Virus record (IMG/VR): IMGVR_UViG_3300020578_000008
Location: 92,599 to 156,598 of that record
Reading direction: 5' to 3' (one strand)
Length of the DNA: 64,000 bases
Source of the DNA: a virus
The notes below the pieces were generated by a model. The model saw nothing but the letters and a program-made list of their open reading frames with translations, made no database searches and was not told the DNA's origin. Numbering within the stretch: position 1 is the stretch's first letter; every line of letters begins with the position of its first letter. The position numbers and the translations under genes are program-made. Below, one piece after another: positions 1 to 64,000 of the stretch.

Positions 1-1
1 A

Positions 2-3000
2 TCTTTCAGAAGAAGGTTCCCAATCGGTCACAAAATGTTCGGGCAAAAAAGTGCCATTCTTAACATTAAAGAACATACTGGTGACGTTGCTAAATTAAAT
101 GCTTTAATTACAGCAGGAACTAATATTGTTGGGCAACAAACGTCGTGTTCAGCAACTTTAACGTCTATTATTTCTGCTACTCCTGCTCCTGATTATGTGT
201 GGGAAGCTGAGCAAGAATATTTAGTTGGGGATATTGTAAGAGTAAGCAATTCAATTTATAAAGTAACCACCTCAGGAAGTAGTGGAACTATTGCTTATAG
301 TGGTGTATTAGCTACACCAAAAAATGCTGTAAACGGATCATCTGCATATATCTATTTGGGTGATAGAAGAGAAGCATCTTTAAATATTACAGTAAATGAT
401 AATTCTCCATCACAGTCTTTTGCTGATGATGAAGTTATTTCATACGTAATAAATTCTGTTACTTATCTAGCTAACGTAGCATTATTTAAATCAACTAGAG
501 CAGAAGGTGAAGTTGTAAAATATGGCGAGACAGAATTAAGAGAATACATTGTAGAAGAAATTGATGCTAGTAAATGGTCTACTCACCCAACGCCAGGTGA
601 TAATGGTCAATTAACTCCTGGTAGTGGTGGTATAATTTTTAAATTTGCTGGTCTTCATGAATTTAAAGAATTCGATATTGTTTTTATATCAAAACCAAAT
701 AATGCCCCAGTTGCTTTAAATTCATTCTTTGGTTTTCAAAGAGTTGATCAAGTTTTATATGATGCTGACGGTTTTTCTAGAAGAATTGTCGTTAAGAAAC
801 AAATTCAACCAAGTTACACCTCAGTATATTTACCACCAATTGGACAGTGTAAAGCAAAAGCAAAAACAAAGTATGTCGAGATTTCGCTATTAAACTCTCC
901 ATATGGATTTACTGATTCTACATTTACATCATATAGATTTATAGATGCTGTAACATTTATTAGAAATAATAGAGATTTTATCGCTGAAGAAATTACTGGA
1001 GCAATTAGTTCTCGTTATCCAGATTTTGTCTATCCTGGTACAAATGCTAGTAGATTAAGATTTAAAGATGCTAGAAATTTAATCTACAAAAATTTAGATT
1101 TTATTGCCGATGAAGCTATTGGATGGTTGTGGAATGAATCAAACTTTGCTACTTGGGGAGCAGCAAACTTAGCATTAAAAAGTAAATGCCGTAGAGATGT
1201 CAAGATCTTTTTAAGAGGTCTGGCAAATGATTTATATGACGGATCAAATAAGAGTACAATTGTTGTAACCAGATCTTATTTTAATGCCATTACTGGAGTG
1301 CCAATTCCTAATGGTCTTGTTGGTGTTGAACCTCAATCTATTGCTGTTTTCACCAAAGCTGCTGAATATGCAAAATTAGCTGTTAACAATTCATTGCCTA
1401 TAACTCCAACTTATTCGCCGTTAAAAGCATATAGAGATCTTTCAATAACTCATGATCCAACAACATACTTAACTGTTGGGGAAAATAATTGTGCTAACGT
1501 TAAAACCGCTATTACTACTTTAACAACCATTTTAACTAGTGCTATTAGTGCTGGCAATTTGACTGGATTACCACCAGTTAGTTCTGACGATGGTGCTTCA
1601 GATGGAGAAAATCTTTGTAAGAGAGATCTTAAACATATTTTAAATGCTGTTATTGCCGATCTCCCATATGGTGGCAACGCTACTTCAATCGAAGCGGCAA
1701 AATCATATAGAAATAATTCTACTCAATCAGTTGAATATATTGATAACCAGCATAGACAATCTCGTTTTGCTTTCCAATTAGCAAGAGATTATGCTATTCT
1801 TGCCATGAGAAATTGGCAAACAAAAATTAGTCTGAAGTTTAAAAAAGATAGTGATATTGTTGAAGTTGTTTCAGCAGCAGGAACAATTGGTCTTGTTCCC
1901 AAAATGAGATTATATTCTTATAATAATCTAGAACAACAAGTAGAAACAGATTACTTCATTAAAGAAGTTGTATCTCCAACTCAAATAAGAATCTGGAAAT
2001 TTAATACAGGTCTTTCTGGAGCAGATCACACTTTTGCTGATGGTGAAATAACAGGCTTTAAAACAAGAAATATTAATTTAAAACTTAGTGAAGGTGAAAC
2101 ATCATTTACACCAATTTGGACAGATGATTTAGTTCCAAGAACTACCAACTATCCAGAATTTCCAGAATGTACTAACGTTGCTGTTACATTAACAAACTTA
2201 TTTACTTTAATTGATGATATTGTAGTAAACAATACGGATGATCGTTACTTTGACGCTACAAATCAGATAGAATTTAATAAAGATTTTATTGCTGAGGAAG
2301 TTAATGGTTGGTTAAAAGAGACATATGATGGATTTGCTTATCCATTACCAACTTTTACCAAAACAGTTATTGATACTTCAAACGCTGATGCTTATCCATC
2401 TTTTATTCAAATAACTAATACTGCAAAAGTAAAGGTAGGGCAATTAGTAACTAGCGGTGACGCTATTCAAGATAATACATACATTACTTCTATTGATGTA
2501 GAAAATAAAATTTTATATCTAAGTAAATCATTAGAAAGTGAGATGGATAGTGTTACTATTCATCCTGATGTATATCTTGATGAGTCGATGAGATATAAGG
2601 ACGCTTCTAACCTTATTCTCAAAAACAAAAACGAAATTACTGACAAAGCACTTGCTCAGATTGCTGTAGAATTTCCAGACTTCGTTTTCCCTGGAAATTC
2701 AGTTACTGACGAATTCAGTAGATTTGCTGATGGATACCGTTTAATTACTCAAAATATCAAAGAAATTGTTGATCGTTCTTCAGCAGAAGTTGCTGTACAA
2801 CATCCAGATTTTTATTTCCCTGCCGATGCTCAAACTACAAAGAGATCAAGATTTAAAGATGCTTATCGATTAATCCAATTAAACAAACAGGAAATTATTG
2901 ATACTGCTTATGCTACTATGGAAGCAAATGGTCTTCCATCCCCAGCTCCAACTGATCTAGAATCTAAGTGTAAGCGTGACATTGGTTTGTTAGTTGATTA

Positions 3001-6000
3001 CGTATCACTTGATGTATTTGTTGGTGGCAACACCTATGCCAGAAAGTTTGTTCTAACATATTTCAATGGCAACACATTTATTCCAGATGGTTTGGAAGGA
3101 GAAGTTCCTCAGTCAATAACAGCATTCAATGCTGCTAGAGATTTGATGAAGCAAGCTATTGCTAATCAATTAACAGTTAAAGATTTAACCATCACTCCTG
3201 GTGCTGCTACTTATGGTGGAGGTGGTGGAAACATTCCAAATGATAATGTTGGCGCTTGTGCTGATGTTCAATCTGCTATCACATCATTAGTTGCTGTTGT
3301 AACTGACGTACTAACATCATTAAACATCAATAATCTAGTAAAAGAAAATGATGGCAACAATAACCGTTACGAAGATTCGGCGGATTTAATTTATAATAAC
3401 AAGCAAGAAATTATTGATCGTGCTGCTGCTCAGATTGCTGTGGAGTATCCAGATTTCTATTATCCTGGCGATCCTCAAACTACATCTTCTTCAAGATTTA
3501 GAGATTCGTATCGTTTAATTCAGCAGAATAGGCAGCAAATTATTGACCGTGCTGCTGCTGAAATTGCTATACAATTCCCAGATTTCTATTATCCTGGAGA
3601 TGCTCAAACAACTCCTACATCTAGATTTAAAGATGCTTATCGTTTAATTCAATTAAATCGAGATGAAATTATAGCAAATGCTTATGCTGCTATTTTAATA
3701 TTCAATCCAGAATTTGTAAATCCAAATCCACAAAAATGCCAGAGAGATATTGGTATTTTCGTCGATGCTTTATCTTTGGATATTTCTAATGGTGGTGGTA
3801 ATACATATACTCGTAAATTTGTACTACAATATTTTAATAATGGTATTCCTATTTCCAATGGTCTTCTAGGAGAAGAAGCGGAATCAAATGTTGCTTTTAA
3901 TAAAGCAAGAGACGAGATGAATAGGGCTGTTGCTAACCAGTTAACAGTTAAAGATCTTACTATTACCGCAGATCCAACACCTGGATCTGGAACTGTATCG
4001 AATACAAATCCCGACTCCTGTGCTAACGTTCAAGCAGCTATTACTAGCTTAGCACTTATTGTCACAGATAGAATTACTGCTGGTAATATAATTGGTTTAC
4101 CATCTGAAACAACAGGAACGATTCCTGCTGGGGAAGCAAAGTGTAAGAGAGATTTAGCATACTTTGTTGATTCTGTATCTCTAGATTTAACTTTAAAATC
4201 AAACAAATATTCACGTAAATTTGTACTACAATATTTTAATAATGGTATTCCTATTTCCAATGGTCTTGTAGACGAAACAGCTCAATCTGTAGTTGCTTTT
4301 AACATGGCTCGTGACATGATGAAGAATGCGATTACTAACCAGTTGTTCGCTAAAGATCTTACAATTACTCCAGACCCAGCACCTGGATCTGGAGCTGTAT
4401 CAAATACAAATCCTAACTCCTGTACTAACGTAAGATCTACTATTGATACTTTATCTTCATTGATTACAGCAAGAATTACCGCAGGTAATTTAACTGGTCT
4501 TCCAGCAGAAGTAGAACCAGTTACACTCAAGGGAGAAACAAAGTGTAAGAGAGATATTGGGCAATTTGTTATTGCTATTGAAGCTGATTTACGTCAATTA
4601 ACCGATTTCAATACGAGAACATTCTTATCACGTTATTTCACTCCCGATGGTTCTTCTTGGATTAGTAATGGATTACAAAATGAGGAAGCACAATCTGTAG
4701 TTGCTTTTAACAAAGCAAGAGATGTAATTAATCAAGCGATCACCAATCAACTTTATTACAAAGACCTCACAATTACAGCAGATCCTGTAACAGGAAGCAA
4801 TGCCAATCCTTCTTCGTGTGCTGATGTTCAAACAGCAATTACAACTCTAACGACACTTGTAACAACCAGAATTACTGCTGGAAACTTAGGAACAACCAAA
4901 AGTTCTTTCCTTGCTGCTGCTACTTACGATGTTTTAGTTGGAGAAATTAAGTGTAAGCGTGATGTTAAGAAGTTTGTAGAAGCAGTTTCTTTAGATGTAT
5001 TTACTAAAGGTAACAAATATTCAAGAGAATTTGTAAATCAATATTTCACAAATGTTTCAAGTCCTCTTTCAAATGGATTAGTAAACGAAGAAACTCAATC
5101 TATCACAGCATTCAACATGGCTCGTGATATGATGAGGAAAGCAGTAACTAATCAATTAACAATTAAGGATTTAACTATTACTGCAGGACCAGCCCAATAT
5201 AACGGAAGTGGTGGCAATATCCCAAATCTGCCTTCAGGAACTGCTGCAGCATGTGTTGATGTTCAAGCAGGAATCGCATCGTTAAGTAAGATTATTACTG
5301 ATGTCATTACTGCTGGATCTTTAACTGGATTAGATGCTTTCCCAGAAACACAAGGAGTGTTTGGAATTGGTGAAACAAAATGTCGTAGAGACATTGGTAT
5401 CATTGTTGATGCTGTAGCAAAAGACGTTGCTGACGGTAGTAACTGGAGATCAGTAACTGCTGCTAGATCTTATTTCCAAGAAGGGCAACCAATTTCAAAT
5501 GGTCTGGTTGATGAAGAAGCAGCATCTATTTTTGCTTTTAATAAAGCAAGAGATCTCATGATTCTTGCCATAAGAAACCAATTGAACTATCGTGATTTAT
5601 CAATTACTGCTGATCCAGAAAGATTAACAAACTTTGATAAATTTGTCTGCTCTGATGTTGCTTCAGGAATTACTACTTTAGTTTCTATTATTACTACAAC
5701 TATTAATGATGGTGATTTAGATTCTTTATCTGGAATAACTGTAAATAGAGGAACATATTCATTTAACGAAATTAAGTGTAAGAGAGATATTAAGCTTCTT
5801 ATTGATGCTGTCATTAATGATATAACTTTAAATGATAGCAACGCAAATAGTATTAACTATGCCAATTTATACAAGGAGCAAAACGGTAACATCAAATTAA
5901 TCGATAATCAACTAATTCAATCTGTTGCCGCTTTCAGAAAAGCAAGAGATCTATGTATCCTTGCTATGAGAAATTGGATTGAATTCCCAGGAAAACAATA

Positions 6001-9000
6001 TTATCAGAAGGAGTATACAGATCTTGATTATGTAAGAGATGAGTTCTTAATTATTGATACTGAAACTCCTTATTGCCAGAATGTTGCCACTGCTATTACA
6101 AATAGATTTGATTTAATCATTAATATTTTAACTGGTGATGCTGAAAATTCAAATCTAGATACAGCTAATCAAATTGCTATTAATGAAAACTTTATTATTA
6201 ACGAAGCATTAGCATCAGGAGAAGTTTCTTTCCCTGGTGTTTCAATTCCAAACATTACTAAATGTAAGAGAGATTTAAGAATTATCCTTCGCTCCGTACA
6301 ACGTGATATAATTCTTGGTGGTACTGTTGGTATTGTTCGTTCAGCAGATTCTTATTTAACTGGAGCAACTTTAGATGTAGGTTTTGTTGGCGATCAATTA
6401 GGTAAGACTTTACACATTTACGATTATGCCAAGCATATGGCAATTGCTGCCACAAGAAATTGGAATTTTGAAATTAGAGACTGTACGACAGTAAGCGGAA
6501 ATAATGTAGTAACAGTTCCTAACACAAATGGCGTTGTTCTTGGAATGAGAGTATCTGCTAATGAGTTTAGATACACTGATCTTACCCCAGATTCATATGC
6601 TTATGTAATTGGAATTAATAGAGGAAGCAATACAATAACTTTAGGTAACTCTAAGTCATTGACAGCTGCTGCTTTCCCAGCAAATGCTTCAACAACAACA
6701 GCAAAACTATTCTTCTCATTTAGTGAAGTAGGTGCTCCATGGTTTGATGCTGCTAATAACATCACTGCTAATAAGACATTTATTAAGCAGGAAGCAGTTG
6801 GATACATTGAAAATATCTATCCATATCTAACCACACTTAATCCTTCAACTTCATTAGCTAATCTTGTTTCTCAGTATGATAATGCTACATGCCAAAGAGA
6901 TATTGGTTATGTATTAGATGCTCTCATTTTTGATTTAAGATATGGCGGCAACTCAGAAACTATTAAAGCTGCCGAATTATATAGAAATGCTTCTGGTCAC
7001 CTTGACTATATTGGTAATCAACTAGTTCAAAGTATAGAAACTTTTGAAAAGGTAAAAGATCTAGCAGTCCTTGCTATGAGAAATTGGAAGACTAGTGCTA
7101 CTACAACGTATACTAAACAATTTGCCACAGCAGATTATGTCGTAAACAATGATATATTACCAGATCCTGCTGGATATCCACAGTGTGCTTTCGTGGAAGC
7201 ATCAATAGAATCTTTATTCCAGCAGTTTGTTGACATCATCACAAATGATTCTGGAGGAACTAAAATTGATGCTGCTAGACTTATTGCTAGAAACTTTAAA
7301 TATATCGCTGAGGAAGCAGTAGGTGCTGCTAACGAGGAGTATCCTCTTGTAACAATTCCAAATGAAGCAAAATGTTTGAGAGACACTCAATTAATTATGA
7401 CCGCTTGGATTAAAGATTTAATTACTGGAGGCAACTCTGCTACAATTCAAGCAACTCAATCTTATTTAACAAATACTGGCGCTGTTACTTTTATTCAGGA
7501 TGAACTACAAAAGAGTAGATATGCTTATGAGTACGCTAAAAATCTAGTTAAATTAGCAGTTACAAATAATTTACCTGATCCAGGAGAATATACAGACGAA
7601 GATCCATTTACTGATTTATCTATTCTCCCAGATCCTCTTACTAATGACAATACAGATCCAACGTCATGTGCTTCAGTACAAAGCACCATAGAAACTTTAT
7701 GGAGTATTCTTGATAGTACTTTAGCTCAATCTGGAGCTCCATTACCAGCAGCTACTTATGGCACTCAATACAATCCTCGTAAATACTTCCCAGCAAACTT
7801 CCCTGGTATTTTTGCTGGTGATTATTTCCAAGGTTTACAAAGAGCGTCTACGGATGAATTCATTACAGAAGACACATCCTATCCAGAATGTGCCAATATT
7901 ATTACTACATTAATTAATCTATTTGCCATCTTAGATGCTGTGCTAAATGGTGGAGATTTACCAGAGGCTACTAATGATAACGTTGCTTTAGTTGTTAGAA
8001 ATCGAGGAACTCTTTACAACCCAACAATTGTACAAGGTTCTGGTACAATGATTGATGCTGGTAACAGACCAGTAATTCGTGGTAGAATGATTAATGCCAA
8101 TGACATTATTGAAACTTCTCCATATATTCAAAACTGTTCGATTATTTCATTCTTAGGTGGTGGTGGTTGTGAAGTTGATGGTTCTAAGATTAAACAAATT
8201 AACGTTCCTCGTCCAGGTTTGAAAGAAGATGGATCATCAAAGCTTGCCCCACAAGGTAAATCGATGGTTGCTAACGCCTTCACTATTATTTCACAGGGAG
8301 GCACTGGATACTTAGTTAAGAATGATGGTTACACTCAGTTGGTATCTGTATTCTGTATCTTCTGCCAAGATGGTATTCTTGCCGAATCTGGTGGATATGC
8401 TTCTGTTACCAACTCTGCTTCAAACTTTGGTACATATGCTCTACGTGCTACTGGATATAGAGAAGAACCATATGTATTTGATATTGCTACCATTAGCGAA
8501 ATTGGTGTTACGGGCGCTGGTAAAACAATATTCCGTGTAGATGGATTAGGAAGAAGACCACAAGAAAACTTTGTTGTTAAAATTGATGGATATGAAAATG
8601 TCGTATCAGACATTGAATTTTTTATAACTGTAGTATCTCAAACAACAGTTGGTGGAACTGGAGAAGTTAGTTCTAGAATTGAGTTAAATGATGCTCTTTT
8701 AATAAAAAATAAAGAATCTGGTCAGATAGTCAATCTCAACACTTCAGAATTAATTAATAAAACAATTAGATTATTCAGACCATCTATCATTAACTCTTCT
8801 GGTCATTCGTTTGAATATATTGGTTCTGGTATTAATTACTATGCTCTACCAGAAAATGGTGGACAGAAGATTGAAGATAACGAGCAAGTATCACAAAGTT
8901 ACGGTAGAGTATATGCTTCTGGTACTGATGAGGCAGGTGACTTCAAGGTAGGTCGTACCGTGAAGATGGAAAACAGAACTGGTAACATTTACTTTACTGG

Positions 9001-12000
9001 TCAAGTATCTATCTCGGAAATTGAATTCTTACGTATTCGTGGTGGTGATCTTGTTGTTACTGGATTTGATGCTTCGCCAACATTAGGTGGTGCTGCTGCT
9101 ACAAACCAAAAACTACCAACACAGAAAGCTGTTAGAGACTTTGTAACTAATAACCTAGGTCCATATTTTGGTAAACCATATTCAACAAATCCAGTTCCAA
9201 ATGCTCTTGTAGAACTAGGAAATGATGGTAAGATTAATCTAGATCAAATTCCACCTATCAGACCATTTAAAGTTTATACAGTAGAAAACACTTCCCAAAG
9301 ACTTGCTTTAGAAGGATTAAATTCTGGTGATATTGCTGTACAAGTTACAAGATTGAATGATACTATCAGTGCTTCTGATGTTGATGTAGCAAATAATAAA
9401 ATCTTTACTCCTAAAACTGGATTCTCTAGCGGTCAAATTCTTTCAATTGTATCAAGTCCAGTTAACCCAATTCAAACAACTGATGGTCCTATAGTTGCTG
9501 GAGAGTCTTATTATCTTATTGTTCTTCCAAATAATTTTGTTCAGTTAGCAGCATCTCCAGAAAATGTTATTGACGAAATTCCTATAACAATTACTGACGC
9601 TGGATCTGGCAATACAGAAGTTCAAATCGCTACTGGTACAGTTTCATATATTTTAAATAATGATGTAGATACTCAATTTTTAGCTTATCCTCCAAATATA
9701 TCCACAACATTTACAACTGGATCATTAGTTATTGGTTCGGCAACAGGTGCTATTGGTTCAGTAACTAGTACTTTATATGGTACTGTATTCTCAATTTCAG
9801 TTTCTGGCGGTGGTAATGTTTATTTAAATGAAACTCCATCTGTAGTTATCTCTGCTCCGAATCAAGGTGATGGTGTTCAAGCAACAGCAACTCCTGTTGT
9901 TGTTGGTAGTAGAATTTCGGCAGTTGAAATTACCAATAAAGGAAGTGGATATGATACCACACCAACTGTATCTATTTCTATAGGAGAAGTTGCTTGGTCA
10001 GCAAATCAAACATATCTTGTCGATGATTTAATTTTTGTTGGAACAAATCTTTATAAAGTAACAACAGAGGGAACTTCAGGAACATCTGCTTTCTCTGGTC
10101 AATCTGGCATTCCTCAACCAGCAGATGGTGGTACATGTTTCTATGTTTACGTCGGGGAAAGAGCTCAATTAACATCTTTTGTTGAAAGTAGAGTTTCTAT
10201 TAATATTGAAAATTCTGTTAAATTTACTGATGTTGACAATATTAATAGTCATAATGCTACTCCTGTCACAGTAAACATATCTAGAGTTGTTAATACATCA
10301 GGATCAAATGAATTTAACTGGGTTCCACTGACATCAGCTTCTATTGATGCTGCTTCTATTACTACTGGTACTATTTCTACTTCTAGATTAGCATTACCTA
10401 ATACTGGTTCAGCAAACTCGTTTACATTCTTAAGGGGCGATCAATCATTTAAACCAGTTGTACAAGGTGTTAAATTACCAGAATCTAAATTCTTAGTAAA
10501 AACTGTTCTATTCTCACCTGGAAGTGGTGATCCTTTAATCCCGCCAGTAAACTACATCACTATTCCATTAACGAGTTTAATACAAACTGGACAGAGAGTT
10601 ATTGGTAATGGTGTGTCAGCAGATACAATTGTTCTTGAAATATTAACTGTTGGTGGTAATACTAGAGTTGTATTAAGTTCTACGCTAATTAATGATGTCC
10701 CTGTTGGTACAGTATTTACCATTATAAGAACAGAAACTGCATTACAATTTGATTCTAACTTTACCAAAGGAGCATATGCTGCTGGCATCTTTATAGAAAG
10801 TCCAGGTAACTATTACACTTCAACTATTACCAATGGTAATATAGGAGAAAATACAATTAGCGTAGTTGACGTTACCAAAGCTGTTATTGGGCAAAAGGTA
10901 ACTGCTGAGGGAGTTGCTACCAATGCTATTATCACCAGCATTCAGCTTGATAGTGGAACTTCGGGAACAATTACTTTATCAGCAAATAATACTGCTAATA
11001 TAGTAAACAAAGAAGTTCAGTTTGGAGTTCCATTCTCAACTGGTACGTTCAATAACGTAGAACTATTCGGTTCAAATACAGGTTCTGGTGCTAAAGCAAC
11101 ATTTACTGTTCAAAATGGTTTAATTACTAATGCCCTTATAACTGATGGTGGTAATGGATATACAGAAGATTTTGATATCGATCCCATTCCAGGTGCTTTA
11201 GGATTAGGAACTGGCGCTAAACTTACTGTTCTTGCTTCAACTCAGCAAACATACTTCTCTAGCATCGAAATGGATGTCAAGAGAGTTACAAATCAAACAA
11301 CATCATTAGATCCTTTTGGTACAGTTGGTGTTGCTAGATTCCAGAAATCACAATATACATATGGTCCTGATGGAGCAGTTACTTTAAAAACTGGTCCAGA
11401 ATCAGGATTAGATTCTGACTTACTTGATGGTAAGCAAGGTGTATTCTATCTTGATGCTTCAAACTTAGAATCTGGCACTCTAAGACCAGATAGATTATCT
11501 GGTACATATTCAATTGATATTACTGGCAAATCTGGTACTACAACTAGAGTAGAAACTATAACAGATTCCATCAACGCTGTACCAGCTCCTTCTGCTTACG
11601 GATCAGGTTTAAGTTTGGCAGCAAGAATATCTTCTAATTTTAGATCTTCTCTAGTTGATAGAACCTTAGAAGATGAAGGAGAGCGTGTAACATTACTGAC
11701 TATTAGACCATCTGGTATTGGTACAGATGCTAGTAATGGTGGTTTAAAACAGTTAGCATTTACTGATGGTACTCTTAACGTTGGTACAGGTGGTGGTGGT
11801 GCTAGTTCTTCTACAACTCTTGATGATGTTGTTCCAAATATGTACATTCGTGGTACAGGAAACATTATCCCAACTGATCCAACAAACGCTTTCTCACCTT
11901 GGTATAAGGTATGGACTTCTGGTAATGATGGATTTGGATCTGGATTAGATGCTGATAAACTACAAGCAAAAGATGCCAAGTTCTATACAAATGCTCTAAA

Positions 12001-15000
12001 CCTTGATGGTGGCAGCATCAATGATTCCAGATTACAACCAATAATGTCTTCTAAGAAATTCTTAGAATCATTAACTACTGTTAGATATATTGACAAAGCA
12101 CACTATGAAATTTATTTCTCTGGAAGATTAAATAACGGAGATCTTAACTTCGTAATTGGCACCACTTACTCATTATACAATGATATTCTCCAAGTAGTTG
12201 GTCAAGCAACATTAAAGCTGATAGAGCAAAAATTCCCTGTAGAAGAGGTTAAAACAGAACTTAATTACGTAATTCTTACAATTCAATTAGATAGTGGTTC
12301 TATTGGTTCTGCTACAAAAATTGGATTTACTGGTTTTGAACAAACATGGAATTCACTAAGACTTTCGCCATTTGCCACCTATACTTCTTCTACATTACAA
12401 GATGATGGTACTGGAGCTAGATTAATCTTAGGAAGAAATGATGGTAACAATGTTGCCAACAACACTCCTTCTAGTGGTGCTATCATTGATTTCCATTCAA
12501 GCGGAGCATTCAATGAATATGATGTAAGATTCCAAGTCACTGGGGGTACTACTAATAGTGGTAATGGTGCTTTAAATATTACTGGTAATGGATTTACTTA
12601 TAACAGCAATACTGTCTGGCACTCTGGAAATGACACTGATATTTCAGGTCTGAATGCCAACTTCTTACAAGGTATTACAAAATCTCAGGTAATGAGATCT
12701 GATGAGAATACAGCAACGGCTGGATCATTAACCGTAACTGGAGTTACAACATTATCAAGTTTCGTAACTATTAATGACGCTGCTCAATTAGCAGATAACA
12801 CAATTATTGATCCTGATATTTATTCTAACAAAGTTATTGCTGGTAATTTAGCAGATGGTGGAGGATTCTCTGTTATTGGTATTGGCGGTAATGCTGGAGT
12901 AGGTAAATCTTGGGCAATAGGTCATAATGGAACTTCATTGTACTTTGGTATTGGCGATGGAAGTGCTGCTGATACATTAACAACATGGGCACAAGTAGAT
13001 GCCGACAGAACAATTAGATTCTTTGCTAAAAATAATAGCTCAATATTCTTCAGTTCTGGTACTAATGATTATAGAATTTGGAATGAAAATAATGATGGTT
13101 CTGGTTCTGGTTTAGATGCCGATCTCTTAGATGATAGAGATTGGAACTCTAGAGATAAATCAATTCTCAGAACTTCTGGATCTCATATTGCTGGTGGTTT
13201 ATACATTAATGATGGCACTAAATATCAAACTTCAAACTTTGGTTTCTTAATTAGGCATTCTGATGCCAATGGTGTAAGTGCTGGTGCTGGTGGTAGACTA
13301 GATTTTGTATTTGGAGACGATGCTTCTAAAGCAGCAGATCAAACTGTATCAACTCTTCGTACATTCTCATTTGATAAATCTGGTCAATTAATTCTTCCAG
13401 CGCCTACAGGTACTTCTCCATTATCTGTAACTTCTACGACTAAAGTAACAAATTTAAATGTTGATTTACTAGATGATCAGGATGGTAGTTATTATACAAA
13501 CGTCAACAATGCTAATGCTGGTACTTTAGCTGCTGTTAGAGGTGGTACAGGAATCAATGCTTATGCTATTGGTGATATGTTGTATGCTTCAGCAACAACC
13601 CCAACACTAGCAAAATTAAATATTGGTACTACCAACCAAATTCTTACAGTAAATTCTGACGCCACTGCTCCTAAATGGACCTCACCATCAGCGATTAATA
13701 TTGGATCAGCAACTAAAATTGCTGTTACATCAGATGCTGCTACATCAACTAATTTGGTGGTTGGATTCTTCTCATCTACAGAAACCCCAGCAGATATTAA
13801 ATATAGCTCAGACTCTTCACTTGGATTATTCTTTAATCCATCTGTAGGAAGATTAACAGCTAAAACATTCAATGGAGCTTTAAGTGGAAATGCTACAAGT
13901 GCTACTAACGTTTCTGCTGGTGGTGCTGCTGGATCTCTACTTTATCAATCAGGAACAAATACAACAACAGTTTTAGGAATTGGTACTTCTGGTCAGGTAT
14001 TGGTAGTAGGTGGGTCTTCGGCTCCTATTTGGACAGCACAAATTAACATTACTGCTGGTAATATTAATGGTGGAGTTCGAGGGCAAGTATTATATCAATC
14101 TGGCGTTGGAGCAACAGCAAAATTACCTGTAGGTGCTGCTGGATCTTTACTCCAGACTAATGGAACTAATCAAAATCCTTCATGGGTGGCACAAAATACA
14201 ATCACTGCTGGCAACATACATGCTGGTGTTGCTGGCGATCTCTTATATCAATCTGCTGCCTCAACAACTTCTAAGTTAACCATTGGATCTGCTGGTCAGG
14301 TATTGGTAGTAAATACCAATGCTACGGCTCCTTCTTGGACAGCACAAAGCAATATTACTGCTGGTAATATTGCTAGCGTTGATGGTGATACTGGATCTTT
14401 ACTATATCAATCTGCCGTAAATGTTACGTCCAAGTTCTCACAAGGAACAGCTGGTCAAGTATTAAGTTCACAAGGAACTGGAGCAGCTCCTCTTTGGATC
14501 AACCAATCTTCTATTACTGCTGGTAACATACATGCTGGTGTACGTGGCGATCTCTTATATCAATCTAACGTTGGAACAACTGTTAAATTAAATATTGGAT
14601 CTGCTGGTCAGGTATTGGTAGTAAATGCTGGTGCTACGGCTCCTTCTTGGGTAGCACAAAATACAATCACTGCTGGTAATGTGGATGGTGGAGCTATTGG
14701 TGAAGTTCTATATCAATCTGCTGCTGGAGCAACAGCTAAATTGCCAGTATCAAATTCTGGATTTATTTTATCAACTCAAGGAGCAAATAACCCACCTGCT
14801 TGGATTAATCCAAATACAATTACTGCTGGTAATATTAGTGGTGGTGCTGCTGGAGAAATTCTATATCAATCTGGTACTGGAGCAACAGCAAAACTTCCTG
14901 TGGCAGCAGCATCTGCTGGACAAGTTCTTGCTCTAAGTTCCTCCAAATTACCAGTTTATATTAATCAATCTTCAATTGTTGCTGGCAACATTACCAGCAT

Positions 15001-15988
15001 CGCCGCCGATACCAATAAAATTTTGTATCAGTCTGCCGTTAATACTACATCTAAATTACCAACAGGCGAGGCTGGTCAAATATTAAGGTCTGGTGGAAGC
15101 CTTGCTGTTCCTGGTTGGGTTGCCCAATCAACTCTTACTGTTGGAGCTGCTGCTAACGTATCAGGTGGTGGTGCTGGACAAATACATTACCAAAGCGGTC
15201 CTGGAGCAACGGCATTCTTAGCGGCAGGACAGAATACACAGGTTCTGATTGGTGGAGCAGCGGCGCCTGCTTGGTCTAATATTTCTGGTCTTTCTGTTGC
15301 CTCTGCTGCAAATATTACTGCTGGTGTTGCTGGCGATCTCTTATATCAATCTGCTGCCTCAACAACTGTTAAATTAAACATTGGATCTGCTGGTCAGGTA
15401 TTAGTTGTTAACACTGGCGCTAGTGCCCCAACGTGGGTTAACCCATCAACATTAACCGTAGGTAATGCTACCACAGCAGTCAATACCACTGCTGGTATGC
15501 CTAATAATACTGACACTGTTTTAAATGCTCGTATTATTAGAAACAACAATAGCACCAGCGCCAATGACGGTATGTATATTGGTTATGGTAATACTAATAG
15601 TGGTCTTACTAGATTGTATGGCGGTGGTTCTACTTCAAATAGGTTAGAAATCAATTCCGCAGGTAATGTTACTGTAACTGGTACAGTAACAGCAAGTTCT
15701 GATATCAGACTTAAGAAAAATATCAAAACAATTGAAAATGCTTTAGATAAAGTTCTAAATCTTAGAGGTGTAGAATTTGATCGAATTGATATTGATACTC
15801 ACCAGATTGGTTTAATTGCTCAAGAGGTTGAGGAAGTTATTCCAGAAGTTATATTTGAAAATGAAGATGGCATGAAGACTGTTGCTTATGCTAATATGGT
15901 ATCAGTCCTCATTGAGGCAATCAAAGAACAACAAATTCAAATAAATATGCTACAAGAGGAAATTAAATCTCTCAAAGACAAACCATAA
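2..15988 (+). CDS. Giant tail fibre protein with C-terminal S74 chaperone (5' end probably outside window)
   Basis: Structural adhesin, more than 5300 residues. The first ATG in the window is at base 35, but the frame stays open to base 2 and no ribosome-binding site sits at usable spacing before that ATG, so the gene probably starts upstream. Numbering here is from the ATG. The N-terminal part (about 330-2500) is built of modules marked by C-x-R-D. A beta-helix-like stretch follows near 2650-2850. Next come phage-fibre motifs such as GLDADLLDD and SGNDGFGSGLDADKL. About ten 50-residue repeats lie near 4620-5145. The last 96 residues are a peptidase S74 intramolecular chaperone. SDIRLKKNI contains the expected Ser5222 and Lys5227 pair, five residues apart as in endosialidase, so the tail should cleave itself off after trimerising. 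It ends in a coiled coil. Such giant fibres are typical of cyanomyoviruses. Receptor unknown. Confidence 0.88.
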   Translation, partial: SFRRRFPIGHKMFGQKSAILNIKEHTGDVAKLNALITAGTNIVGQQTSCSATLTSIISATPAPDYVWEAEQEYLVGDIVRVSNSIYKVTTSGSSGTIAYSGVLATPKNAVNGSSAYIYLGDRREASLNITVNDNSPSQSFADDEVISYVINSVTYLANVALFKSTRAEGEVVKYGETELREYIVEEIDASKWSTHPTPGDNGQLTPGSGGIIFKFAGLHEFKEFDIVFISKPNNAPVALNSFFGFQRVDQVLYDADGFSRRIVVKKQIQPSYTSVYLPPIGQCKAKAKTKYVEISLLNSPYGFTDSTFTSYRFIDAVTFIRNNRDFIAEEITGAISSRYPDFVYPGTNASRLRFKDARNLIYKNLDFIADEAIGWLWNESNFATWGAANLALKSKCRRDVKIFLRGLANDLYDGSNKSTIVVTRSYFNAITGVPIPNGLVGVEPQSIAVFTKAAEYAKLAVNNSLPITPTYSPLKAYRDLSITHDPTTYLTVGENNCANVKTAITTLTTILTSAISAGNLTGLPPVSSDDGASDGENLCKRDLKHILNAVIADLPYGGNATSIEAAKSYRNNSTQSVEYIDNQHRQSRFAFQLARDYAILAMRNWQTKISLKFKKDSDIVEVVSAAGTIGLVPKMRLYSYNNLEQQVETDYFIKEVVSPTQIRIWKFNTGLSGADHTFADGEITGFKTRNINLKLSEGETSFTPIWTDDLVPRTTNYPEFPECTNVAVTLTNLFTLIDDIVVNNTDDRYFDATNQIEFNKDFIAEEVNGWLKETYDGFAYPLPTFTKTVIDTSNADAYPSFIQITNTAKVKVGQLVTSGDAIQDNTYITSIDVENKILYLSKSLESEMDSVTIHPDVYLDESMRYKDASNLILKNKNEITDKALAQIAVEFPDFVFPGNSVTDEFSRFADGYRLITQNIKEIVDRSSAEVAVQHPDFYFPADAQTTKRSRFKDAYRLIQLNKQEIIDTAYATMEANGLPSPAPTDLESKCKRDIGLLVDYVSLDVFVGGNTYARKFVLTYFNGNTFIPDGLEGEVPQSITAFNAARDLMKQAIANQLTVKDLTITPGAATYGGGGGNIPNDNVGACADVQSAITSLVAVVTDVLTSLNINNLVKENDGNNNRYEDSADLIYNNKQEIIDRAAAQIAVEYPDFYYPGDPQTTSSSRFRDSYRLIQQNRQQIIDRAAAEIAIQFPDFYYPGDAQTTPTSRFKDAYRLIQLNRDEIIANAYAAILIFNPEFVNPNPQKCQRDIGIFVDALSLDISNGGGNTYTRKFVLQYFNNGIPISNGLLGEEAESNVAFNKARDEMNRAVANQLTVKDLTITADPTPGSGTVSNTNPDSCANVQAAITSLALIVTDRITAGNIIGLPSETTGTIPAGEAKCKRDLAYFVDSVSLDLTLKSNKYSRKFVLQYFNNGIPISNGLVDETAQSVVAFNMARDMMKNAITNQLFAKDLTITPDPAPGSGAVSNTNPNSCTNVRSTIDTLSSLITARITAGNLTGLPAEVEPVTLKGETKCKRDIGQFVIAIEADLRQLTDFNTRTFLSRYFTPDGSSWISNGLQNEEAQSVVAFNKARDVINQAITNQLYYKDLTITADPVTGSNANPSSCADVQTAITTLTTLVTTRITAGNLGTTKSSFLAAATYDVLVGEIKCKRDVKKFVEAVSLDVFTKGNKYSREFVNQYFTNVSSPLSNGLVNEETQSITAFNMARDMMRKAVTNQLTIKDLTITAGPAQYNGSGGNIPNLPSGTAAACVDVQAGIASLSKIITDVITAGSLTGLDAFPETQGVFGIGETKCRRDIGIIVDAVAKDVADGSNWRSVTAARSYFQEGQPISNGLVDEEAASIFAFNKARDLMILAIRNQLNYRDLSITADPERLTNFDKFVCSDVASGITTLVSIITTTINDGDLDSLSGITVNRGTYSFNEIKCKRDIKLLIDAVINDITLNDSNANSINYANLYKEQNGNIKLIDNQLIQSVAAFRKARDLCILAMRNWIEFPGKQYYQKEYTDLDYVRDEFLIIDTETPYCQNVATAITNRFDLIINILTGDAENSNLDTANQIAINENFIINEALASGEVSFPGVSIPNITKCKRDLRIILRSVQRDIILGGTVGIVRSADSYLTGATLDVGFVGDQLGKTLHIYDYAKHMAIAATRNWNFEIRDCTTVSGNNVVTVPNTNGVVLGMRVSANEFRYTDLTPDSYAYVIGINRGSNTITLGNSKSLTAAAFPANASTTTAKLFFSFSEVGAPWFDAANNITANKTFIKQEAVGYIENIYPYLTTLNPSTSLANLVSQYDNATCQRDIGYVLDALIFDLRYGGNSETIKAAELYRNASGHLDYIGNQLVQSIETFEKVKDLAVLAMRNWKTSATTTYTKQFATADYVVNNDILPDPAGYPQCAFVEASIESLFQQFVDIITNDSGGTKIDAARLIARNFKYIAEEAVGAANEEYPLVTIPNEAKCLRDTQLIMTAWIKDLITGGNSATIQATQSYLTNTGAVTFIQDELQKSRYAYEYAKNLVKLAVTNNLPDPGEYTDEDPFTDLSILPDPLTNDNTDPTSCASVQSTIETLWSILDSTLAQSGAPLPAATYGTQYNPRKYFPANFPGIFAGDYFQGLQRASTDEFITEDTSYPECANIITTLINLFAILDAVLNGGDLPEATNDNVALVVRNRGTLYNPTIVQGSGTMIDAGNRPVIRGRMINANDIIETSPYIQNCSIISFLGGGGCEVDGSKIKQINVPRPGLKEDGSSKLAPQGKSMVANAFTIISQGGTGYLVKNDGYTQLVSVFCIFCQDGILAESGGYASVTNSASNFGTYALRATGYREEPYVFDIATISEIGVTGAGKTIFRVDGLGRRPQENFVVKIDGYENVVSDIEFFITVVSQTTVGGTGEVSSRIELNDALLIKNKESGQIVNLNTSELINKTIRLFRPSIINSSGHSFEYIGSGINYYALPENGGQKIEDNEQVSQSYGRVYASGTDEAGDFKVGRTVKMENRTGNIYFTGQVSISEIEFLRIRGGDLVVTGFDASPTLGGAAATNQKLPTQKAVRDFVTNNLGPYFGKPYSTNPVPNALVELGNDGKINLDQIPPIRPFKVYTVENTSQRLALEGLNSGDIAVQVTRLNDTISASDVDVANNKIFTPKTGFSSGQILSIVSSPVNPIQTTDGPIVAGESYYLIVLPNNFVQLAASPENVIDEIPITITDAGSGNTEVQIATGTVSYILNNDVDTQFLAYPPNISTTFTTGSLVIGSATGAIGSVTSTLYGTVFSISVSGGGNVYLNETPSVVISAPNQGDGVQATATPVVVGSRISAVEITNKGSGYDTTPTVSISIGEVAWSANQTYLVDDLIFVGTNLYKVTTEGTSGTSAFSGQSGIPQPADGGTCFYVYVGERAQLTSFVESRVSINIENSVKFTDVDNINSHNATPVTVNISRVVNTSGSNEFNWVPLTSASIDAASITTGTISTSRLALPNTGSANSFTFLRGDQSFKPVVQGVKLPESKFLVKTVLFSPGSGDPLIPPVNYITIPLTSLIQTGQRVIGNGVSADTIVLEILTVGGNTRVVLSSTLINDVPVGTVFTIIRTETALQFDSNFTKGAYAAGIFIESPGNYYTSTITNGNIGENTISVVDVTKAVIGQKVTAEGVATNAIITSIQLDSGTSGTITLSANNTANIVNKEVQFGVPFSTGTFNNVELFGSNTGSGAKATFTVQNGLITNALITDGGNGYTEDFDIDPIPGALGLGTGAKLTVLASTQQTYFSSIEMDVKRVTNQTTSLDPFGTVGVARFQKSQYTYGPDGAVTLKTGPESGLDSDLLDGKQGVFYLDASNLESGTLRPDRLSGTYSIDITGKSGTTTRVETITDSINAVPAPSAYGSGLSLAARISSNFRSSLVDRTLEDEGERVTLLTIRPSGIGTDASNGGLKQLAFTDGTLNVGTGGGGASSSTTLDDVVPNMYIRGTGNIIPTDPTNAFSPWYKVWTSGNDGFGSGLDADKLQAKDAKFYTNALNLDGGSINDSRLQPIMSSKKFLESLTTVRYIDKAHYEIYFSGRLNNGDLNFVIGTTYSLYNDILQVVGQATLKLIEQKFPVEEVKTELNYVILTIQLDSGSIGSATKIGFTGFEQTWNSLRLSPFATYTSSTLQDDGTGARLILGRNDGNNVANNTPSSGAIIDFHSSGAFNEYDVRFQVTGGTTNSGNGALNITGNGFTYNSNTVWHSGNDTDISGLNANFLQGITKSQVMRSDENTATAGSLTVTGVTTLSSFVTINDAAQLADNTIIDPDIYSNKVIAGNLADGGGFSVIGIGGNAGVGKSWAIGHNGTSLYFGIGDGSAADTLTTWAQVDADRTIRFFAKNNSSIFFSSGTNDYRIWNENNDGSGSGLDADLLDDRDWNSRDKSILRTSGSHIAGGLYINDGTKYQTSNFGFLIRHSDANGVSAGAGGRLDFVFGDDASKAADQTVSTLRTFSFDKSGQLILPAPTGTSPLSVTSTTKVTNLNVDLLDDQDGSYYTNVNNANAGTLAAVRGGTGINAYAIGDMLYASATTPTLAKLNIGTTNQILTVNSDATAPKWTSPSAINIGSATKIAVTSDAATSTNLVVGFFSSTETPADIKYSSDSSLGLFFNPSVGRLTAKTFNGALSGNATSATNVSAGGAAGSLLYQSGTNTTTVLGIGTSGQVLVVGGSSAPIWTAQINITAGNINGGVRGQVLYQSGVGATAKLPVGAAGSLLQTNGTNQNPSWVAQNTITAGNIHAGVAGDLLYQSAASTTSKLTIGSAGQVLVVNTNATAPSWTAQSNITAGNIASVDGDTGSLLYQSAVNVTSKFSQGTAGQVLSSQGTGAAPLWINQSSITAGNIHAGVRGDLLYQSNVGTTVKLNIGSAGQVLVVNAGATAPSWVAQNTITAGNVDGGAIGEVLYQSAAGATAKLPVSNSGFILSTQGANNPPAWINPNTITAGNISGGAAGEILYQSGTGATAKLPVAAASAGQVLALSSSKLPVYINQSSIVAGNITSIAADTNKILYQSAVNTTSKLPTGEAGQILRSGGSLAVPGWVAQSTLTVGAAANVSGGGAGQIHYQSGPGATAFLAAGQNTQVLIGGAAAPAWSNISGLSVASAANITAGVAGDLLYQSAASTTVKLNIGSAGQVLVVNTGASAPTWVNPSTLTVGNATTAVNTTAGMPNNTDTVLNARIIRNNNSTSANDGMYIGYGNTNSGLTRLYGGGSTSNRLEINSAGNVTVTGTVTASSDIRLKKNIKTIENALDKVLNLRGVEFDRIDIDTHQIGLIAQEVEEVIPEVIFENEDGMKTVAYANMVSVLIEAIKEQQIQINMLQEEIKSLKDKP
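2590..3715 (+). repeat. Short (about 36-codon) repeats inside the fibre
   Basis: Segments of the form R(F/Y)xD(A/S)xxLIxxNxxEI followed by a PDF(Y/V)(Y/F)PG motif occur at least six times, in two groups (about 2590-2930 and 3365-3715). Earlier diverged copies occur near 930-1130. Neighbouring copies are similar at DNA level as well as protein level, which points to fairly recent duplication. Confidence 0.75.
3812..3865 (+). repeat. 54-bp exact direct repeat within the fibre gene (second copy 4214-4267)
   Basis: The 54 bases at 3812-3865 and 4214-4267 read identically, in the same reading frame and at the same position of adjacent C-x-R-D modules. Exact identity at silent positions in an otherwise diverged array indicates recent duplication or gene conversion. 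Confidence 0.9.
13560..15480 (+). repeat. About ten 50-codon LLYQS/ITAGNI repeats in the fibre
   Basis: The unit runs G(D/E/Q)(L/I/V)LYQS, then T.KL..G.AGQVL, then P.W..Q, then ITAGNI.GG. Around ten copies lie between about 13920 and 15480, preceded by one diverged copy at about 13570. Such glycine- and alanine-rich short repeats usually form a trimeric fibrous shaft before an S74 chaperone domain. Confidence 0.85.
14221..14269 (+). repeat. 49-bp exact direct repeat (second copy 15319-15367)
   Basis: The two 49-base stretches are identical and in the same phase, within the first and last parts of the LLYQS repeat array, about 1.1 kb apart. Other copies in between differ at many silent sites, so the two were copied from each other recently. 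Confidence 0.9.
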
Positions 15989-15991
15989 ATA
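15984..15991 (+). promoter_or_regulatory. Late-promoter-like motif CATAAATA
   Basis: Matches the T4-type late -10 element (TATAAATA) at 7 of 8 bases. It overlaps the stop codon of the fibre gene and lies 48 bp before the start at 16040. No -35 is expected for gp55-dependent promoters. Confidence 0.45.
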
Positions 15992-16039
15992 ATTATGTTA
16001 CAATATCCTTCGTACAGTATTATTAAAGAGGAACTTATT

Positions 16040-16252
16040 ATGTCTACTGACACTACCGCTCTTAGAGAAAATTTTGAGAATCAACTCAAAAATATTAATG
16101 AGCAAATTACCAAACTTGAAGAAGATCTATCAAAAGCAAGAGAGTATAGAACCAAACTACAAGGGGGTCTAGAAACTCTCCAAATTTTAGATCCTAAGGA
16201 AGAAGTTTCAGCAGAAGAAACTCCCGTTTCCGAAACTGAAGTTGTAGAATGA
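16040..16252 (+). CDS. Small coiled-coil protein, conserved in cyanophages
   Basis: 70 residues. The ATG at 16040 is preceded by AAAGAGGAAC at good spacing. An in-frame ATG at 15995 has no ribosome-binding site, so I prefer the inner start. Residues about 5-50 are a charged heptad helix (leucine and isoleucine spacing with E/K/Q), and the tail is acidic (EEVSAEETPVSETEVVE). Small helical proteins of this kind are found in cyanophage virion blocks. The function is unknown; it may be a fibre-associated chaperone or a minor structural protein. It is closed off by a strong terminator. Confidence 0.75.
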   Translation: MSTDTTALRENFENQLKNINEQITKLEEDLSKAREYRTKLQGGLETLQILDPKEEVSAEETPVSETEVVE

Positions 16253-16254
16253 TT

Positions 16255-16281
16255 AAACCACCCCCTTCGGGGGGTTTTTTA
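16255..16281 (+). terminator. Rho-independent terminator with UUCG loop
   Basis: ACCCCC, loop TTCG, GGGGGT, followed by six T. It ends the fibre and small-protein unit. Confidence 0.92.
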
Positions 16282-16293
16282 TTGTGAGGTGAT

Positions 16294-16737
16294 ATGAAAT
16301 TTGAATCTATTATAGGGCAATATTTAAATAAAAAACAAGCGTTTTCTTATCCATCACAATTCGCAATGATCCGTATTGTGTATAAAGATTTGGGCGATAA
16401 TAAATTGATGTCTCAAAATTGGTATGAGTATCAATATCCTAGGGGTAGACCTTATAGACAAGAGTATCATAAGTATGAATATATTACAGAAAAAGAAGTA
16501 ATATTTCAATCATATAATATGGATTGGGAATTGAATTGTAATTATCAATTTAATTATGTGAACGGATTTTGGATTGCCATGCCTTGTGGGGAATGTATCG
16601 TAAAAGGAATTAGAATTAACAGTGAGGTTAAATTTAATGATTCTCAGTACATAGCAAAAGATACTGGTTATGATGCTGACGGTAGATTAGTTTTTGGCAA
16701 GTCTACTGGCGGACCCTTCATTTTTGATAGGGTATAA
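16294..16737 (+). CDS. Hypothetical protein, 147 aa
   Basis: I do not recognise this protein. It starts at an ATG preceded by GTGAGGTGAT. It is rich in Tyr, Phe and Asn, with two Cys at about residues 98-101 (PCGEC) and one at about 82, and has no obvious signal peptide or membrane helix. Its position just after the fibre terminator and just before the neck genes suggests a small virion or assembly protein, but that rests on location only. Confidence 0.7.
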   Translation: MKFESIIGQYLNKKQAFSYPSQFAMIRIVYKDLGDNKLMSQNWYEYQYPRGRPYRQEYHKYEYITEKEVIFQSYNMDWELNCNYQFNYVNGFWIAMPCGECIVKGIRINSEVKFNDSQYIAKDTGYDADGRLVFGKSTGGPFIFDRV

Positions 16738-16740
16738 ATA
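16733..16740 (+). promoter_or_regulatory. Late promoter, exact TATAAATA
   Basis: Exact match to the T4 late promoter core, 21 bp before the gp13 start codon and overlapping the end of the previous gene. It probably starts the gp13-gp17 transcript. Confidence 0.7.
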
Positions 16741-16761
16741 TAAAAAAGAGTATTTAAATAC

Positions 16762-17592
16762 ATGGCAAGACCATCTACTCGCCAGGGGTTAATTGATTAC
16801 TGTAAACGTCAACTTGGTTATCCTGTGTTACAGATTAACATAGATAATGATCAAGTTGATGATATTATTGATACAGCTATTCAGTTTTATCAAGAGTGGC
16901 ACTATGATGGCGTGGAAACAATGTACTTAAAGCATGAAATTACCGAAGACGATTATAATAGATTTGACAGTTCAGACGAATCAGAAACTACCTTAGATCC
17001 TTATTCTGCTACGTGGGAAAATAGAAATAATTTTATAGAAGTTCCAGATCATGTTATTGGTATCACCAAAGTATTTGGCGTTTCTTCTAATTGGGTTCGT
17101 AATGATTTGTTTGGTTTAAGCAACCAGTATTTCTTGATGGATATTTTTTCATTCTCATCTGGGTTTGCTTTTGGTAATTTTGACATGCCAAATTATTATA
17201 TGATTCGTCAGTATTTTGAAACGCTTGACATGGTTGTTAATACTGGTGCTGTAGTACAATTTAGATTTAACAAACGTCAAGATCGTTTATATATTGATAT
17301 TGATAAATCAAGATTGATACCAGGCAATTATCTATTAATCGAATGCCATCGTGCTTTAGATCCAGAAAACTGGTCTCAAGTATATAACGATAGCTTCCTC
17401 AAAAGATATGCTACTGCTTTAATGAAGAAGCAATGGGGACAGAATTTAATTAAGTACAATAACATAACTCTTCCTGGTGGAGTAAATTTAAATGGAAGAC
17501 AGTTGTATGAAGATGCTATTGCTGAGATACAACAATTAGAAGATGATATGCCTACTAAGTATACACTCCCACCAATCGATATGATCGGATAA
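16762..17592 (+). CDS. 13: Neck protein gp13 (head completion)
   Basis: 276 residues. Homologue of T4 gp13, which with gp14 forms the neck joining the packaged head to the tail. The family is recognised from the N-terminal helix (STRQGLIDYCKRQLGYP), the acidic DxxID repeat after it, and the conserved gp13-gp14-gp15-gp16-gp17 order. The length is close to T4 (309). An exact late promoter motif lies just upstream. gp14 follows after one base. Confidence 0.93.
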   Translation: MARPSTRQGLIDYCKRQLGYPVLQINIDNDQVDDIIDTAIQFYQEWHYDGVETMYLKHEITEDDYNRFDSSDESETTLDPYSATWENRNNFIEVPDHVIGITKVFGVSSNWVRNDLFGLSNQYFLMDIFSFSSGFAFGNFDMPNYYMIRQYFETLDMVVNTGAVVQFRFNKRQDRLYIDIDKSRLIPGNYLLIECHRALDPENWSQVYNDSFLKRYATALMKKQWGQNLIKYNNITLPGGVNLNGRQLYEDAIAEIQQLEDDMPTKYTLPPIDMIG

Positions 17593-17593
17593 T

Positions 17594-18478
17594 ATGCCTA
17601 CCAGTCCTTATTTTCCCACGTATTATGATGGATACCAAGGGGAACAAAATCTATTACAAGATTTAGCAGACGAACAGATTAAATTGTTTGGTTCTGATAT
17701 CTACTATCTACCCAGGACTATTTTAAAGGAAGGTCCTTTGGGGGATGATGATGTTATCTATTCAAAATATGAAGATCAATTTCAAATTGAAATGCTTCTA
17801 CAAAATGTAGAGGGATTTGGAAATCAATCAGAATTCATTAGTAAATTTGGATTAAGAATTACTGATGAAATTAGATTTACTGTGTCTCAAAGAAGATGGC
17901 AACAAGCTTCTAATAATCATACATTAACAATTCCAGAAAGACCCAATGAAGGTGATTTGCTTTACGTCCCATTGACTAAAGCTTTATATGAAATAAAATT
18001 TGTACAAAGAATTAGTCCTTTTTTCCAGTTGGGAAAAATTTATTTCTACACTATTGTAGCAGAAATTTACGAAATTGGCAGTGATAATATTGATACTGGT
18101 GTTGATGAAATTGATGAAATAGAGCAGTTGTTTAGTTCTGCTATTGGTTTAATTATGAGTTCTGGTGGTATTGGAAATTTCACACCAGGAGAATTAGTAA
18201 CTAGCACCCCTGGTAATATTATGGCAAAAGTTAAATCATGGGATTCAACAACCAGAGTATTACAATTAGTTAATCGTACTGGAAATTTTGCTGACGAAGA
18301 CACCATTACTGGGGATGATAGCGGAGCTGTGTGGGAGGTAGGATCATTTGATACTCTAAATAATACTAATAGCAATTATGATAAGAATAGAGATTTTGAA
18401 GATGCTGGTGACGATATAGTTGACTGGGCAGAAAGAAATCCTTTTGGTGAATATGGTAATTTTACAGGTAGTATCTGA
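17594..18478 (+). CDS. 14: Neck protein gp14
   Basis: 294 residues. Partner of gp13 in the neck ring of T4-like virions. Typical N-terminus (PTSPYFPTYYDGYQGEQNL) and a beta-rich middle with FTVSQRRW. Somewhat longer than T4 gp14 (256), with an Asp/Asn-rich C-terminus. The stop overlaps the gp15 start by one base (TGATG), consistent with translational coupling. Confidence 0.92.
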   Translation: MPTSPYFPTYYDGYQGEQNLLQDLADEQIKLFGSDIYYLPRTILKEGPLGDDDVIYSKYEDQFQIEMLLQNVEGFGNQSEFISKFGLRITDEIRFTVSQRRWQQASNNHTLTIPERPNEGDLLYVPLTKALYEIKFVQRISPFFQLGKIYFYTIVAEIYEIGSDNIDTGVDEIDEIEQLFSSAIGLIMSSGGIGNFTPGELVTSTPGNIMAKVKSWDSTTRVLQLVNRTGNFADEDTITGDDSGAVWEVGSFDTLNNTNSNYDKNRDFEDAGDDIVDWAERNPFGEYGNFTGSI

Positions 18479-19287
18479 TGTTAGGACGACATTTTTATAA
18501 CGAAGCAATTAAAAAAACTGTAGTTGGTTTTGGAACTCTATTCAATAATATTGAAATTAGAAAGATAGATCCACAAACAGGAGATGTTCTAGAAGTTGAA
18601 AAGGTTCCTATTGCTTATGGTCCTAAACAAAAATTTCTAACTAGGATTGAACAGAATTTAGATACTACTTCAAAAAGAAGAGTTGCTATCGTATTACCTA
18701 GAATTTATTTTGAATTGTCTAACGTATCTTATGATGGGTCTAGAAAAACTAGTCCGATTCAAAAGTATAGAAATATTATAGATGACAACGGAAATGAAGT
18801 AAAGGTTCAATATGTTCCCGTACCTTATAATTTAGAATTTGAACTTGGTATTATTGCTAAGAACCAAGATGATGGTCTACAAATTTTAGAGCAAATATTA
18901 CCATTTTTTCAACCAAATTTTAATATCACTCTTAACATGATCCCAGACATGAATGAGAAAAAAGATATTCAAATTTGTTTAAATAATATTAATTATGAGG
19001 ATGATTGGGATGGAGATTTTCTATCAAGAAGAACAATTGTTTGGACTTTAAATTTTACAGCAAAATCATATATCTACGGTCCATTTAACCAGGCTGATAT
19101 CATTCGTAAAGCAATAATTTACGAGACACTCGGAGATCTGAATGAACATAAGAGAAATGCTAAATTTACATATACACCAAAAGCTCTCCAAGATAAAGAT
19201 GCAGATGGAGATATTGATCAAGCTGATGATTTGTTAGTTGTTGCTGACGATGACTTTGGATTTAACGAGGGCATAGAATTGTATTGA
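18478..19287 (+). CDS. 15: Tail sheath stabiliser and completion protein gp15
   Basis: 269 residues, nearly the T4 length (272). gp15 caps the finished tail and connects it to the neck. The signature N-terminus MLGRHFYNEAIKKTVVGFG is characteristic of the family. An acidic C-terminal tail with DKDADGDIDQADD resembles a calcium-loop sequence. It is coupled to gp14 upstream and followed after 4 bp by gp16. Confidence 0.95.
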   Translation: MLGRHFYNEAIKKTVVGFGTLFNNIEIRKIDPQTGDVLEVEKVPIAYGPKQKFLTRIEQNLDTTSKRRVAIVLPRIYFELSNVSYDGSRKTSPIQKYRNIIDDNGNEVKVQYVPVPYNLEFELGIIAKNQDDGLQILEQILPFFQPNFNITLNMIPDMNEKKDIQICLNNINYEDDWDGDFLSRRTIVWTLNFTAKSYIYGPFNQADIIRKAIIYETLGDLNEHKRNAKFTYTPKALQDKDADGDIDQADDLLVVADDDFGFNEGIELY

Positions 19288-19291
19288 TCTT

Positions 19292-19708
19292 ATGAATGAG
19301 TTTGAAAAAAATATGGAACAAATATTTGACATTGATGTTGTAAAACCAGAGAATATTGAAATAACACCAGTTGCTCCTAAGAAGCAAGAAGACCCAGAAA
19401 AAGATTATGAATATACCAGGGGTCAGTTATACGATCTCATAGAGAAAGGTCAGGAGGCGGTACAAGGCGCCTTAGAGGTTGCTCAGGAGTCTGGACACCC
19501 TAGAGCGTATGAAGTCGCTGTAAACGCTATGAAGCAGGTCTCAGACATGACCGATAAGCTTATAGATTTACAGAAGAAGATGAAAGATCTAGATGCTCCA
19601 ATAAAAGGTTCTGCTCCAACAACTGTAAACAATACTATGTTTCTTGGTTCTACAGCTGATCTACAGAAGATGCTCAAAGAAATGGGCAAGAAAATTTCAG
19701 AAGAATAA
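19292..19708 (+). CDS. 16: Terminase small subunit gp16
   Basis: 138 residues (T4 gp16 is 164). Recognises DNA and regulates the gp17 packaging motor. The conserved core EYTRGQLYDLIEKGQEA, then ESGHPRAYEV, then TDKLIDLQKKMKDL, forms the two antiparallel helices that oligomerise. Residues 50-90 are encoded by visibly more GC-rich DNA than the rest. gp17 follows after two small genes rather than directly as in T4. Confidence 0.95.
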   Translation: MNEFEKNMEQIFDIDVVKPENIEITPVAPKKQEDPEKDYEYTRGQLYDLIEKGQEAVQGALEVAQESGHPRAYEVAVNAMKQVSDMTDKLIDLQKKMKDLDAPIKGSAPTTVNNTMFLGSTADLQKMLKEMGKKISEE

Positions 19709-19711
19709 ATA
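19704..19711 (+). promoter_or_regulatory. Late-promoter-like motif AATAAATA
   Basis: Matches 7 of 8 bases of the late core and overlaps the gp16 stop. Only 10 bp separate it from the next ATG (19722), so a transcript from it would have a very short leader. Confidence 0.35.
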
Positions 19712-19721
19712 ATAATAAAAA

Positions 19722-19979
19722 ATGTCTTACATTAGATACGATAAGGATAACAATCCAGTTGATGCTCAACCAGAATCATATTCAGTTACTCTTTATTCTG
19801 GAACTGAAGGTTGGTCAACTATGACATATGATGTATGGAATGGTGATTATGTGCCAAGGAATTCAGACAATACTGTAAGAACTCCTGGAACATATCAAGC
19901 AAGAAATTCTGATAATACTACCAGAACTCCTGCTGCCTATCAACGTTATGATACAACTAACAATCCAATACTAATATAA
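19722..19979 (+). CDS. Small repeat protein, unknown function
   Basis: 85 residues. The C-terminal half holds two imperfect 14-residue repeats (RNSDNTVRTPGTYQ and RNSDNTTRTPAAYQ), plus a third degenerate unit at the end. It is rich in Tyr, Thr, Asn and Asp with no Cys and no membrane segment. It lies between the two terminase genes under a possible late promoter, which hints at a minor virion or assembly role. Function not known. Confidence 0.7.
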   Translation: MSYIRYDKDNNPVDAQPESYSVTLYSGTEGWSTMTYDVWNGDYVPRNSDNTVRTPGTYQARNSDNTTRTPAAYQRYDTTNNPILI

Positions 19980-20016
19980 ACTTCGTGCTTGGGATTGCTA
20001 ACATAACATGTCTTAA

Positions 20017-20044
20017 TTGCTACTTCACGATACTAAAGTATACT
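20017..20044 (+). promoter_or_regulatory. Possible sigma70-type promoter
   Basis: TTGCTA (20017-20022), 16 bp, TATACT (20039-20044), followed by the sequence TATAATA. It lies in the 97-bp gap upstream of the zinc-ribbon gene at 20077 and could give gp17 early as well as late expression. Confidence 0.4.
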
Positions 20045-20076
20045 ATATAATAAATTGCCGTCTTATTGTAAGTCTT

Positions 20077-20307
20077 ATGAATATTAAAACCTGTCCTAAA
20101 TGCGGGGCGAACTGGATTAATGGGCAGCATTACTGGAGTGGAACTAACAAAAAAGGAGATGATACAACATTAGCTTCTTTGGTTTGTGATAAATTCGGTG
20201 ATAATACTTGCATCAATCCATGTAAAGGAACTACAGAAGGTGATGGGTGGAAGAAGAGAATGGAAGATTTAAATTTAATGTCCGTTTATAAACAAAATTA
20301 TGGCTGA
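20077..20307 (+). CDS. Zinc-ribbon-like small protein
   Basis: 76 residues. The start at 20077 (MNIKTCPKCG) is chosen over an upstream in-frame ATG at 20017, because that one would translate the promoter region. Cysteines are arranged as CPKCGANW ... LVCDKFGD ... CINPCKG, five in all, suggesting a structural zinc site. Similar small CPKCG proteins precede gp17 in cyanophages. The stop overlaps the gp17 start by 8 bp. Role unknown. Confidence 0.78.
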   Translation: MNIKTCPKCGANWINGQHYWSGTNKKGDDTTLASLVCDKFGDNTCINPCKGTTEGDGWKKRMEDLNLMSVYKQNYG

Positions 20308-21949
20308 TGGTGTATATCTTGGTAATCCTTTATTAAAAAAAGCAAATGTTCCTATTGATTTTACTAGGGAACAAATTGAAGAATATATTAAATGTAAAGA
20401 AGACCCCGTTTACTTTGCTTTAAATTATGTCAAAATTGTTTCTGTTGATGAAGGTCTTATTCCTTTTAGGATGTATGAATTCCAAAAAGAATTAGTTGAT
20501 AAATTTCATAACAATAGATTCAATATTGCTAAGTTGCCACGTCAGACAGGCAAATCTACTGTTGTGGTTTCTTATCTACTTCACTATGCTTTGTTTAATG
20601 ATAGTTCCAACATTGGTATTCTTGCCAACAAAGCATCCACTGCTCGTGACCTATTAGGAAGATTACAGACAGCATACGAGAATCTTCCTAAATGGTTACA
20701 GCAAGGTGTGATCGTTTGGAACAAGGGTTCTATGGAACTTGAGAATGGTTCCAAGATTATGGCGGCATCTACATCAGCATCTGCTGTTCGAGGGATGTCA
20801 TTTAATATCATCTTCCTGGACGAATTTGCTTTCGTTCCAAATCATATTGCAGATGACTTTTTCTCATCTGTATATCCTACTATTTCATCTGGACAAAAAA
20901 CTAAAGTTATTATTATTTCTACTCCATATGGTATGAACCACTTTTATAAGTTGTGGGTAGATGCACAAAATGAACGCAACAATTATATTTGGACAGAAGT
21001 TCATTGGTCTGAAGTTCCTGGTCGTGATTCAAAGTGGAAAGAAGAAACAATCAAGAACACTTCAGAACGCCAGTTTACTCAAGAATTTGAGTGTGAATTT
21101 TTAGGGTCTGTTGATACATTAATTGCTGCTTCTAAATTACGTTCATTAGTTTTTGATACTCCAACTAGTAGTAATAAGGGATTAGATGTTTATGAATCTC
21201 CCAACGAGAAATCAGAATATATCATAACAGCTGACGTGTCAAGAGGCATTGGTGGTGATTACTCTGCTTTCATTGTATTTGATATTACTACAGTTCCATA
21301 TAAAATTGTAGCGAAGTATAGAAACAATGAAATAAAACCAATGTTGTTTCCTAATATAATTAATGATTTAGCAAGAGCATATAATAATGCTTACGTGTTG
21401 TGTGAGGTTAACGATGTTGGAGATCAAGTAGCATCTATTTTAAACTATGATTTAGAATATCCTAATGTATTAATGTGTTCAATGCGAGGTCGTGCTGGAC
21501 AAATAGTTGGACAAGGATTTTCTGGAAGTAAAACTCAACTTGGAGTTAAAATGAGTATTACTGTCAAAAAAATTGGTTGCGCCAACCTCAAAACAATTAT
21601 TGAAGATGATAAATTATTGTTTAGAGATTATGAAATTATATCTGAACTCACTACATTTATCCAGAAAAAACAATCATTTGAAGCAGATGAAGGTTATCAT
21701 GATGACTTAGTAATGTGTTTGGTTATTTTTGCTTGGTTGGCAGTACAAGATTACTTTAAAGAAATGACGGATAATGATGTTCGTCAAAGAATTTACGAAG
21801 AGCAAAAAAATCAAATTGAACAAGATATGTCTCCATTTGGTTTTATTGTAACTGGATTGGAAGGTGATGAGGGATTTGTTGAAAGTGGTTCTTTATGGGA
21901 ATATGGTGATACTCAAGAAGATGTCTCGTATATGTGGAGTCATTATTAA
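20300..21949 (+). CDS. 17: Terminase large subunit gp17
   Basis: 549 residues. ATPase and nuclease that pumps and cuts concatemeric DNA into the prohead. The ATPase domain has Walker A RQTGKS (Arg81, Lys85) and Walker B IIFLDEFAF (Asp174, Glu175). The C-terminal RNase H-fold nuclease shows TADVSRGIGGDYSAF (Asp312), EVNDVGDQV and YHDDLVM. It is shorter than T4 (610) mainly at the N-terminus. The start overlaps the zinc-ribbon gene, and the stop overlaps the next start (TAATG). Confidence 0.97.
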   Translation: MADGVYLGNPLLKKANVPIDFTREQIEEYIKCKEDPVYFALNYVKIVSVDEGLIPFRMYEFQKELVDKFHNNRFNIAKLPRQTGKSTVVVSYLLHYALFNDSSNIGILANKASTARDLLGRLQTAYENLPKWLQQGVIVWNKGSMELENGSKIMAASTSASAVRGMSFNIIFLDEFAFVPNHIADDFFSSVYPTISSGQKTKVIIISTPYGMNHFYKLWVDAQNERNNYIWTEVHWSEVPGRDSKWKEETIKNTSERQFTQEFECEFLGSVDTLIAASKLRSLVFDTPTSSNKGLDVYESPNEKSEYIITADVSRGIGGDYSAFIVFDITTVPYKIVAKYRNNEIKPMLFPNIINDLARAYNNAYVLCEVNDVGDQVASILNYDLEYPNVLMCSMRGRAGQIVGQGFSGSKTQLGVKMSITVKKIGCANLKTIIEDDKLLFRDYEIISELTTFIQKKQSFEADEGYHDDLVMCLVIFAWLAVQDYFKEMTDNDVRQRIYEEQKNQIEQDMSPFGFIVTGLEGDEGFVESGSLWEYGDTQEDVSYMWSHY

Positions 21950-22179
21950 TGGATATAGAAGATCAGTTTACACTAAATCATCTTTTATTTAAAGAGAGAA
22001 GGTGTAGGTCTTGCTTAAAAGTAAAAGATCTTCTATCAGATTTTTACTTAACCAGAAAAGACAGGTCATCGTGTTTATCTGCTTATTCATATGAATGTAA
22101 AGAATGTACGTCAAAGAGAATAAAGCAATCAAGAAAAAATAAAAATATCGATTTTAAATGGGAGTATCCTGATTGGTAA
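21949..22179 (+). CDS. Small zinc-finger protein (HNH-associated type CxxC pairs)
   Basis: 76 residues. The ATG at 21949 overlaps the gp17 stop. Two cysteine pairs (CRSCLKVK and CKECTSKR) flank an FYLTRKDRSSCLSAYSYE stretch. This CxxC-x(n)-FY...CKECxxxR layout is the treble-clef-like finger seen at the N-terminus of many phage HNH proteins, but no HNH catalytic residues follow. The C-terminus is basic, so it probably binds nucleic acid. It may be a remnant or a stand-alone finger. Confidence 0.7.
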   Translation: MDIEDQFTLNHLLFKERRCRSCLKVKDLLSDFYLTRKDRSSCLSAYSYECKECTSKRIKQSRKNKNIDFKWEYPDW

Positions 22180-22219
22180 AGTGTTCATGCACTCTTTCCC
22201 CAGTTAAAAGAATCAATTT

Positions 22220-22227
22220 ACTAAATA
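22220..22227 (+). promoter_or_regulatory. Weak late-promoter variant ACTAAATA
   Basis: Lies 38 bp before gp18. The same variant occurs before the gp67-like gene (27105), so it may be a genuine subclass of late element. Confidence 0.3.
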
Positions 22228-22265
22228 ATTTTAGATCAAAATGAAATCTTTACAAGGAGAAAAAC

Positions 22266-24695
22266 ATGGCAAGTCAGGTATCGCCTGGAATTACTATTAA
22301 GGAGCGTGACCTATCTAATGCTGTTGTTATTGGTGCTCAACAAATCAACGCCGCTTTTGCATCTTCATTCAAAAAAGGACCAATTGGAAAAGTAACTAGC
22401 GTAAGTTCACAAAAAGAACTTGTTAATATTTTTGGGAAACCCTCGGACGCTAACGCAGAAGATTGGTTTGTTGCATCTGAATTTTTGGGTTATGGTGGTA
22501 GATTGTCAGTTGTACGCGCTGCTACTAATGTGTTGAACGCAACTAGCGGCACAGCTGGTGTCCTAGTTAGAAACGAAACGGATTGGGCAGCAGGAGCTGG
22601 CACATCAGAAGTTTATGTTGCCAAAACATCTGGATCTTGGGGTAATAGTTTAAAAGTAGTTTTAGTAGATCGTGGTGCAGATCAATACGTTACATTCTCA
22701 TCAGTTCCATCTGGAATGGCGGCAGGTACTGACGTTGCATTTAGCGGTGGTAAACTAGGAGAGGTTCTTTCTTGGGACACAACAACTAAAACCGCAGCAG
22801 TTATTTTAAACGATCCCACTGTTCGCCTAACCACTAGTGATACGTTAGCATCACCAGAACTTGGTGTAGTTGCTACAACATCTAACCTGTCTGGTGGTAC
22901 ACTTTATACTGCTGCAACTGGCGTAGCAACTACTGGTGGATCTGGAACTGGTCTAACAGTAAACACCACAGTTACTGTTGGTTCGGTTCTAACTTTTGCG
23001 GCAGGAAGTGGCGGAACTTTATATGTAACCGCAAACAACGTTACCACAACTGGCGGAACTGGAACTGGTTTAACAGTAAACATTGTTGCAGCTGCAGGAT
23101 CAATTACTGGAATCGTAATTGCAAACGCTGGTACTGGTTATACAGTTGGTGATACAATCACAATTGCTGGCGGTGGTAGTAATGCAACATTTGTTGTTTC
23201 AACAGTAAAAGGTGCAGTTTCTGCAGTTGCAGTTGCTGCTGGCGGAGTTGGTTATCTTGTTAATGATACAATAACTATTTCTGGTACAACAGGAACATCC
23301 GCTACTTTCAAAGTTGCTACTGTTACTGACACAAATATTTCTATTACTGCAGTATCAGATTGGTATTCAAATACAAATATTCCAGGCACAGATCTCAAAC
23401 TAACTGCTATTGGCATAAGACCAGGAACATCACAATATGCATCTGATACTGGTGTTTCTTATGATGAACTTCATGTGGTAGTTATTGATATTGATGGTCA
23501 AGTTTCTGGGGCAAAAAATACTATTCTAGAAAGATTGACACACCTTTCCAAGTTAACAGATGGTAAGAGTTCAGAAGGTGCCGCAACTTATTATAAAGAT
23601 GTAATTAATTCAAATTCAGCATACATCTTTGCTGGTGCTACTGTTAGTGGTTTTACAAATCCTTCTTCTCTCGGGGCGGGACAAACTTGGGATCAAACAG
23701 CATCTGCATCTGCTGTAAGTGGCGGAAAACTTAATCTTTCTGGACTAAAAGTTTCAGATCTTAAGTTTGGAATAGATGATTATGCATATACTAATGCTGA
23801 AATTGGAGATGCTTATGATCTATTTTTAGACACAGAAACTATTAAGATTGATTTTATTTTGATGGGTGGTTCTATGACTTTAGAAACTAACTCAAAATCA
23901 AAGGCATCAAAAGTTATTTCTATTGCCGCTAGTAGAAAAGATTGTGTCGCTTTCGTTTCTGCTCACAAAGGAAATCAAATCGGAACTAATGGTGCTTTAA
24001 CTGCTACTCAACAAAGAGAGAATACAATTAACTTTTTCAATGGTTTAACTTCAACTTCATACGCTGTGTTTGATAGCGGTTACAAATATTTCTATGATCG
24101 CTTTAATGACAAGTATCGTTACTTACCATGTAACGGTGATATCGCTGGTCTATGTGTATCTACTTCTGCTGCCTTAGATGATTGGTATTCTCCTGCTGGT
24201 TTAAACAGAGGTTCTTTAAGAAACGCTGTTAAACTTGCTTATAACCCAAATAAAGCAGATAGAGATGAACTCTATCAGAATAGAATCAATCCTATTGTTT
24301 CTTTCCCTGGTTCTGGCGTAACTCTATTTGGAGATAAGACCGCTCTTGCTTCTCCTTCCGCATTTGATAGAATTAATGTTCGTCGTTTATTCCTCAATAT
24401 TGAGAAGAGAGTAGAAGGTCTTGCTAAGCAAGTTCTATTTGAACAGAACGATGAGATCACAAGATCATCGTTTGCTAGCGCCATTAATTCGTACATGGCA
24501 GAAATTCAAGCAAGAAGAGGCGTGACCGACTTCTTAGTTGTTTGTGATGACACTAACAATACACCTGATGTTATTGATCGTAACGAATTTGTTGCTGAAT
24601 TGTTTATCAAACCAACTCGTTCAATCAATTATGTATCAGTAACATTTACTGCTACTAAGACTGGTGTTTCGTTTGCTGAAGTAATTGGTCAGTAA
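22266..24695 (+). CDS. 18: Tail sheath protein gp18
   Basis: 809 residues. Contractile sheath subunit. It starts after a strong AAGGAGAAAAAC ribosome-binding site. The N-terminus (SPGITIKERDLSNAV) and the C-terminal third (FDRINVRRLFLNIEKRV, GVTDFLVVCDDTNN) are the conserved sheath core. It is longer than T4 gp18 (659) because of an insertion at about 207-355 made of two pairs of beta repeats (GGTLY.A..TTGG.GTGLTVN, then G.GY.V.DTITI). These are likely surface-exposed domains projecting from the sheath. gp19 follows after 31 bp. Confidence 0.95.
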   Translation: MASQVSPGITIKERDLSNAVVIGAQQINAAFASSFKKGPIGKVTSVSSQKELVNIFGKPSDANAEDWFVASEFLGYGGRLSVVRAATNVLNATSGTAGVLVRNETDWAAGAGTSEVYVAKTSGSWGNSLKVVLVDRGADQYVTFSSVPSGMAAGTDVAFSGGKLGEVLSWDTTTKTAAVILNDPTVRLTTSDTLASPELGVVATTSNLSGGTLYTAATGVATTGGSGTGLTVNTTVTVGSVLTFAAGSGGTLYVTANNVTTTGGTGTGLTVNIVAAAGSITGIVIANAGTGYTVGDTITIAGGGSNATFVVSTVKGAVSAVAVAAGGVGYLVNDTITISGTTGTSATFKVATVTDTNISITAVSDWYSNTNIPGTDLKLTAIGIRPGTSQYASDTGVSYDELHVVVIDIDGQVSGAKNTILERLTHLSKLTDGKSSEGAATYYKDVINSNSAYIFAGATVSGFTNPSSLGAGQTWDQTASASAVSGGKLNLSGLKVSDLKFGIDDYAYTNAEIGDAYDLFLDTETIKIDFILMGGSMTLETNSKSKASKVISIAASRKDCVAFVSAHKGNQIGTNGALTATQQRENTINFFNGLTSTSYAVFDSGYKYFYDRFNDKYRYLPCNGDIAGLCVSTSAALDDWYSPAGLNRGSLRNAVKLAYNPNKADRDELYQNRINPIVSFPGSGVTLFGDKTALASPSAFDRINVRRLFLNIEKRVEGLAKQVLFEQNDEITRSSFASAINSYMAEIQARRGVTDFLVVCDDTNNTPDVIDRNEFVAELFIKPTRSINYVSVTFTATKTGVSFAEVIGQ

Positions 24696-24726
24696 TTTCA
24701 TCACAAATTTTACGAGGTAAAAAACA

Positions 24727-25350
24727 ATGGCAACCAAAATTTCTAATTTCATCTCACAGATTGGACAAGGCGTTAAGCCTAATATGTTCTATGTTGAGAT
24801 TCCTTTCCCAACCGCTGGCAACGGATTGAAAGGTGGAACAATTAGCGCCGATGACCAAGGATTAGTTAACTTACTTTGTAAGTCAGCAGCTCTTCCAGCA
24901 TCACAATTAGGTGTTATCGAAGTTCCTTTCCGTGGAAGAACAGTCAAGATCGCTGGTGATAGAACCTTTGATACTTGGACTGCTACCTTCTTCAATGATA
25001 AAGATATGAAGATTCGTGGATTATTCGAGCAGTGGTTAGAAGCTATCAACACTCATGATAACAACAACGCCCCTCTCTTTACTCCATCTGTAGATGGTTC
25101 AACTGGTTATGCTCAACTTCTAAAAGTTAAGCAACTAGAAAAGAACTCATCGACAGAACCAACAACTGCTGCTATCTTAAGAGAGTATTCTTTACACTAT
25201 GCTTTCCCAACTAACGTTTCTCAAATTGATCTTGCTTATGATAGCAATGATCAGATTGAAGAATTTACAGTTGAATTCCAATATTCTTATTGGACAGTTG
25301 CAACTGCTGGTACAAGATCTGGTTCTTCAAACCGTATTGTAAATCAGTAA
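24727..25350 (+). CDS. 19: Tail tube protein gp19
   Basis: 207 residues. Subunit of the inner tail tube through which DNA passes. T4 gp19 is 163 residues. The fold signature includes SAALPASQLGVIEVPFRGR and a C-terminal EEFTVEFQYSYW strand. It has an ACGAGGT ribosome-binding site. There is no separate late motif between gp18 and gp19, so both are probably cotranscribed. Confidence 0.95.
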   Translation: MATKISNFISQIGQGVKPNMFYVEIPFPTAGNGLKGGTISADDQGLVNLLCKSAALPASQLGVIEVPFRGRTVKIAGDRTFDTWTATFFNDKDMKIRGLFEQWLEAINTHDNNNAPLFTPSVDGSTGYAQLLKVKQLEKNSSTEPTTAAILREYSLHYAFPTNVSQIDLAYDSNDQIEEFTVEFQYSYWTVATAGTRSGSSNRIVNQ

Positions 25351-25356
25351 TAAATA
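25349..25356 (+). promoter_or_regulatory. Late-promoter-like motif AATAAATA
   Basis: Overlaps the end of gp19 and lies 26 bp before gp20. 7 of 8 match to the T4 late core. Confidence 0.5.
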
Positions 25357-25382
25357 GTATATAACTGAGTTCTACCATTACT

Positions 25383-27113
25383 ATGAGTCAACTATTTGGA
25401 TTTCTAATTAACAAGGAGGGTGGAAATAGGGGTCAATCTCCTATTTCCCCAAACCAAGATGATAACATAGCCACCGTAGCAGGTGGCTATTTTGGCACAT
25501 ATGTAGATACAGAAGCTGTTGCTAAGAACGAATACGAATATATCAAAAGATATAGGGATATGGCAATGCACCCTGAATGTGATTCAGCGGTAGATGAAAT
25601 TGTCAACGAGTTTGTTGTTAGCGATGCTGATGATTCCCCTGTACAGGTTGAGTTATCTAATTTAGAAATTAGTGATACATTAAAATCAAAAATTATCAAT
25701 GAATTTAATTACATTAAAAGGTTATTACAATTTGATAAAAAATGCCATAACATTATTCGTAATTGGTATGTAGACGGAAGAATATTTTACCACAAAGTTA
25801 TTGATTTAGACAACCCCAAAAAAGGTATTTTAGAATTAAGGTATGTCGATCCGCTCAAATTAAAAAAAGTAAGGCAGCAAATTAAAGATACAAATGCTGA
25901 TGCTCACTTAATGAGAGGGTCAGCAATGGAATATGATTGGGGAGATTATATAGAATATTATCTTTACAATCCAAAAGGTTTTACTACTTCATTACCATCT
26001 AATTCCCCATCAGATTATTCTGTTGCTAACGGTATTAAGATAGCAGTAGATTCTATTGCTACTGCTGATTGTGGTGTAAAAGATCTTAACAAAAAGATGA
26101 CGTTAAGTTTCTTACACAAAGCAATCAAAGCACTCAACCAGTTAAGAATGATTGAAGATTCGCTGGTTATCTATAGATTATCTCGTGCCCCAGAAAGAAG
26201 AATTTTTTACATTGATGTTGGTAATCTTCCTAAAGTAAAAGCAGAGCAATACCTTCGTGAGGTTATGGCTCGCTATAGAAATAAACTTGTCTATGATGCT
26301 AGCACTGGAGAGATTCGTGATGATAAAAAGCATATGTCGATGCTTGAAGACTTCTGGTTACCTCGCCGTGAAGGTGGTAGAGGAACTGAAATCACTACAC
26401 TCCCAGGCGGTCAGAACCTTGGTGAACTCAAGGACGTTGAGTATTTCAAAAAGAAACTTTACAACTCACTCAACCTACCACCTTCCCGCCTTACTGATGA
26501 CAACAAAGGGTTTAATCTTGGTAAGACCACAGAGGTTCTCAGGGATGAACTTAAGTTTACTAAATTTATCGGAAGACTTCGTAAAAAATTCAGTGAGTTA
26601 TTCCACGATATTCTCAAAACACAATTAATCCTCAAAGGTATTATCACTCCCGAAGATTGGGAGGATATGGAAGAACATATCCAATATGACTACTTGTTTG
26701 ATAATCACTTTAATGAATTAAAAGAACAAGAACTCAATCTTCAAAGAATTCAACTTGTTACCCAAATGGATCCATTTGTTGGTAAGTATTTCTCAGTTGA
26801 ATATATTCGTCGCCAAGTATTAATGCAAACTGAGCAAGAATACAAGGAAATGGATAAGCAAATGAAGAAAGAAATTAAATCTGGATTGGCAGTTAATCCT
26901 GTAGATCTTAATGCCATGAGTACAATGGATGCTCAAAATTCTGCTTTCGCTCCAGAGATTCAGGATATGCAAGCACAAGCTTCATTTGATAGAGATCAAG
27001 AATCCGCTGATGCTGCATTTGATAGGAATGAAAAATCTGCTGATGCTGCTGCTAGTAGAGAAATGAAGGCGCTAAAGTCTCAACCAAAACCAAAAACAAG
27101 TTCTACTAAATAG
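25383..27113 (+). CDS. 20: Portal vertex protein gp20
   Basis: 576 residues (T4 524). Dodecameric portal that initiates prohead assembly and docks the terminase. Recognised from FGTYVDTEAVAKNEYEYIKRY, RRIFYIDVGNLPKVKAEQYL and NLPPSRLTDDN. The C-terminal 60 residues are a low-complexity repeat of acidic units (DRDQESADAAFDRNEKSADA), not needed for the core fold. Confidence 0.96.
   Translation: MSQLFGFLINKEGGNRGQSPISPNQDDNIATVAGGYFGTYVDTEAVAKNEYEYIKRYRDMAMHPECDSAVDEIVNEFVVSDADDSPVQVELSNLEISDTLKSKIINEFNYIKRLLQFDKKCHNIIRNWYVDGRIFYHKVIDLDNPKKGILELRYVDPLKLKKVRQQIKDTNADAHLMRGSAMEYDWGDYIEYYLYNPKGFTTSLPSNSPSDYSVANGIKIAVDSIATADCGVKDLNKKMTLSFLHKAIKALNQLRMIEDSLVIYRLSRAPERRIFYIDVGNLPKVKAEQYLREVMARYRNKLVYDASTGEIRDDKKHMSMLEDFWLPRREGGRGTEITTLPGGQNLGELKDVEYFKKKLYNSLNLPPSRLTDDNKGFNLGKTTEVLRDELKFTKFIGRLRKKFSELFHDILKTQLILKGIITPEDWEDMEEHIQYDYLFDNHFNELKEQELNLQRIQLVTQMDPFVGKYFSVEYIRRQVLMQTEQEYKEMDKQMKKEIKSGLAVNPVDLNAMSTMDAQNSAFAPEIQDMQAQASFDRDQESADAAFDRNEKSADAAASREMKALKSQPKPKTSSTK
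27105..27112 (+). promoter_or_regulatory. Weak late-promoter variant ACTAAATA
   Basis: Overlaps the gp20 stop region, 21 bp before the gp67-like start. Same variant as before gp18. Confidence 0.3.
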
Positions 27114-27133
27114 AATATAACTTTATTATTAAT

Positions 27134-27304
27134 ATGGAATCGACTTTAGATATTATTAATTTACTTCATGCCAATAAAAAGGCAGATGCTTTAGAGAAGA
27201 TTGATGATCTTCTCTACAAAAAAGCTGCCGAAGTTATTGACAATTATAAGAAAGTAGTTGCCGCTACTTACTTTGACGAACCAGTAGACACAGAAGAACA
27301 ATGA
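27134..27304 (+). CDS. 67: Prohead core protein, gp67-like
   Basis: 56 residues, highly charged and helical (MESTLDIINLLHANKKADA ... PVDTEEQ). T4 places gene 67, a small internal prohead core protein, between 20 and 21, and this gene occupies the same slot. Its ATGA overlap with gp21 supports translation. The assignment rests on position, size and composition rather than strong sequence identity. Confidence 0.72.
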   Translation: MESTLDIINLLHANKKADALEKIDDLLYKKAAEVIDNYKKVVAATYFDEPVDTEEQ

Positions 27305-27945
27305 AACTCATCACGGAAAATATCGAGAACGTTCAAGTACTCGTAGAAGAAAAGAATGGAAAGAAAAATCTTTACATTGAAGGAGTGTTTCTACAATCAG
27401 AAACAAAAAACCGCAATGGAAGGATTTATCCTTTCGATATTTTAAATCGTGAAGTAGAAAGATACAATCAAGAATATGTATCTGCTGGTCGTGCTCTAGG
27501 TGAACTAGGACATCCTGATGGACCTAGCGTAAATCTAGATCGTGTATCCCATAAGATTGTGTCTCTTCGCTCTGAAGGCACAAACTTTATTGGTAAAGCA
27601 CGTATCTTAGATACACCTATGGGACAAATTGCTAAGTCACTTCTTGAGGAAGGAGTAAAGCTTGGTGTTTCTTCTAGAGGCATGGGTTCTTTAGAAGAAA
27701 AGAATGGTGTGAAATATGTTCGTGATGATTTCATGCTTGCTACTGCTGCTGATATTGTAGCAGATCCCTCCGCACCTGACGCTTTTGTTCAGGGAATTAT
27801 GGAAGGTAAAGAGTGGGTCTGGGACAACGGACTTCTAAAAGAATACCGTGTTTCCGAAATTAAGCAATATATTTCGGGAGCGACCCGTAAAAATTTAGAG
27901 GAAAGAAAGTTAAAAGCATTTACTGCTTTCCTTTCAAATCTATAA
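27301..27945 (+). CDS. 21: Prohead core protease gp21
   Basis: 214 residues (T4 212). Serine protease of the herpes-assemblin type that matures the prohead by cutting scaffold and capsid proteins after (L/I)xE. Candidate catalytic residues are His71 in ELGHPDGP and Ser124 or Ser125 in LGVSSRGMG. NRNGRIYPFDIL near 38-48 is a family signature. It overlaps the gp67-like gene and is followed by scaffold gene 22. Confidence 0.95.
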   Translation: MKLITENIENVQVLVEEKNGKKNLYIEGVFLQSETKNRNGRIYPFDILNREVERYNQEYVSAGRALGELGHPDGPSVNLDRVSHKIVSLRSEGTNFIGKARILDTPMGQIAKSLLEEGVKLGVSSRGMGSLEEKNGVKYVRDDFMLATAADIVADPSAPDAFVQGIMEGKEWVWDNGLLKEYRVSEIKQYISGATRKNLEERKLKAFTAFLSNL

Positions 27946-27949
27946 ATTT

Positions 27950-27957
27950 GATAAATA
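27950..27957 (+). promoter_or_regulatory. Late-promoter-like motif GATAAATA
   Basis: 43 bp before gp22. 7 of 8 match to the T4 late core. Confidence 0.5.
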
Positions 27958-28000
27958 ATTCATAGAATAAATTTAATGTAGAATTACGAGGAATACTCAA

Positions 28001-29164
28001 ATGTCAGATAGATTAAACGAAAAGTTTGAGGAGCTTGTATCTGGTGCTGGAATTATTGTAGAAGCTGGCGACCCAATGCCTACCGTTAATGCTTCTGTAA
28101 TTCCTGGAGGATCAGGTTCTGCTCCTAGCGGACAAGTTAATGATGCTCAAACTAGAGGTGGTGGTCATGATCCACAACCTACAGTAACAACACAAGCTGT
28201 TGCTCCTTACCACCAATCAATTACTGATCTTGGCGGAACTTCAACAACTCCACATGAGCATGATGAAGATGGTGAAGAAAATCCTGGTGCTAAAGCAGCT
28301 GCTCCTGTTGGTGCTAAGGCTGCTCAAAGCGATGGAACCGCTCAAACTTCTCACATTCATGACCCAGGCGAAATGGGTAAAACTCCTAGTGTTGGTGTAG
28401 AAGTAGCGTATGGTACTCACACTGGTCCAAATGTAACCTACCCAATTAAGCCTTCATACGAAGAACTTGATCTATCTAGCGACGTTGCTGCTCTCACCGA
28501 AGGGGAAGATCTTTCGGAAGATTTCAAAGCAAAAGCAAAAACAATTTTAGAAGCCGCCGTAACTTCAAAATTAAATGAAGAGTATGCTAAATTAAACGAG
28601 CAGTTTGAAGCTCGTGTTGCTGAGCAAGTAGAAATTGTTAAGAAAGAACTTGCTGAGCAAGTAGAAGGAACAATCAATTATGCTATCAACAACTGGCTAG
28701 AAGAAAATCAAGTCAGTGTTGATCGTGGTGTCCGTAATGAAATCACTGAAGATTTCATTGCTGGTCTCAAAAATCTATTCCAAGAACATTACATCAGCAT
28801 TCCTGATGAAAAAATTGATGTTCTTGAAGGAATGACCGACGAGCTTCGTGAGATGGAACAACGCCTCAATGAACAAATTGAGCGTAACGTGGAATTAAAT
28901 AATCGTCTTTCTGAGTCAACCCGTGTAGTTATTCTGAATCAAATTTCAGAAGGACTTGCCGATACTCAGAAAGAAAAGCTTGCTTCTTTATCAGAGGGTG
29001 TCAATTTTGAATCCCCTGAAAAATTTGCTGAAGCAGTAAAGACTCTACGTGAGTCATATTTCCCTCAGTCAGTTACTAAAGAAGTAAGTGACGAAACTCC
29101 AGTAGATGGCGATGTAACACCAGCAATGGCTGCTTACCTCAATGCTATCGCTCGCTGGAAGTGA
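28001..29164 (+). CDS. 22: Prohead core scaffolding protein gp22
   Basis: 387 residues (T4 269). Major internal scaffold, degraded by gp21 during maturation. The N-terminal 150 residues are Gly/Pro/His-rich and look disordered. The rest is a long charged helix (about 170-330) with many Glu, Lys and Gln and several LxE sites. The order 21-22-23 is conserved. The long disordered N-terminus is typical of cyanophage versions. Confidence 0.9.
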   Translation: MSDRLNEKFEELVSGAGIIVEAGDPMPTVNASVIPGGSGSAPSGQVNDAQTRGGGHDPQPTVTTQAVAPYHQSITDLGGTSTTPHEHDEDGEENPGAKAAAPVGAKAAQSDGTAQTSHIHDPGEMGKTPSVGVEVAYGTHTGPNVTYPIKPSYEELDLSSDVAALTEGEDLSEDFKAKAKTILEAAVTSKLNEEYAKLNEQFEARVAEQVEIVKKELAEQVEGTINYAINNWLEENQVSVDRGVRNEITEDFIAGLKNLFQEHYISIPDEKIDVLEGMTDELREMEQRLNEQIERNVELNNRLSESTRVVILNQISEGLADTQKEKLASLSEGVNFESPEKFAEAVKTLRESYFPQSVTKEVSDETPVDGDVTPAMAAYLNAIARWK

Positions 29165-29169
29165 TACTT

Positions 29170-29177
29170 TATAAATA
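29170..29177 (+). promoter_or_regulatory. Late promoter, exact TATAAATA
   Basis: Exact late core 49 bp upstream of the major capsid gene, whose transcript it would start. It is followed by a strong AAGGAG site just before gp23. Confidence 0.72.
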
Positions 29178-29226
29178 ATTATCATCAAACCCACACAATC
29201 TTTTCCAAAAAAAGAAGGAGAAACAA

Positions 29227-30633
29227 ATGTTTAACGCTAAACTTCTCCAGGAAAAGTGGGCACCTGTTCTAAATCACTCGGAAGCTCCCGCTATCCAAGA
29301 TCGTTACAAGCAGGCTGTTACCGCTGTTCTCCTGGAAAATCAAGAAAGAGCCCTACGTGAAGAGCGTAACATCCTCAATGAGGTTGCTGTAAACTCACTA
29401 GGCGCTGGAACTATTGATCCAGCTGGTTCAGCTCTATCAACCGCCAACACTGGTGGACTTGCTGGTTTCGATCCAATTCTAATCAGCCTAGTTCGTCGTT
29501 CAATGCCAAACCTCATGGCTTATGACGTTTGTGGTGTTCAACCAATGAGCGGTCCTAATGGACTTATCTTTGCCATGAGATCACGTTACGAGAATCAAGC
29601 TGGCGAAGAAGCTCTATTCAACGAACCAGATACTGGATTCACTGCTGGTTACGACGCAACTACTGGCGCTTACACCCCAAGAACTGGTGCTGGTGTTGGT
29701 GGAGATTCTGAAGGTAACAATCCTTCTCTACTTAACGACGCTACCCCTGGCACTTATGAAGTTGCTCGTGGTATGAGCCGTGAAGACCTAGAAAGAATGG
29801 GCGAGTCAGGTCGTCTATTCCGTGAGATGTCATTCAGCATCGAGAAGACTTCGGTTACCGCCAAGTCAAGAGCCCTCAAAGCTGAGTACACTCTAGAACT
29901 TGCTCAAGACCTTAAGGCTATTCATGGTCTTGATGCTGAGCAAGAACTTGCTAACATTCTTTCAAGTGAAGTTCTTGCCGAAATCAACCGTGAAGTTGTT
30001 CGTACCGTTTACCGTGTTGCCAAGAAAGGCGCTCAGAATAACGTTGCTACCGCTGGTGTATTTGACCTCGACGTTGATTCCAACGGTCGTTGGACGGTTG
30101 AAAAGTGGAAGGGTCTACTCTTCCAGATTGAAAGAGATTGTAACGCTATTGCCCAAGACACTCGTAGAGGCAAGGGTAACTTCCTCATCTGCTCAGCTGA
30201 CGTTGCTTCAGCTCTAGCGATGGCTGGTACTCTCGATTATTCCTCAGGTCTCGGCGGCGCTGGTGGTCCTTCCCTCAGTGGTGTTGATGACACTGGCAAC
30301 CTTGCTGTTGGTACAATCAATGGTAGAATCAAGGTCTTTGTTGATCCTTATGCTGCTAATGTTTCTGATAAGCATTACTACCTCGTAGGTTATAAGGGTT
30401 CTTCACCATATGACGCTGGATTCTTCTACTGCCCATATGTACCCCTCCAGATGCTCCGTTCGATTGATCCTAACACCTTCCAGCCTAAAATTGGCTTCAA
30501 GACTCGTTACGGCATGGTATCGAACCCATTCGTCACCACCAACGGTGCTTACAACGGCACTCCAGATGGCGAGACTCTCACCCCTAATGCTAACATGTAC
30601 TACAGAAGAGTACAAGTTAAGAACCTCATGTGA
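29227..30633 (+). CDS. 23: Major capsid protein gp23
   Basis: 468 residues. HK97-fold capsomer subunit. Start after AGAAGGAGAAACAA. Signatures include NLMAYDVCGVQPMSGPNGL, FSIEKTSVTAKSRALKAEY and the C-terminal FQPKIGFKTRYGMVSNPF. Two LxE sites near residues 45 and 52 (LREE and LNE) are plausible gp21 cleavage points, as T4 gp23 loses its first 65 residues. The codon use is more C-ending and GC-rich than neighbouring genes, as expected for the most highly expressed gene. It has its own promoter and terminator. Confidence 0.98.
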   Translation: MFNAKLLQEKWAPVLNHSEAPAIQDRYKQAVTAVLLENQERALREERNILNEVAVNSLGAGTIDPAGSALSTANTGGLAGFDPILISLVRRSMPNLMAYDVCGVQPMSGPNGLIFAMRSRYENQAGEEALFNEPDTGFTAGYDATTGAYTPRTGAGVGGDSEGNNPSLLNDATPGTYEVARGMSREDLERMGESGRLFREMSFSIEKTSVTAKSRALKAEYTLELAQDLKAIHGLDAEQELANILSSEVLAEINREVVRTVYRVAKKGAQNNVATAGVFDLDVDSNGRWTVEKWKGLLFQIERDCNAIAQDTRRGKGNFLICSADVASALAMAGTLDYSSGLGGAGGPSLSGVDDTGNLAVGTINGRIKVFVDPYAANVSDKHYYLVGYKGSSPYDAGFFYCPYVPLQMLRSIDPNTFQPKIGFKTRYGMVSNPFVTTNGAYNGTPDGETLTPNANMYYRRVQVKNLM

Positions 30634-30651
30634 TTCATCACTGGTTCATCT

Positions 30652-30675
30652 AGACCCCTTCGGGGGTCTTTTTTT
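30652..30675 (+). terminator. Rho-independent terminator with UUCG loop
   Basis: AGACCCC, TTCG, GGGGTCT, then a run of seven T. It closes the capsid gene. Confidence 0.95.
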
Positions 30676-30680
30676 ATGCA

Positions 30681-30688
30681 GATAAATA
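30681..30688 (+). promoter_or_regulatory. Late-promoter-like motif GATAAATA
   Basis: Begins just after the T run of the gp23 terminator, 21 bp before the next gene. Confidence 0.5.
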
Positions 30689-30709
30689 GTAGTAGCTTGG
30701 GAAGTTGAC

Positions 30710-31219
30710 ATGCCTGCCAAATGGTTTGATGAACAACCAAAAAATAGGAATTTCTTAACTCCTATTGGTTTTAAATTAAATTTAGAAATTTTTAATAGTG
30801 TAGATTTTTTCTGCCAATCAATAAATCTTCCTGATGTAAACATGCCGTTTACTGACGTACCAACAAGATTTAGATCGTTTCCAATTGTTCCTGGTGGTGG
30901 AATGCAATTTGGTGATCTAAGAATTAGATTTATTATTGATGAAGATTTACACAATTATAACTCTATTCATTCGTGGATCAAAAAAAATTCTGGGGCTAAC
31001 GAACATCCAGATATGCCAGAGTATTCACATGGTCAATTGTTTATTCTGACATCTAATTTTAATACAAATAGAATTGTAGATTTTGAAAATTTATTTCCTA
31101 TTAGTTTAACTGATATTACTTTTGATTCTACAGCAACCGATGTAGAATATTTTACTGCTGACATATCATTCAAATTTACTGACTACACTATTCGTGATAA
31201 AAACTTTAAACCAATATGA
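30710..31219 (+). CDS. 3: Tail completion protein, gp3-like (tail-tube fold)
   Basis: 169 residues (T4 gp3 is 176). In cyanophages the gene between gp23 and uvsY is assigned to gp3, which caps the tail tube. The sequence looks like a tube-fold protein: INLPDVNMPFTDVPTRFRSF is followed by GDLRIRFIIDEDLHNY and a C-terminal ADISFKFTDYTI strand, an arrangement also seen in gp19. The tube-like fold is clear to me, the exact gp number less so. It overlaps uvsY by 4 bp. Confidence 0.72.
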   Translation: MPAKWFDEQPKNRNFLTPIGFKLNLEIFNSVDFFCQSINLPDVNMPFTDVPTRFRSFPIVPGGGMQFGDLRIRFIIDEDLHNYNSIHSWIKKNSGANEHPDMPEYSHGQLFILTSNFNTNRIVDFENLFPISLTDITFDSTATDVEYFTADISFKFTDYTIRDKNFKPI

Positions 31220-31692
31220 AATTTGAAACTATAGTATCTCTCTTTGAAGGCATAAAAAATCAATGGAAAGAAGATTCAGAAATTGATTTCCAATTTAAAA
31301 ATAAACAATATTCGGAAGATCTAGCAAGGTTATCTTTAGAGATACCTTTTCAACACAATAAATATTTAAACCATTATACAGATCTTAATGGTATTAAAAC
31401 CAGTTTAGAATTTAATCTTAGAAAATTAATAAAAAATAAAAGAGAATATTACGGCGGCGAAGCAGACGCTAAAGTATATGCCGAAAAACCATTTGGATCT
31501 AGTATTAAAACATCAGACAAGATGAGAGTTTATCTTGAATCAGATGAGGATATTATTAATTTAGAAGCAAAAATTAAATACGTAGACCAAGCATTATATT
31601 TTCTAGATCAGGTTTTAAGAATGATTTCGCAAAGAAATTATCACATTAAGAATGCTATTGAATGGGAAAAATTCATCAATGGAAATACATGA
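31216..31692 (+). CDS. uvsY: Recombination mediator UvsY
   Basis: 158 residues (T4 137). Loads UvsX recombinase onto gp32-covered single-stranded DNA. The C-terminal half aligns well by eye with T4 UvsY: KREYYGGEADAKVY, then the DLxLExxxKYxxxALxF-type helix, then ISQRNYHIKNAIEWEKF. It sits directly upstream of uvsW with an ATGA overlap, as in cyanophages. Confidence 0.9.
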   Translation: MKFETIVSLFEGIKNQWKEDSEIDFQFKNKQYSEDLARLSLEIPFQHNKYLNHYTDLNGIKTSLEFNLRKLIKNKREYYGGEADAKVYAEKPFGSSIKTSDKMRVYLESDEDIINLEAKIKYVDQALYFLDQVLRMISQRNYHIKNAIEWEKFINGNT

Positions 31693-33155
31693 TGTCAAAT
31701 ATTATCATCCGTAAGAAGAACGAAGTCTTTTTAAAGTTGGAGTCCGAACCTCATGTTCATCGTGAGTTGTCGGACTATTTTTCTTTTGAAATGCCAGAAG
31801 CAAAATTTTTAAAAAGAAATCCTAGATATCGTTATTGGGATGGGGTCATTCATTTGTATTCCCCAGGTACAGGAGAATTATATGGCGGGTTACTTCCCCA
31901 TTTAAAACAATGGTGTCAAGAAAGAAGTTACCAGTTATCTTATGAAACAGATAAATGGTATGGCGATGTAGAAGAAAAAAATCAAATGGTTTCTCCCGCT
32001 GGGGTTAAAGTGTTTATGGATAAGATCTGTAAATTTGCTCCTAGAGATTACCAGTACTCAACTGTATATCAAGCATTAAAAAATAATAGAGGGTTGTTTT
32101 TATCTCCTACAGGATCTGGTAAATCATTAATGATCTATTCGATTGTGAGATATTATGTAGCTACGGGAAAGAAAATTTTATTAGTTGTTCCTACTACTTC
32201 TCTCGTTGAACAAATGGTAAAAGATTTTGGAGAATATGGTTGGAGCACCGAGGAGAATGTACATACAATATATTCGGGCAAAGATAAGAACACAGATAAG
32301 CCTGTCATCATTTCTACATGGCAGTCAATCTACAAATTCCCCAAAAGGTATTTTGACGATATTGACTGTGTTATTGGCGATGAAGCACACCTATTTAAGT
32401 CAAAGTCCCTCACAGGAATTATGACAAAACTTCATAATGCCAAGTATCGTTTTGGATTTACTGGAACATTAGATGGATCTAAGACACATAAGTGGGTGCT
32501 AGAAGGATTGTTTGGTGCCTGTGAAAAAGTTACAAAGACTGATGATCTAATTAAACAAGGGCACCTATCAAATCTTCGTATCAAAATTCTTGTATGTAAA
32601 CACGAGTATCAATATTTTGAAGACTATCATTCTGAAATTGAATACTTAGTGAACAATCGTAAAAGAAACAATTTAATTAAAAACCTTGTACGTGATTTAG
32701 AAGGCAACACATTAGTTTTATTTAACTATGTCGAGAAACATGGTGAACCTTTGTATGAATTAATAAATAATGATATCGGAGAAAAAAGAAAAATTTTCTT
32801 CGTACACGGTTCCGTTGATGTTGAAAATAGAGAGCAAGTTAGAGTAATTACTGAGCAAGAAAATGATGCTGTAATTATTGCTTCTTACGGAACATTCTCA
32901 ACTGGAATTAATATTAAAAGATTACACAATATTGTATTTGCTTCACCATCTAAATCAAGAATTAGAAATCTTCAGTCAATCGGAAGAGTTCTTCGTAAAG
33001 GTGAAGGAAAAGATATAGCAACTCTTTATGATATAGCTGATGATATATCAAATGGTAATCGTCAAAATTATACTTTAAATCATTTGGTAGAACGCATCAA
33101 AATTTATCAAGAAGAAAATTTTAAATACGAAACTATAACAATAAATTTAAAATAA
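31689..33155 (+). CDS. uvsW: DNA/RNA helicase UvsW
   Basis: 488 residues (T4 502). SF2 helicase that unwinds R-loops and drives branch migration. Start at the ATGATG overlapping uvsY; an in-frame ATG at 31662 lies deeper in uvsY. Walker A PTGSGKS (Lys145), DEAH box at 231-234, and motif VI SIGRVLRKGEGK. The N-terminal domain (EMPEAKFLKRNPRYRYWDG) is the UvsW-specific DNA-binding part. The next gene starts at the stop codon. Confidence 0.95.
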   Translation: MMSNIIIRKKNEVFLKLESEPHVHRELSDYFSFEMPEAKFLKRNPRYRYWDGVIHLYSPGTGELYGGLLPHLKQWCQERSYQLSYETDKWYGDVEEKNQMVSPAGVKVFMDKICKFAPRDYQYSTVYQALKNNRGLFLSPTGSGKSLMIYSIVRYYVATGKKILLVVPTTSLVEQMVKDFGEYGWSTEENVHTIYSGKDKNTDKPVIISTWQSIYKFPKRYFDDIDCVIGDEAHLFKSKSLTGIMTKLHNAKYRFGFTGTLDGSKTHKWVLEGLFGACEKVTKTDDLIKQGHLSNLRIKILVCKHEYQYFEDYHSEIEYLVNNRKRNNLIKNLVRDLEGNTLVLFNYVEKHGEPLYELINNDIGEKRKIFFVHGSVDVENREQVRVITEQENDAVIIASYGTFSTGINIKRLHNIVFASPSKSRIRNLQSIGRVLRKGEGKDIATLYDIADDISNGNRQNYTLNHLVERIKIYQEENFKYETITINLK

Positions 33156-33550
33156 TGGAAGAAGAATTTTATTCAATTATAAAATTAGTATCAGGTGAAG
33201 AAATTATTGCTAAAGTATGTTACTTGCCAGATGAAGATAGTTTATTAATTGAAAATCCTTTAAAGGTAGAAAGAATGTCACATAAGAAAGGATCTCATTC
33301 TGATGGGTTTACTCTCAACGAATGGATCCATGCTACTTATGATAATATGTTTGTAATACCTAAAAGTGCTGTTATTACAATGACTGAACTAGATAAAAAA
33401 ATTGAAGGGTATTACATCAGAATGGTAAACAATGAAGAACTATCTAATGAAGTTGATGTGAAACCAGAACGTTTATCTAAACGAATGGGTTACTTAGGAT
33501 CAGTAACTGATACTAAAAAATACTTAGAAGATATATTTAAAAGAAGCTAA
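33155..33550 (+). CDS. Sm-like fold protein (paralogue A)
   Basis: 131 residues. The N-terminus IIKLVSGEEIIAKV, a middle LLIENPLKV and the later VIPKSAVITM strand form the small beta-barrel pattern seen in Sm/Hfq-type proteins. Three proteins near 45.6-46.6 kb share the same layout. The function in phage is unknown; RNA binding would be the default idea for this fold. It is coupled to uvsW by a one-base overlap. Confidence 0.72.
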   Translation: MEEEFYSIIKLVSGEEIIAKVCYLPDEDSLLIENPLKVERMSHKKGSHSDGFTLNEWIHATYDNMFVIPKSAVITMTELDKKIEGYYIRMVNNEELSNEVDVKPERLSKRMGYLGSVTDTKKYLEDIFKRS

Positions 33551-33605
33551 AAGCTATATATCCTTTGAACCCTGACAGAGTTATTGTACTGGGTTTTTGA
33601 GATCT

Positions 33606-33623
33606 TGTCAAGCCCCCTTGACA
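33606..33623 (+). promoter_or_regulatory. Inverted repeat over the -35 box of gene 55 (operator-like)
   Basis: TGTCAAG, CCCC, CTTGACA: a perfect 7-bp dyad whose right arm contains the -35 hexamer TTGACA. It could be a repressor or activator site, or simply a hairpin. Confidence 0.6.
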
Positions 33624-33646
33624 TTTTGTGAGGAATCCTTTATACT
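33618..33646 (+). promoter_or_regulatory. Sigma70 promoter of gene 55
   Basis: TTGACA (33618-33623), 17 bp, TATACT (33641-33646): 11 of 12 consensus bases at ideal spacing, 22 bp before the gp55 ATG. The best host-type promoter in the window. Confidence 0.88.
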
Positions 33647-33668
33647 CGTATCAAGACTAACAAATCAT

Positions 33669-34160
33669 ATGAGCAAGAAAAATACAGAGTATTATGTAAA
33701 TAACAAAGAATTTTTAGAAGCAATAACTGTGTTTAAAAAACAAGTTAATGAAGCTAAGAAAAACGATCTTGCTCGCCCACGTATCACTAGGTATATTGGT
33801 GATTGTTTTTTAAAGATCGCTACACATTTATCCTATAAACCAAACTTTGTCAACTATACTTTTAGAGATGACATGATCTCCGATGGTGTAGAAAATTGTG
33901 TACAATACATTGATAACTTTGATCCAGAAAAATCACAGAATCCGTTTGCTTATTTCACACAAATTATTTACTATGCCTTCTTAAGAAGGATTCAAAAAGA
34001 AAAGAAACAGTTAGAAATTAAAAATAAAATTTTAGAAAAGTCTGGATACGACCATGTAATGTATACAGAAAGCTACAATGGAGATATGGCTGGTATGAAT
34101 TCCAGTTATTCTGATATGACAGGCATCAAAGAATCACTTGAGATTAGGAACAAAAGATGA
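33669..34160 (+). CDS. 55: Late transcription sigma factor gp55
   Basis: 163 residues (T4 185). Directs host RNA polymerase to TATAAATA late promoters with the gp45 clamp. The start at 33669 (MSKKNTEYYVNN) is chosen because the longer frame would run through the promoter. A region-2-like segment includes DGVENCVQYIDNFDPEKSQN followed by FAYFTQIIYYAFLRRIQKEK. It is preceded by a strong sigma70 promoter and overlaps gene 47 by 4 bp. Confidence 0.94.
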   Translation: MSKKNTEYYVNNKEFLEAITVFKKQVNEAKKNDLARPRITRYIGDCFLKIATHLSYKPNFVNYTFRDDMISDGVENCVQYIDNFDPEKSQNPFAYFTQIIYYAFLRRIQKEKKQLEIKNKILEKSGYDHVMYTESYNGDMAGMNSSYSDMTGIKESLEIRNKR

Positions 34161-35203
34161 CAATTGCTCTTATTACAGATCAACATTTAGATGGTCGTAA
34201 AGGAAGTTTAGTTTTTTGGGAATACTTTAAAAAGTTTTACGATGAAATTTTCTTCCCCACACTTAAAAAACATAATATCAAAACTGTTATTGATCTTGGA
34301 GACACATTCGATAATAGAAAGAGTATTGATTTTAATGTTTGGAATCGTATTCGGAAGCATTATTTTGATCGCCTCAGGGATTCTGGTATTTCCGTTCATA
34401 TGATTCTTGGTAATCATTGTACATACTATAAAAATACAAACGAGATCAACTCCCCAGAACTTCTTTTACAGGAATACGATAACATTCAAATCTATTCCAA
34501 ACCAGAGACAGTAATGATTGATGGCACTAAAATTCTTATGATGCCATGGATCAATTCTTCTAACATGGAAGAAACAATGGCATGGATTAATGATACCAGT
34601 GCTGAGATTGCTATGGGTCATTTAGAACTGAATGGATTTGTAGTTACCCCAGGAACAAAAATGGATCATGGTATGGATCCTTCCATCTTTAAAAAATTCA
34701 AACAAGTATTCTCTGGGCACTTTCATCATAAATCTTCTAGAGGAAACATTACCTACTTAGGTAATCCTTACCAAATGTTTTGGAACGATTATAAAGACGA
34801 GCGAGGATTTCATCTCTATGAACCAAAGACCAATAAACTCAAGCGGGTCAAGAACCCTTATGAGATTTTCCAGAAAGTATTTTATAATGATTCTACTGGT
34901 TCTCATCTCAGCATCGATCCCTCTCAGTTTACAAATTCTTATGTCAAGATTATCGTAGAAGAGAAAAAAGATTATCAACAGTTTGAAGATCTTCTTGAAA
35001 AACTATATCAAGCAAATGTCATTGATTTAAAAATTGTAGAAACATTCATTGATGACAACACAGAAGAAGATACTGATGTTGAAATTAAAGATACGCTTAC
35101 TCTTCTCAATGAATATATTGACGAGGTAGAGATATCCGTAGATAAAAATAAATTAAAACAACTTATGAAATCACTATATATTGAAAGTTGTGAAGTAGTA
35201 TAA
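34157..35203 (+). CDS. 47: Recombination endonuclease subunit gp47 (Mre11-like)
   Basis: 348 residues (T4 339). Manganese-dependent phosphoesterase of the gp46/gp47 complex that resects DNA ends and degrades host DNA. Motifs: TDQHLDG (Asp8, His10), DLGDTFDNRK, ILGNHCTYY, GHLELNG and SGHFHHKSS. The C-terminal part is the partner-binding region. A small gene separates it from gp46. Confidence 0.96.
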   Translation: MTIALITDQHLDGRKGSLVFWEYFKKFYDEIFFPTLKKHNIKTVIDLGDTFDNRKSIDFNVWNRIRKHYFDRLRDSGISVHMILGNHCTYYKNTNEINSPELLLQEYDNIQIYSKPETVMIDGTKILMMPWINSSNMEETMAWINDTSAEIAMGHLELNGFVVTPGTKMDHGMDPSIFKKFKQVFSGHFHHKSSRGNITYLGNPYQMFWNDYKDERGFHLYEPKTNKLKRVKNPYEIFQKVFYNDSTGSHLSIDPSQFTNSYVKIIVEEKKDYQQFEDLLEKLYQANVIDLKIVETFIDDNTEEDTDVEIKDTLTLLNEYIDEVEISVDKNKLKQLMKSLYIESCEVV

Positions 35204-35207
35204 ACTT

Positions 35208-35471
35208 ATGTTCATCATTACACTTCAACATAGAGAAGATGGAGTCTATTCGGTGTTATCTGATAATGGTGAACACATTATTCCTTTATTTGAAGATGAG
35301 GATGATGCTGATCGTTATTTAATTTTACTTGAACTTGAAGATGAAACAACCCCGCCAATGAGAGTAAGACCTATTGACGGGGATGTTATAATACAAGCAT
35401 GTACAGAAAGATCCCAAAAATATTCAGTCATAACTTCTGACGATTTTATTATTCCACCTAATCCACCATGA
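35208..35471 (+). CDS. DUF3110-like small protein between gp47 and gp46
   Basis: 87 residues. N-terminal YSVLSDNGEHIIPLFEDEDD followed by ADRYLILLELED, and an ITSDDFIIPP end. I recognise this as the DUF3110-type protein that cyanophages carry between 47 and 46; the family is otherwise mainly cyanobacterial. That supports a cyanobacterial host. Function unknown. It overlaps gp46 by 4 bp. Confidence 0.75.
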   Translation: MFIITLQHREDGVYSVLSDNGEHIIPLFEDEDDADRYLILLELEDETTPPMRVRPIDGDVIIQACTERSQKYSVITSDDFIIPPNPP

Positions 35472-37198
35472 TCATTTTTAAAACTATCCGTTGGAAAAAT
35501 TTTCTCTCAACTGGGAATGTTTTTACTGAAATCAATTTGGATTCTAATAAATCAAATTTAATTGTCGGAACTAATGGAGCAGGTAAGAGCACTATTCTGG
35601 ATGCTCTTACTTTTTCTTTGTTTGGGAGACCATTTCGTAAGATTAATAAACCGATGCTTGTGAATAGCATCAATGAAAAAGATTGTCTTACTGAAATTGA
35701 ATTCTCTATTGGCAAGAATGAATTCAGGATTCGCCGTGGAATTAAACCAAACATCTTTGAAATCTATCAGAACGGTGCCATGTTGGATCAAGCATCTTCT
35801 GCCATTGATTTTCAAAATCAATTGGAACAAAATATTTTAAAAATGAACTATAGATCTTTCACACAGATTGTTGTGCTTGGATCTTCTACGTTTGTTCCTT
35901 TTATGAGATTGCCGATTGCTTCTCGTCGAGAAATCATTGAAGATATTCTGGACATTCAAATCTTTTCTGTGATGAATCAAAACCTGAAAGAAAAGGTTAG
36001 AATCATTAATGATGAAGTTAAAGATCATCAATACAAATATGATTTATTAAAAGAAAAAATTTCTATGCAGAAGCAATTCATGCTAGATATTGAAAAGAAA
36101 AATAAAGAAGACATTCAAGAAAAAGAGAATCGTAAAGAAATTTTATTAAAAGAAGCACTTAATCATGAATCTGAAATCCTCGATAACGACAAGGAAATCG
36201 ACGCTAAGACCATTGCCGTTTCAGACACGTCGAAAGTTAAAGCAACAATCTCTAAGGTTGATTCGCTCAAGAACAAAATTGCAACCAAACAAAAGTCATA
36301 TAATAAAGAAAAAGTATTCTTTGAGCAGAATGATTCGTGCCCGACATGTGGGCAATCGATTGAGGAGCATTTTAAACAAGAGAAGATCCAAGTTCTCTCG
36401 GATAAACTTGCTGAGGTGGAGAAAGCTATGTCTGATTTGGGACAACAACTTTCCAATCTCCAAAGTCAAGAAGATACCTTTATTCTTTTGATTGATGAAA
36501 TAAACGAACTCAATCTAAAGAATCGACAACTCAATAATGAAATCAGGTCACTTCATAAAAGAATTTTTGAACTTGATGATGAGATTAAAAAATTAGAAGA
36601 CACTGACGTAAATCAAAAAGAACAGTTTGTGATCCTTAAAGATCTTACTGATCAAAGTAAAACGGTACAGAAAACTATTTCTGATACTAAAGAAGAAAAA
36701 GATTGCTTGACCGTTGCTTCTATGCTTCTGAAAGATAATGGAATCAAAACCAGAATTATTAAGAAGTATCTGCCAGTAATGAATAAACTACTGAACCAGT
36801 ATCTTCAGAATATGGATTTCTATGTTAACTTTACATTGAATGAAAATTTTGAAGAAACAATTAAATCAAGATATAGGGATGTGTTTTCTTATGAATCTTT
36901 TTCTGAAGGAGAGAAAGCTAGAATTGATATTGCTCTGCTGCTTACTTGGAGAGCTATTGCTAAACTTAAGAATAGCGTAGATACTAACCTCCTGATCTTA
37001 GATGAAATCTTTGATGGTTCTTTAGATCAAACTGGCAGCGGTGAACTTAGTTTTATTCTCAGAAAATTTGATGACAATACAAATGTATTTGTAATCACTC
37101 ATAAAGAACAACTTATTGACAAATTTGATAGAACAATCACTTTTGATAAAGTCAAAAATTATAGTGTTGCTAGTGTGACACTTTCTGAACTGGACTAA
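35468..37198 (+). CDS. 46: Recombination endonuclease subunit gp46 (SbcC/Rad50-like)
   Basis: 576 residues (T4 560). ATPase partner of gp47. Walker A VGTNGAGKST (34-42), a long coiled coil on both sides of a zinc hook CPTC (Cys291, Cys294), ABC signature FSEGEKARIDIALLL and Walker B NLLILDEIFDGSLD. All hallmark parts are present and intact. A terminator follows directly. Confidence 0.97.
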   Translation: MIIFKTIRWKNFLSTGNVFTEINLDSNKSNLIVGTNGAGKSTILDALTFSLFGRPFRKINKPMLVNSINEKDCLTEIEFSIGKNEFRIRRGIKPNIFEIYQNGAMLDQASSAIDFQNQLEQNILKMNYRSFTQIVVLGSSTFVPFMRLPIASRREIIEDILDIQIFSVMNQNLKEKVRIINDEVKDHQYKYDLLKEKISMQKQFMLDIEKKNKEDIQEKENRKEILLKEALNHESEILDNDKEIDAKTIAVSDTSKVKATISKVDSLKNKIATKQKSYNKEKVFFEQNDSCPTCGQSIEEHFKQEKIQVLSDKLAEVEKAMSDLGQQLSNLQSQEDTFILLIDEINELNLKNRQLNNEIRSLHKRIFELDDEIKKLEDTDVNQKEQFVILKDLTDQSKTVQKTISDTKEEKDCLTVASMLLKDNGIKTRIIKKYLPVMNKLLNQYLQNMDFYVNFTLNENFEETIKSRYRDVFSYESFSEGEKARIDIALLLTWRAIAKLKNSVDTNLLILDEIFDGSLDQTGSGELSFILRKFDDNTNVFVITHKEQLIDKFDRTITFDKVKNYSVASVTLSELD

Positions 37199-37222
37199 GG
37201 CAGGGGCAACTCTGCCTTTTTT
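37198..37222 (+). terminator. Rho-independent terminator
   Basis: AGGCAG, loop GGGCAACT, CTGCCT, then T run. Ends the gp55-47-46 unit. Confidence 0.88.
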
Positions 37223-37253
37223 AGTTTAAAATGATTTCAGTTGAAACAAACCC

Positions 37254-39440
37254 ATGACCGTCAATCACGAAGTTAAAGGTACTCTCGCCAAACTGCTTGC
37301 TACAGAGAACCTTATCATTGAGCACAGGAAGGTCTCTACCGCCTGCTTTGATGTTCTGAACCGTGTTCTGGTACTTCCTATCTGGGACAGAGCTTCAAGC
37401 ACCGTGTACGACCTCCTGGTGGGGCATGAGGTGGGTCATGCTATCTATACCCCTAGCGAAGATTGGTCTGAGAAGTATAAAATTCCTAAAGACTTTGTGA
37501 ACGTGATTGAGGATGCTCGTATTGAGAAGCTGATGAAGCGTAAGTATCCTGGTCTTGCTCGTAGTTTTTATAACGGATACAAAGAACTTAATGATGATGA
37601 CTTCTTTAGTATTGCTAATGAAGATATGAATAACGTTTCTTTGATTGACCGTATCAATCTTCATTTCAAAATCGGTTCTCATGCTTGTATTCCTTTTTCC
37701 GAGAAGGAACAAATGTATGTTGAAATGACTGAGAAAGCAGAAAGCTTTCAGGATGTTATTGAAATCTGTCAATTAATTTATAAAGAGATCCAAGATAAAA
37801 TACAGGAGTCTGTGGAAGTTCCCGCCAATGTTTCCAATAATGAATCTGGTGTAGGTGAAAACATGAATGGTAGTCAATCTTCTTCAGAAGAATTTACCGA
37901 AGAATCTGAGGAAGGAGATACAAACAGTACGGAAGAAAATTTATCTGATATGCTTGATAGCAATTCCAATTCTGTTCATCCTGAAGTTGATGAGACTGTT
38001 TCTAAAACTCAAAAGTCGTTTGATAATGAAGCAGAAAAACTGACGGATAAATTTCCTTTTGTTGATGATCATACTTACGTCGAAGTTCCTGAAGCTGAGA
38101 TCGATAAAATTATTGTAGATACGAATACCATTCGTCCTTATTTGACTGCCCAATTTCGTTATACTGAGCTTGACAAGCAAAAACATTTCGGGAAAATTTT
38201 TGATCGCTCAGATACTGAGTATCGTAAATATAAAACAGAATCTCAAAAAGAAGTTAATTATCTTGTTAAAGAATTTGAGATGAAAAAATCTGCTGATTCT
38301 TATCAACGGTCGGCAGTTTCTAAAACTGGTGTTCTTGATACTGGTAAACTTCATACTTACAAGTACAATGAAGATCTTTTCAAGAAAGTTTCTGTAATTC
38401 CTGACGGTAAAAATCATGGTCTAATTTTTGTGGTTGACTGGTCTGGTTCTATGGGGAACTATATTCTTGATACTGTCAAGCAATTACTTAATCTTGTTTG
38501 GTTCTGTAAGAAAGTTCAAATTCCTTTTGAGGTATATGGATTTACTTATGAATGGTCTCCTCGTTTAGTTGATGCTAATTGTGATTTTGATTTTGAAAAA
38601 AATTACAGGTACGAACGAAAGCATGGATCAATTTCTATCCATAGGAATTTTTATCTCTTAAACTTCCTCACTTCTAAAGCAAGTGGTAGAAACTTTGAGC
38701 AAGATTGCCTTCACCTTTGGCGACTTGCTTTTAAGATGGGAGATCCCCACGACAATTCGTATCGTATTCCTCCTGGTTTTGATTTGAGTGGAACTCCCCT
38801 TAATGAATCAGTGATTGCCCTTCATCAAATTATTCCTCAGTTCAAATCTCAGTACAAACTCCAAAAAGTAAATGTTGTTATTCTTACTGATGGGGAATCT
38901 AATGGAATTACCTATGATGTAGATCTCAGTAGAAAGTATCCTGGTGGTCCTAGTCGTCTTGGCAATCATCATGTAAACAATCAAATTCTTCGTAATCGAA
39001 AGACTGGTCGAATCTATCGTAGGTTCGGTAACAGGATGCCCGATGGGATTACTACTATTCTTTTAGAAGATCTCAAGCATACTTTTCCAGAAGTTAACTT
39101 GATTGGTTTCCGTATTCTTACTGGATCTAGTGCTTCTAGTTTGATCCGTGAATCACAAGGTCTTAATAGCTACAACTATTTTGTTGAAGAACCTAAGTCC
39201 GTTAAAAAAGCACAAGATCTTATTTCTATTTGGAAAAAAGATAAGTCTGTTGAATTGAATGAAGGTATTGGTTATCACGCTCTGTATGCTATTTCCGCTC
39301 ATAATCTTTCTGCTAACACAGAATTTGATGTAGATCAAAATGCTTCTACTAAAGAAATTGGTAGAGCATTCCGAGGAATGCTTAAAAAGAAAACAGTGAA
39401 TAAGAAAATTCTTTCGTCGTTTGCTAGACTCGTATCTTGA
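37254..39440 (+). CDS. Metallopeptidase-like VWA protein (CobT/NorD-like)
   Basis: 728 residues. The N-terminus carries HEVGH (58-62) and, 24 residues on, NVIEDARIE with Glu86, a plausible gluzincin-type zinc site. The middle (about 180-250) is a low-complexity Ser/Glu linker. The C-terminal half is a von Willebrand A domain with MIDAS DWSGSM (Asp395, Ser397, Ser399) and ILTDGES. CobT and NorD proteins combine an EDAR-type region with VWA and work with a MoxR/CobS AAA+ partner, which here is the next gene. The substrate is unknown. The first 200 bp are clearly more GC-rich than the rest. True cobalt chelation is unlikely, as no CobN is seen here. Confidence 0.82.
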   Translation: MTVNHEVKGTLAKLLATENLIIEHRKVSTACFDVLNRVLVLPIWDRASSTVYDLLVGHEVGHAIYTPSEDWSEKYKIPKDFVNVIEDARIEKLMKRKYPGLARSFYNGYKELNDDDFFSIANEDMNNVSLIDRINLHFKIGSHACIPFSEKEQMYVEMTEKAESFQDVIEICQLIYKEIQDKIQESVEVPANVSNNESGVGENMNGSQSSSEEFTEESEEGDTNSTEENLSDMLDSNSNSVHPEVDETVSKTQKSFDNEAEKLTDKFPFVDDHTYVEVPEAEIDKIIVDTNTIRPYLTAQFRYTELDKQKHFGKIFDRSDTEYRKYKTESQKEVNYLVKEFEMKKSADSYQRSAVSKTGVLDTGKLHTYKYNEDLFKKVSVIPDGKNHGLIFVVDWSGSMGNYILDTVKQLLNLVWFCKKVQIPFEVYGFTYEWSPRLVDANCDFDFEKNYRYERKHGSISIHRNFYLLNFLTSKASGRNFEQDCLHLWRLAFKMGDPHDNSYRIPPGFDLSGTPLNESVIALHQIIPQFKSQYKLQKVNVVILTDGESNGITYDVDLSRKYPGGPSRLGNHHVNNQILRNRKTGRIYRRFGNRMPDGITTILLEDLKHTFPEVNLIGFRILTGSSASSLIRESQGLNSYNYFVEEPKSVKKAQDLISIWKKDKSVELNEGIGYHALYAISAHNLSANTEFDVDQNASTKEIGRAFRGMLKKKTVNKKILSSFARLVS

Positions 39441-39470
39441 CAAGTAATCCAGTTTTAAAACTGTCTACCC

Positions 39471-39493
39471 CCCCTTCTCAGGAAGGGGTTTTT
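39471..39493 (+). terminator. Rho-independent terminator
   Basis: CCCCTTC, loop TCAG, GAAGGGG, five T. Lies between the VWA gene and the AAA+ gene. Confidence 0.92.
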
Positions 39494-39497
39494 CTTT

Positions 39498-39503
39498 TAT
39501 AAT
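39498..39503 (+). promoter_or_regulatory. Possible -10 box for the AAA+ gene
   Basis: Exact TATAAT 24 bp before the ATG, with a weak TTCTCA 17 bp upstream that would lie inside the terminator stem. Confidence 0.45.
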
Positions 39504-39526
39504 ACTTACACAACACAAGAGGTTTT

Positions 39527-40630
39527 ATGTCCCGAAAATCCAATATTGATCAAGCTGTTCTCATTGAGTTTCTGTCTCAAAATTATGGTGATGAGTTTGG
39601 CAGCAATGCTGTGACTGCTGCTTCTGATCACTTTGGTGTTTCCTACCCTACCCTCGCCAAACGTATTGACAAATACAAAGTTGGTCATGGTCGTTGGAAT
39701 CTGACCGTAAAAGAACTCGAAACCGTTTACGCTGCTCCTTCTGCTGCTCCTGCTGTAGAAGTTCAGCAATCAGTCGTTCAATCTCTCGTTCCTATTAAAG
39801 ATGATAACTTCATCAGCTTTGGTAATTTCAGTGATCTTAAGAAGATTCTTTCTTCTAGCATTTTTTATCCTGTGTTCATCACTGGTCTCTCTGGTAACGG
39901 TAAGACTTTTAGTGTTGAACAAGCTTGTGCTCAACTGAAGCGTGAACTGATTCGTGTCAACATCACAATTGAAACTGATGAGGATGATCTCATCGGGGGA
40001 TTCCGTCTTGTCAATGGTGATACTGTGTGGCACAACGGTCCCGTGATTGAAGCACTTGAACGAGGTGCTGTTCTTTTGCTTGATGAGATTGACCTTGCTT
40101 CTAACAAGATCATGTGTCTTCAATCTATTCTTGAAGGTAAAGGTGTCTTCCTCAAAAAGATTGGTAAGTATGTGAAGCCCGCTGCTGGTTTCAACGTGAT
40201 CGCTACTGCCAACACTAAAGGTAAGGGTTCAGATGACGGACGTTTCATCGGCACCAACGTGCTGAACGAAGCATTTCTTGAGCGTTTCGCTCTCACCTTT
40301 GAGCAAGAGTATCCCACTCAAAAAACTGAGCAGAAAATTCTTGAAAAGATGATGGAATCTTTAGGTCAGAATGATTTTGAGTTCTGTGAGAAACTGTCCC
40401 AATGGTCTGATATTATTCGTAAGACCTTTAAGGATGGTGGTATCGATGAAGTAATTTCTACTCGTCGCCTGGTTCACATCATTCGTGCCTTTAGTATTTT
40501 TGGCAAACGTATGAAAGCAATTGAAGTTTGTGTCAATCGCTTTGATGATGAAACTAAAACAGTGTTCATTGAACTGTATGATAAAATTGACGCTAATGCT
40601 CAGGAAATCAATGAAAAATATCCGTTCTGA
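39527..40630 (+). CDS. cobS: CobS-like (MoxR-type) AAA+ ATPase
   Basis: 367 residues. Walker A GLSGNGKT, Walker B VLLLDEIDLA, sensor NVIATANTKGKG and arginine-finger region FLERFALTFEQEYP give a complete MoxR-family ATPase. The N-terminal 80 residues contain a helix-turn-helix-like segment (AVTAASDHFGVSYPTLAKRI). Annotated as CobS in cyanophages, but a general chaperone role with the VWA protein upstream is more likely than cobalamin synthesis. The next small gene starts inside its 3' end. Confidence 0.9.
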   Translation: MSRKSNIDQAVLIEFLSQNYGDEFGSNAVTAASDHFGVSYPTLAKRIDKYKVGHGRWNLTVKELETVYAAPSAAPAVEVQQSVVQSLVPIKDDNFISFGNFSDLKKILSSSIFYPVFITGLSGNGKTFSVEQACAQLKRELIRVNITIETDEDDLIGGFRLVNGDTVWHNGPVIEALERGAVLLLDEIDLASNKIMCLQSILEGKGVFLKKIGKYVKPAAGFNVIATANTKGKGSDDGRFIGTNVLNEAFLERFALTFEQEYPTQKTEQKILEKMMESLGQNDFEFCEKLSQWSDIIRKTFKDGGIDEVISTRRLVHIIRAFSIFGKRMKAIEVCVNRFDDETKTVFIELYDKIDANAQEINEKYPF

Positions 40631-40784
40631 ATTTCACGGATATGTTGGACATCTTGCCGTCCTCAAAGATGGCAGGACTGTTCGGATCCTGGGAGGTCAC
40701 AATTCTAAATTATTTGTAAAACATCTTGACGGCACGATAGAAGAGTGCTATCATGATAATCTAGATTATATTACCGAGGCTTAA
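40611..40784 (+). CDS. Small beta-barrel-like protein, 57 aa
   Basis: The start at 40611 overlaps the AAA+ gene by 20 bp. An in-frame ATG at 40521 lies deep inside the AAA+ gene and is unlikely. The sequence GYVGHLAVLKDGRTVRILGG ... LFVKHLDGTIEE looks like a KOW or SH3-like strand pattern. Function unknown. The following gene starts after one base with GAGG upstream. Confidence 0.65.
   Translation: MKNIRSEFHGYVGHLAVLKDGRTVRILGGHNSKLFVKHLDGTIEECYHDNLDYITEA
40726..40754 (+). promoter_or_regulatory. Possible sigma70-type promoter
   Basis: TTGACG (40726-40731), 17 bp, TATCAT (40749-40754), inside the small gene at 40611 and 31 bp before the ATG at 40786. GATAG and CTATC arms form a small dyad across it. 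Confidence 0.4.
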
Positions 40785-40785
40785 A

Positions 40786-41064
40786 ATGGCTAACAAACCC
40801 CAAACTGAAGTTGTGCTTAAATTTGGCACAATTAAAACAAATTATTTGCTTGACGGATTGGCTTCTTTGCTGAATGATCATGAGCATAAAATTTTTATGA
40901 TGAAAGATACAAATTATACAATCTATAAAAATTTGTATGATGAAATTAACACCGCTCTTGTTAAGGCACAAAAAGGTTCTGGTTATAGTAAGAGAGGAGT
41001 AAAACGAGAATTTGTTGATCCAGAACGCAGGAATTATCTCCTTCAACAAGAACAAAATTATTGA
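40786..41064 (+). CDS. Hypothetical protein, 92 aa
   Basis: I do not recognise it. Basic, mostly helical (GTIKTNYLLDGLASLLNDHE, then VDPERRNYLLQQEQNY at the end). Good ribosome-binding site (GAGGCTTAAA). Conserved position between the AAA+ gene and the clamp suggests an early accessory protein. Confidence 0.7.
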   Translation: MANKPQTEVVLKFGTIKTNYLLDGLASLLNDHEHKIFMMKDTNYTIYKNLYDEINTALVKAQKGSGYSKRGVKREFVDPERRNYLLQQEQNY

Positions 41065-41074
41065 GAATTAAATC

Positions 41075-41383
41075 ATGCAATGGAAATACAATGAGGATAA
41101 GATCCTCAAAGATGTTGAAGACTATGTAGTTAGCACTTATGGTAGTCACTACTGTGGTCATGATGATGAGTACAGTGATATTCAAACTATCGATTTGATG
41201 GCTGCTAAAGATCTTGCTCCTGGTTTTTGTCAGGCAAACATTCTTAAGTATGGCAGTCGTTACGGCGATAAAGAAGGTCGTAACAAACGAGATCTTTTGA
41301 AAGTGATACATTACGCTATGCTGTTGCTTCACTTTGATCGCCATTATTCTCGTACTAACAACGGTCTACAGGAGTTTAAATGA
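41075..41383 (+). CDS. Hypothetical protein, DUF3310-like
   Basis: 102 residues. N-terminal WKYNEDKILKDVEDYVVSTY and C-terminal ILKYGSRYGDKEGRNKRDLL helix pair. The latter resembles the DUF3310 (phage nucleotide kinase-like) pattern of a Tyr/Arg helix followed by KxxxDLxKxxHY. It is commonly found just before gp45 in cyanophages. ATGA overlap with gp45. Function not established. Confidence 0.68.
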   Translation: MQWKYNEDKILKDVEDYVVSTYGSHYCGHDDEYSDIQTIDLMAAKDLAPGFCQANILKYGSRYGDKEGRNKRDLLKVIHYAMLLLHFDRHYSRTNNGLQEFK

Positions 41384-42054
41384 GTAACGTTACAATTTCC
41401 CAGCAAACAATGGTGGTTCTGAAGAACTTCTCCACCATCAATGGTTCTATTCTTATTCGAGAAGGAAACATGCTGAAGACTATTAGCCTTGGTGAAAATC
41501 TTATTGCTCAGTATACCTGTCCTGAAGATTTCCCATTGACTTTTGGTGTCTATGATCTCAGTCAGTTTCTGCTGGGTCTTAGTTTGTTTAACGGATTAAG
41601 ACCTGTTCTCAATTTTAATAGTAAAGATTATGTAACTATTTCTGGTGGTAATCGTAGTGCTAAGTATTACTTCAGTGATCCTGAGATTACTTTGAAGACT
41701 GCTCCAGAAAGGAATGTAAACTTCCCCGAATCTGATATTGAGTTTACTTTGACCGCTGATGATATCGAGCGGCTCCAGAAAGCATCTGGTGTTTATAATC
41801 TAGAAGATCTTTCTTTTGTTTCTACTGACGAGGGTGGTATTACTCTCAGTTTGTGTAATAAAGAAAACGATACTAGTAACGTTTACACTCAAACAGTAAA
41901 AGGTACAACTACGGGAGCACATGAATTGTTCCTTAAAGTTGAGAATCTTAAGTTGCTTCCTGGGGACTATAATGTTAAACTCTCTAGTAAGTTGATTACT
42001 GAATGGAAACATCAACAACTTGATCTCGTTTATTATATTGCTCTTGAACCTTGA
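41380..42054 (+). CDS. 45: Sliding clamp gp45
   Basis: 224 residues (T4 228). Trimeric processivity clamp for gp43, and the mobile activator of late transcription with gp55. Recognised from the N-terminal TMVVLKNFSTINGSILIREG, then FGVYDLSQFL and YYFSDPEIT. It is the first gene of the replisome cassette and overlaps gp44 (TGATG). Confidence 0.95.
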   Translation: MSNVTISQQTMVVLKNFSTINGSILIREGNMLKTISLGENLIAQYTCPEDFPLTFGVYDLSQFLLGLSLFNGLRPVLNFNSKDYVTISGGNRSAKYYFSDPEITLKTAPERNVNFPESDIEFTLTADDIERLQKASGVYNLEDLSFVSTDEGGITLSLCNKENDTSNVYTQTVKGTTTGAHELFLKVENLKLLPGDYNVKLSSKLITEWKHQQLDLVYYIALEP

Positions 42055-42998
42055 TGAATAAGAAATTTTTGTGGGTGGAAGAATATCGTCCTCATACAAT
42101 TGATGACTGTATTCTTCCAGTGAATATTAAAAACGTATTTAAAGGATTTATCGAACAGAAAGAGATCCCTAACCTTTTACTTACTGGTAGTGCTGGTGTC
42201 GGAAAGACCACAGTTGCCAAAGCCCTATGTGATGAGATTGGAGCTTCCTACATTGTTGTTAACGGTTCGGACGAGGGGAGGTTCCTCGATACGGTCAGGA
42301 ACAGGGTCAGGCAGTTTGCTACAACCGTCTCATTGACTGCTGGTGCCGCCCACAAGGTCGTCATCATTGATGAGGCGGATAACACCACTAGCGATGTTCA
42401 ACTGTCCCTCAGGACCGCTGTAGAAGAGTTTCACGGCAACTGTCGTTTTATCTTTACTTGTAACTTCCCCAATAAAATTATCGATCCTCTACACTCACGT
42501 TGTACTGTGGTTGATTTTAAAATCAATAAGGAAGAAGAAGATAAACTTCAAGCTAAGTTTTTCATTCGCTTAAAAAATATTCTTGATTCTAATTTGGTTG
42601 AGTATGATGATAAAGTTTTGATCAAACTTATCAAACGATACTATCCAGATTGGCGTCGTCTTCTTAATGAAACTCAACGCCATGCTGCTACAGGTAAAAT
42701 TGACAGTGTAATTCTTGTAGATATTTCTGATGTTAATCTTGATGATCTAATTCGTTCCGTCAAGAACAAAGAGTTTACGGTTGTCAAAAAATGGGTTGTA
42801 GAAAATATCAATAATGATCCTTCTTATATTATGAGAAAGATCTATGATAATTTGTATGACCATCTAAAATCATCTTCTATTCCAGAAGCTGTACTTATTA
42901 TTGCCAAGTACATGAGAGATATTCAGATTGTACCTGATCAAGAAATTAATCTTCTTGCTTGCCTTACCGAAATTATGATGAGTTGTGAATTCAAATGA
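42054..42998 (+). CDS. 44: Clamp loader large subunit gp44
   Basis: 314 residues (T4 319). AAA+ ATPase that opens gp45. Start ATG at 42054; a TTG codon directly before it is unnecessary. Walker A TGSAGVGKTT (Lys51), Walker B VVIIDEADN and the SRC motif LHSRCTVVDF. The segment from about 42240 to 42430 is strikingly GC-rich (one 60-base line counts 35 G+C) against about 25 percent a little downstream. A 56-aa gene starts on its stop codon. Confidence 0.96.
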   Translation: MNKKFLWVEEYRPHTIDDCILPVNIKNVFKGFIEQKEIPNLLLTGSAGVGKTTVAKALCDEIGASYIVVNGSDEGRFLDTVRNRVRQFATTVSLTAGAAHKVVIIDEADNTTSDVQLSLRTAVEEFHGNCRFIFTCNFPNKIIDPLHSRCTVVDFKINKEEEDKLQAKFFIRLKNILDSNLVEYDDKVLIKLIKRYYPDWRRLLNETQRHAATGKIDSVILVDISDVNLDDLIRSVKNKEFTVVKKWVVENINNDPSYIMRKIYDNLYDHLKSSSIPEAVLIIAKYMRDIQIVPDQEINLLACLTEIMMSCEFK

Positions 42999-43165
42999 GA
43001 GTAAAAACCACACCACAAAATGTATTGGAAGCAAACCTCGGTTTGTTTTGTGCTAAAATGAACTTGCCCGCTGCTGCAGCCCACTGTGGCATGACACACA
43101 AAGAAATGAAATTAACATTTCGTGAATTTTTGAAGTATCACCCAGCTAATTATGAAATCTCTTAA
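42995..43165 (+). CDS. Small conserved protein, 56 aa
   Basis: Starts with ATGA overlap on the gp44 stop and runs 14 bases into dam. The sequence MRVKTTPQNVLEANLGLFCA ... AAAAHCGMTHKEMKLTFREF looks like a compact helix-turn-helix-type domain (AAAHCGMTHKEMKL). I recall similar proteins beside gp44 in cyanophages. Not gp62, which is found downstream. Function unknown. Confidence 0.72.
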   Translation: MRVKTTPQNVLEANLGLFCAKMNLPAAAAHCGMTHKEMKLTFREFLKYHPANYEIS

Positions 43166-43979
43166 GACTCCTCTTCGTTATCCTGGTGGGAAATCCCGAG
43201 CAGTATCAAAACTATTTCAATATATTCCTGATCTGAAGACCTTTGATGAATACCGAGAACTATTTCTTGGTGGTGGTTCTGTAGCACTTGAAGTTGCCAA
43301 GCGATATCCTTTCTTGGATATCTGGGTGAATGATCTATACAATCCTCTGTATACCTTCTGGTGTATTCTTCGTGATGAACCAAAGGAACTGTACGAATGT
43401 ATCAAAGGATATAAAGAAGACTATGGCACTCCTGAACTTGCCAGAGAACTTTTCAATTTGATGAAGGATCATCTCAATCATCCAGAAGCAGAAGATTTCT
43501 ATCGTGCTGTAGCATTCTACATTATCAATAAGTGTAGTTTCTCTGGGTTGACTGAAAGTTCTTCTTTCTCACCACAAGCAAGTATCAATAATTTTTCTAT
43601 GAATAATATTGAAAAACTTCCTGGGTATGGTGAGATTATCAAAGACTGGAAGATTACTAACCATTCGTATGAAAAACTATTGACCGATGATATGGGTGTA
43701 TTTGTGTATCTGGATCCTCCTTATGACATTAAGGATAATCTCTATGGGCGTAAAGGATCAATGCACAAAGGATTTGATCACGATAAGTTTGCTATTGATT
43801 GTGACAGGCACCTTTGTTCTCAACTGGTCTCATACAACAATTCCAATCTCGTGAAGGAACGTTTTAAAGAGTGGACAGTTGGTGAATTCTCACACACTTA
43901 CACCATGAGGTCCACGGGGTCCTATAATACAGATCAAGCAAGTCGGCACGAACTGGTGCTGTTTAATTATGAAGTGTAA
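43152..43979 (+). CDS. dam: DNA adenine methylase (Dam, D12 class)
   Basis: 275 residues. Transfers methyl from S-adenosylmethionine to N6 of adenine, probably GATC. Motifs in order: LRYPGGKSR (8-16), FLGGGSVALEVAK (the FxGG SAM site) and catalytic DPPY (188-191). All key residues are present. It is inserted between gp44 and gp62, which are adjacent in T4. Likely protects phage DNA from restriction or marks replication. Confidence 0.93.
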   Translation: MKSLKTPLRYPGGKSRAVSKLFQYIPDLKTFDEYRELFLGGGSVALEVAKRYPFLDIWVNDLYNPLYTFWCILRDEPKELYECIKGYKEDYGTPELARELFNLMKDHLNHPEAEDFYRAVAFYIINKCSFSGLTESSSFSPQASINNFSMNNIEKLPGYGEIIKDWKITNHSYEKLLTDDMGVFVYLDPPYDIKDNLYGRKGSMHKGFDHDKFAIDCDRHLCSQLVSYNNSNLVKERFKEWTVGEFSHTYTMRSTGSYNTDQASRHELVLFNYEV

Positions 43980-44109
43980 AGTTCAACTGTATGTTGGTGG
44001 CAAAGTCTTTGACGAAATTGTTGAAGCAGTTAATTACCAAGATGCCAAGCAAACTGCTCTGGCACGAAATCCTAAAGCAAAAGTTGTTAGTGTAACCTCT
44101 GTTCTATGA
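43969..44109 (+). CDS. Small conserved protein, 46 aa
   Basis: Starts inside the 3' end of dam and overlaps gp62 by ATGA. MKCKVQLYVGGKVFDEIVEA, then DAKQTALARNP, then KVVSVTSVL. Nearly the same small protein accompanies gp62 in cyanophages. Probably a compact alpha/beta fold. Function unknown; it may be a clamp-loader accessory. Confidence 0.72.
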   Translation: MKCKVQLYVGGKVFDEIVEAVNYQDAKQTALARNPKAKVVSVTSVL

Positions 44110-44492
44110 AGCATGAATTAAAAGACTATCTTTATACAATTAACCAATCAAAACAAAATCTTTTAGAAGAAGATCCTGAGGCAGAAAAAGATTATCCACC
44201 TTTTATTGTCAATAAATGTTTGGCATCATTTACTGATACTATTTTGTATGCCAATGAAATGAATAAAAATTGTCATCTTCCTAAAAAATTACAATACGAT
44301 TTTTTTATAAATAGTTTGAAACCGAGGAAAAGATTTTCTCCTTGGATCAAAAAACAAACTCTTGAGCATCTTGAATTGGTGAAGGAGTATTATGGTTACA
44401 GTCATAATAAAGCTCTAGAAGCATTGAGGATTCTTAGGACCGATCAACTTGATTTTATAAAAAAATCGTTAGACAAAGGTGGAACTAAATGA
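44106..44492 (+). CDS. 62: Clamp loader small subunit gp62
   Basis: 128 residues, shorter than T4 gp62 (187). Forms the clamp loader with gp44. Signatures: LKDYLYTINQSKQNLLEED, YPPFIVNKCLASFTDTILYA, and KPRKRFSPWIKK, then YGYSHNKALEAL. Overlaps by ATGA on both sides. Confidence 0.92.
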   Translation: MKHELKDYLYTINQSKQNLLEEDPEAEKDYPPFIVNKCLASFTDTILYANEMNKNCHLPKKLQYDFFINSLKPRKRFSPWIKKQTLEHLELVKEYYGYSHNKALEALRILRTDQLDFIKKSLDKGGTK

Positions 44493-44911
44493 CAACTGAT
44501 ATTGAAATACAATGGCAACAATCTGATATGGTTGAAGTTGCTTTAGGACAACCAGATGATTTTCTGAAAGTCCGTGAGACTCTAACTAGAATCGGTGTCG
44601 CTTCTAGAAAGGAACGAAAGATTTATCAATCTTGTCACATCCTTCATAAACAAGGTAAGTATTATATTGTTCATTTCAAGGAACTGTTTGCCCTTGATGG
44701 AAAGAAAACAAATCTTTCATTGAATGATTTACAGCGTAGAAATCGAATCATTCAACTTCTTTCTGATTGGGGTCTTGTTACTGTAGTTAATCCAACTAGT
44801 ATTGAAGATGTTGCTCCTTTAAACCAAATTAAAGTTTTATCTTTCAAAGATAAAGATGAATGGACTTTAGAAAGCAAATATAATATTGGACGGAAAAAGC
44901 AAGAAGTATAA
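44489..44911 (+). CDS. regA: Translational repressor RegA
   Basis: 140 residues (T4 122). Binds start regions of early mRNAs, including gp44, gp45 and its own in T4. Sequence pattern DMVEVALGQPDDFLKVRETL, TRIGVASRKERKIYQSCHIL and LNDLQRRNRIIQLLSDWGLV. Classical place after gp62. In T4 gp43 follows directly, whereas here hsp20 and three Sm-like genes intervene. Confidence 0.93.
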   Translation: MTTDIEIQWQQSDMVEVALGQPDDFLKVRETLTRIGVASRKERKIYQSCHILHKQGKYYIVHFKELFALDGKKTNLSLNDLQRRNRIIQLLSDWGLVTVVNPTSIEDVAPLNQIKVLSFKDKDEWTLESKYNIGRKKQEV

Positions 44912-44943
44912 ACCGAACAGTAAATGTATGGTTATCAGTACGT

Positions 44944-44995
44944 TTCTTTTTTAAGCGTGTTACTATATAATAGTAAGAGATGCCTTCGGGATCTC
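44944..44995 (+). promoter_or_regulatory. hsp20 promoter region with dyad over -10 and UUCG leader hairpin
   Basis: TATAAT at 44966-44971 with a weak TTTCTT 16 bp upstream. A perfect 7-bp inverted repeat, TTACTAT-ATA-ATAGTAA (44960-44976), covers the -10. Just downstream GAGATgCC, TTCG, GGATCTC (44978-44995) would form a hairpin with one bulged base at the 5' end of the mRNA, not followed by a T run, so not a terminator. Confidence 0.6.
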
Positions 44996-45028
44996 ACTTA
45001 AACACTCGCTTATTCAAGGAGCAATCAA

Positions 45029-45514
45029 ATGACAAATACATATACCTGGGATGTTTATACTCCCTTTGGTGTAGGGTTAGAAAATATTTTTAATAGGCTT
45101 GATGCTATGTCAGGTCATAACACTAGTTACCCACCATATAACATTATCAAAAACGATGAATCTAATTACGAAATTGAAGTTGCTTTGGCAGGATTCAAAT
45201 CAGAAGAGATTGAAGTCTCTACAGAACAAAACATTCTCCGAGTTACCTCGAAGGTTTCGAAACGAGATACTGAACGAACTTACTTACACAAAGGTCTCTC
45301 CAAACGTTCCTTCTTTCACAGTTGGCAACTTGCCGACGACGTAAGAGTATCTTCTGTTGATTTTGCTGATGGTCTGTTGGTAGTATCTTTAGAAAAAATT
45401 ATTCCAGAGCATCAAAAGAAAACGGTATATAAAATTAGTAATGTAGAATTACCCGTACCAGAGTTCTTGACGGAAGATCGTACTTCAAACTTTCCTGGAG
45501 AAAATAATAAATAA
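45029..45514 (+). CDS. hsp20: Small heat-shock protein Hsp20
   Basis: 161 residues. Alpha-crystallin-domain chaperone, a signature cyanophage gene. The domain spans about 38-125: PYNIIKNDESNYEIEVALAG, then FKSEEIEVSTEQNILRVTSK, and GLSKRSFFHSWQLADDVRVS, then ADGLLVVSLEK. Ribosome-binding site CAAGGAGCAATCAA. It has its own promoter region and a terminator. Confidence 0.94.
   Translation: MTNTYTWDVYTPFGVGLENIFNRLDAMSGHNTSYPPYNIIKNDESNYEIEVALAGFKSEEIEVSTEQNILRVTSKVSKRDTERTYLHKGLSKRSFFHSWQLADDVRVSSVDFADGLLVVSLEKIIPEHQKKTVYKISNVELPVPEFLTEDRTSNFPGENNK
45506..45513 (+). promoter_or_regulatory. Late-like motif AATAAATA (probably not used)
   Basis: Overlaps the hsp20 end, but a terminator lies between it and the next gene, so it may be chance. 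Confidence 0.2.
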
Positions 45515-45531
45515 TTAAGTATCGTCGGCGC

Positions 45532-45574
45532 GGGAGTTCCCTTGGCAAATATCAAGGGGGGCTCCCATTTTTTT
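45532..45574 (+). terminator. Rho-independent terminator with long two-part stem
   Basis: GGGAG, then CCCTTG, loop, CAAGGG, then CTCCC, with small internal loops and a seven-T run. Ends hsp20. Confidence 0.88.
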
Positions 45575-45580
45575 ATTATG

Positions 45581-45589
45581 TGGTATAAT
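45581..45589 (+). promoter_or_regulatory. Extended -10 promoter TGGTATAAT
   Basis: TGn followed by exact TATAAT, 22 bp before the ATG at 45612 and right after the terminator. It may start the operon running to gp43, uvsX and gp41. Confidence 0.6.
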
Positions 45590-45611
45590 GTAATTACTGA
45601 ACTATAAACTT

Positions 45612-45971
45612 ATGAAGGAAGAGATAAAAATAGTGATGTTTAAAAATGGGCATCACATTATTTCCAAAATAAATGAATTGTATGTTGAAGGGAGAGAAGA
45701 TCCAATTTGTTTTCTTTTAACAGCACCTTTAATAATCACATACAAATCACCAAACGAAGGTGAGTTAGAATTGTCATTTACTTTATGGTCACCATTTTCA
45801 AAAAGTGTAGAATTTAGAATACCATTTGATCATGTTTTAAGTGTGGGCGAACCTAAAGAAGATATTTTAGAAAAATATCTTGAGATAGCAGCACCTTTAA
45901 TTGAAAAATTAGAAGAACTAAAACAAGAGCAACAACAAAATACAAATATTGAAACGGAGGAAAATTCATGA
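45612..45971 (+). CDS. Sm-like fold protein (paralogue B)
   Basis: 119 residues. KIVMFKNGHHIISKI, then LLTAPLIITY, then LSFTLWSPFSKSVEFRIPFD, then VLSVGEPK matches the next gene block for block. The C-terminal tail is a charged helix rich in Glu and Gln. First of three tandem relatives before the polymerase. It overlaps the next gene by 4 bp. Likely RNA- or protein-binding, not known. Confidence 0.75.
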   Translation: MKEEIKIVMFKNGHHIISKINELYVEGREDPICFLLTAPLIITYKSPNEGELELSFTLWSPFSKSVEFRIPFDHVLSVGEPKEDILEKYLEIAAPLIEKLEELKQEQQQNTNIETEENS

Positions 45972-46396
45972 GCACATCTATTGTTATTCTGAAAACAGGT
46001 GAGAAACTAATTACTGATTTACAAGAAGCTTTTAATGGAGATGACGAAAATAGATCTGGCATTTGTCTGATTATGAGACATCCGTATGAGCTTTCTCTTG
46101 CTCCAGCGGATGATGATAACGAACTTGATTTGAAAGTAGAGTTTACTAAGTGGTGTCCATACGCGATAGATGTTGAATTTAGAATTCCATATGATTCTGT
46201 AATTTCTATAGGCAAACCTGATCCTACTTTAGCAGAGGCTTTTGAAGCTAAGGTACAAAGAATTGAAGAAACTGTGACAGAAGAAACTAGTAATTTTGCT
46301 GTACAGCAGCAGGCAATTGCTGAAGCACTTGCTGAAATGTCGGCAATTCCTCAGGGTAACTATGTTGTGACATCTGCTTCCGAAGAAAATGATTAA
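45968..46396 (+). CDS. Sm-like fold protein (paralogue C)
   Basis: 142 residues. SIVILKTGEKLITDL, then RHPYELSL, then VEFTKWCPYAIDVEFRIPYD, then VISIGKPDP. Clear sister of paralogue B (shared W.P......VEFRIP.D.V.S.G.P). Longer Ala/Gln/Glu helical tail. Overlaps both neighbours. Confidence 0.77.
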   Translation: MSTSIVILKTGEKLITDLQEAFNGDDENRSGICLIMRHPYELSLAPADDDNELDLKVEFTKWCPYAIDVEFRIPYDSVISIGKPDPTLAEAFEAKVQRIEETVTEETSNFAVQQQAIAEALAEMSAIPQGNYVVTSASEEND

Positions 46397-46643
46397 GGCA
46401 ATTAAATTTGACGGTGACTGGATCGTTTCAGAAATTGAACAAATTGAGGATGCGCCGTTCGGAGAACCTGATTGTGTGCTAAAATATCCGTATCAAGTGG
46501 ATGGAGAATGTTTGTCGGCGTGGCCTAGATACACAGATGAAAGAGAAATCATTGTTAGATCTTCTGAAATAACAGTTATCTGTGATCCAAGAACATTCCT
46601 CCTCAGTTCTTATATTAATGTAGTTGGCGAAGAGAAAGCATGA
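46389..46643 (+). CDS. Sm-like fold protein (paralogue D, diverged)
   Basis: 84 residues. IKFDGDWIVSEIEQI, then CVLKYPYQV, then LSAWPRYTDEREIIVRSSEI, then VICDPRTFLLSSY. Same order of blocks as B and C but shorter, without the helical tail and with more divergence. It overlaps the polymerase gene by 4 bp, so translation of the four genes is coupled. Confidence 0.7.
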   Translation: MIKAIKFDGDWIVSEIEQIEDAPFGEPDCVLKYPYQVDGECLSAWPRYTDEREIIVRSSEITVICDPRTFLLSSYINVVGEEKA

Positions 46644-49132
46644 AATTTTATACCAGTGTTGAACAATCTGGAAATAACATTCTAGTTCGTGGTTATGAAA
46701 ATGGTAAACAATTTCAAGATAAAGTACAATTCAACCCCACTCTATTTCTTCCCACATCAAAAGATTCGGAGTGGAAAACTTTAGATGGTAAAAATGTTCG
46801 TCCTGTTCAGCAAGGAACAATTCGTGATGCAAAACAATTTGTGGAAGAACATAAAGACATTGAAGACTTTGAGATCTGTGGTCAAACTAGATTTCTAAAT
46901 CAATACATTTTAAATGAATATCCTGATGATGAGATTAAATATGATGTAAGTAAAATTAGAATTTTTACTATTGACATCGAGACTGGTGCTGAGAATGGTT
47001 TCCCAAACATTGAAACTGCTGACCAAGATATTTTGGCTATTAGTATTCAAGATAGCAATACTAATCGTATTACTGTTTTTGGTGCTAAATCATTTAGAAA
47101 TGAAATGGCGGATGTTGACTATCTTCATTTTGAAACTGAGACAGGTCTACTCAAAGGTTTTCTTCACTGGTGGTCTTCTAATTATCCAGACATTATTACA
47201 GGATGGAATGTTCAACTATTTGATATACCGTACATTCTTCGTAGAGTAGAACGTCTTCTTGGCGAGAAAGAAGCACGTATGATTTCCCCATGGAATAATA
47301 TTCTGTGTCGTGAAATTTATATTAAAGGACGTAACCAGATTGCTTATGACATCAGTGGTATTGCTACACTTGATTACCTAGAACTATACAAAAAATTTAC
47401 ATACACTAATCAAGAATCATATCGTCTTGATCATATTTGTAATATAGAACTTGGTGCTCAAAAACTGGATCACAGTGAGTTTGATACATTCAAAGAATTT
47501 TATACCAAAAATTGGCAGAAGTTTGTTGAGTATAATATTCATGACGTTCGTCTTGTGAATCAACTTGATGACAAGATGAAGCTACTTGAACTTGCTGTTA
47601 CTATGGCATATGATGCTAAGGTCAACTTTGAGGATGTATATTCTCAAGTTAGAATGTGGGATAACATCATTTATGTTTATCTTGCTAAACAAAAAATTAC
47701 TATCCCACCAAAGAAAGAAAGCACTAAGGATAACAAATACGCTGGTGCTTATGTCAAAGAACCTATTCCTGGAATGTATGATTGGGTTGTGAGTTTTGAC
47801 CTTAACAGTCTGTACCCACATTTAATCATGCAATATAATCTTTCACCAGAAACTCTTCTTGGGCATAGACATCCTAATGCTACCGTAGATCGTTTATTAA
47901 ACAAAGAATTAGATCTTCGTGATCTTGATGGGCAAACTCTTTGTGCCAATGGTACATTTTATGATACAACTTACCAAGGATTTCTTCCTAAGTTGATGGA
48001 CAAAATTTACCAAGAACGTACCATCTATAAAAAGAAGATGCTTGCTGCCAAGCAGCAGTATGAAAATAATCCTAGTGTTGAATTGAAGAAAGAGATTGCT
48101 CGCTGCAATAACATTCAGATGGCACGTAAGATTCAACTCAACTCTGCCTATGGTGCTATCGGTAACGAGCACTTCCGTTATTACAAACTTGAAATCGCTG
48201 AGGCAATCACGCTTTCTGGGCAGTTGTCAATCCGCTGGATTGGTAATAAAATGAATGCCTATCTCAATAAGATTTTAAAATCAAAGGATATTGATTATGT
48301 TATTGCTTCTGATACTGATTCTATGTATCTTAATCTTGGTCCGTTGGTGGACAAGATATTCGCTGGCAGAGAGAAAACTAGTGAAAGCATTGTTTCTTTC
48401 CTTGATAAGATCTGTGAGATGGAACTTGAGAAGTATATTGAAAGTTCTTACCAGGAATTGGCAGACTACCTCAATGCCTATGAACAGAAAATGAAGATGA
48501 AGCGTGAGAACATTGCTGAGCGTGGTTTCTGGACTGCCAAGAAACGCTATGTTCTTAATGTGTGGGATAGTGAAGGTGTACGATATACCAAACCAAAGAT
48601 GAAAGTTTGTGGTATGGAAACTGCACGTTCTTCAACTCCTGCTTACTTCCGAGATAAACTTACTCAGGCATATACAATTATTATTACCAAATCTAATGAT
48701 GATATTTTAGATTTTATTGATGAAATAAAAAATGACATCAAAAAACAAGACTATTTAAATATTGCTTTTCCCCGAGGTGTAAATGGATTGGAAAAATATA
48801 AAAGTGTGGCGACCATATTTGGAAAGGGATGTCCCATTCAGGTCCGAGGTGCATTATTATATAATCACCTTGTTGGCAAGCTTAAACTTACTCATAAGTA
48901 TCCTCTTATCCAAGAGGGAGAGAAAATTAAGTTCCTCTACTTACGAACACCAAATCCGATCCAACAAAATGTAATATCATTTTTCCAAACACTTCCTCCA
49001 GAATTTAATCTTGAGAAGTATGTGGATTATAAACTTCAATTTGAGAAGTCATTTTACGAACCACTCAAAAATGTGCTAGAATGTATTGGGTGGGATAGCG
49101 AGAGAAAGGTCTCTCTTCTTAGTTTCTTTTAG
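46640..49132 (+). CDS. 43: DNA polymerase gp43 (family B)
   Basis: 830 residues (T4 898). Replicative polymerase with proofreading. Exo I FTIDIETG has Asp112 and Glu114, the same numbers as in T4. Polymerase motif [10 protein letters not shown] (Asp387), motif [14 protein letters not shown] and motif C ASDTDS (Asp558, Asp560) are present. The C-terminal end KVSLLSFF is a clamp-binding-like tail. Intact with no inteins or introns. Confidence 0.98.
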
Positions 49133-49140
49133 GAGTCTAT

Positions 49141-50172
49141 ATGGATTTTTTATCACAAATAATTAAAGATAGTAAAAATGAATACGTTGGTCTTGTCAGT
49201 GACGGGATTGCTGCTGGTGATGTTGAATCTTTTATTGATACTGGGAGCTACGTGTTTAATGCCTTGGTTTCTGGTTCGCTATTTGGAGGTATTCCATCCA
49301 ACAAAATTACTGCTCTTGCTGGAGAGTCGGGCACTGGTAAGACTTTCTTTTGCCTTAGTGTTGTACGTAGTTTCCTTGATAGCGATCCTAATGCTGGAGT
49401 CATTTATTTTGAAACTGAGTCTGCCATTAGCAAGAACATGATCGAAAGTCGTGGTATTGATTCTAAGCGAATGGTAATCTATCCTGTGGATACCATTGAA
49501 GAATTCCGTACTCATGCTGTTCGTATCATTGATAAATATATAGAACAACCTAAAGAGGAACGTAAACCTCTTATGTTTGTTCTCGACTCTCTTGGTATGC
49601 TATCTACGAACAAGGAAGTTGAAGATGCTTCCAACGATAAAAATGTTCGTGACATGACTAAAGCACAACTTACCAAATCTGTGTTTAGGATTCTAACATT
49701 GAAACTTGGTAAAGCAAATATTCCAATGCTAGTTACAAACCATACTTACGATGTTATTGGCTCTTACGTTCCTACAAAAGAAATGGGTGGTGGTGCTGGT
49801 CTTAAGTACTCTGCTAGCACGATCATTTTTCTTTCCAAGAAAAAAGAAAAAGACGGAACCGATTTGGTCGGAAACATTATTAAGTGTGAGGCGAAGAAGT
49901 CCCGTTTAACCAGAGAAGGATCTAAAGTAGAAACACGTTTGTTTTTTGATGAACGTGGGTTAGAAAAATACTATGGTCTATTAGAACTTGGGGAAGAAGC
50001 AGGCATTTGGAAAAATGTTGCTGGTCGATATGAAGTTGATGGTAAAAAAGTTTACGCCAAAGAAATTTTAAAGAATCCCGAAAAGTATTTTACTGATGAT
50101 ATAATGGCTAGGTTGGAAGAAAAAGCACGAGAAGAATTTCTTTACGGGGTAGCAGATGACGGAGAGGATTGA
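49141..50172 (+). CDS. uvsX: RecA-like recombinase UvsX
   Basis: 343 residues (T4 391). Strand exchange in recombination-dependent replication. Walker A GESGTGKT (61-68), Walker B-type [11 protein letters not shown], and DNA-loop region [19 protein letters not shown]. It follows gp43 with AGGAG in the 8-bp gap. gp41 begins within its last 17 bases. Confidence 0.95.
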
Positions 50173-51547
50173 ATTTACTATCTTAAGAAATCTAGTTTGT
50201 AATGAAGATTTCTATCGTAAGGTAGTTCCTTTTGTCAAACCAGATTATTTTACTGAACAACACGAGCGTGTTATTTACGAAGAGGTCTGGGACTTCGCTA
50301 GCAAATATAAAATGATGCCAACAGCAGAAGTCTTAGTTATTAATTTACAATCTAGGAAAGATTTAGATGAGGAAACATATACAAACGCTGTTAAGTCAAT
50401 TAAAGACTTCAATCAAAATGAGGTTGAACATCAATGGTTGCTCGACACCACAGAAAAGTGGTGTAAAGATAGAGCCATCTATCTCGCACTCTTGGAGTCT
50501 ATCAAAATCGCAGATGGCGGCAATCCGAAAGTATCAGCTGATGCGATTCCAAGCATTCTTCAAGATGCCTTAGCAGTATCTTTTGACGAACATGTAGGTC
50601 ACGATTACGTTGATAACGCTCAGGAAAGATATGATTTTTACCACCTCCAAGAAGAAAAAATACCCTTTGATCTTGAAAAATTTAACATCATCACAAAGGG
50701 TGGTCTTCCAAATAAAACACTTAATATTGCTTTGGCTGGCACTGGTGTTGGTAAATCTCTCTTTATGTGTCACTGTGCCGCTTCTGCTCTTTCCCAGGGG
50801 AAGAATGTTTTATACATCACTTTGGAAATGGCAGAAGAAAAAATTGCTGAGAGAATTGACGCTAATCTCCTCAACGTAAATATCAAAGATATTAACACAT
50901 TACCAGAAGCAATCTTTACTTCTAGGATCATTGAGATTGGAAGAAAAACTCAGGGTCGTCTAATCATCAAAGAATATCCTACAGCAGCTGCTCACACAGG
51001 ACATTTTAAATCTTTATTAAATGAACTGAGTTTGAAGAAGTATTTTAGACCAGATATTATTTTTGTTGATTACTTAAACATCTGTGCTTCTGCTAGATAC
51101 AAAGGTCATATTGTAAATTCTTATACTTATGTTAAAGCTATTGCTGAAGAACTACGTGGTCTTGCTGTTGAACACAACGTACCTATTGTCTCAGCGACGC
51201 AAACAACCCGTAGTGGTTTTGGCAATAGCGACGTGGATCTTACTGATACTTCGGAGTCCTTTGGTTTACCTGCCACTGCTGACTTTATGTTTGCTCTTAT
51301 ATCGACGGAGGAGCTTGAGGCGTCGGGCAGAATCATGGTTAAACAACTCAAGAACAGATACAACGACCCCACCTATCACAAGAGATTTACCGTAGGGGTT
51401 GACAGGGCAAAGATGAAGTTGTATAATGTCGATGATTCAGATGGGTCTGCCCTTGTCACAGATCAAGAGGATGAAACATATGAGTACCTTGAGGATGTCT
51501 CTAACCGTCAATCAAGGATGGATAAATTTTCTAAATTCGTAATTTAA
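50156..51547 (+). CDS. 41: Replicative helicase gp41 (DnaB-like)
   Basis: 463 residues (T4 475). Hexameric 5'-3' helicase working with primase gp61. Walker [10 protein letters not shown] (Gly195 to Ser201), Walker [12 protein letters not shown], and SATQTTRSG. The N-terminal domain ([20 protein letters not shown]) is the usual DnaB-like cap. The region at about 51290-51420 is notably GC-rich. Confidence 0.96.
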
Positions 51548-51550
51548 TGT

Positions 51551-51961
51551 ATGGCAAATCAGATTAATTTTCAACGGTATCAAGAGTTTGTTGATGCTGT
51601 TACTTCAGACGCTTCTACAGACTTTGTTGCCCTATCTGATCGGCTTGTTGAGTTGGATCGTAAGGGTGCCAATATTGAACGACTGCTTACTGCTGGCGTC
51701 GGTATTAATGCTGAGGGTGGTGAGTTTCTTGAGATCATCAAGAAAATGATTTTCCAAGGCAAACCCTTCAACGAAGATAACCGAGAGCATATGATTATTG
51801 AACTTGGTGATCTGATGTGGTATGTAGCTCAAGCATGTATTGCTCTTGGAGTTACATTTGAGGAAGTGATTGAACGTAATGTCACTAAACTCGAAAAACG
51901 TTATCCAGGTGGTACGTTTGATATTTACTACAGCGAAAATCGTGCTGACGATGATCGATAA
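51551..51961 (+). CDS. mazG: MazG-type nucleotide pyrophosphohydrolase
   Basis: 136 residues. All-alpha NTP pyrophosphatase. The motif is seen in EGGEFLEIIKKMIFQG followed by HMIIELGDLMWYVAQA, giving the ExxE...ExxD metal site. MazG is a hallmark auxiliary gene of cyanophages, with proposed roles in clearing (d)NTPs or modulating host (p)ppGpp. It directly precedes the tRNA gene. Confidence 0.88.
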   Translation: MANQINFQRYQEFVDAVTSDASTDFVALSDRLVELDRKGANIERLLTAGVGINAEGGEFLEIIKKMIFQGKPFNEDNREHMIIELGDLMWYVAQACIALGVTFEEVIERNVTKLEKRYPGGTFDIYYSENRADDDR

Positions 51962-51984
51962 ACAAACGGGGTTCGCCCCCAATT

Positions 51985-52069
51985 GGAAGGGTGGTCGAGT
52001 GGTTTATGGCACTGGTCTTGAAAACCAGCGATGTGAAAGCATCCGTGGGTTCAAATCCCACCCCTTCCG
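51985..52069 (+). tRNA. tRNA-Ser (anticodon UGA)
   Basis: 85 nt. Acceptor GGAAGGG pairs with CCCTTCC. Anticodon stem CTGGT/ACCAG with loop CTTGAAA gives anticodon TGA, reading UCA codons. The long variable arm (CGATGTGAAAGCATCCG) and discriminator G are typical of serine. The T arm GTGGGTTCAAATCCCAC is canonical. CCA is not encoded. It would help an AT-rich phage that uses UCA often. Confidence 0.95.
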
Positions 52070-52072
52070 TTT

Positions 52073-52082
52073 TACTATATAA
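52073..52082 (+). promoter_or_regulatory. Recurring motif TACTATATAA
   Basis: The same ten bases occur at 20041 and 44961, where they overlap -10-like boxes. Here the motif lies just after the tRNA and 6 bp before an ATG, too close for an ordinary promoter of that gene. Confidence 0.3.
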
Positions 52083-52088
52083 AAAATT

Positions 52089-52289
52089 ATGTATACTAAT
52101 CTCACAGACTTTGAAAAAGCACTTGCTCGATTTGGGGATCGAGTTGAATTAATTATTGGATTAGAAGTTGGCGGTAAGTTAGATGCTGATGAAGCATATC
52201 AACAAATCAAAGAAATGCTAAAACAATTGAAGAAACTTCGTAGAGATGAACTTAGGCATGGTAAAGATTTGGATAATCTAGACTACTAA
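52089..52289 (+). CDS. Hypothetical small helical protein, 66 aa
   Basis: NLTDFEKALARFGDRVELII, then DADEAYQQIKEMLKQLKKLR: two helices, charged. There is no clear ribosome-binding site. A terminator follows, so it ends the transcript through mazG and the tRNA. Function unknown; similar proteins occur in cyanophages. Confidence 0.68.
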   Translation: MYTNLTDFEKALARFGDRVELIIGLEVGGKLDADEAYQQIKEMLKQLKKLRRDELRHGKDLDNLDY

Positions 52290-52299
52290 TATATTACAA

Positions 52300-52332
52300 C
52301 CCTTTCCTAAATATTTGGGAAGGGGTTTTTTG
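52300..52332 (+). terminator. Rho-independent terminator
   Basis: CCCTTTCC, loop TAAATATTT, GGGAAGGG (one U-G pair), then G and a T run. Confidence 0.88.
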
Positions 52333-52340
52333 TATCTCAT

Positions 52341-53627
52341 ATGAATTTAACTTGGGGTCAATTTGCTAAAAGAAATCGTTTTGAGAACAATGTAACTGTT
52401 CTTTATAACAGAGCAAAAAACAATGAACCTATGCACTTCATTGATAAGCAAGGAAATATCAATGGAGATGGCATGAAATTGTATGTGAAGTATTTACATC
52501 TTGCAATTCCAAATATTAAAAACGGTAGATTAGTTTCTAATAAAAGAACTATTGATAGAACTTTTAATTTGGGAAGAGGTAATGCTTCCTTTCAAAGTGC
52601 CGCTGCTTTATTAAAAGCATTGTATGAAAGTGGCATACCAAGAAGAGTTGTTATGTCTGGAGCTTATAATAATTTTCCAGTTGAAATGTCATTGAGCGAA
52701 ACAAAAACTGGAACTAAATACCCTCTTAGTTATTTTTTAAAAGATTTTGATTTTGGTGGGCAGTTAGCACCAGGACAAAATATTCAAGTCAATTGGGGGT
52801 TGTTAGGTTATTGGGTAAATGAAGTTGGGATGACATATAAACTTAATGTTCCTTCTATTAAAGAAAGGGGAGAGTTAAATTTATTGACAGATCTCAATAA
52901 AGCAGTAATGAATATTGTTGAGCATAGGGGAATGGGATTTGCTGATGGTATTACAATAACAGTTGGAGATAATAATCCAAAGACATTTCATAATATTGTT
53001 GGGTTTAATAAACAAGAGGGGCATGTAAAAGCTGATATTGTTATGGTTCAAAAAGATGGTAATACCTTAAAGGATGTAGCTTGGTTTTCTCATAAGGAAG
53101 GATATAAAGCAAATCACTTCCAGCAATGGGGTGGGGTATCACACTTTTTAAATGATAAGGATGAAACTTTAGATGTCTTTCCAGAGATTAGAAAGTTTGG
53201 AAACTACATGAAAAAAATATGTGGTAGAGGAGGACTGTATGATTTCAGTACTCCAGCTGGAAAAGGATTTACAGCAATGATGGATATACAGGATAAAGCA
53301 CTAAAGATGCAATCTGTTTACGGAAAAGATTTTACTCCTGGATCAAATTTTGGTAAGTCAAACTGTACTGGTGTACTACAGGGCGATGCTTCCATCGTCA
53401 GCAACGGGGCAGATAAGTATAAGTTACAGATGAGCGCCCATGCCCACATAAATCCTTATGAGATGACTGGTGACTATGACCCAGTTCTTATGATAATATA
53501 CAAGGGTGACCGAAATGATCTTGGCATCACTGGCGCCAGGGTGGTTGTCCAACCACGGGAAAGTCGAAACGCTAAGTTTGTTGTTACCAAAGACAGAAAC
53601 GGAAATTACCAAATGAATCCAACATGA
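52341..53627 (+). CDS. Hypothetical protein, possible PD-(D/E)XK-like nuclease
   Basis: 428 residues. I do not recognise the whole protein. GHVKADIVMVQKDG followed by VAWFSHKEGYK resembles the D...(x)xK core of PD-(D/E)XK enzymes, but with Ser where Glu or Asp is usual, so this is weak. The C-terminal part (TGVLQGDASIV, then SAHAHINPYEMTGDYDPV) is encoded by more GC-rich DNA. No ribosome-binding site is obvious. ATGA overlap with the ligase-fold gene suggests a functional pair. Confidence 0.68.
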   Translation: MNLTWGQFAKRNRFENNVTVLYNRAKNNEPMHFIDKQGNINGDGMKLYVKYLHLAIPNIKNGRLVSNKRTIDRTFNLGRGNASFQSAAALLKALYESGIPRRVVMSGAYNNFPVEMSLSETKTGTKYPLSYFLKDFDFGGQLAPGQNIQVNWGLLGYWVNEVGMTYKLNVPSIKERGELNLLTDLNKAVMNIVEHRGMGFADGITITVGDNNPKTFHNIVGFNKQEGHVKADIVMVQKDGNTLKDVAWFSHKEGYKANHFQQWGGVSHFLNDKDETLDVFPEIRKFGNYMKKICGRGGLYDFSTPAGKGFTAMMDIQDKALKMQSVYGKDFTPGSNFGKSNCTGVLQGDASIVSNGADKYKLQMSAHAHINPYEMTGDYDPVLMIIYKGDRNDLGITGARVVVQPRESRNAKFVVTKDRNGNYQMNPT

Positions 53628-54835
53628 GCAAAAATACTCACCTAGAACACTTAGAAGACAGCATTCTTTTTGATGGAGAAGAAGGAGCAAAAGATGCTTT
53701 TGCTTTTTTAGATTCTCTCACTAAAACTTTTAGTGGAACTCCTTCTAGTAACTTTATGATCACTACAAAATGGGATGGTGCTCCCGCTATCGTTTGTGGT
53801 GTTGATCCAAAGAATGGAGATTTCTTTGTTGGAACAAAATCAGTATTTAATAAAACAGAACCTAAAGTTAATTATAGTGATGCTTACATCGAAGCAAACC
53901 ATGGCAATTCTTCTGGTCTTGTGGAAAAACTTAAAGTAGCACTACAGTATTTTCCTGAACTTGGAATCAAAGGAATTATTCAAGGCGACCTTTTGTTTAC
54001 TGATGATGCCAGAGAAGAAAAGATTGACGGTGTTGATTACTTAACTTTTACCCCCAACACTATTACATACGCTATCCCTAAAGGTACTCCTGCTTACGAA
54101 AAGGCAAAGAGAGCTAAGGTTGGTGTGGTATTTCATACACGCTATGTTGGTGCTAGCATTGCTGAATCCCATGCTACCTTTGGTGTTAATGTGAATGAGT
54201 TTAAAAAGACTAGTAATGTTTTTGTTATCAGTGCTGAGGTAGATACAATGGGAAGTAATATGATTCTCAATGCTTTTGAACGTCGTAATCTCAGCAATAT
54301 GAAAAGAACTGCTATACCAGCTCTTCGTTCTGCTGGTTCTTTCTTAAATGAAATTTCCGAACAGATTAATTCAAAAGATAATTTTAGTATTGGCACTCGC
54401 CTTAAAACCTATTTCAATACCTATGTGAGAGAGGGTAAAAAAATTAATAACCTTTCTCGTTTCATTGATGACTTTAAAAAGAACTATCATGAAACCATGA
54501 TGAAGGAAGTTAACAAAGTTAAGCAGGAAAAAACTAAAGCTGTTAAACTTAAAAAACTTTACGATGGTATAGAGTATGTTGAAAAAAATGTTGCTGGATT
54601 CAAAGCAACTATTACTCTTTATGTAATTCTTCAAAATGCCAAGAACATGTTTGTAAAAAAACTTGCTTCTGCTGATAGCACTAGAACTTTTCTTCGTACT
54701 GATGATGGATTCCGTGTTACTGCTCCTGAAGGATTTGTTGCTATTAAAGATGGTAACGCTACTAAACTTGTAGATCGTCTGGAATTCAGTCAGGCAAACT
54801 TTACGTTACAAAAGAACTGGGTCAAGGGAAACTAA
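53624..54835 (+). CDS. Ligase-fold nucleotidyltransferase (DUF6267-like)
   Basis: 403 residues. TTKWDGAPAIV gives a KxDG motif I (Lys49 the likely adenylated residue). Later GIIQGDLLFTDD and KVGVVFHTRY resemble motifs III and IV of the covalent nucleotidyltransferase (DNA/RNA ligase) superfamily. The C-terminal 150 residues are a basic helical region unlike known ligases. I recall the family as DUF6267. Substrate unknown. It lies between a possible nuclease and an HxGH nucleotidyltransferase. Confidence 0.78.
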   Translation: MSKNTHLEHLEDSILFDGEEGAKDAFAFLDSLTKTFSGTPSSNFMITTKWDGAPAIVCGVDPKNGDFFVGTKSVFNKTEPKVNYSDAYIEANHGNSSGLVEKLKVALQYFPELGIKGIIQGDLLFTDDAREEKIDGVDYLTFTPNTITYAIPKGTPAYEKAKRAKVGVVFHTRYVGASIAESHATFGVNVNEFKKTSNVFVISAEVDTMGSNMILNAFERRNLSNMKRTAIPALRSAGSFLNEISEQINSKDNFSIGTRLKTYFNTYVREGKKINNLSRFIDDFKKNYHETMMKEVNKVKQEKTKAVKLKKLYDGIEYVEKNVAGFKATITLYVILQNAKNMFVKKLASADSTRTFLRTDDGFRVTAPEGFVAIKDGNATKLVDRLEFSQANFTLQKNWVKGN

Positions 54836-54847
54836 ATACAAATAAAA

Positions 54848-55402
54848 ATGTTTAAGAAAGTAGTCATCACTTTCGGTCGCTTCAATCCTCCCACCATTGG
54901 TCATGAAAAATTGATCAATGCTGTGGCGAAGACTGCTGGCACTGATGATTATAAAATTTACACAAGTCACACTAAAGATAAGAAAAAAAATCCTTTATCT
55001 GCTGATCAGAAAGTTGGATACATGAAAAAAATGTTTCCAACACATAAGGATCATATCATGTTGAATGATGAATTGAAAACCATCATTAAAGTTCTTCAAA
55101 GTTTACAAGGCGATTATGCTGATGTGGTTCTTGTAGTTGGCAGTGATCGTGTTCAGGAAATGGATTCGCTTATACAAAAATATAATGGAGTAGAGTATAC
55201 ATTTAAATCTTTAAAAGTTAAATCTGCTGGTGAGCGTGACCCTGATGCTGATGGTGCTACTGGTATGTCGGCAAGTAAAATGAGAGAAGCAGCTTCTGTT
55301 GCTAATGTGGATCAATTTCGTAAAGGAATACCAAACACATTAAATGATAGTGACATGATGAAATTAATGAAAGAAGTTAGAGAAGGTTTGGGAATCAAAT
55401 GA
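54848..55402 (+). CDS. HxGH nucleotidyltransferase (NMNAT/cytidylyltransferase-like)
   Basis: 184 residues. FGRFNPPTIGHEKLI carries the TxGH/HxGH signature (Thr16 to His19), and MSASKMREAA resembles the second ATP-binding motif (ISSTxxR). VVLVVGSDRVQEMDSL is the central strand. Candidate reactions are NMN adenylylation or cytidylyl transfer. Similar genes occur in marine T4-like phages. A weak late-like ACTAAATA (54831-54838) precedes it. Confidence 0.85.
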   Translation: MFKKVVITFGRFNPPTIGHEKLINAVAKTAGTDDYKIYTSHTKDKKKNPLSADQKVGYMKKMFPTHKDHIMLNDELKTIIKVLQSLQGDYADVVLVVGSDRVQEMDSLIQKYNGVEYTFKSLKVKSAGERDPDADGATGMSASKMREAASVANVDQFRKGIPNTLNDSDMMKLMKEVREGLGIK

Positions 55403-55689
55403 AAGATTTTAGGAAATTAAGAGAAGAAGCATTACGTCAGCAATATCGTGCTAAGGATGTTTTTGTTGAAGGTGATTATATTATGTCATCTGTTACAGGA
55501 GAAAAAGGTCGTATTCATAGATCTGGAACTAACTATGTGATTGCCATCACTGAAGATGGTAAGATGTTTCGTGCTTGGGTAAAAGATATTAGAGAACTCA
55601 ATTTAACAGAAAGCATAAATAAAGAAAAAGAAAGTATTATTTTCAATAATGGAAAGACAAAAAACGACAACCCAAGTGAAGCATCTTGA
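55399..55689 (+). CDS. Small SH3/KOW-like protein, 96 aa
   Basis: DVFVEGDYIMSSVTGEKGRI, then GTNYVIAITEDGKMFRAWV: a strand pattern like a small beta barrel, followed by a polar tail. Overlaps its upstream neighbour by ATGA, and the next gene starts 41 bp before its end. Function unknown. Confidence 0.68.
   Translation: MKDFRKLREEALRQQYRAKDVFVEGDYIMSSVTGEKGRIHRSGTNYVIAITEDGKMFRAWVKDIRELNLTESINKEKESIIFNNGKTKNDNPSEAS
55614..55621 (+). promoter_or_regulatory. Late-promoter-like motif CATAAATA
   Basis: Inside the 3' part of the previous gene, 27 bp before the ATG at 55649. Confidence 0.45.
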
Positions 55690-56572
55690 TGCTTTCTCAC
55701 AAGCATTGATTCAATCAACTGCTTCTTATCTTGGTGAGGAAGGCATTCCTACTCTTGAGAAACCAGCTACGGAAGAATCTACTGAAAAAAAAGATCCAAA
55801 AGCAAATGCTCATGCTGCCGATCCTGCTGTAGTTCTCAGTAATAATTTGAGAACTGGTACTGGTATTAAGCAATCACACGGCGCTACAATTAAGTACACT
55901 AACGTAGTTGCTAAAGAAGAAGTACATAAAGAAAAAGAAGAAAAATGTGAGAAAAAGAACAAAGAGGAAAAAATGAAAGAATCATTTAATCTTTATGTTG
56001 AAGGTGTTCATTATGTTTTTGAAAAAGCAAAAGGTCTTGATGGTAAAGCTTGCTGGAAAGGATATAAGTTAGCAGGCACCAAACAAAAAGGCGGCAAGAC
56101 AGTTGATAACTGTGTAAAAGCTGGTTACGAACCATTTGGAGAACTTATCCTTGATGAAAAGACATCTTCAAGTGATACATATGGACATATGGTAAATTAC
56201 ATTGAAGAGAAGAATGGTTTGTATGCCAACATCCATGCCAAGCGTAAGCGTGGAGGAGCACCTGCCAAACCAGGGCACGAAGATTATCCAGCAAAGGATG
56301 CTTTTAAAAAAGCAGCAAAAACTGCCAAGAAAGAAGAGTATGATGTAGATACCGCTAATCAACTGTGGTCTGAAGTTGCTGAGAAACTTGAGCAACTTGG
56401 AGAAATGGATGGATCTAAGTTTAAAGTTATTGGTGAAAAGAAATTAGATCCAGTCGGTAAAGAAGATGGAGACATCGACAACGATGGTGATAAGGATAAG
56501 TCAGATAGTTATCTCCATGCCCGTCGTAAAAAAATAACTAACATTATTGCCAAGTCAAAAGGAAAAAAGTGA
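55649..56572 (+). CDS. Virion-associated-type protein with CWKGY, DUF5872-like and EF-hand-like motifs
   Basis: 307 residues. Middle part CWKGYKLAGTKQKGGKTVDN followed by CV is a motif common in T4-like phage structural proteins. NIHAKRKRGGAPAKPGHEDY resembles DUF5872. The C-terminus has DIDNDGDKDKSDSYL, a dockerin or EF-hand-like calcium loop. Between these are low-complexity Lys/Glu stretches. A late motif precedes it, suggesting a late virion role. Exact function unknown. Confidence 0.72.
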   Translation: MERQKTTTQVKHLDAFSQALIQSTASYLGEEGIPTLEKPATEESTEKKDPKANAHAADPAVVLSNNLRTGTGIKQSHGATIKYTNVVAKEEVHKEKEEKCEKKNKEEKMKESFNLYVEGVHYVFEKAKGLDGKACWKGYKLAGTKQKGGKTVDNCVKAGYEPFGELILDEKTSSSDTYGHMVNYIEEKNGLYANIHAKRKRGGAPAKPGHEDYPAKDAFKKAAKTAKKEEYDVDTANQLWSEVAEKLEQLGEMDGSKFKVIGEKKLDPVGKEDGDIDNDGDKDKSDSYLHARRKKITNIIAKSKGKK

Positions 56573-56721
56573 ATGAGGCATCTGCCGTAGAGGTGATGCC
56601 TGATATTCCTGACAAACCTTTGGATGATATGGATCAAAAAAAGAATAGTAAGTATATTAAGAAAGCTATTAAAAATCAACAAAAAGGCGAAAAAGGAATA
56701 AATAAATTTACGTCAACATAA
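56569..56721 (+). CDS. Possible small protein, 50 aa (GTG start)
   Basis: GTG at 56569 overlaps the previous stop (GTGA). The peptide runs VNEASAVEVMPDIPDKPLDD, then a Lys/Asn-rich tail. An in-frame ATG at 56596 is an alternative start. Charged and with no clear domain. Composition and coupling make it plausible but not certain. Confidence 0.5.
   Translation: MNEASAVEVMPDIPDKPLDDMDQKKNSKYIKKAIKNQQKGEKGINKFTST
56697..56704 (+). promoter_or_regulatory. Late-promoter-like motif AATAAATA
   Basis: 35 bp before the ATG at 56740, within the end of the preceding small gene. Confidence 0.45.
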
Positions 56722-56739
56722 ATTTATTGGAGTAATATA

Positions 56740-56919
56740 ATGTCCGCACTCGTCGCCTGGGCTCTCGCCAACCAAGCTTTAATTGCTACAGTTCTCTTTG
56801 CAGTTTCTGAAGCACTTGGAGCAACCCCCAAAGTTAAGTCAAATGGTATTCTTTCACTCATTCTTCTTCAAGTCCAAGGACAATTGAAGAGAAAGGGTGC
56901 TAAAGATCTGACTCCCTGA
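56740..56919 (+). CDS. Small membrane protein, 59 aa, conserved in cyanophages
   Basis: ATG after TTGGAGTAATATA. Residues about 3-25 are hydrophobic (ALVAWALANQALIATVLFAV), and the rest is basic and amphipathic (LILLQVQGQLKRKGAKDL). Nearly the same protein is common in cyanomyoviruses. It could act in lysis or in the virion, but this is inference. Confidence 0.78.
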   Translation: MSALVAWALANQALIATVLFAVSEALGATPKVKSNGILSLILLQVQGQLKRKGAKDLTP

Positions 56920-56925
56920 TATTTA

Positions 56926-56951
56926 AGAGACCTTTAAGGTCTCTTTTTTTT
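56926..56951 (+). terminator. Rho-independent terminator
   Basis: AGAGACC, loop TTTAA, GGTCTCT, T run. It is followed at once by a late promoter motif. Confidence 0.92.
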
Positions 56952-56958
56952 ATAAATA
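56951..56958 (+). promoter_or_regulatory. Late promoter, exact TATAAATA
   Basis: Begins in the last T of the terminator and lies 35 bp before the Ig-like virion protein. Confidence 0.68.
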
Positions 56959-56993
56959 CCTAATAGATATAAAGTTAGATTCGGAGAAATTAA

Positions 56994-57569
56994 ATGTCTC
57001 TATACGGTAGAACCGATTCAGTTGCTAATCAAACAAAAGCATCGATTGGAGTTGCTGCTTCGTCTCAAGATAAAACAATCGTATTTGTTGATGACACAGA
57101 AGTTGCTCTTTCAGAAAATAAGAAAAGAGGAATTCATGCCCCAGGTTGGTGGTCATATTATACCTTCACTGATTGTGAAGGAAACACTCGCCATAAAGCT
57201 GAGTGCTTATTAACTCTTGCTGATCCAGATACTAATGCTAATGAGACTCAAGATGATGACACCATCGCAGCAGACGTAACATCTGTAATCACCATTACTA
57301 CACAACCAACAGACCAGACAACTTCTCAAGGCGATGCTACATTCACCGTGGTTGCTACAGCTAATGTTGGAACTGTCACCTTCCAGTGGCAGCGTAGAAC
57401 AACTAGTGGTGGTAGATTTACAAATGTCTCTGGTGCTACAAGTGCTTCACTTGTTCTCGCTGGACAGACTGCTTCTGCCGATAGTCATGAGTATCGTGTC
57501 AAACTGAATTCAACTGCTGGTGCTACTGAAGTAATCTCTAACGAAGTTACCCTCACATTCGGCACCTGA
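56994..57569 (+). CDS. Virion protein with Ig-like domain
   Basis: 191 residues. The N-terminal domain (SLYGRTDSVANQTKASIGVA, GIHAPGWWSYYTFTD, GNTRHKAECLL) is a conserved cyanophage structural domain. Residues about 100-190 form an Ig-like fold: ITTQPTDQTTSQGDATFTVV, then VTFQWQRRTTSGG, then TSASLVLAGQTASADSHEYR. Exact late promoter and own unit. Probably a decorating or adhesion protein on the capsid or tail. Confidence 0.88.
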   Translation: MSLYGRTDSVANQTKASIGVAASSQDKTIVFVDDTEVALSENKKRGIHAPGWWSYYTFTDCEGNTRHKAECLLTLADPDTNANETQDDDTIAADVTSVITITTQPTDQTTSQGDATFTVVATANVGTVTFQWQRRTTSGGRFTNVSGATSASLVLAGQTASADSHEYRVKLNSTAGATEVISNEVTLTFGT

Positions 57570-57575
57570 TAATGT

Positions 57576-57932
57576 ATGTTATTTGATGAGTTGACAAAAG
57601 AAAATTGGATGATGTTCGCTATTAAACATTATGATAATCCTACATCAGTTACCTATGAAGATTTTGAAGAGGATATAAATCGATTCAAATATATTAAAAG
57701 GTTACTTCGTAGATATGAAACAACAGGTGAATTGAAAACTCATCTTATTCTCAATCATATAATTTTAATGTATAATGTATTTGGTGATGCTGCTACGCCA
57801 TTATTGTTTTTTAAAATCGAAGCCATATCCTGGCCAGTTTTAAAAGCATTTCTGTTATTCCTAAATAGATTACCAGAACCACTTAATAACACGGTTGATC
57901 AAGAATGTCTGAAAGCACTGAATCTAATTTAA
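57576..57932 (+). CDS. Conserved cyanophage protein, 118 aa
   Basis: LFDELTKENWMMFAIKHYDN, then RFKYIKRLLRRYETTGELKT, then LILNHIILMYNVFGDAATPL, then FLLFLNRLP. All-helical. I recall this protein in cyanophages near structural genes (possibly DUF7207). Function unknown. It overlaps the next gene by 28 bp. Confidence 0.78.
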   Translation: MLFDELTKENWMMFAIKHYDNPTSVTYEDFEEDINRFKYIKRLLRRYETTGELKTHLILNHIILMYNVFGDAATPLLFFKIEAISWPVLKAFLLFLNRLPEPLNNTVDQECLKALNLI

Positions 57933-58594
57933 ATGAAATGATGGCAGGAGATGGAGCATCTCTGTCTATGCCACCAGCATTTGTATTTGTTAAAACAAGA
58001 TCTAATCGTGCTTACAAAAAACCTGTGAAAAAATTAGCCTCTCGTATTTCCAAACGTAAAAAAATGAAAGAAGAACTAGAACAAGTTATTTCTGAAGCAG
58101 TGCCCTCAGAAACCGAGAGAGCACAAAAACAGATTGGGCAAATGAAGAAGCTCAATCGTCAGAAAGATTTACAGAAAAAGCGTGACGAAGCTAAAAAGAA
58201 AATGCAGAACAAAACCAGAGAAATGGATGTTCTCATGAAAGCTCGTCTTGCTGATTTTAAAAAGAAAGCTTCTGATCAACAGAAGCGTGTACAACAAAAA
58301 AACTCTTATGAACCTGAAGGTGAAATTATGAACGAATCGACAAACACAATGGATGCTCTTGAAGTTGCTCTTCACGTTGCTACATCAGAACTAAATCCAA
58401 GAGGAGAAGCTGATTTCGCTAAGATTCAATTTAATGATGGCAGTGTACAAAACCTAGATAATTTTTCGGCAAAAAGAATTGCTGCTGCTTATGCTCAACT
58501 AGACGATACAAACAAAGATACGTATCGTTATATGTTAAACAAAGATGCTGCTACATTCCAAAGTGCCCTTGAATTTGCTGTAAGAAACGTTTAA
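57905..58594 (+). CDS. Hypothetical coiled-coil protein, 229 aa
   Basis: N-terminal 45 residues polar. Residues about 48-135 form a long basic coiled coil (KRKKMKEELEQVISEAV, QKKRDEAKKKMQNKTREMDV). The C-terminal domain has ALHVATSELNPRGEADFAKI and RIAAAYAQLDDTNKDTYRYM. A weak late-like CCTAAATA lies at 57860. Function unknown; possibly a scaffold or virion protein. Confidence 0.7.
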   Translation: MSESTESNLNEMMAGDGASLSMPPAFVFVKTRSNRAYKKPVKKLASRISKRKKMKEELEQVISEAVPSETERAQKQIGQMKKLNRQKDLQKKRDEAKKKMQNKTREMDVLMKARLADFKKKASDQQKRVQQKNSYEPEGEIMNESTNTMDALEVALHVATSELNPRGEADFAKIQFNDGSVQNLDNFSAKRIAAAYAQLDDTNKDTYRYMLNKDAATFQSALEFAVRNV

Positions 58595-58607
58595 CAACGA
58601 GGTAAAT

Positions 58608-59003
58608 ATGTTTGGATTTGGTAACAGCGTAAGTGTTCTAGAAGCCAAGTTTCAGATATATGAAGATCTCTCTAAGGAGATGCTTGACAAACTTGAGAGA
58701 GCAGTTGATAAAATCAGTGAGGGCAACCAGAATGTTGCTCTTATACTAGAGCGTCACGAGAATAGATTAGAACAAGTAGATAAAGCAGACGCAGCAATTT
58801 TAGAATTAATTAAAGGAATTAATACCAAACTAGACAAACTTGAAAAAAGAATTGATGAACTTTCAAAGTTTCGTTGGATGACTGTTGGCATCGCTACTGC
58901 TGCTACTGTTGTTATTGGTTCAGCTACATTCTTTGGTAATATCTTGACAGTAGGAAAAACAGGTGCTACAGTAGGAGGGCAATCCATCCAACAATTGAAA
59001 TGA
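58608..59003 (+). CDS. Coiled-coil protein with C-terminal membrane segment
   Basis: 131 residues. Residues 10-87 form a continuous helix with heptads, followed by one hydrophobic segment (about 90-111, MTVGIATAATVVIGSATFFG) and a short Gly-rich tail. The layout recalls XhlA-type haemolysin/holin accessory proteins, though the location before primase does not force a lysis role. Overlaps gp61 by 4 bp. Confidence 0.75.
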   Translation: MFGFGNSVSVLEAKFQIYEDLSKEMLDKLERAVDKISEGNQNVALILERHENRLEQVDKADAAILELIKGINTKLDKLEKRIDELSKFRWMTVGIATAATVVIGSATFFGNILTVGKTGATVGGQSIQQLK

Positions 59004-59998
59004 GTTATATTGATGTAAAGTATGTTGGACTAATATCTCCATATCTTCAAAAATTTGTAAAGAAAAAAGAATCTCTTTATAACTTTCGTTGCCCTTACTG
59101 TGGTGATAGCAAGAAGCGTAAGGATAAAGCAAGAGGTTATATCTTTAAAGTTAAAAATGATTTGGTATTTAAATGCCACAACTGTGGTGTTGGGAGAACG
59201 TTTACTAACTTCTTAAAAGATCAAAATAAGATCTTGTACGATCAGTATGTGATGGAAAGGTATAAAGAAGGTTTGACTGGAAAAGCAACCGTAACGCCAA
59301 ATCCCACCTTTAATTTTCAGGAACCTAAATTTTTAAATAAGAATGAAAATTTGGAAGAATTGAAAAAGATCTCGGAACTAAATATTACACACCCAGCAAG
59401 GGAGTATTTGGAAAGTAGAAAAATTAAAGATTTAGATTACTTTTATTATTGTCCCAAATTTAAAGAATGGACAAACTCCCACATCAAAGTATTTGATACC
59501 TTGAGAAAGGATAGTCCCAGAATAATTATTCCACTCAAGGACAAGCAAGGAAATATGTTTGGATTCCAAGGAAGATCCTTGGCACCGATGGCTAAATTGA
59601 GATACATTACTATAATGATACAAGAAGATCAACCTAAAATTTTTGGGTTAGATCGTGTAAATACAACGAGAAATGTTTATGTTACGGAAGGTCCCTTCGA
59701 TTCAATGTTCATTGACAACAGCATTGCAATGTGTGGCAGTGACGTTGTACTTGATAGGATACAGTTTCCTAATTGTACATTTATTTACGACAACGAACCA
59801 AGGAACAAGCAAATCGTGGACCGTATTGACAAAACCATACGACAAAACGATAAGGTAGTTATTTGGCCATCAAATATTAAAGAAAAAGATATCAATGATA
59901 TGGTCCTGGCTGGACGAGATGTTCAGCGGGTGGTAGAATCTAATACTTACCAAGGACTAGAAGCAAAAGTTAAATTAATCGAATGGAAGAAAATATGA
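59000..59998 (+). CDS. 61: DNA primase gp61
   Basis: 332 residues (T4 342). Makes primers for lagging-strand synthesis with gp41. N-terminal zinc finger CPYC (31-34) and CHNC (59-62). The Toprim-like region follows with VYVTEGPFDSMFIDNSIAMC and TFIYDNEPRNKQIV. ATGA coupling to nrdA. Confidence 0.95.
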   Translation: MSYIDVKYVGLISPYLQKFVKKKESLYNFRCPYCGDSKKRKDKARGYIFKVKNDLVFKCHNCGVGRTFTNFLKDQNKILYDQYVMERYKEGLTGKATVTPNPTFNFQEPKFLNKNENLEELKKISELNITHPAREYLESRKIKDLDYFYYCPKFKEWTNSHIKVFDTLRKDSPRIIIPLKDKQGNMFGFQGRSLAPMAKLRYITIMIQEDQPKIFGLDRVNTTRNVYVTEGPFDSMFIDNSIAMCGSDVVLDRIQFPNCTFIYDNEPRNKQIVDRIDKTIRQNDKVVIWPSNIKEKDINDMVLAGRDVQRVVESNTYQGLEAKVKLIEWKKI

Positions 59999-62307
59999 GC
60001 AACGGGATTAAAGTTACAAAACGTGATGGTTCTATTGAACCTCTTAATCTAGATAAACTTCATCGTATGGTTGAAGAAGCATGTGATGGAATGGCAGGTG
60101 TTTCGGCATCTCAGGTAGAAATGAATTCTGGCATTCAATTTTATGATGGTATCACTACAGAAGAAATTCAAGAAATTCTGATTCGTTCTGCTAGCGATCT
60201 TATTTCTCTAGACAATCCTAACTATCAATTTGTTGCTGCCAGATTACTGCTGTTCTCTTTGAGAAAGCAAGTATTTCATAAAAATATTTGGAAAGAAGGA
60301 ATGCCTTCGTTATTTGATGTAGCAGCATATAATTCTACTATTATTAAAGTTTATGATGAAGAGATTCTTGACAAATATTCCGATGAAGATTGGAGTAAAA
60401 TTAATAGTTGGGTTGATCATGACCGTGACTATCTATTCTCTTATGCTGGTTTACGTCAGGTCGTTGATAAATATCTCGTGCAAGATAGAAGCAGCGGAGA
60501 AGTATTTGAAACTCCACAATATATGTACATGATGATTGCTGTAACTCTCTTTGCTGAGTATCCGTACAGTACTAGATTAGATTACGTTCGCCGTTACTAC
60601 AATGCCATCAGCAAACACAAAATCAACATCCCAACACCAATCATGGCGGGAGTTAGAACCCCACTTAGACAATTCGCTAGTTGTGTTCTTATTGATTCTG
60701 ATGACACCCTCAATAGCATCTTTAGCAGTGACATGGCTATTGGCAGGTATGTTGCTCAAAGGGCGGGCATCGGCATCAACGCAGGTAGAATCCGTGCTAT
60801 CAACAGCAAGATCCGAGGTGGAGAAGTTGCTCATACAGGCGTCGTACCTTTCCTCAAAAAGTTTGAGGCAACTGTCCGATGCTGTACTCAGAATGGGATT
60901 AGAGGTGGCAGCGCGACAGTCCACTTCCCAATCTGGCACAAAGAAATAGAAGATATTATTGTACTAAAAAATAATAAAGGAACTGAAGATAACCGAGTTC
61001 GTAAGTTAGATTACTCTATTCAAGTCAGCAAACTGTTCTATGAAAGGTTTATTCAAAATCAAACCATCTCGCTTTTTTCACCTCATGATGTTCCTAACCT
61101 TTATGAGAATTTTGGGACCAGTGGTTTTGATGATCTATACTGCCAGTATGAGTCAGACGATTCTATCCCCCGCAAAACAATCAATGCCCAAGAATTAATT
61201 TTTAGTATTCTTAAAGAACGGGCAGAAACTGGGCGCATCTATATTATGAACCTTGACCACTGTAACTCACACTCGTCATTCTTAGACAAGGTAAATATGA
61301 GTAACCTGTGTCAAGAGATTACACTCCCCACAGATCCAATCCAACATATTGATGGTGAAGGTGAAATTGCTTTGTGTATTCTTTCTGCTATTAACATTGG
61401 TAAGTTAAAAAATCTAGATGAACTTGAAGAGCTATGTGATCTTTCTGTACGTGGTCTAGATGAACTAATTGATTACCAAAATTATCCAGTTAAAGCAGCA
61501 GAAGTTTCTACAATTAATCGTCGTTCTCTTGGTATTGGATATATTGGTCTAGCACATTATCTTGCTCGCCATGGATTTAAATATGGAGATCCTTTGGGGT
61601 GGATTGAAGTTCATAAATTAACTGAAGCATTCCAATACTATCTACTCAAGGCATCCAATCAACTTGCTGTAGAAAAAGGAGCATGTGGATACTTTAATCG
61701 TACTAAGTATGCCGAAGGAATTCTTCCAATTGATACATATAAAAAGGATGTTGACGAACTAGTACCCCCCTCTTACAATTATGATTGGGAAACTCTTAGA
61801 GCATCAATCGTGGATCACGGTCTTAGGAACTCAACACTGTCGGCACAAATGCCTTCGGAAAGCAGTTCCGTTGTGTCAAATGCCACAAACGGAATTGAGC
61901 CACCTAGAGATTACTTGTCCGTTAAGAAGTCGAAGAAAGGTCCGCTCAAGCAAGTTGTTCCTCAGTACCAAACACTTAAGAATAATTACACGCTTCTTTG
62001 GGATATGCCTGACAATAGTGGTTATATTGCTATTGTTGCTGTTATGCAGAAGTTCTTTGATCAAGCAATTTCTGGAAACTGGTCATATAATCCAGAAAAT
62101 TATCCCGATAATGAAGTTCCTGTGTCAGTAATTGCCAATGACTTTTTGACAACATACAAGTATGGATGGAAGACTTCTTATTATCAAAATACATATGACG
62201 TTAAAAAAGATGATGTGATTGATGACGAAAAGAAACAAAGTATTGAAGATATGCTCAACGAAATTTTAAGTTCTCAGGAGGAAGATTGTGACAGTTGCAA
62301 GATTTAG
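59995..62307 (+). CDS. nrdA: Ribonucleotide reductase alpha subunit NrdA (class Ia)
   Basis: 770 residues. Start at 59995 with GGAAG at good spacing; an in-frame ATG at 59983 is less likely. An N-terminal ATP-cone-like region (TKRDGSIEPLNLDKLHRMVE) is present. Active-site cysteines are Cys230 (RQFASCVLID), Cys439 (NLCQEI, the same number as in E. coli) and Cys461, with the C-terminal pair in CDSCKI. Supplies dNTPs for replication. A stretch at about 60610-60960 is clearly richer in GC. Confidence 0.97.
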   Translation: MSNGIKVTKRDGSIEPLNLDKLHRMVEEACDGMAGVSASQVEMNSGIQFYDGITTEEIQEILIRSASDLISLDNPNYQFVAARLLLFSLRKQVFHKNIWKEGMPSLFDVAAYNSTIIKVYDEEILDKYSDEDWSKINSWVDHDRDYLFSYAGLRQVVDKYLVQDRSSGEVFETPQYMYMMIAVTLFAEYPYSTRLDYVRRYYNAISKHKINIPTPIMAGVRTPLRQFASCVLIDSDDTLNSIFSSDMAIGRYVAQRAGIGINAGRIRAINSKIRGGEVAHTGVVPFLKKFEATVRCCTQNGIRGGSATVHFPIWHKEIEDIIVLKNNKGTEDNRVRKLDYSIQVSKLFYERFIQNQTISLFSPHDVPNLYENFGTSGFDDLYCQYESDDSIPRKTINAQELIFSILKERAETGRIYIMNLDHCNSHSSFLDKVNMSNLCQEITLPTDPIQHIDGEGEIALCILSAINIGKLKNLDELEELCDLSVRGLDELIDYQNYPVKAAEVSTINRRSLGIGYIGLAHYLARHGFKYGDPLGWIEVHKLTEAFQYYLLKASNQLAVEKGACGYFNRTKYAEGILPIDTYKKDVDELVPPSYNYDWETLRASIVDHGLRNSTLSAQMPSESSSVVSNATNGIEPPRDYLSVKKSKKGPLKQVVPQYQTLKNNYTLLWDMPDNSGYIAIVAVMQKFFDQAISGNWSYNPENYPDNEVPVSVIANDFLTTYKYGWKTSYYQNTYDVKKDDVIDDEKKQSIEDMLNEILSSQEEDCDSCKI

Positions 62308-62341
62308 AATAAATGTGGAAACACACCCCCCAGTAGAGGGT

Positions 62342-63472
62342 ATGACAGTTTTCAACACAGAAAAAATCAATACGTTAAAACAACCAATGTTTTTTGGTGC
62401 TCCATTAGGAGTTCAACGATATGATCAATTTAAATATCCTGTGTTTGATAAACTAACACAACAGCAACTTGGATATTTCTGGAGACCTGAAGAGGTCTCC
62501 CTCCAAAAAGATCGTGCTGATTATCAAATACTTCGTCCAGAACAAAAGCACATCTTTACTTCTAATTTAAAATATCAAATTCTTCTTGATAGTGTTCAAG
62601 GTCGTGGTCCTGGCATGGCATTCATTCCTTATTGTTCACTACCAGAGCTGGAATCTTGTATGACAGCGTGGGAATTTATGGAAATGGTACATAGTCGTTC
62701 CTATACTTACATCATTAAAAATGTTTATCCAGATCCATCCGAGGTTCTTGATACGATCATTGATGATGATTATATCATTCAAAGAGCTGCTAGTGTAACT
62801 GAAGCATATGATGATTTTATTCAAGCAGCACAAGATTATTCTTCTGGTAATCAATGGCAGCATCAACTTGAAGGTTGCCCAGCAGCTAAACAAACTCTAT
62901 ATGAATTAAAGCGTAAACTATATCGTGCCATCATTAATGTTAATATTCTTGAGGGTATTAGATTCTATGTTTCATTTGCTTGTTCGTTTGCTTTTGGTGA
63001 ACTTAAGTTGATGGAAGGTAATGCCAAGATCATTGGTTTGATTGCTAGGGATGAATCACAGCACCTAGTTATAACTCAAAATATTATTAACAAATGGCGT
63101 GAAGGTGATGATCCAGACATGCTTAAGATCGCTAAAGAAGAAGAACAAAATGTAATTGATATGTTTAAAAGATGTGTCGAAGAAGAAAAGATCTGGGCAG
63201 AATATCTATTTAAAGATGGATCTATGATTGGATTAAACTCAAAACTATTACAAAAATATGTTGAGTGGATTGCTAATCGTAGAATGAAAGCAATTGGTAT
63301 TAAACCAATTTTTGATGTTCCTGCTAATAGTAATCCACTGCCATGGACTGAACATTGGTTGTCTTCTAAGGGTCTTCAAGTTGCTCCACAAGAAACAGAA
63401 GTTGAGTCCTATGTCATCGGAGGAATTAAACAAGATGTTAAAAAAGATACTTTCGCTGGTTTTAAACTGTGA
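62342..63472 (+). CDS. nrdB: Ribonucleotide reductase beta subunit NrdB
   Basis: 376 residues from ATG 62342, the length and start expected for the family (TVFNTEKINTLKQPMFFG). An in-frame GTG at 62288 has a perfect AGGAGG six bases before it and would add 18 residues and overlap nrdA. Which start is used is open. Di-iron motifs: WEFMEMVHSRSYTYI (ligands and radical Tyr region), RFYVSFACSFAFGE, and IIGLIARDESQH. Interacts with NrdA through its C-terminus. Confidence 0.95.
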   Translation: MTVFNTEKINTLKQPMFFGAPLGVQRYDQFKYPVFDKLTQQQLGYFWRPEEVSLQKDRADYQILRPEQKHIFTSNLKYQILLDSVQGRGPGMAFIPYCSLPELESCMTAWEFMEMVHSRSYTYIIKNVYPDPSEVLDTIIDDDYIIQRAASVTEAYDDFIQAAQDYSSGNQWQHQLEGCPAAKQTLYELKRKLYRAIINVNILEGIRFYVSFACSFAFGELKLMEGNAKIIGLIARDESQHLVITQNIINKWREGDDPDMLKIAKEEEQNVIDMFKRCVEEEKIWAEYLFKDGSMIGLNSKLLQKYVEWIANRRMKAIGIKPIFDVPANSNPLPWTEHWLSSKGLQVAPQETEVESYVIGGIKQDVKKDTFAGFKL

Positions 63473-63624
63473 AAAGAAAAGAGTGGGAAAAACTGATGGA
63501 GTTGAGGGAGAGGTTGCTGGAAAACAATGGACCCAACAGCCTCTCAGCAGCATGGGCGCTGTGGGCGATAGAACAAAAGATGAGAAGAATGGGAGTATCC
63601 CCGACCCTTGGTTCAACTGAATAG
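63469..63624 (+). CDS. Small conserved protein, 51 aa (GTG start)
   Basis: GTGA overlap with the nrdB stop. VKRKEWEKLMELRERLLENN, then AAWALWAIEQKMRRMGVSPT. Two amphipathic helices. An ATG at 63496 is an alternative start. More GC-rich than nrdB. Function unknown. Confidence 0.66.
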   Translation: MKRKEWEKLMELRERLLENNGPNSLSAAWALWAIEQKMRRMGVSPTLGSTE

Positions 63625-63631
63625 ATAAATA
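63624..63631 (+). promoter_or_regulatory. Late-promoter-like motif GATAAATA
   Basis: Directly abuts the stem of the following terminator, 23 bp before the next ATG. Confidence 0.4.
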
Positions 63632-63651
63632 CCTCCATCTGGAGGTTTTTT
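63631..63651 (+). terminator. Rho-independent terminator
   Basis: ACCTCC, loop ATCT, GGAGGT, T run. Ends the gp61-nrdA-nrdB unit. Confidence 0.88.
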
Positions 63652-63654
63652 ATT

Positions 63655-63996
63655 ATGAATCCAAGTTCAGCAAAAGCAAAAGGTCGCCGCCTACAACAAT
63701 GGGTAAGAGATAAACTCATTGAAATGCTTGAAGTACATCCAGAAGATATAGAATCTCGTAGCATGGGAGCAGGTGGTGAAGACCTTATTATGGCTCGTGC
63801 TGCTAGGTTAAAATTCCCACATAGTATTGAATGTAAGAACGTGGAGAAGCTAAATATATGGGACGCTTATGAACAAGCATCTGCAAACTGTGGTGACTAT
63901 GAACCTATTGTTGTGATGAAAAAGAATGGCAAAAAACCATTGGTGGTGGTAGACGCAGAGTATTACATATCTTTATTTGGGGGGAAAATCGGATGA
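63655..63996 (+). CDS. PD-(D/E)XK-type endonuclease-like protein
   Basis: 113 residues. NPSSAKAKGRRLQQWVRDKL, then SMGAGGEDLIM, then FPHSIECKNVEKLNIWDAYE. Asp in GGEDL and Glu-x-Lys in IECKN form the PD-(D/E)XK core, and the first helix is as in small Holliday-junction or repair nucleases. Conserved near nrdB in cyanophages. Another gene starts on its stop (ATG at 63993) and is cut by the window end. Confidence 0.82.
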   Translation: MNPSSAKAKGRRLQQWVRDKLIEMLEVHPEDIESRSMGAGGEDLIMARAARLKFPHSIECKNVEKLNIWDAYEQASANCGDYEPIVVMKKNGKKPLVVVDAEYYISLFGGKIG

Positions 63997-64000
63997 AAAT

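Follow-up and report, generated by a model that had tools for sequence, protein, structure and literature searches.

Three adjoining genes at the head of an operon may form a module with which T4-like phages that infect aquatic bacteria cut DNA and seal its ends, a reading that we favor tentatively. We found them in the window, a 64,000-nucleotide stretch of viral DNA. The catalytic activities, substrates, and biological role given below are those that we infer for the module. T4-like cyanophages and pelagiphages rank among the commonest marine viruses, and the module supplies testable candidates for two jobs, host DNA degradation and DNA ligation, for which, according to reviews, such phages lack the T4 genes.

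The three ORFs all lie on the plus strand (Table 1). Genes 1 and 2 share 4 bp (ATGA), and a 12-bp gap lies between genes 2 and 3, which agrees with a preliminary description of this DNA. That description spoke of a coupled trio; the three genes are indeed joined, but the unit is longer and takes in two further ORFs downstream. The first of these (96 aa) overlaps gene 3 by 4 bp and is itself overlapped by the second (307 aa). The domain that the 96-aa ORF encodes is fused to the nucleotidyltransferase in S-RIM2, ACG-2014d, and S-CAM9, and its start, MKDFRKLREEA, weakly resembles a capsid-targeting propeptide (CTS). The C-terminal DIDNDGDKDKSDSYLHARRKK motif of the 307-aa protein recurs in other cyanophage proteins, and S-PM2, S-CAM3, and HTVC008M have this tail. 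A terminator scan placed intrinsic terminators on both sides of the operon, with the trio as its opening genes; the upstream one sits between the operon and tRNA-Ser plus the upstream replication genes. A promoter scan found no late promoter inside the operon, and the trio operon is probably not expressed late. Because the order of the trio recurs in dozens of unrelated contigs, the arrangement is not due to chance.

Table 1. Features of the operon and its borders (positions in the window)
Feature	Position	Strand	Basis
Intrinsic terminator, 13-bp stem and T tract	52298-52333	+	Terminator scan (52298-52327); RNA fold -19.4 kcal/mol, z -4.4
Gene 1, CviJI-like type II restriction endonuclease family (PHROG 13937), 428 aa	52341-53627	+	PADLOC REase_II; fold match
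Gene 1 putative catalytic core, D232 ... S250-H251-K252 (D-Xn-SxK, PD-(D/E)XK-type)	53034-53096	+	Invariant, 23 homologs
Gene 2, DUF6267 (PF19782, "T4-GC 71"), 403 aa	53624-54835	+	Pfam E 2e-124
Gene 2 motif I, K49-W-D-G, predicted nucleotidyl-lysine	53768-53779	+	K49, D51, G52, P54 invariant
Gene 2 motifs IV (E369-G370-x-V372) and V (K381-x-V-x-R385)	54728-54778	+	E369, G370, V372, K381, R385 invariant
Gene 3, TxGH nucleotidyltransferase, NMNAT-like ("cytidyltransferase," PHROG 3041), 184 aa	54848-55402	+	Pfam, PHROG
96-aa ORF, detached nucleotidyltransferase C-terminal domain	55399-55689	+	Nucleotidyltransferase profile match; PHROG 395
Last operon gene, 307 aa, no assigned function	55649-56572	+	ORF; PHROG 4359
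Second terminator	56925-56945	+	Terminator scan
T4-type late-promoter octamer TATAAATA	56951-56958	+	Beyond second terminator; opens next, virion-protein unit

The assignment of gene 1 to the CviJI-like type II restriction endonucleases is fairly secure by sequence and fold. The PADLOC model REase_II matched the protein at an E value of 5e-5 and matched 19 of 23 homologs, the best at 2e-14. A Foldseek search of BFVD with the AF2 model (pLDDT 86) returned R.CviJI (E 5.8e-13) and Nt.CviQII (E 9e-9); this viral library alone gave resolution, and a PDB fold search was uninformative. HMM and fold support the earlier call of a possible nuclease. A fold search of the 428-aa protein had been suggested as a check; that protein is the nuclease, and KxDG lies in the 403-aa protein. 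Among the 23 homologs, Ser stands for the E/D of ExK in the putative catalytic core.

The likeness to R.CviJI and to Nt.CviPII-CviQII of chloroviruses lies in the fold, and the gene 1 family matches both type II restriction and nicking models. In contrast to those enzymes, gene 1 has no adjoining methyltransferase and is instead partnered with DUF6267 and the nucleotidyltransferase; a D12 N6A MTase lies at 43152-43979, 8 kb from the trio. The lack of a neighboring enzyme that would shield phage DNA speaks against a restriction-modification system and also counts against the reading that we favor. Chloroviruses carry packaged restriction enzymes that are thought to break down host DNA (PMC7019647).

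A further difference from the chlorovirus enzymes is that the nuclease slot is exchanged among unrelated families. The slot before DUF6267 holds many unrelated proteins: we counted 17 families across 76 DUF6267 loci, and mapping them onto the DUF6267 tree required at least 27 changes. A cross-family profile comparison showed no homology among the slot-nuclease families. S-MbCM7_152 and phiM12_463 lie at the same position and are unrelated; they were left out of the homolog alignment. All six multi-member families keep D-Xn-SxK. The other slot families are called nuclease-like by motif alone because PADLOC matched only the CviJI-like family. Such turnover among families that profiles cannot connect would suit a hypervariable nuclease directed at co-infecting phages or plasmids and swapped by recombination, with DUF6267 and gene 3 merely marking the slot in the replication cluster. 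We regard this as improbable, given that D-Xn-SxK recurs in every multi-member family, that the overlap of genes 1 and 2 suggests functional pairing, and that mutual exclusion among chloroviruses is not due to their restriction enzymes (PMC7019647).

The papers searched do not mention DUF6267, and we propose here a first biochemical reading of the family. We predict from sequence and model that gene 2 is a covalent nucleotidyltransferase of the ligase/capping superfamily. It matches PF19782 over its full length at 416 bits (cut-off, 27). The KxDG motif noted in the preliminary description is real (K49-W-D-G), and Lys49, whose conservation had been proposed as a check, is conserved in 67 of 67 homologs. 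D51, G52, K72, Q120-G-D122, E369-G-x-V372, and K381 are likewise invariant in these, and along the protein they come in the same order as ligase motifs I to V. The AF2 model (pLDDT 87) has strands at 370-375 and 378-382 and an inserted helical domain. In a Foldseek search of the PDB, ligases made up 6 of the top 10 matches (T4 Rnl2, REL1, and DNA ligases), all at E values of at least 0.15 with low TM and none under 1e-3. Invariant K49 and the motif order support the earlier ligase-superfamily reading, though the remote-homology scores are weak. Sequence searches of the PDB with all three proteins gave no usable relative.

Compared with T4 RNA ligase 2 and the KxDG covalent nucleotidyltransferases, DUF6267 is alike in its KxDG lysine, a GD at the place of the motif III GE, the EG.V of motif IV, the lysine of motif V, and their order, and the fold matches to them are weak. 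It differs in the large helical domain inserted ahead of motif IV and in lacking sequence-profile similarity and an OB domain; its C terminus lies about 18 residues past motif V, which leaves no space for a C-terminal OB fold. We rejected gene 2 as a member of the T4 Rnl2 (PF09414) family proper: it has no match to PF09414 (RNA_ligase), and DUF6267 has no profile similarity to T4 Rnl2 (hhalign probability, <1%).

RNA ligases also lack OB-fold space after motif V, and this, with T4 RNA ligase 2 among the top fold matches, would fit a counter-defense by RNA repair. DUF6267 would then seal RNA, such as tRNAs cut by anticodon nucleases, the upstream nuclease would be an add-on, and the polynucleotide-kinase-like and pol-beta nucleotidyltransferase partners seen in relatives would assist. 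Pelagiphage-type contigs are consistent with this: CTS-bearing AAA_33/zeta-like kinases and adenylate kinases join the module there, and a pol-beta domain forms one protein with the nucleotidyltransferase. We nevertheless consider RNA repair unlikely because the window's operon has neither a kinase nor a pol-beta partner, the upstream slot holds a DNA-restriction-type nuclease, and DUF6267 does not match an Rnl2 profile.

Gene 3 is, fairly securely by sequence, an NMNAT-like nucleotidyltransferase. It matched Pfam CTP_transf_like (E 8e-9) and PHROG 3041 (E 5e-68), and T16-I-G-H19 and S141..R146 are conserved among its homologs. The enzyme had been described as HxGH; the (H/T)xGH class holds, but the motif is the Thr variant. 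It belongs to the same family as the NMNAT-like "cytidyltransferases" of S-SZBM1, S-SCSM1, and S-CREM2. Those proteins have a propeptide and were found in virions, whereas gene 3 lacks a propeptide and has its C-terminal domain encoded by an ORF of its own. Its best NCBIfam matches are NMN/NaMN adenylyltransferases, under the equivalog cut-offs (27 bits versus 112 for TIGR00482 and 23 versus 341 for TIGR01526). These matches point to NAD+ supply or salvage as another possible role, against NAD-depleting defenses or for host takeover, with gene 3 as the NMNAT and gene 2 as a partner that consumes or handles NAD. NMNAT-like proteins recur in cyanophage virions and have been proposed to raise NAD (PMC10665884), and phages have NAD+ reconstitution pathways (PMC12774641). 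This role seems to us unlikely, since the scores fall far under the NMNAT cut-offs, searches of the operon turned up neither a Nampt nor an Adps-like partner, and the linked nuclease would be left unexplained.

About 96% of T4-like cyanophage records contain DUF6267. In 57 of 84 loci, the nucleotidyltransferase lies within 60 bp of it or forms a fusion with it (as in S-PM2-type phages), which bears out their co-conservation. As for independent occurrence, DUF6267 and the nucleotidyltransferase are mostly linked, but the genes are also found apart: P-SSM2, ACG-2014f, and a Vibrio phage have DUF6267 without adjoining trio partners, and phiM12 and L121-L130 have the nuclease without DUF6267. The genes therefore form a module and not an obligate complex. 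That each can stand without the others adjoining is also what we would expect of three unrelated accessory genes that share one transcription unit in the replication region and have no joint function. We find this quite improbable in view of the fusion or adjacency of DUF6267 and the nucleotidyltransferase in most loci, the recurrence of one nuclease class in the same slot, and the propeptides common to otherwise unrelated module proteins.

According to a review, denA, ndd, denB, and a DNA ligase are missing from cyanomyoviruses, and a phage ligase can be replaced by that of the host (PMC2984593). We compared the window's record with 12 isolate records of the cyanophage type. DUF6267 was present in all 13, a count biased by most of the isolates having been fetched for their DUF6267, and neither PF01068 over cut-off nor PF01653 was found in any. 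In T4 and phiM12, by contrast, PF01068 is present and DUF6267 is absent. A DNA ligase accompanies DUF6267 in DLP_6 and in a Vibrio phage, which weakens the idea that DUF6267 simply replaces gp30.

In the cutting and sealing module that we favor, the CviJI-type endonuclease would most likely cut host (or rival) DNA. Gene 2 would attach a nucleotide (probably AMP) to its Lys49, and the charged enzyme would seal or repair nucleic acid ends or nicks, which makes it a candidate for the DNA ligase missing in cyanophages. Gene 3, as an NMNAT-like adenylyltransferase, could remake NAD+ from NMN, and this NAD+ could supply an NAD-using gene 2 or restore host NAD. Together, the enzymes may stand in for the missing T4 denA/denB and gp30. 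Nucleic acid end repair, one of the functions first suggested, is still the most economical, but the role is inferred only; DNA tagging by the trio is unsupported.

Many gene 2 and gene 3 homologs start with a T4-type propeptide, MKxFxxFLxE|A, as do neighboring kinases, and some slot nucleases have L/IxE starts; the N terminus of T4 IPII/IPIII is MKTYQEFIAE|A. The strict CTS pattern was found at 18 of 95 DUF6267 and 14 of 99 nucleotidyltransferase N termini and at 0 of 6,092 internal Met residues; CTS-like N termini were found in 34 of 89 DUF6267 proteins. In S-SZBM1 (MRFRQFIIE|A), S-CREM2 (MKNFSSFLTE|A), and S-SCSM1 (MKSFLQFLKE|A), the nucleotidyltransferases were reported from purified virions by mass spectrometry, and all three start with a CTS. 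The DUF6267 protein of S-SZBM1 has no CTS and does not appear in the table of virion proteins. Many relatives thus appear to package module enzymes in the virion head, and these enzymes would be injected along with the genome.

The window's proteins have no 10- to 19-residue L/I-x-E propeptide, and none was found in the record's other 92.6 kb. We rejected packaging of the window's own proteins, which lack a CTS and a late promoter in their operon; because they lack a propeptide, their synthesis probably takes place inside the cell. A further reading is a methylase-free restriction-like system. In it, the hypervariable nuclease would cut unprotected DNA, the conserved pair of DUF6267 and nucleotidyltransferase would chemically mark, cap, or continuously reseal the DNA of the phage itself, and in many relatives the complete set would travel in the head and act ahead of all phage gene expression; we think this highly improbable. 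In T4, the internal head proteins with such starts are IPI-III and Alt, whereas the cargo here would be enzymes of nucleic acids and nucleotides, and the window's proteins lack the signal. A T4-type propeptide could be the mechanism that brings NMNAT-like enzymes into cyanophage virions, where their occurrence had lacked an explanation, and the propeptide survey names more enzymes that are likely injected.

We found that the three adjacent genes that a preliminary description had read as a possible nuclease, a KxDG enzyme and an HxGH nucleotidyltransferase form a real, conserved module, and its parts had been well guessed. The positions of the open reading frames (ORFs) held, as did the 4-bp overlap and 12-bp gap at the junctions; the motif in gene 3 is TIGH, not HxGH. 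The trio starts a five-gene transcription unit, and none of the four TATAAATA late-promoter octamers located in the window lies inside it; two directly precede virion genes (gp23 and a 191-aa protein). The viral record (156.6 kb) has T4-like head, replication and nucleotide genes, by which its nearest relatives are T4-like cyanophages. New here are the CviJI-like identity of gene 1, a hypervariable slot upstream of DUF6267, the motif reading of DUF6267 and capsid-targeting propeptides on relatives; in the literature searched, we found no description of any of these.

Coordinates of the features, in the window unless a locus of a relative is named
Feature	Position	Remarks
Upstream terminator		ends 14 bp before gene 1; strong, z -4.4
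Five-gene unit	52341-56572	
Gene 1	52341-53627 (+)	428 aa
Gene 2, DUF6267	53624-54835 (+)	403 aa
Gene 3	54848-55402 (+)	184 aa
Detached C-terminal domain of nucleotidyltransferase	55399-55689	
Protein with D.DNDGDKDKSDSYLHARRKK motif	55649-56572	
Protein with D.DNDGDKDKSDSYLHARRKK motif	L171:10987-11553	
Downstream terminator		closes unit just ahead of T4-type late-promoter octamer
TATAAATA late-promoter octamers	56951-56958, 29170-29177, 16733-16740, 44306-44313	
D12-class methyltransferase	43152-43979	
Tail-fibre-like ORF	35-15988	5317 aa
DLP_6 nucleotidyltransferase	L019:8529-10697	
S-SCSM1 small protein	L173:778-1329	
Kinases, pelagiphage-type contigs	L088:7480-8043, L091:7920-8600, L044:1244-1831, L054:5543-6220	within DUF6267-nucleotidyltransferase interval

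Neither Pfam nor NCBIfam gave a match for gene 1. Against the PADLOC model for type II restriction enzymes it scored E 5e-5, and 19 of 23 homologs matched as well (best 2e-14); models of nicking enzymes matched 7 and 3 homologs. A fold search of the PDB with its AlphaFold model (pLDDT 86) gave nothing significant; a viral structure library returned the chlorovirus enzymes R.CviJI (E 5.8e-13) and Nt.CviQII (E 9e-9). D232 and S250-H-K252 are invariant across homologs. The PADLOC and fold matches uphold the suggested nuclease, and gene 1 likely is one. The window also encodes a D12-class N6-adenine DNA methyltransferase (PF02086, E 7e-29), non-adjacent to gene 1, that possibly protects phage DNA from the phage's own nuclease.

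Directly 5' of DUF6267, 98 of 123 loci have an ORF that is 200 aa or longer. No mutual similarity was detectable among the many families to which these ORFs belong, and the slot state changed at least 27 times on a DUF6267 tree built quickly with FastTree (76 loci, 17 families). Thus, the nuclease-like slot is hypervariable, and gene 1 is one of its occupants. D-Xn-SxK is conserved in all six slot families with at least three distinct members versus 4 of 33 other families in the same loci (Fisher P = 6e-5). This motif suggests that the other occupants may be nuclease-like too, further support being confined to the CviJI-like ones. Directly before a minimal 300-aa DUF6267, S-SCSM1 encodes a small protein whose DFIF...VELK fits the canonical D..ExK; it is a possible further nuclease partner.

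Gene 2 matched the DUF6267 model at E 2e-124; a literature search found no paper on this family. With the window's DUF6267, tblastn reached 371 Synechococcus phage records and 61 "Cyanophage" ones; with the major capsid protein it reached 388 and 61. The KxDG motif and its Lys49 proved invariant among homologs (K49-x-D-G), as are K72, Q120-G-D122, H171-T172-x-Y174, E369-G-x-V372 and K381-x-x-x-R385. Placed on a confident structure model (pLDDT 87), these match the order and strand positions of covalent nucleotidyltransferase motifs I, Ib, III, IIIa, IV and V. Six of the top ten PDB fold matches were ligases, none significant, and profile comparison with T4 Rnl2 gave no similarity. We concluded that DUF6267 is a probable member of the covalent nucleotidyltransferase superfamily.

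Gene 3 is an (H/T)xGH nucleotidyltransferase whose best NCBIfam matches, far under their cut-offs, were NMN/NaMN adenylyltransferases. Among 84 distinct loci, 3 have such a gene fused to DUF6267 (as in S-PM2-type phages), 54 have it no more than 60 bp away, 19 no more than 4 kb away, and 8 lack it nearby. Pelagiphage-type contigs show it joined to a pol-beta domain or P-loop kinase. The protein of the Stenotrophomonas phage DLP_6 has a C-terminal stretch including VIDGHHRWKA, which we take to resemble ParB/sulfiredoxin-like domains. The detached domain after gene 3 carries the label "ribonucleotide reductase alpha subunit" (PHROG 4808; NrdB in S-CAM3), which looks like a misannotation.

Cyanomyoviruses have no denA, ndd, denB or DNA ligase, and their breakdown of host DNA may follow a route not yet described (PMC2984593, review). 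Among 13 records of cyanophage type, the window's own and those of 12 isolates, all contained DUF6267 and none contained PF01068 over cut-off or PF01653. T4 and phiM12 carry PF01068 but lack DUF6267, and the two occur together in DLP_6 and a Vibrio phage. The contrast is suggestive only, since most isolates were picked for containing DUF6267. Chlorovirus virions carry restriction enzymes, which are believed to break down host DNA in a matter of minutes (PMC7019647). The simplest interpretation is a module whose predicted catalysis is cutting and sealing, in which the slot nuclease would attack host DNA, DUF6267 would seal ends or nicks and gene 3 would provide NAD or adenylate support. RNA repair and NAD salvage must be taken seriously as alternatives to this reading.

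DUF6267 proteins start either directly at a conserved HLEHLED core or with an extension of ~10 residues (34 of 89 distinct N-termini), such as MQGFQDFLVE/D or MYSFKQYLNE/A (slash, cleavage). The same type of start occurs on the nucleotidyltransferase (MKKFSDFLSE/A) and on adjoining adenylate or zeta-like kinases (MKSFRDFIFE). A strict version of the pattern was found at 18 of 95 DUF6267, 14 of 99 nucleotidyltransferase and 10 of 897 other starts; none of 6092 internal methionines had it. It matches the start of T4 IPII/IPIII, MKTYQEFIAE/A, whose first ten residues target the head, with gp21 cleaving after L/I-x-E (PMC9026906). Published virion proteomes of S-SZBM1, S-CREM2 and S-SCSM1 report the nucleotidyltransferase, and all three genes encode the propeptide; S-SZBM1 DUF6267 has none and does not appear among the virion proteins tabulated. 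Three proteins of the isolate HTVC008M (slot protein, DUF6267 and kinase) begin with an L/IxE-type leader. No propeptide was found in the window's trio or elsewhere in its record, which makes synthesis inside the infected cell probable for these enzymes.

Kinases in the interval between DUF6267 and the nucleotidyltransferase of pelagiphage-type contigs are adenylate and zeta/AAA_33-type kinases that start with T4-like capsid-targeting propeptides. A C-terminal D.DNDGDKDKSDSYLHARRKK motif (dockerin/EF-hand-like repeat) is common to several cyanophage and pelagiphage proteins from this region and may serve as a second tag for targeting or assembly. The tail-fibre-like ORF seems to end in an intramolecular-chaperone domain of the peptidase S74-like kind.
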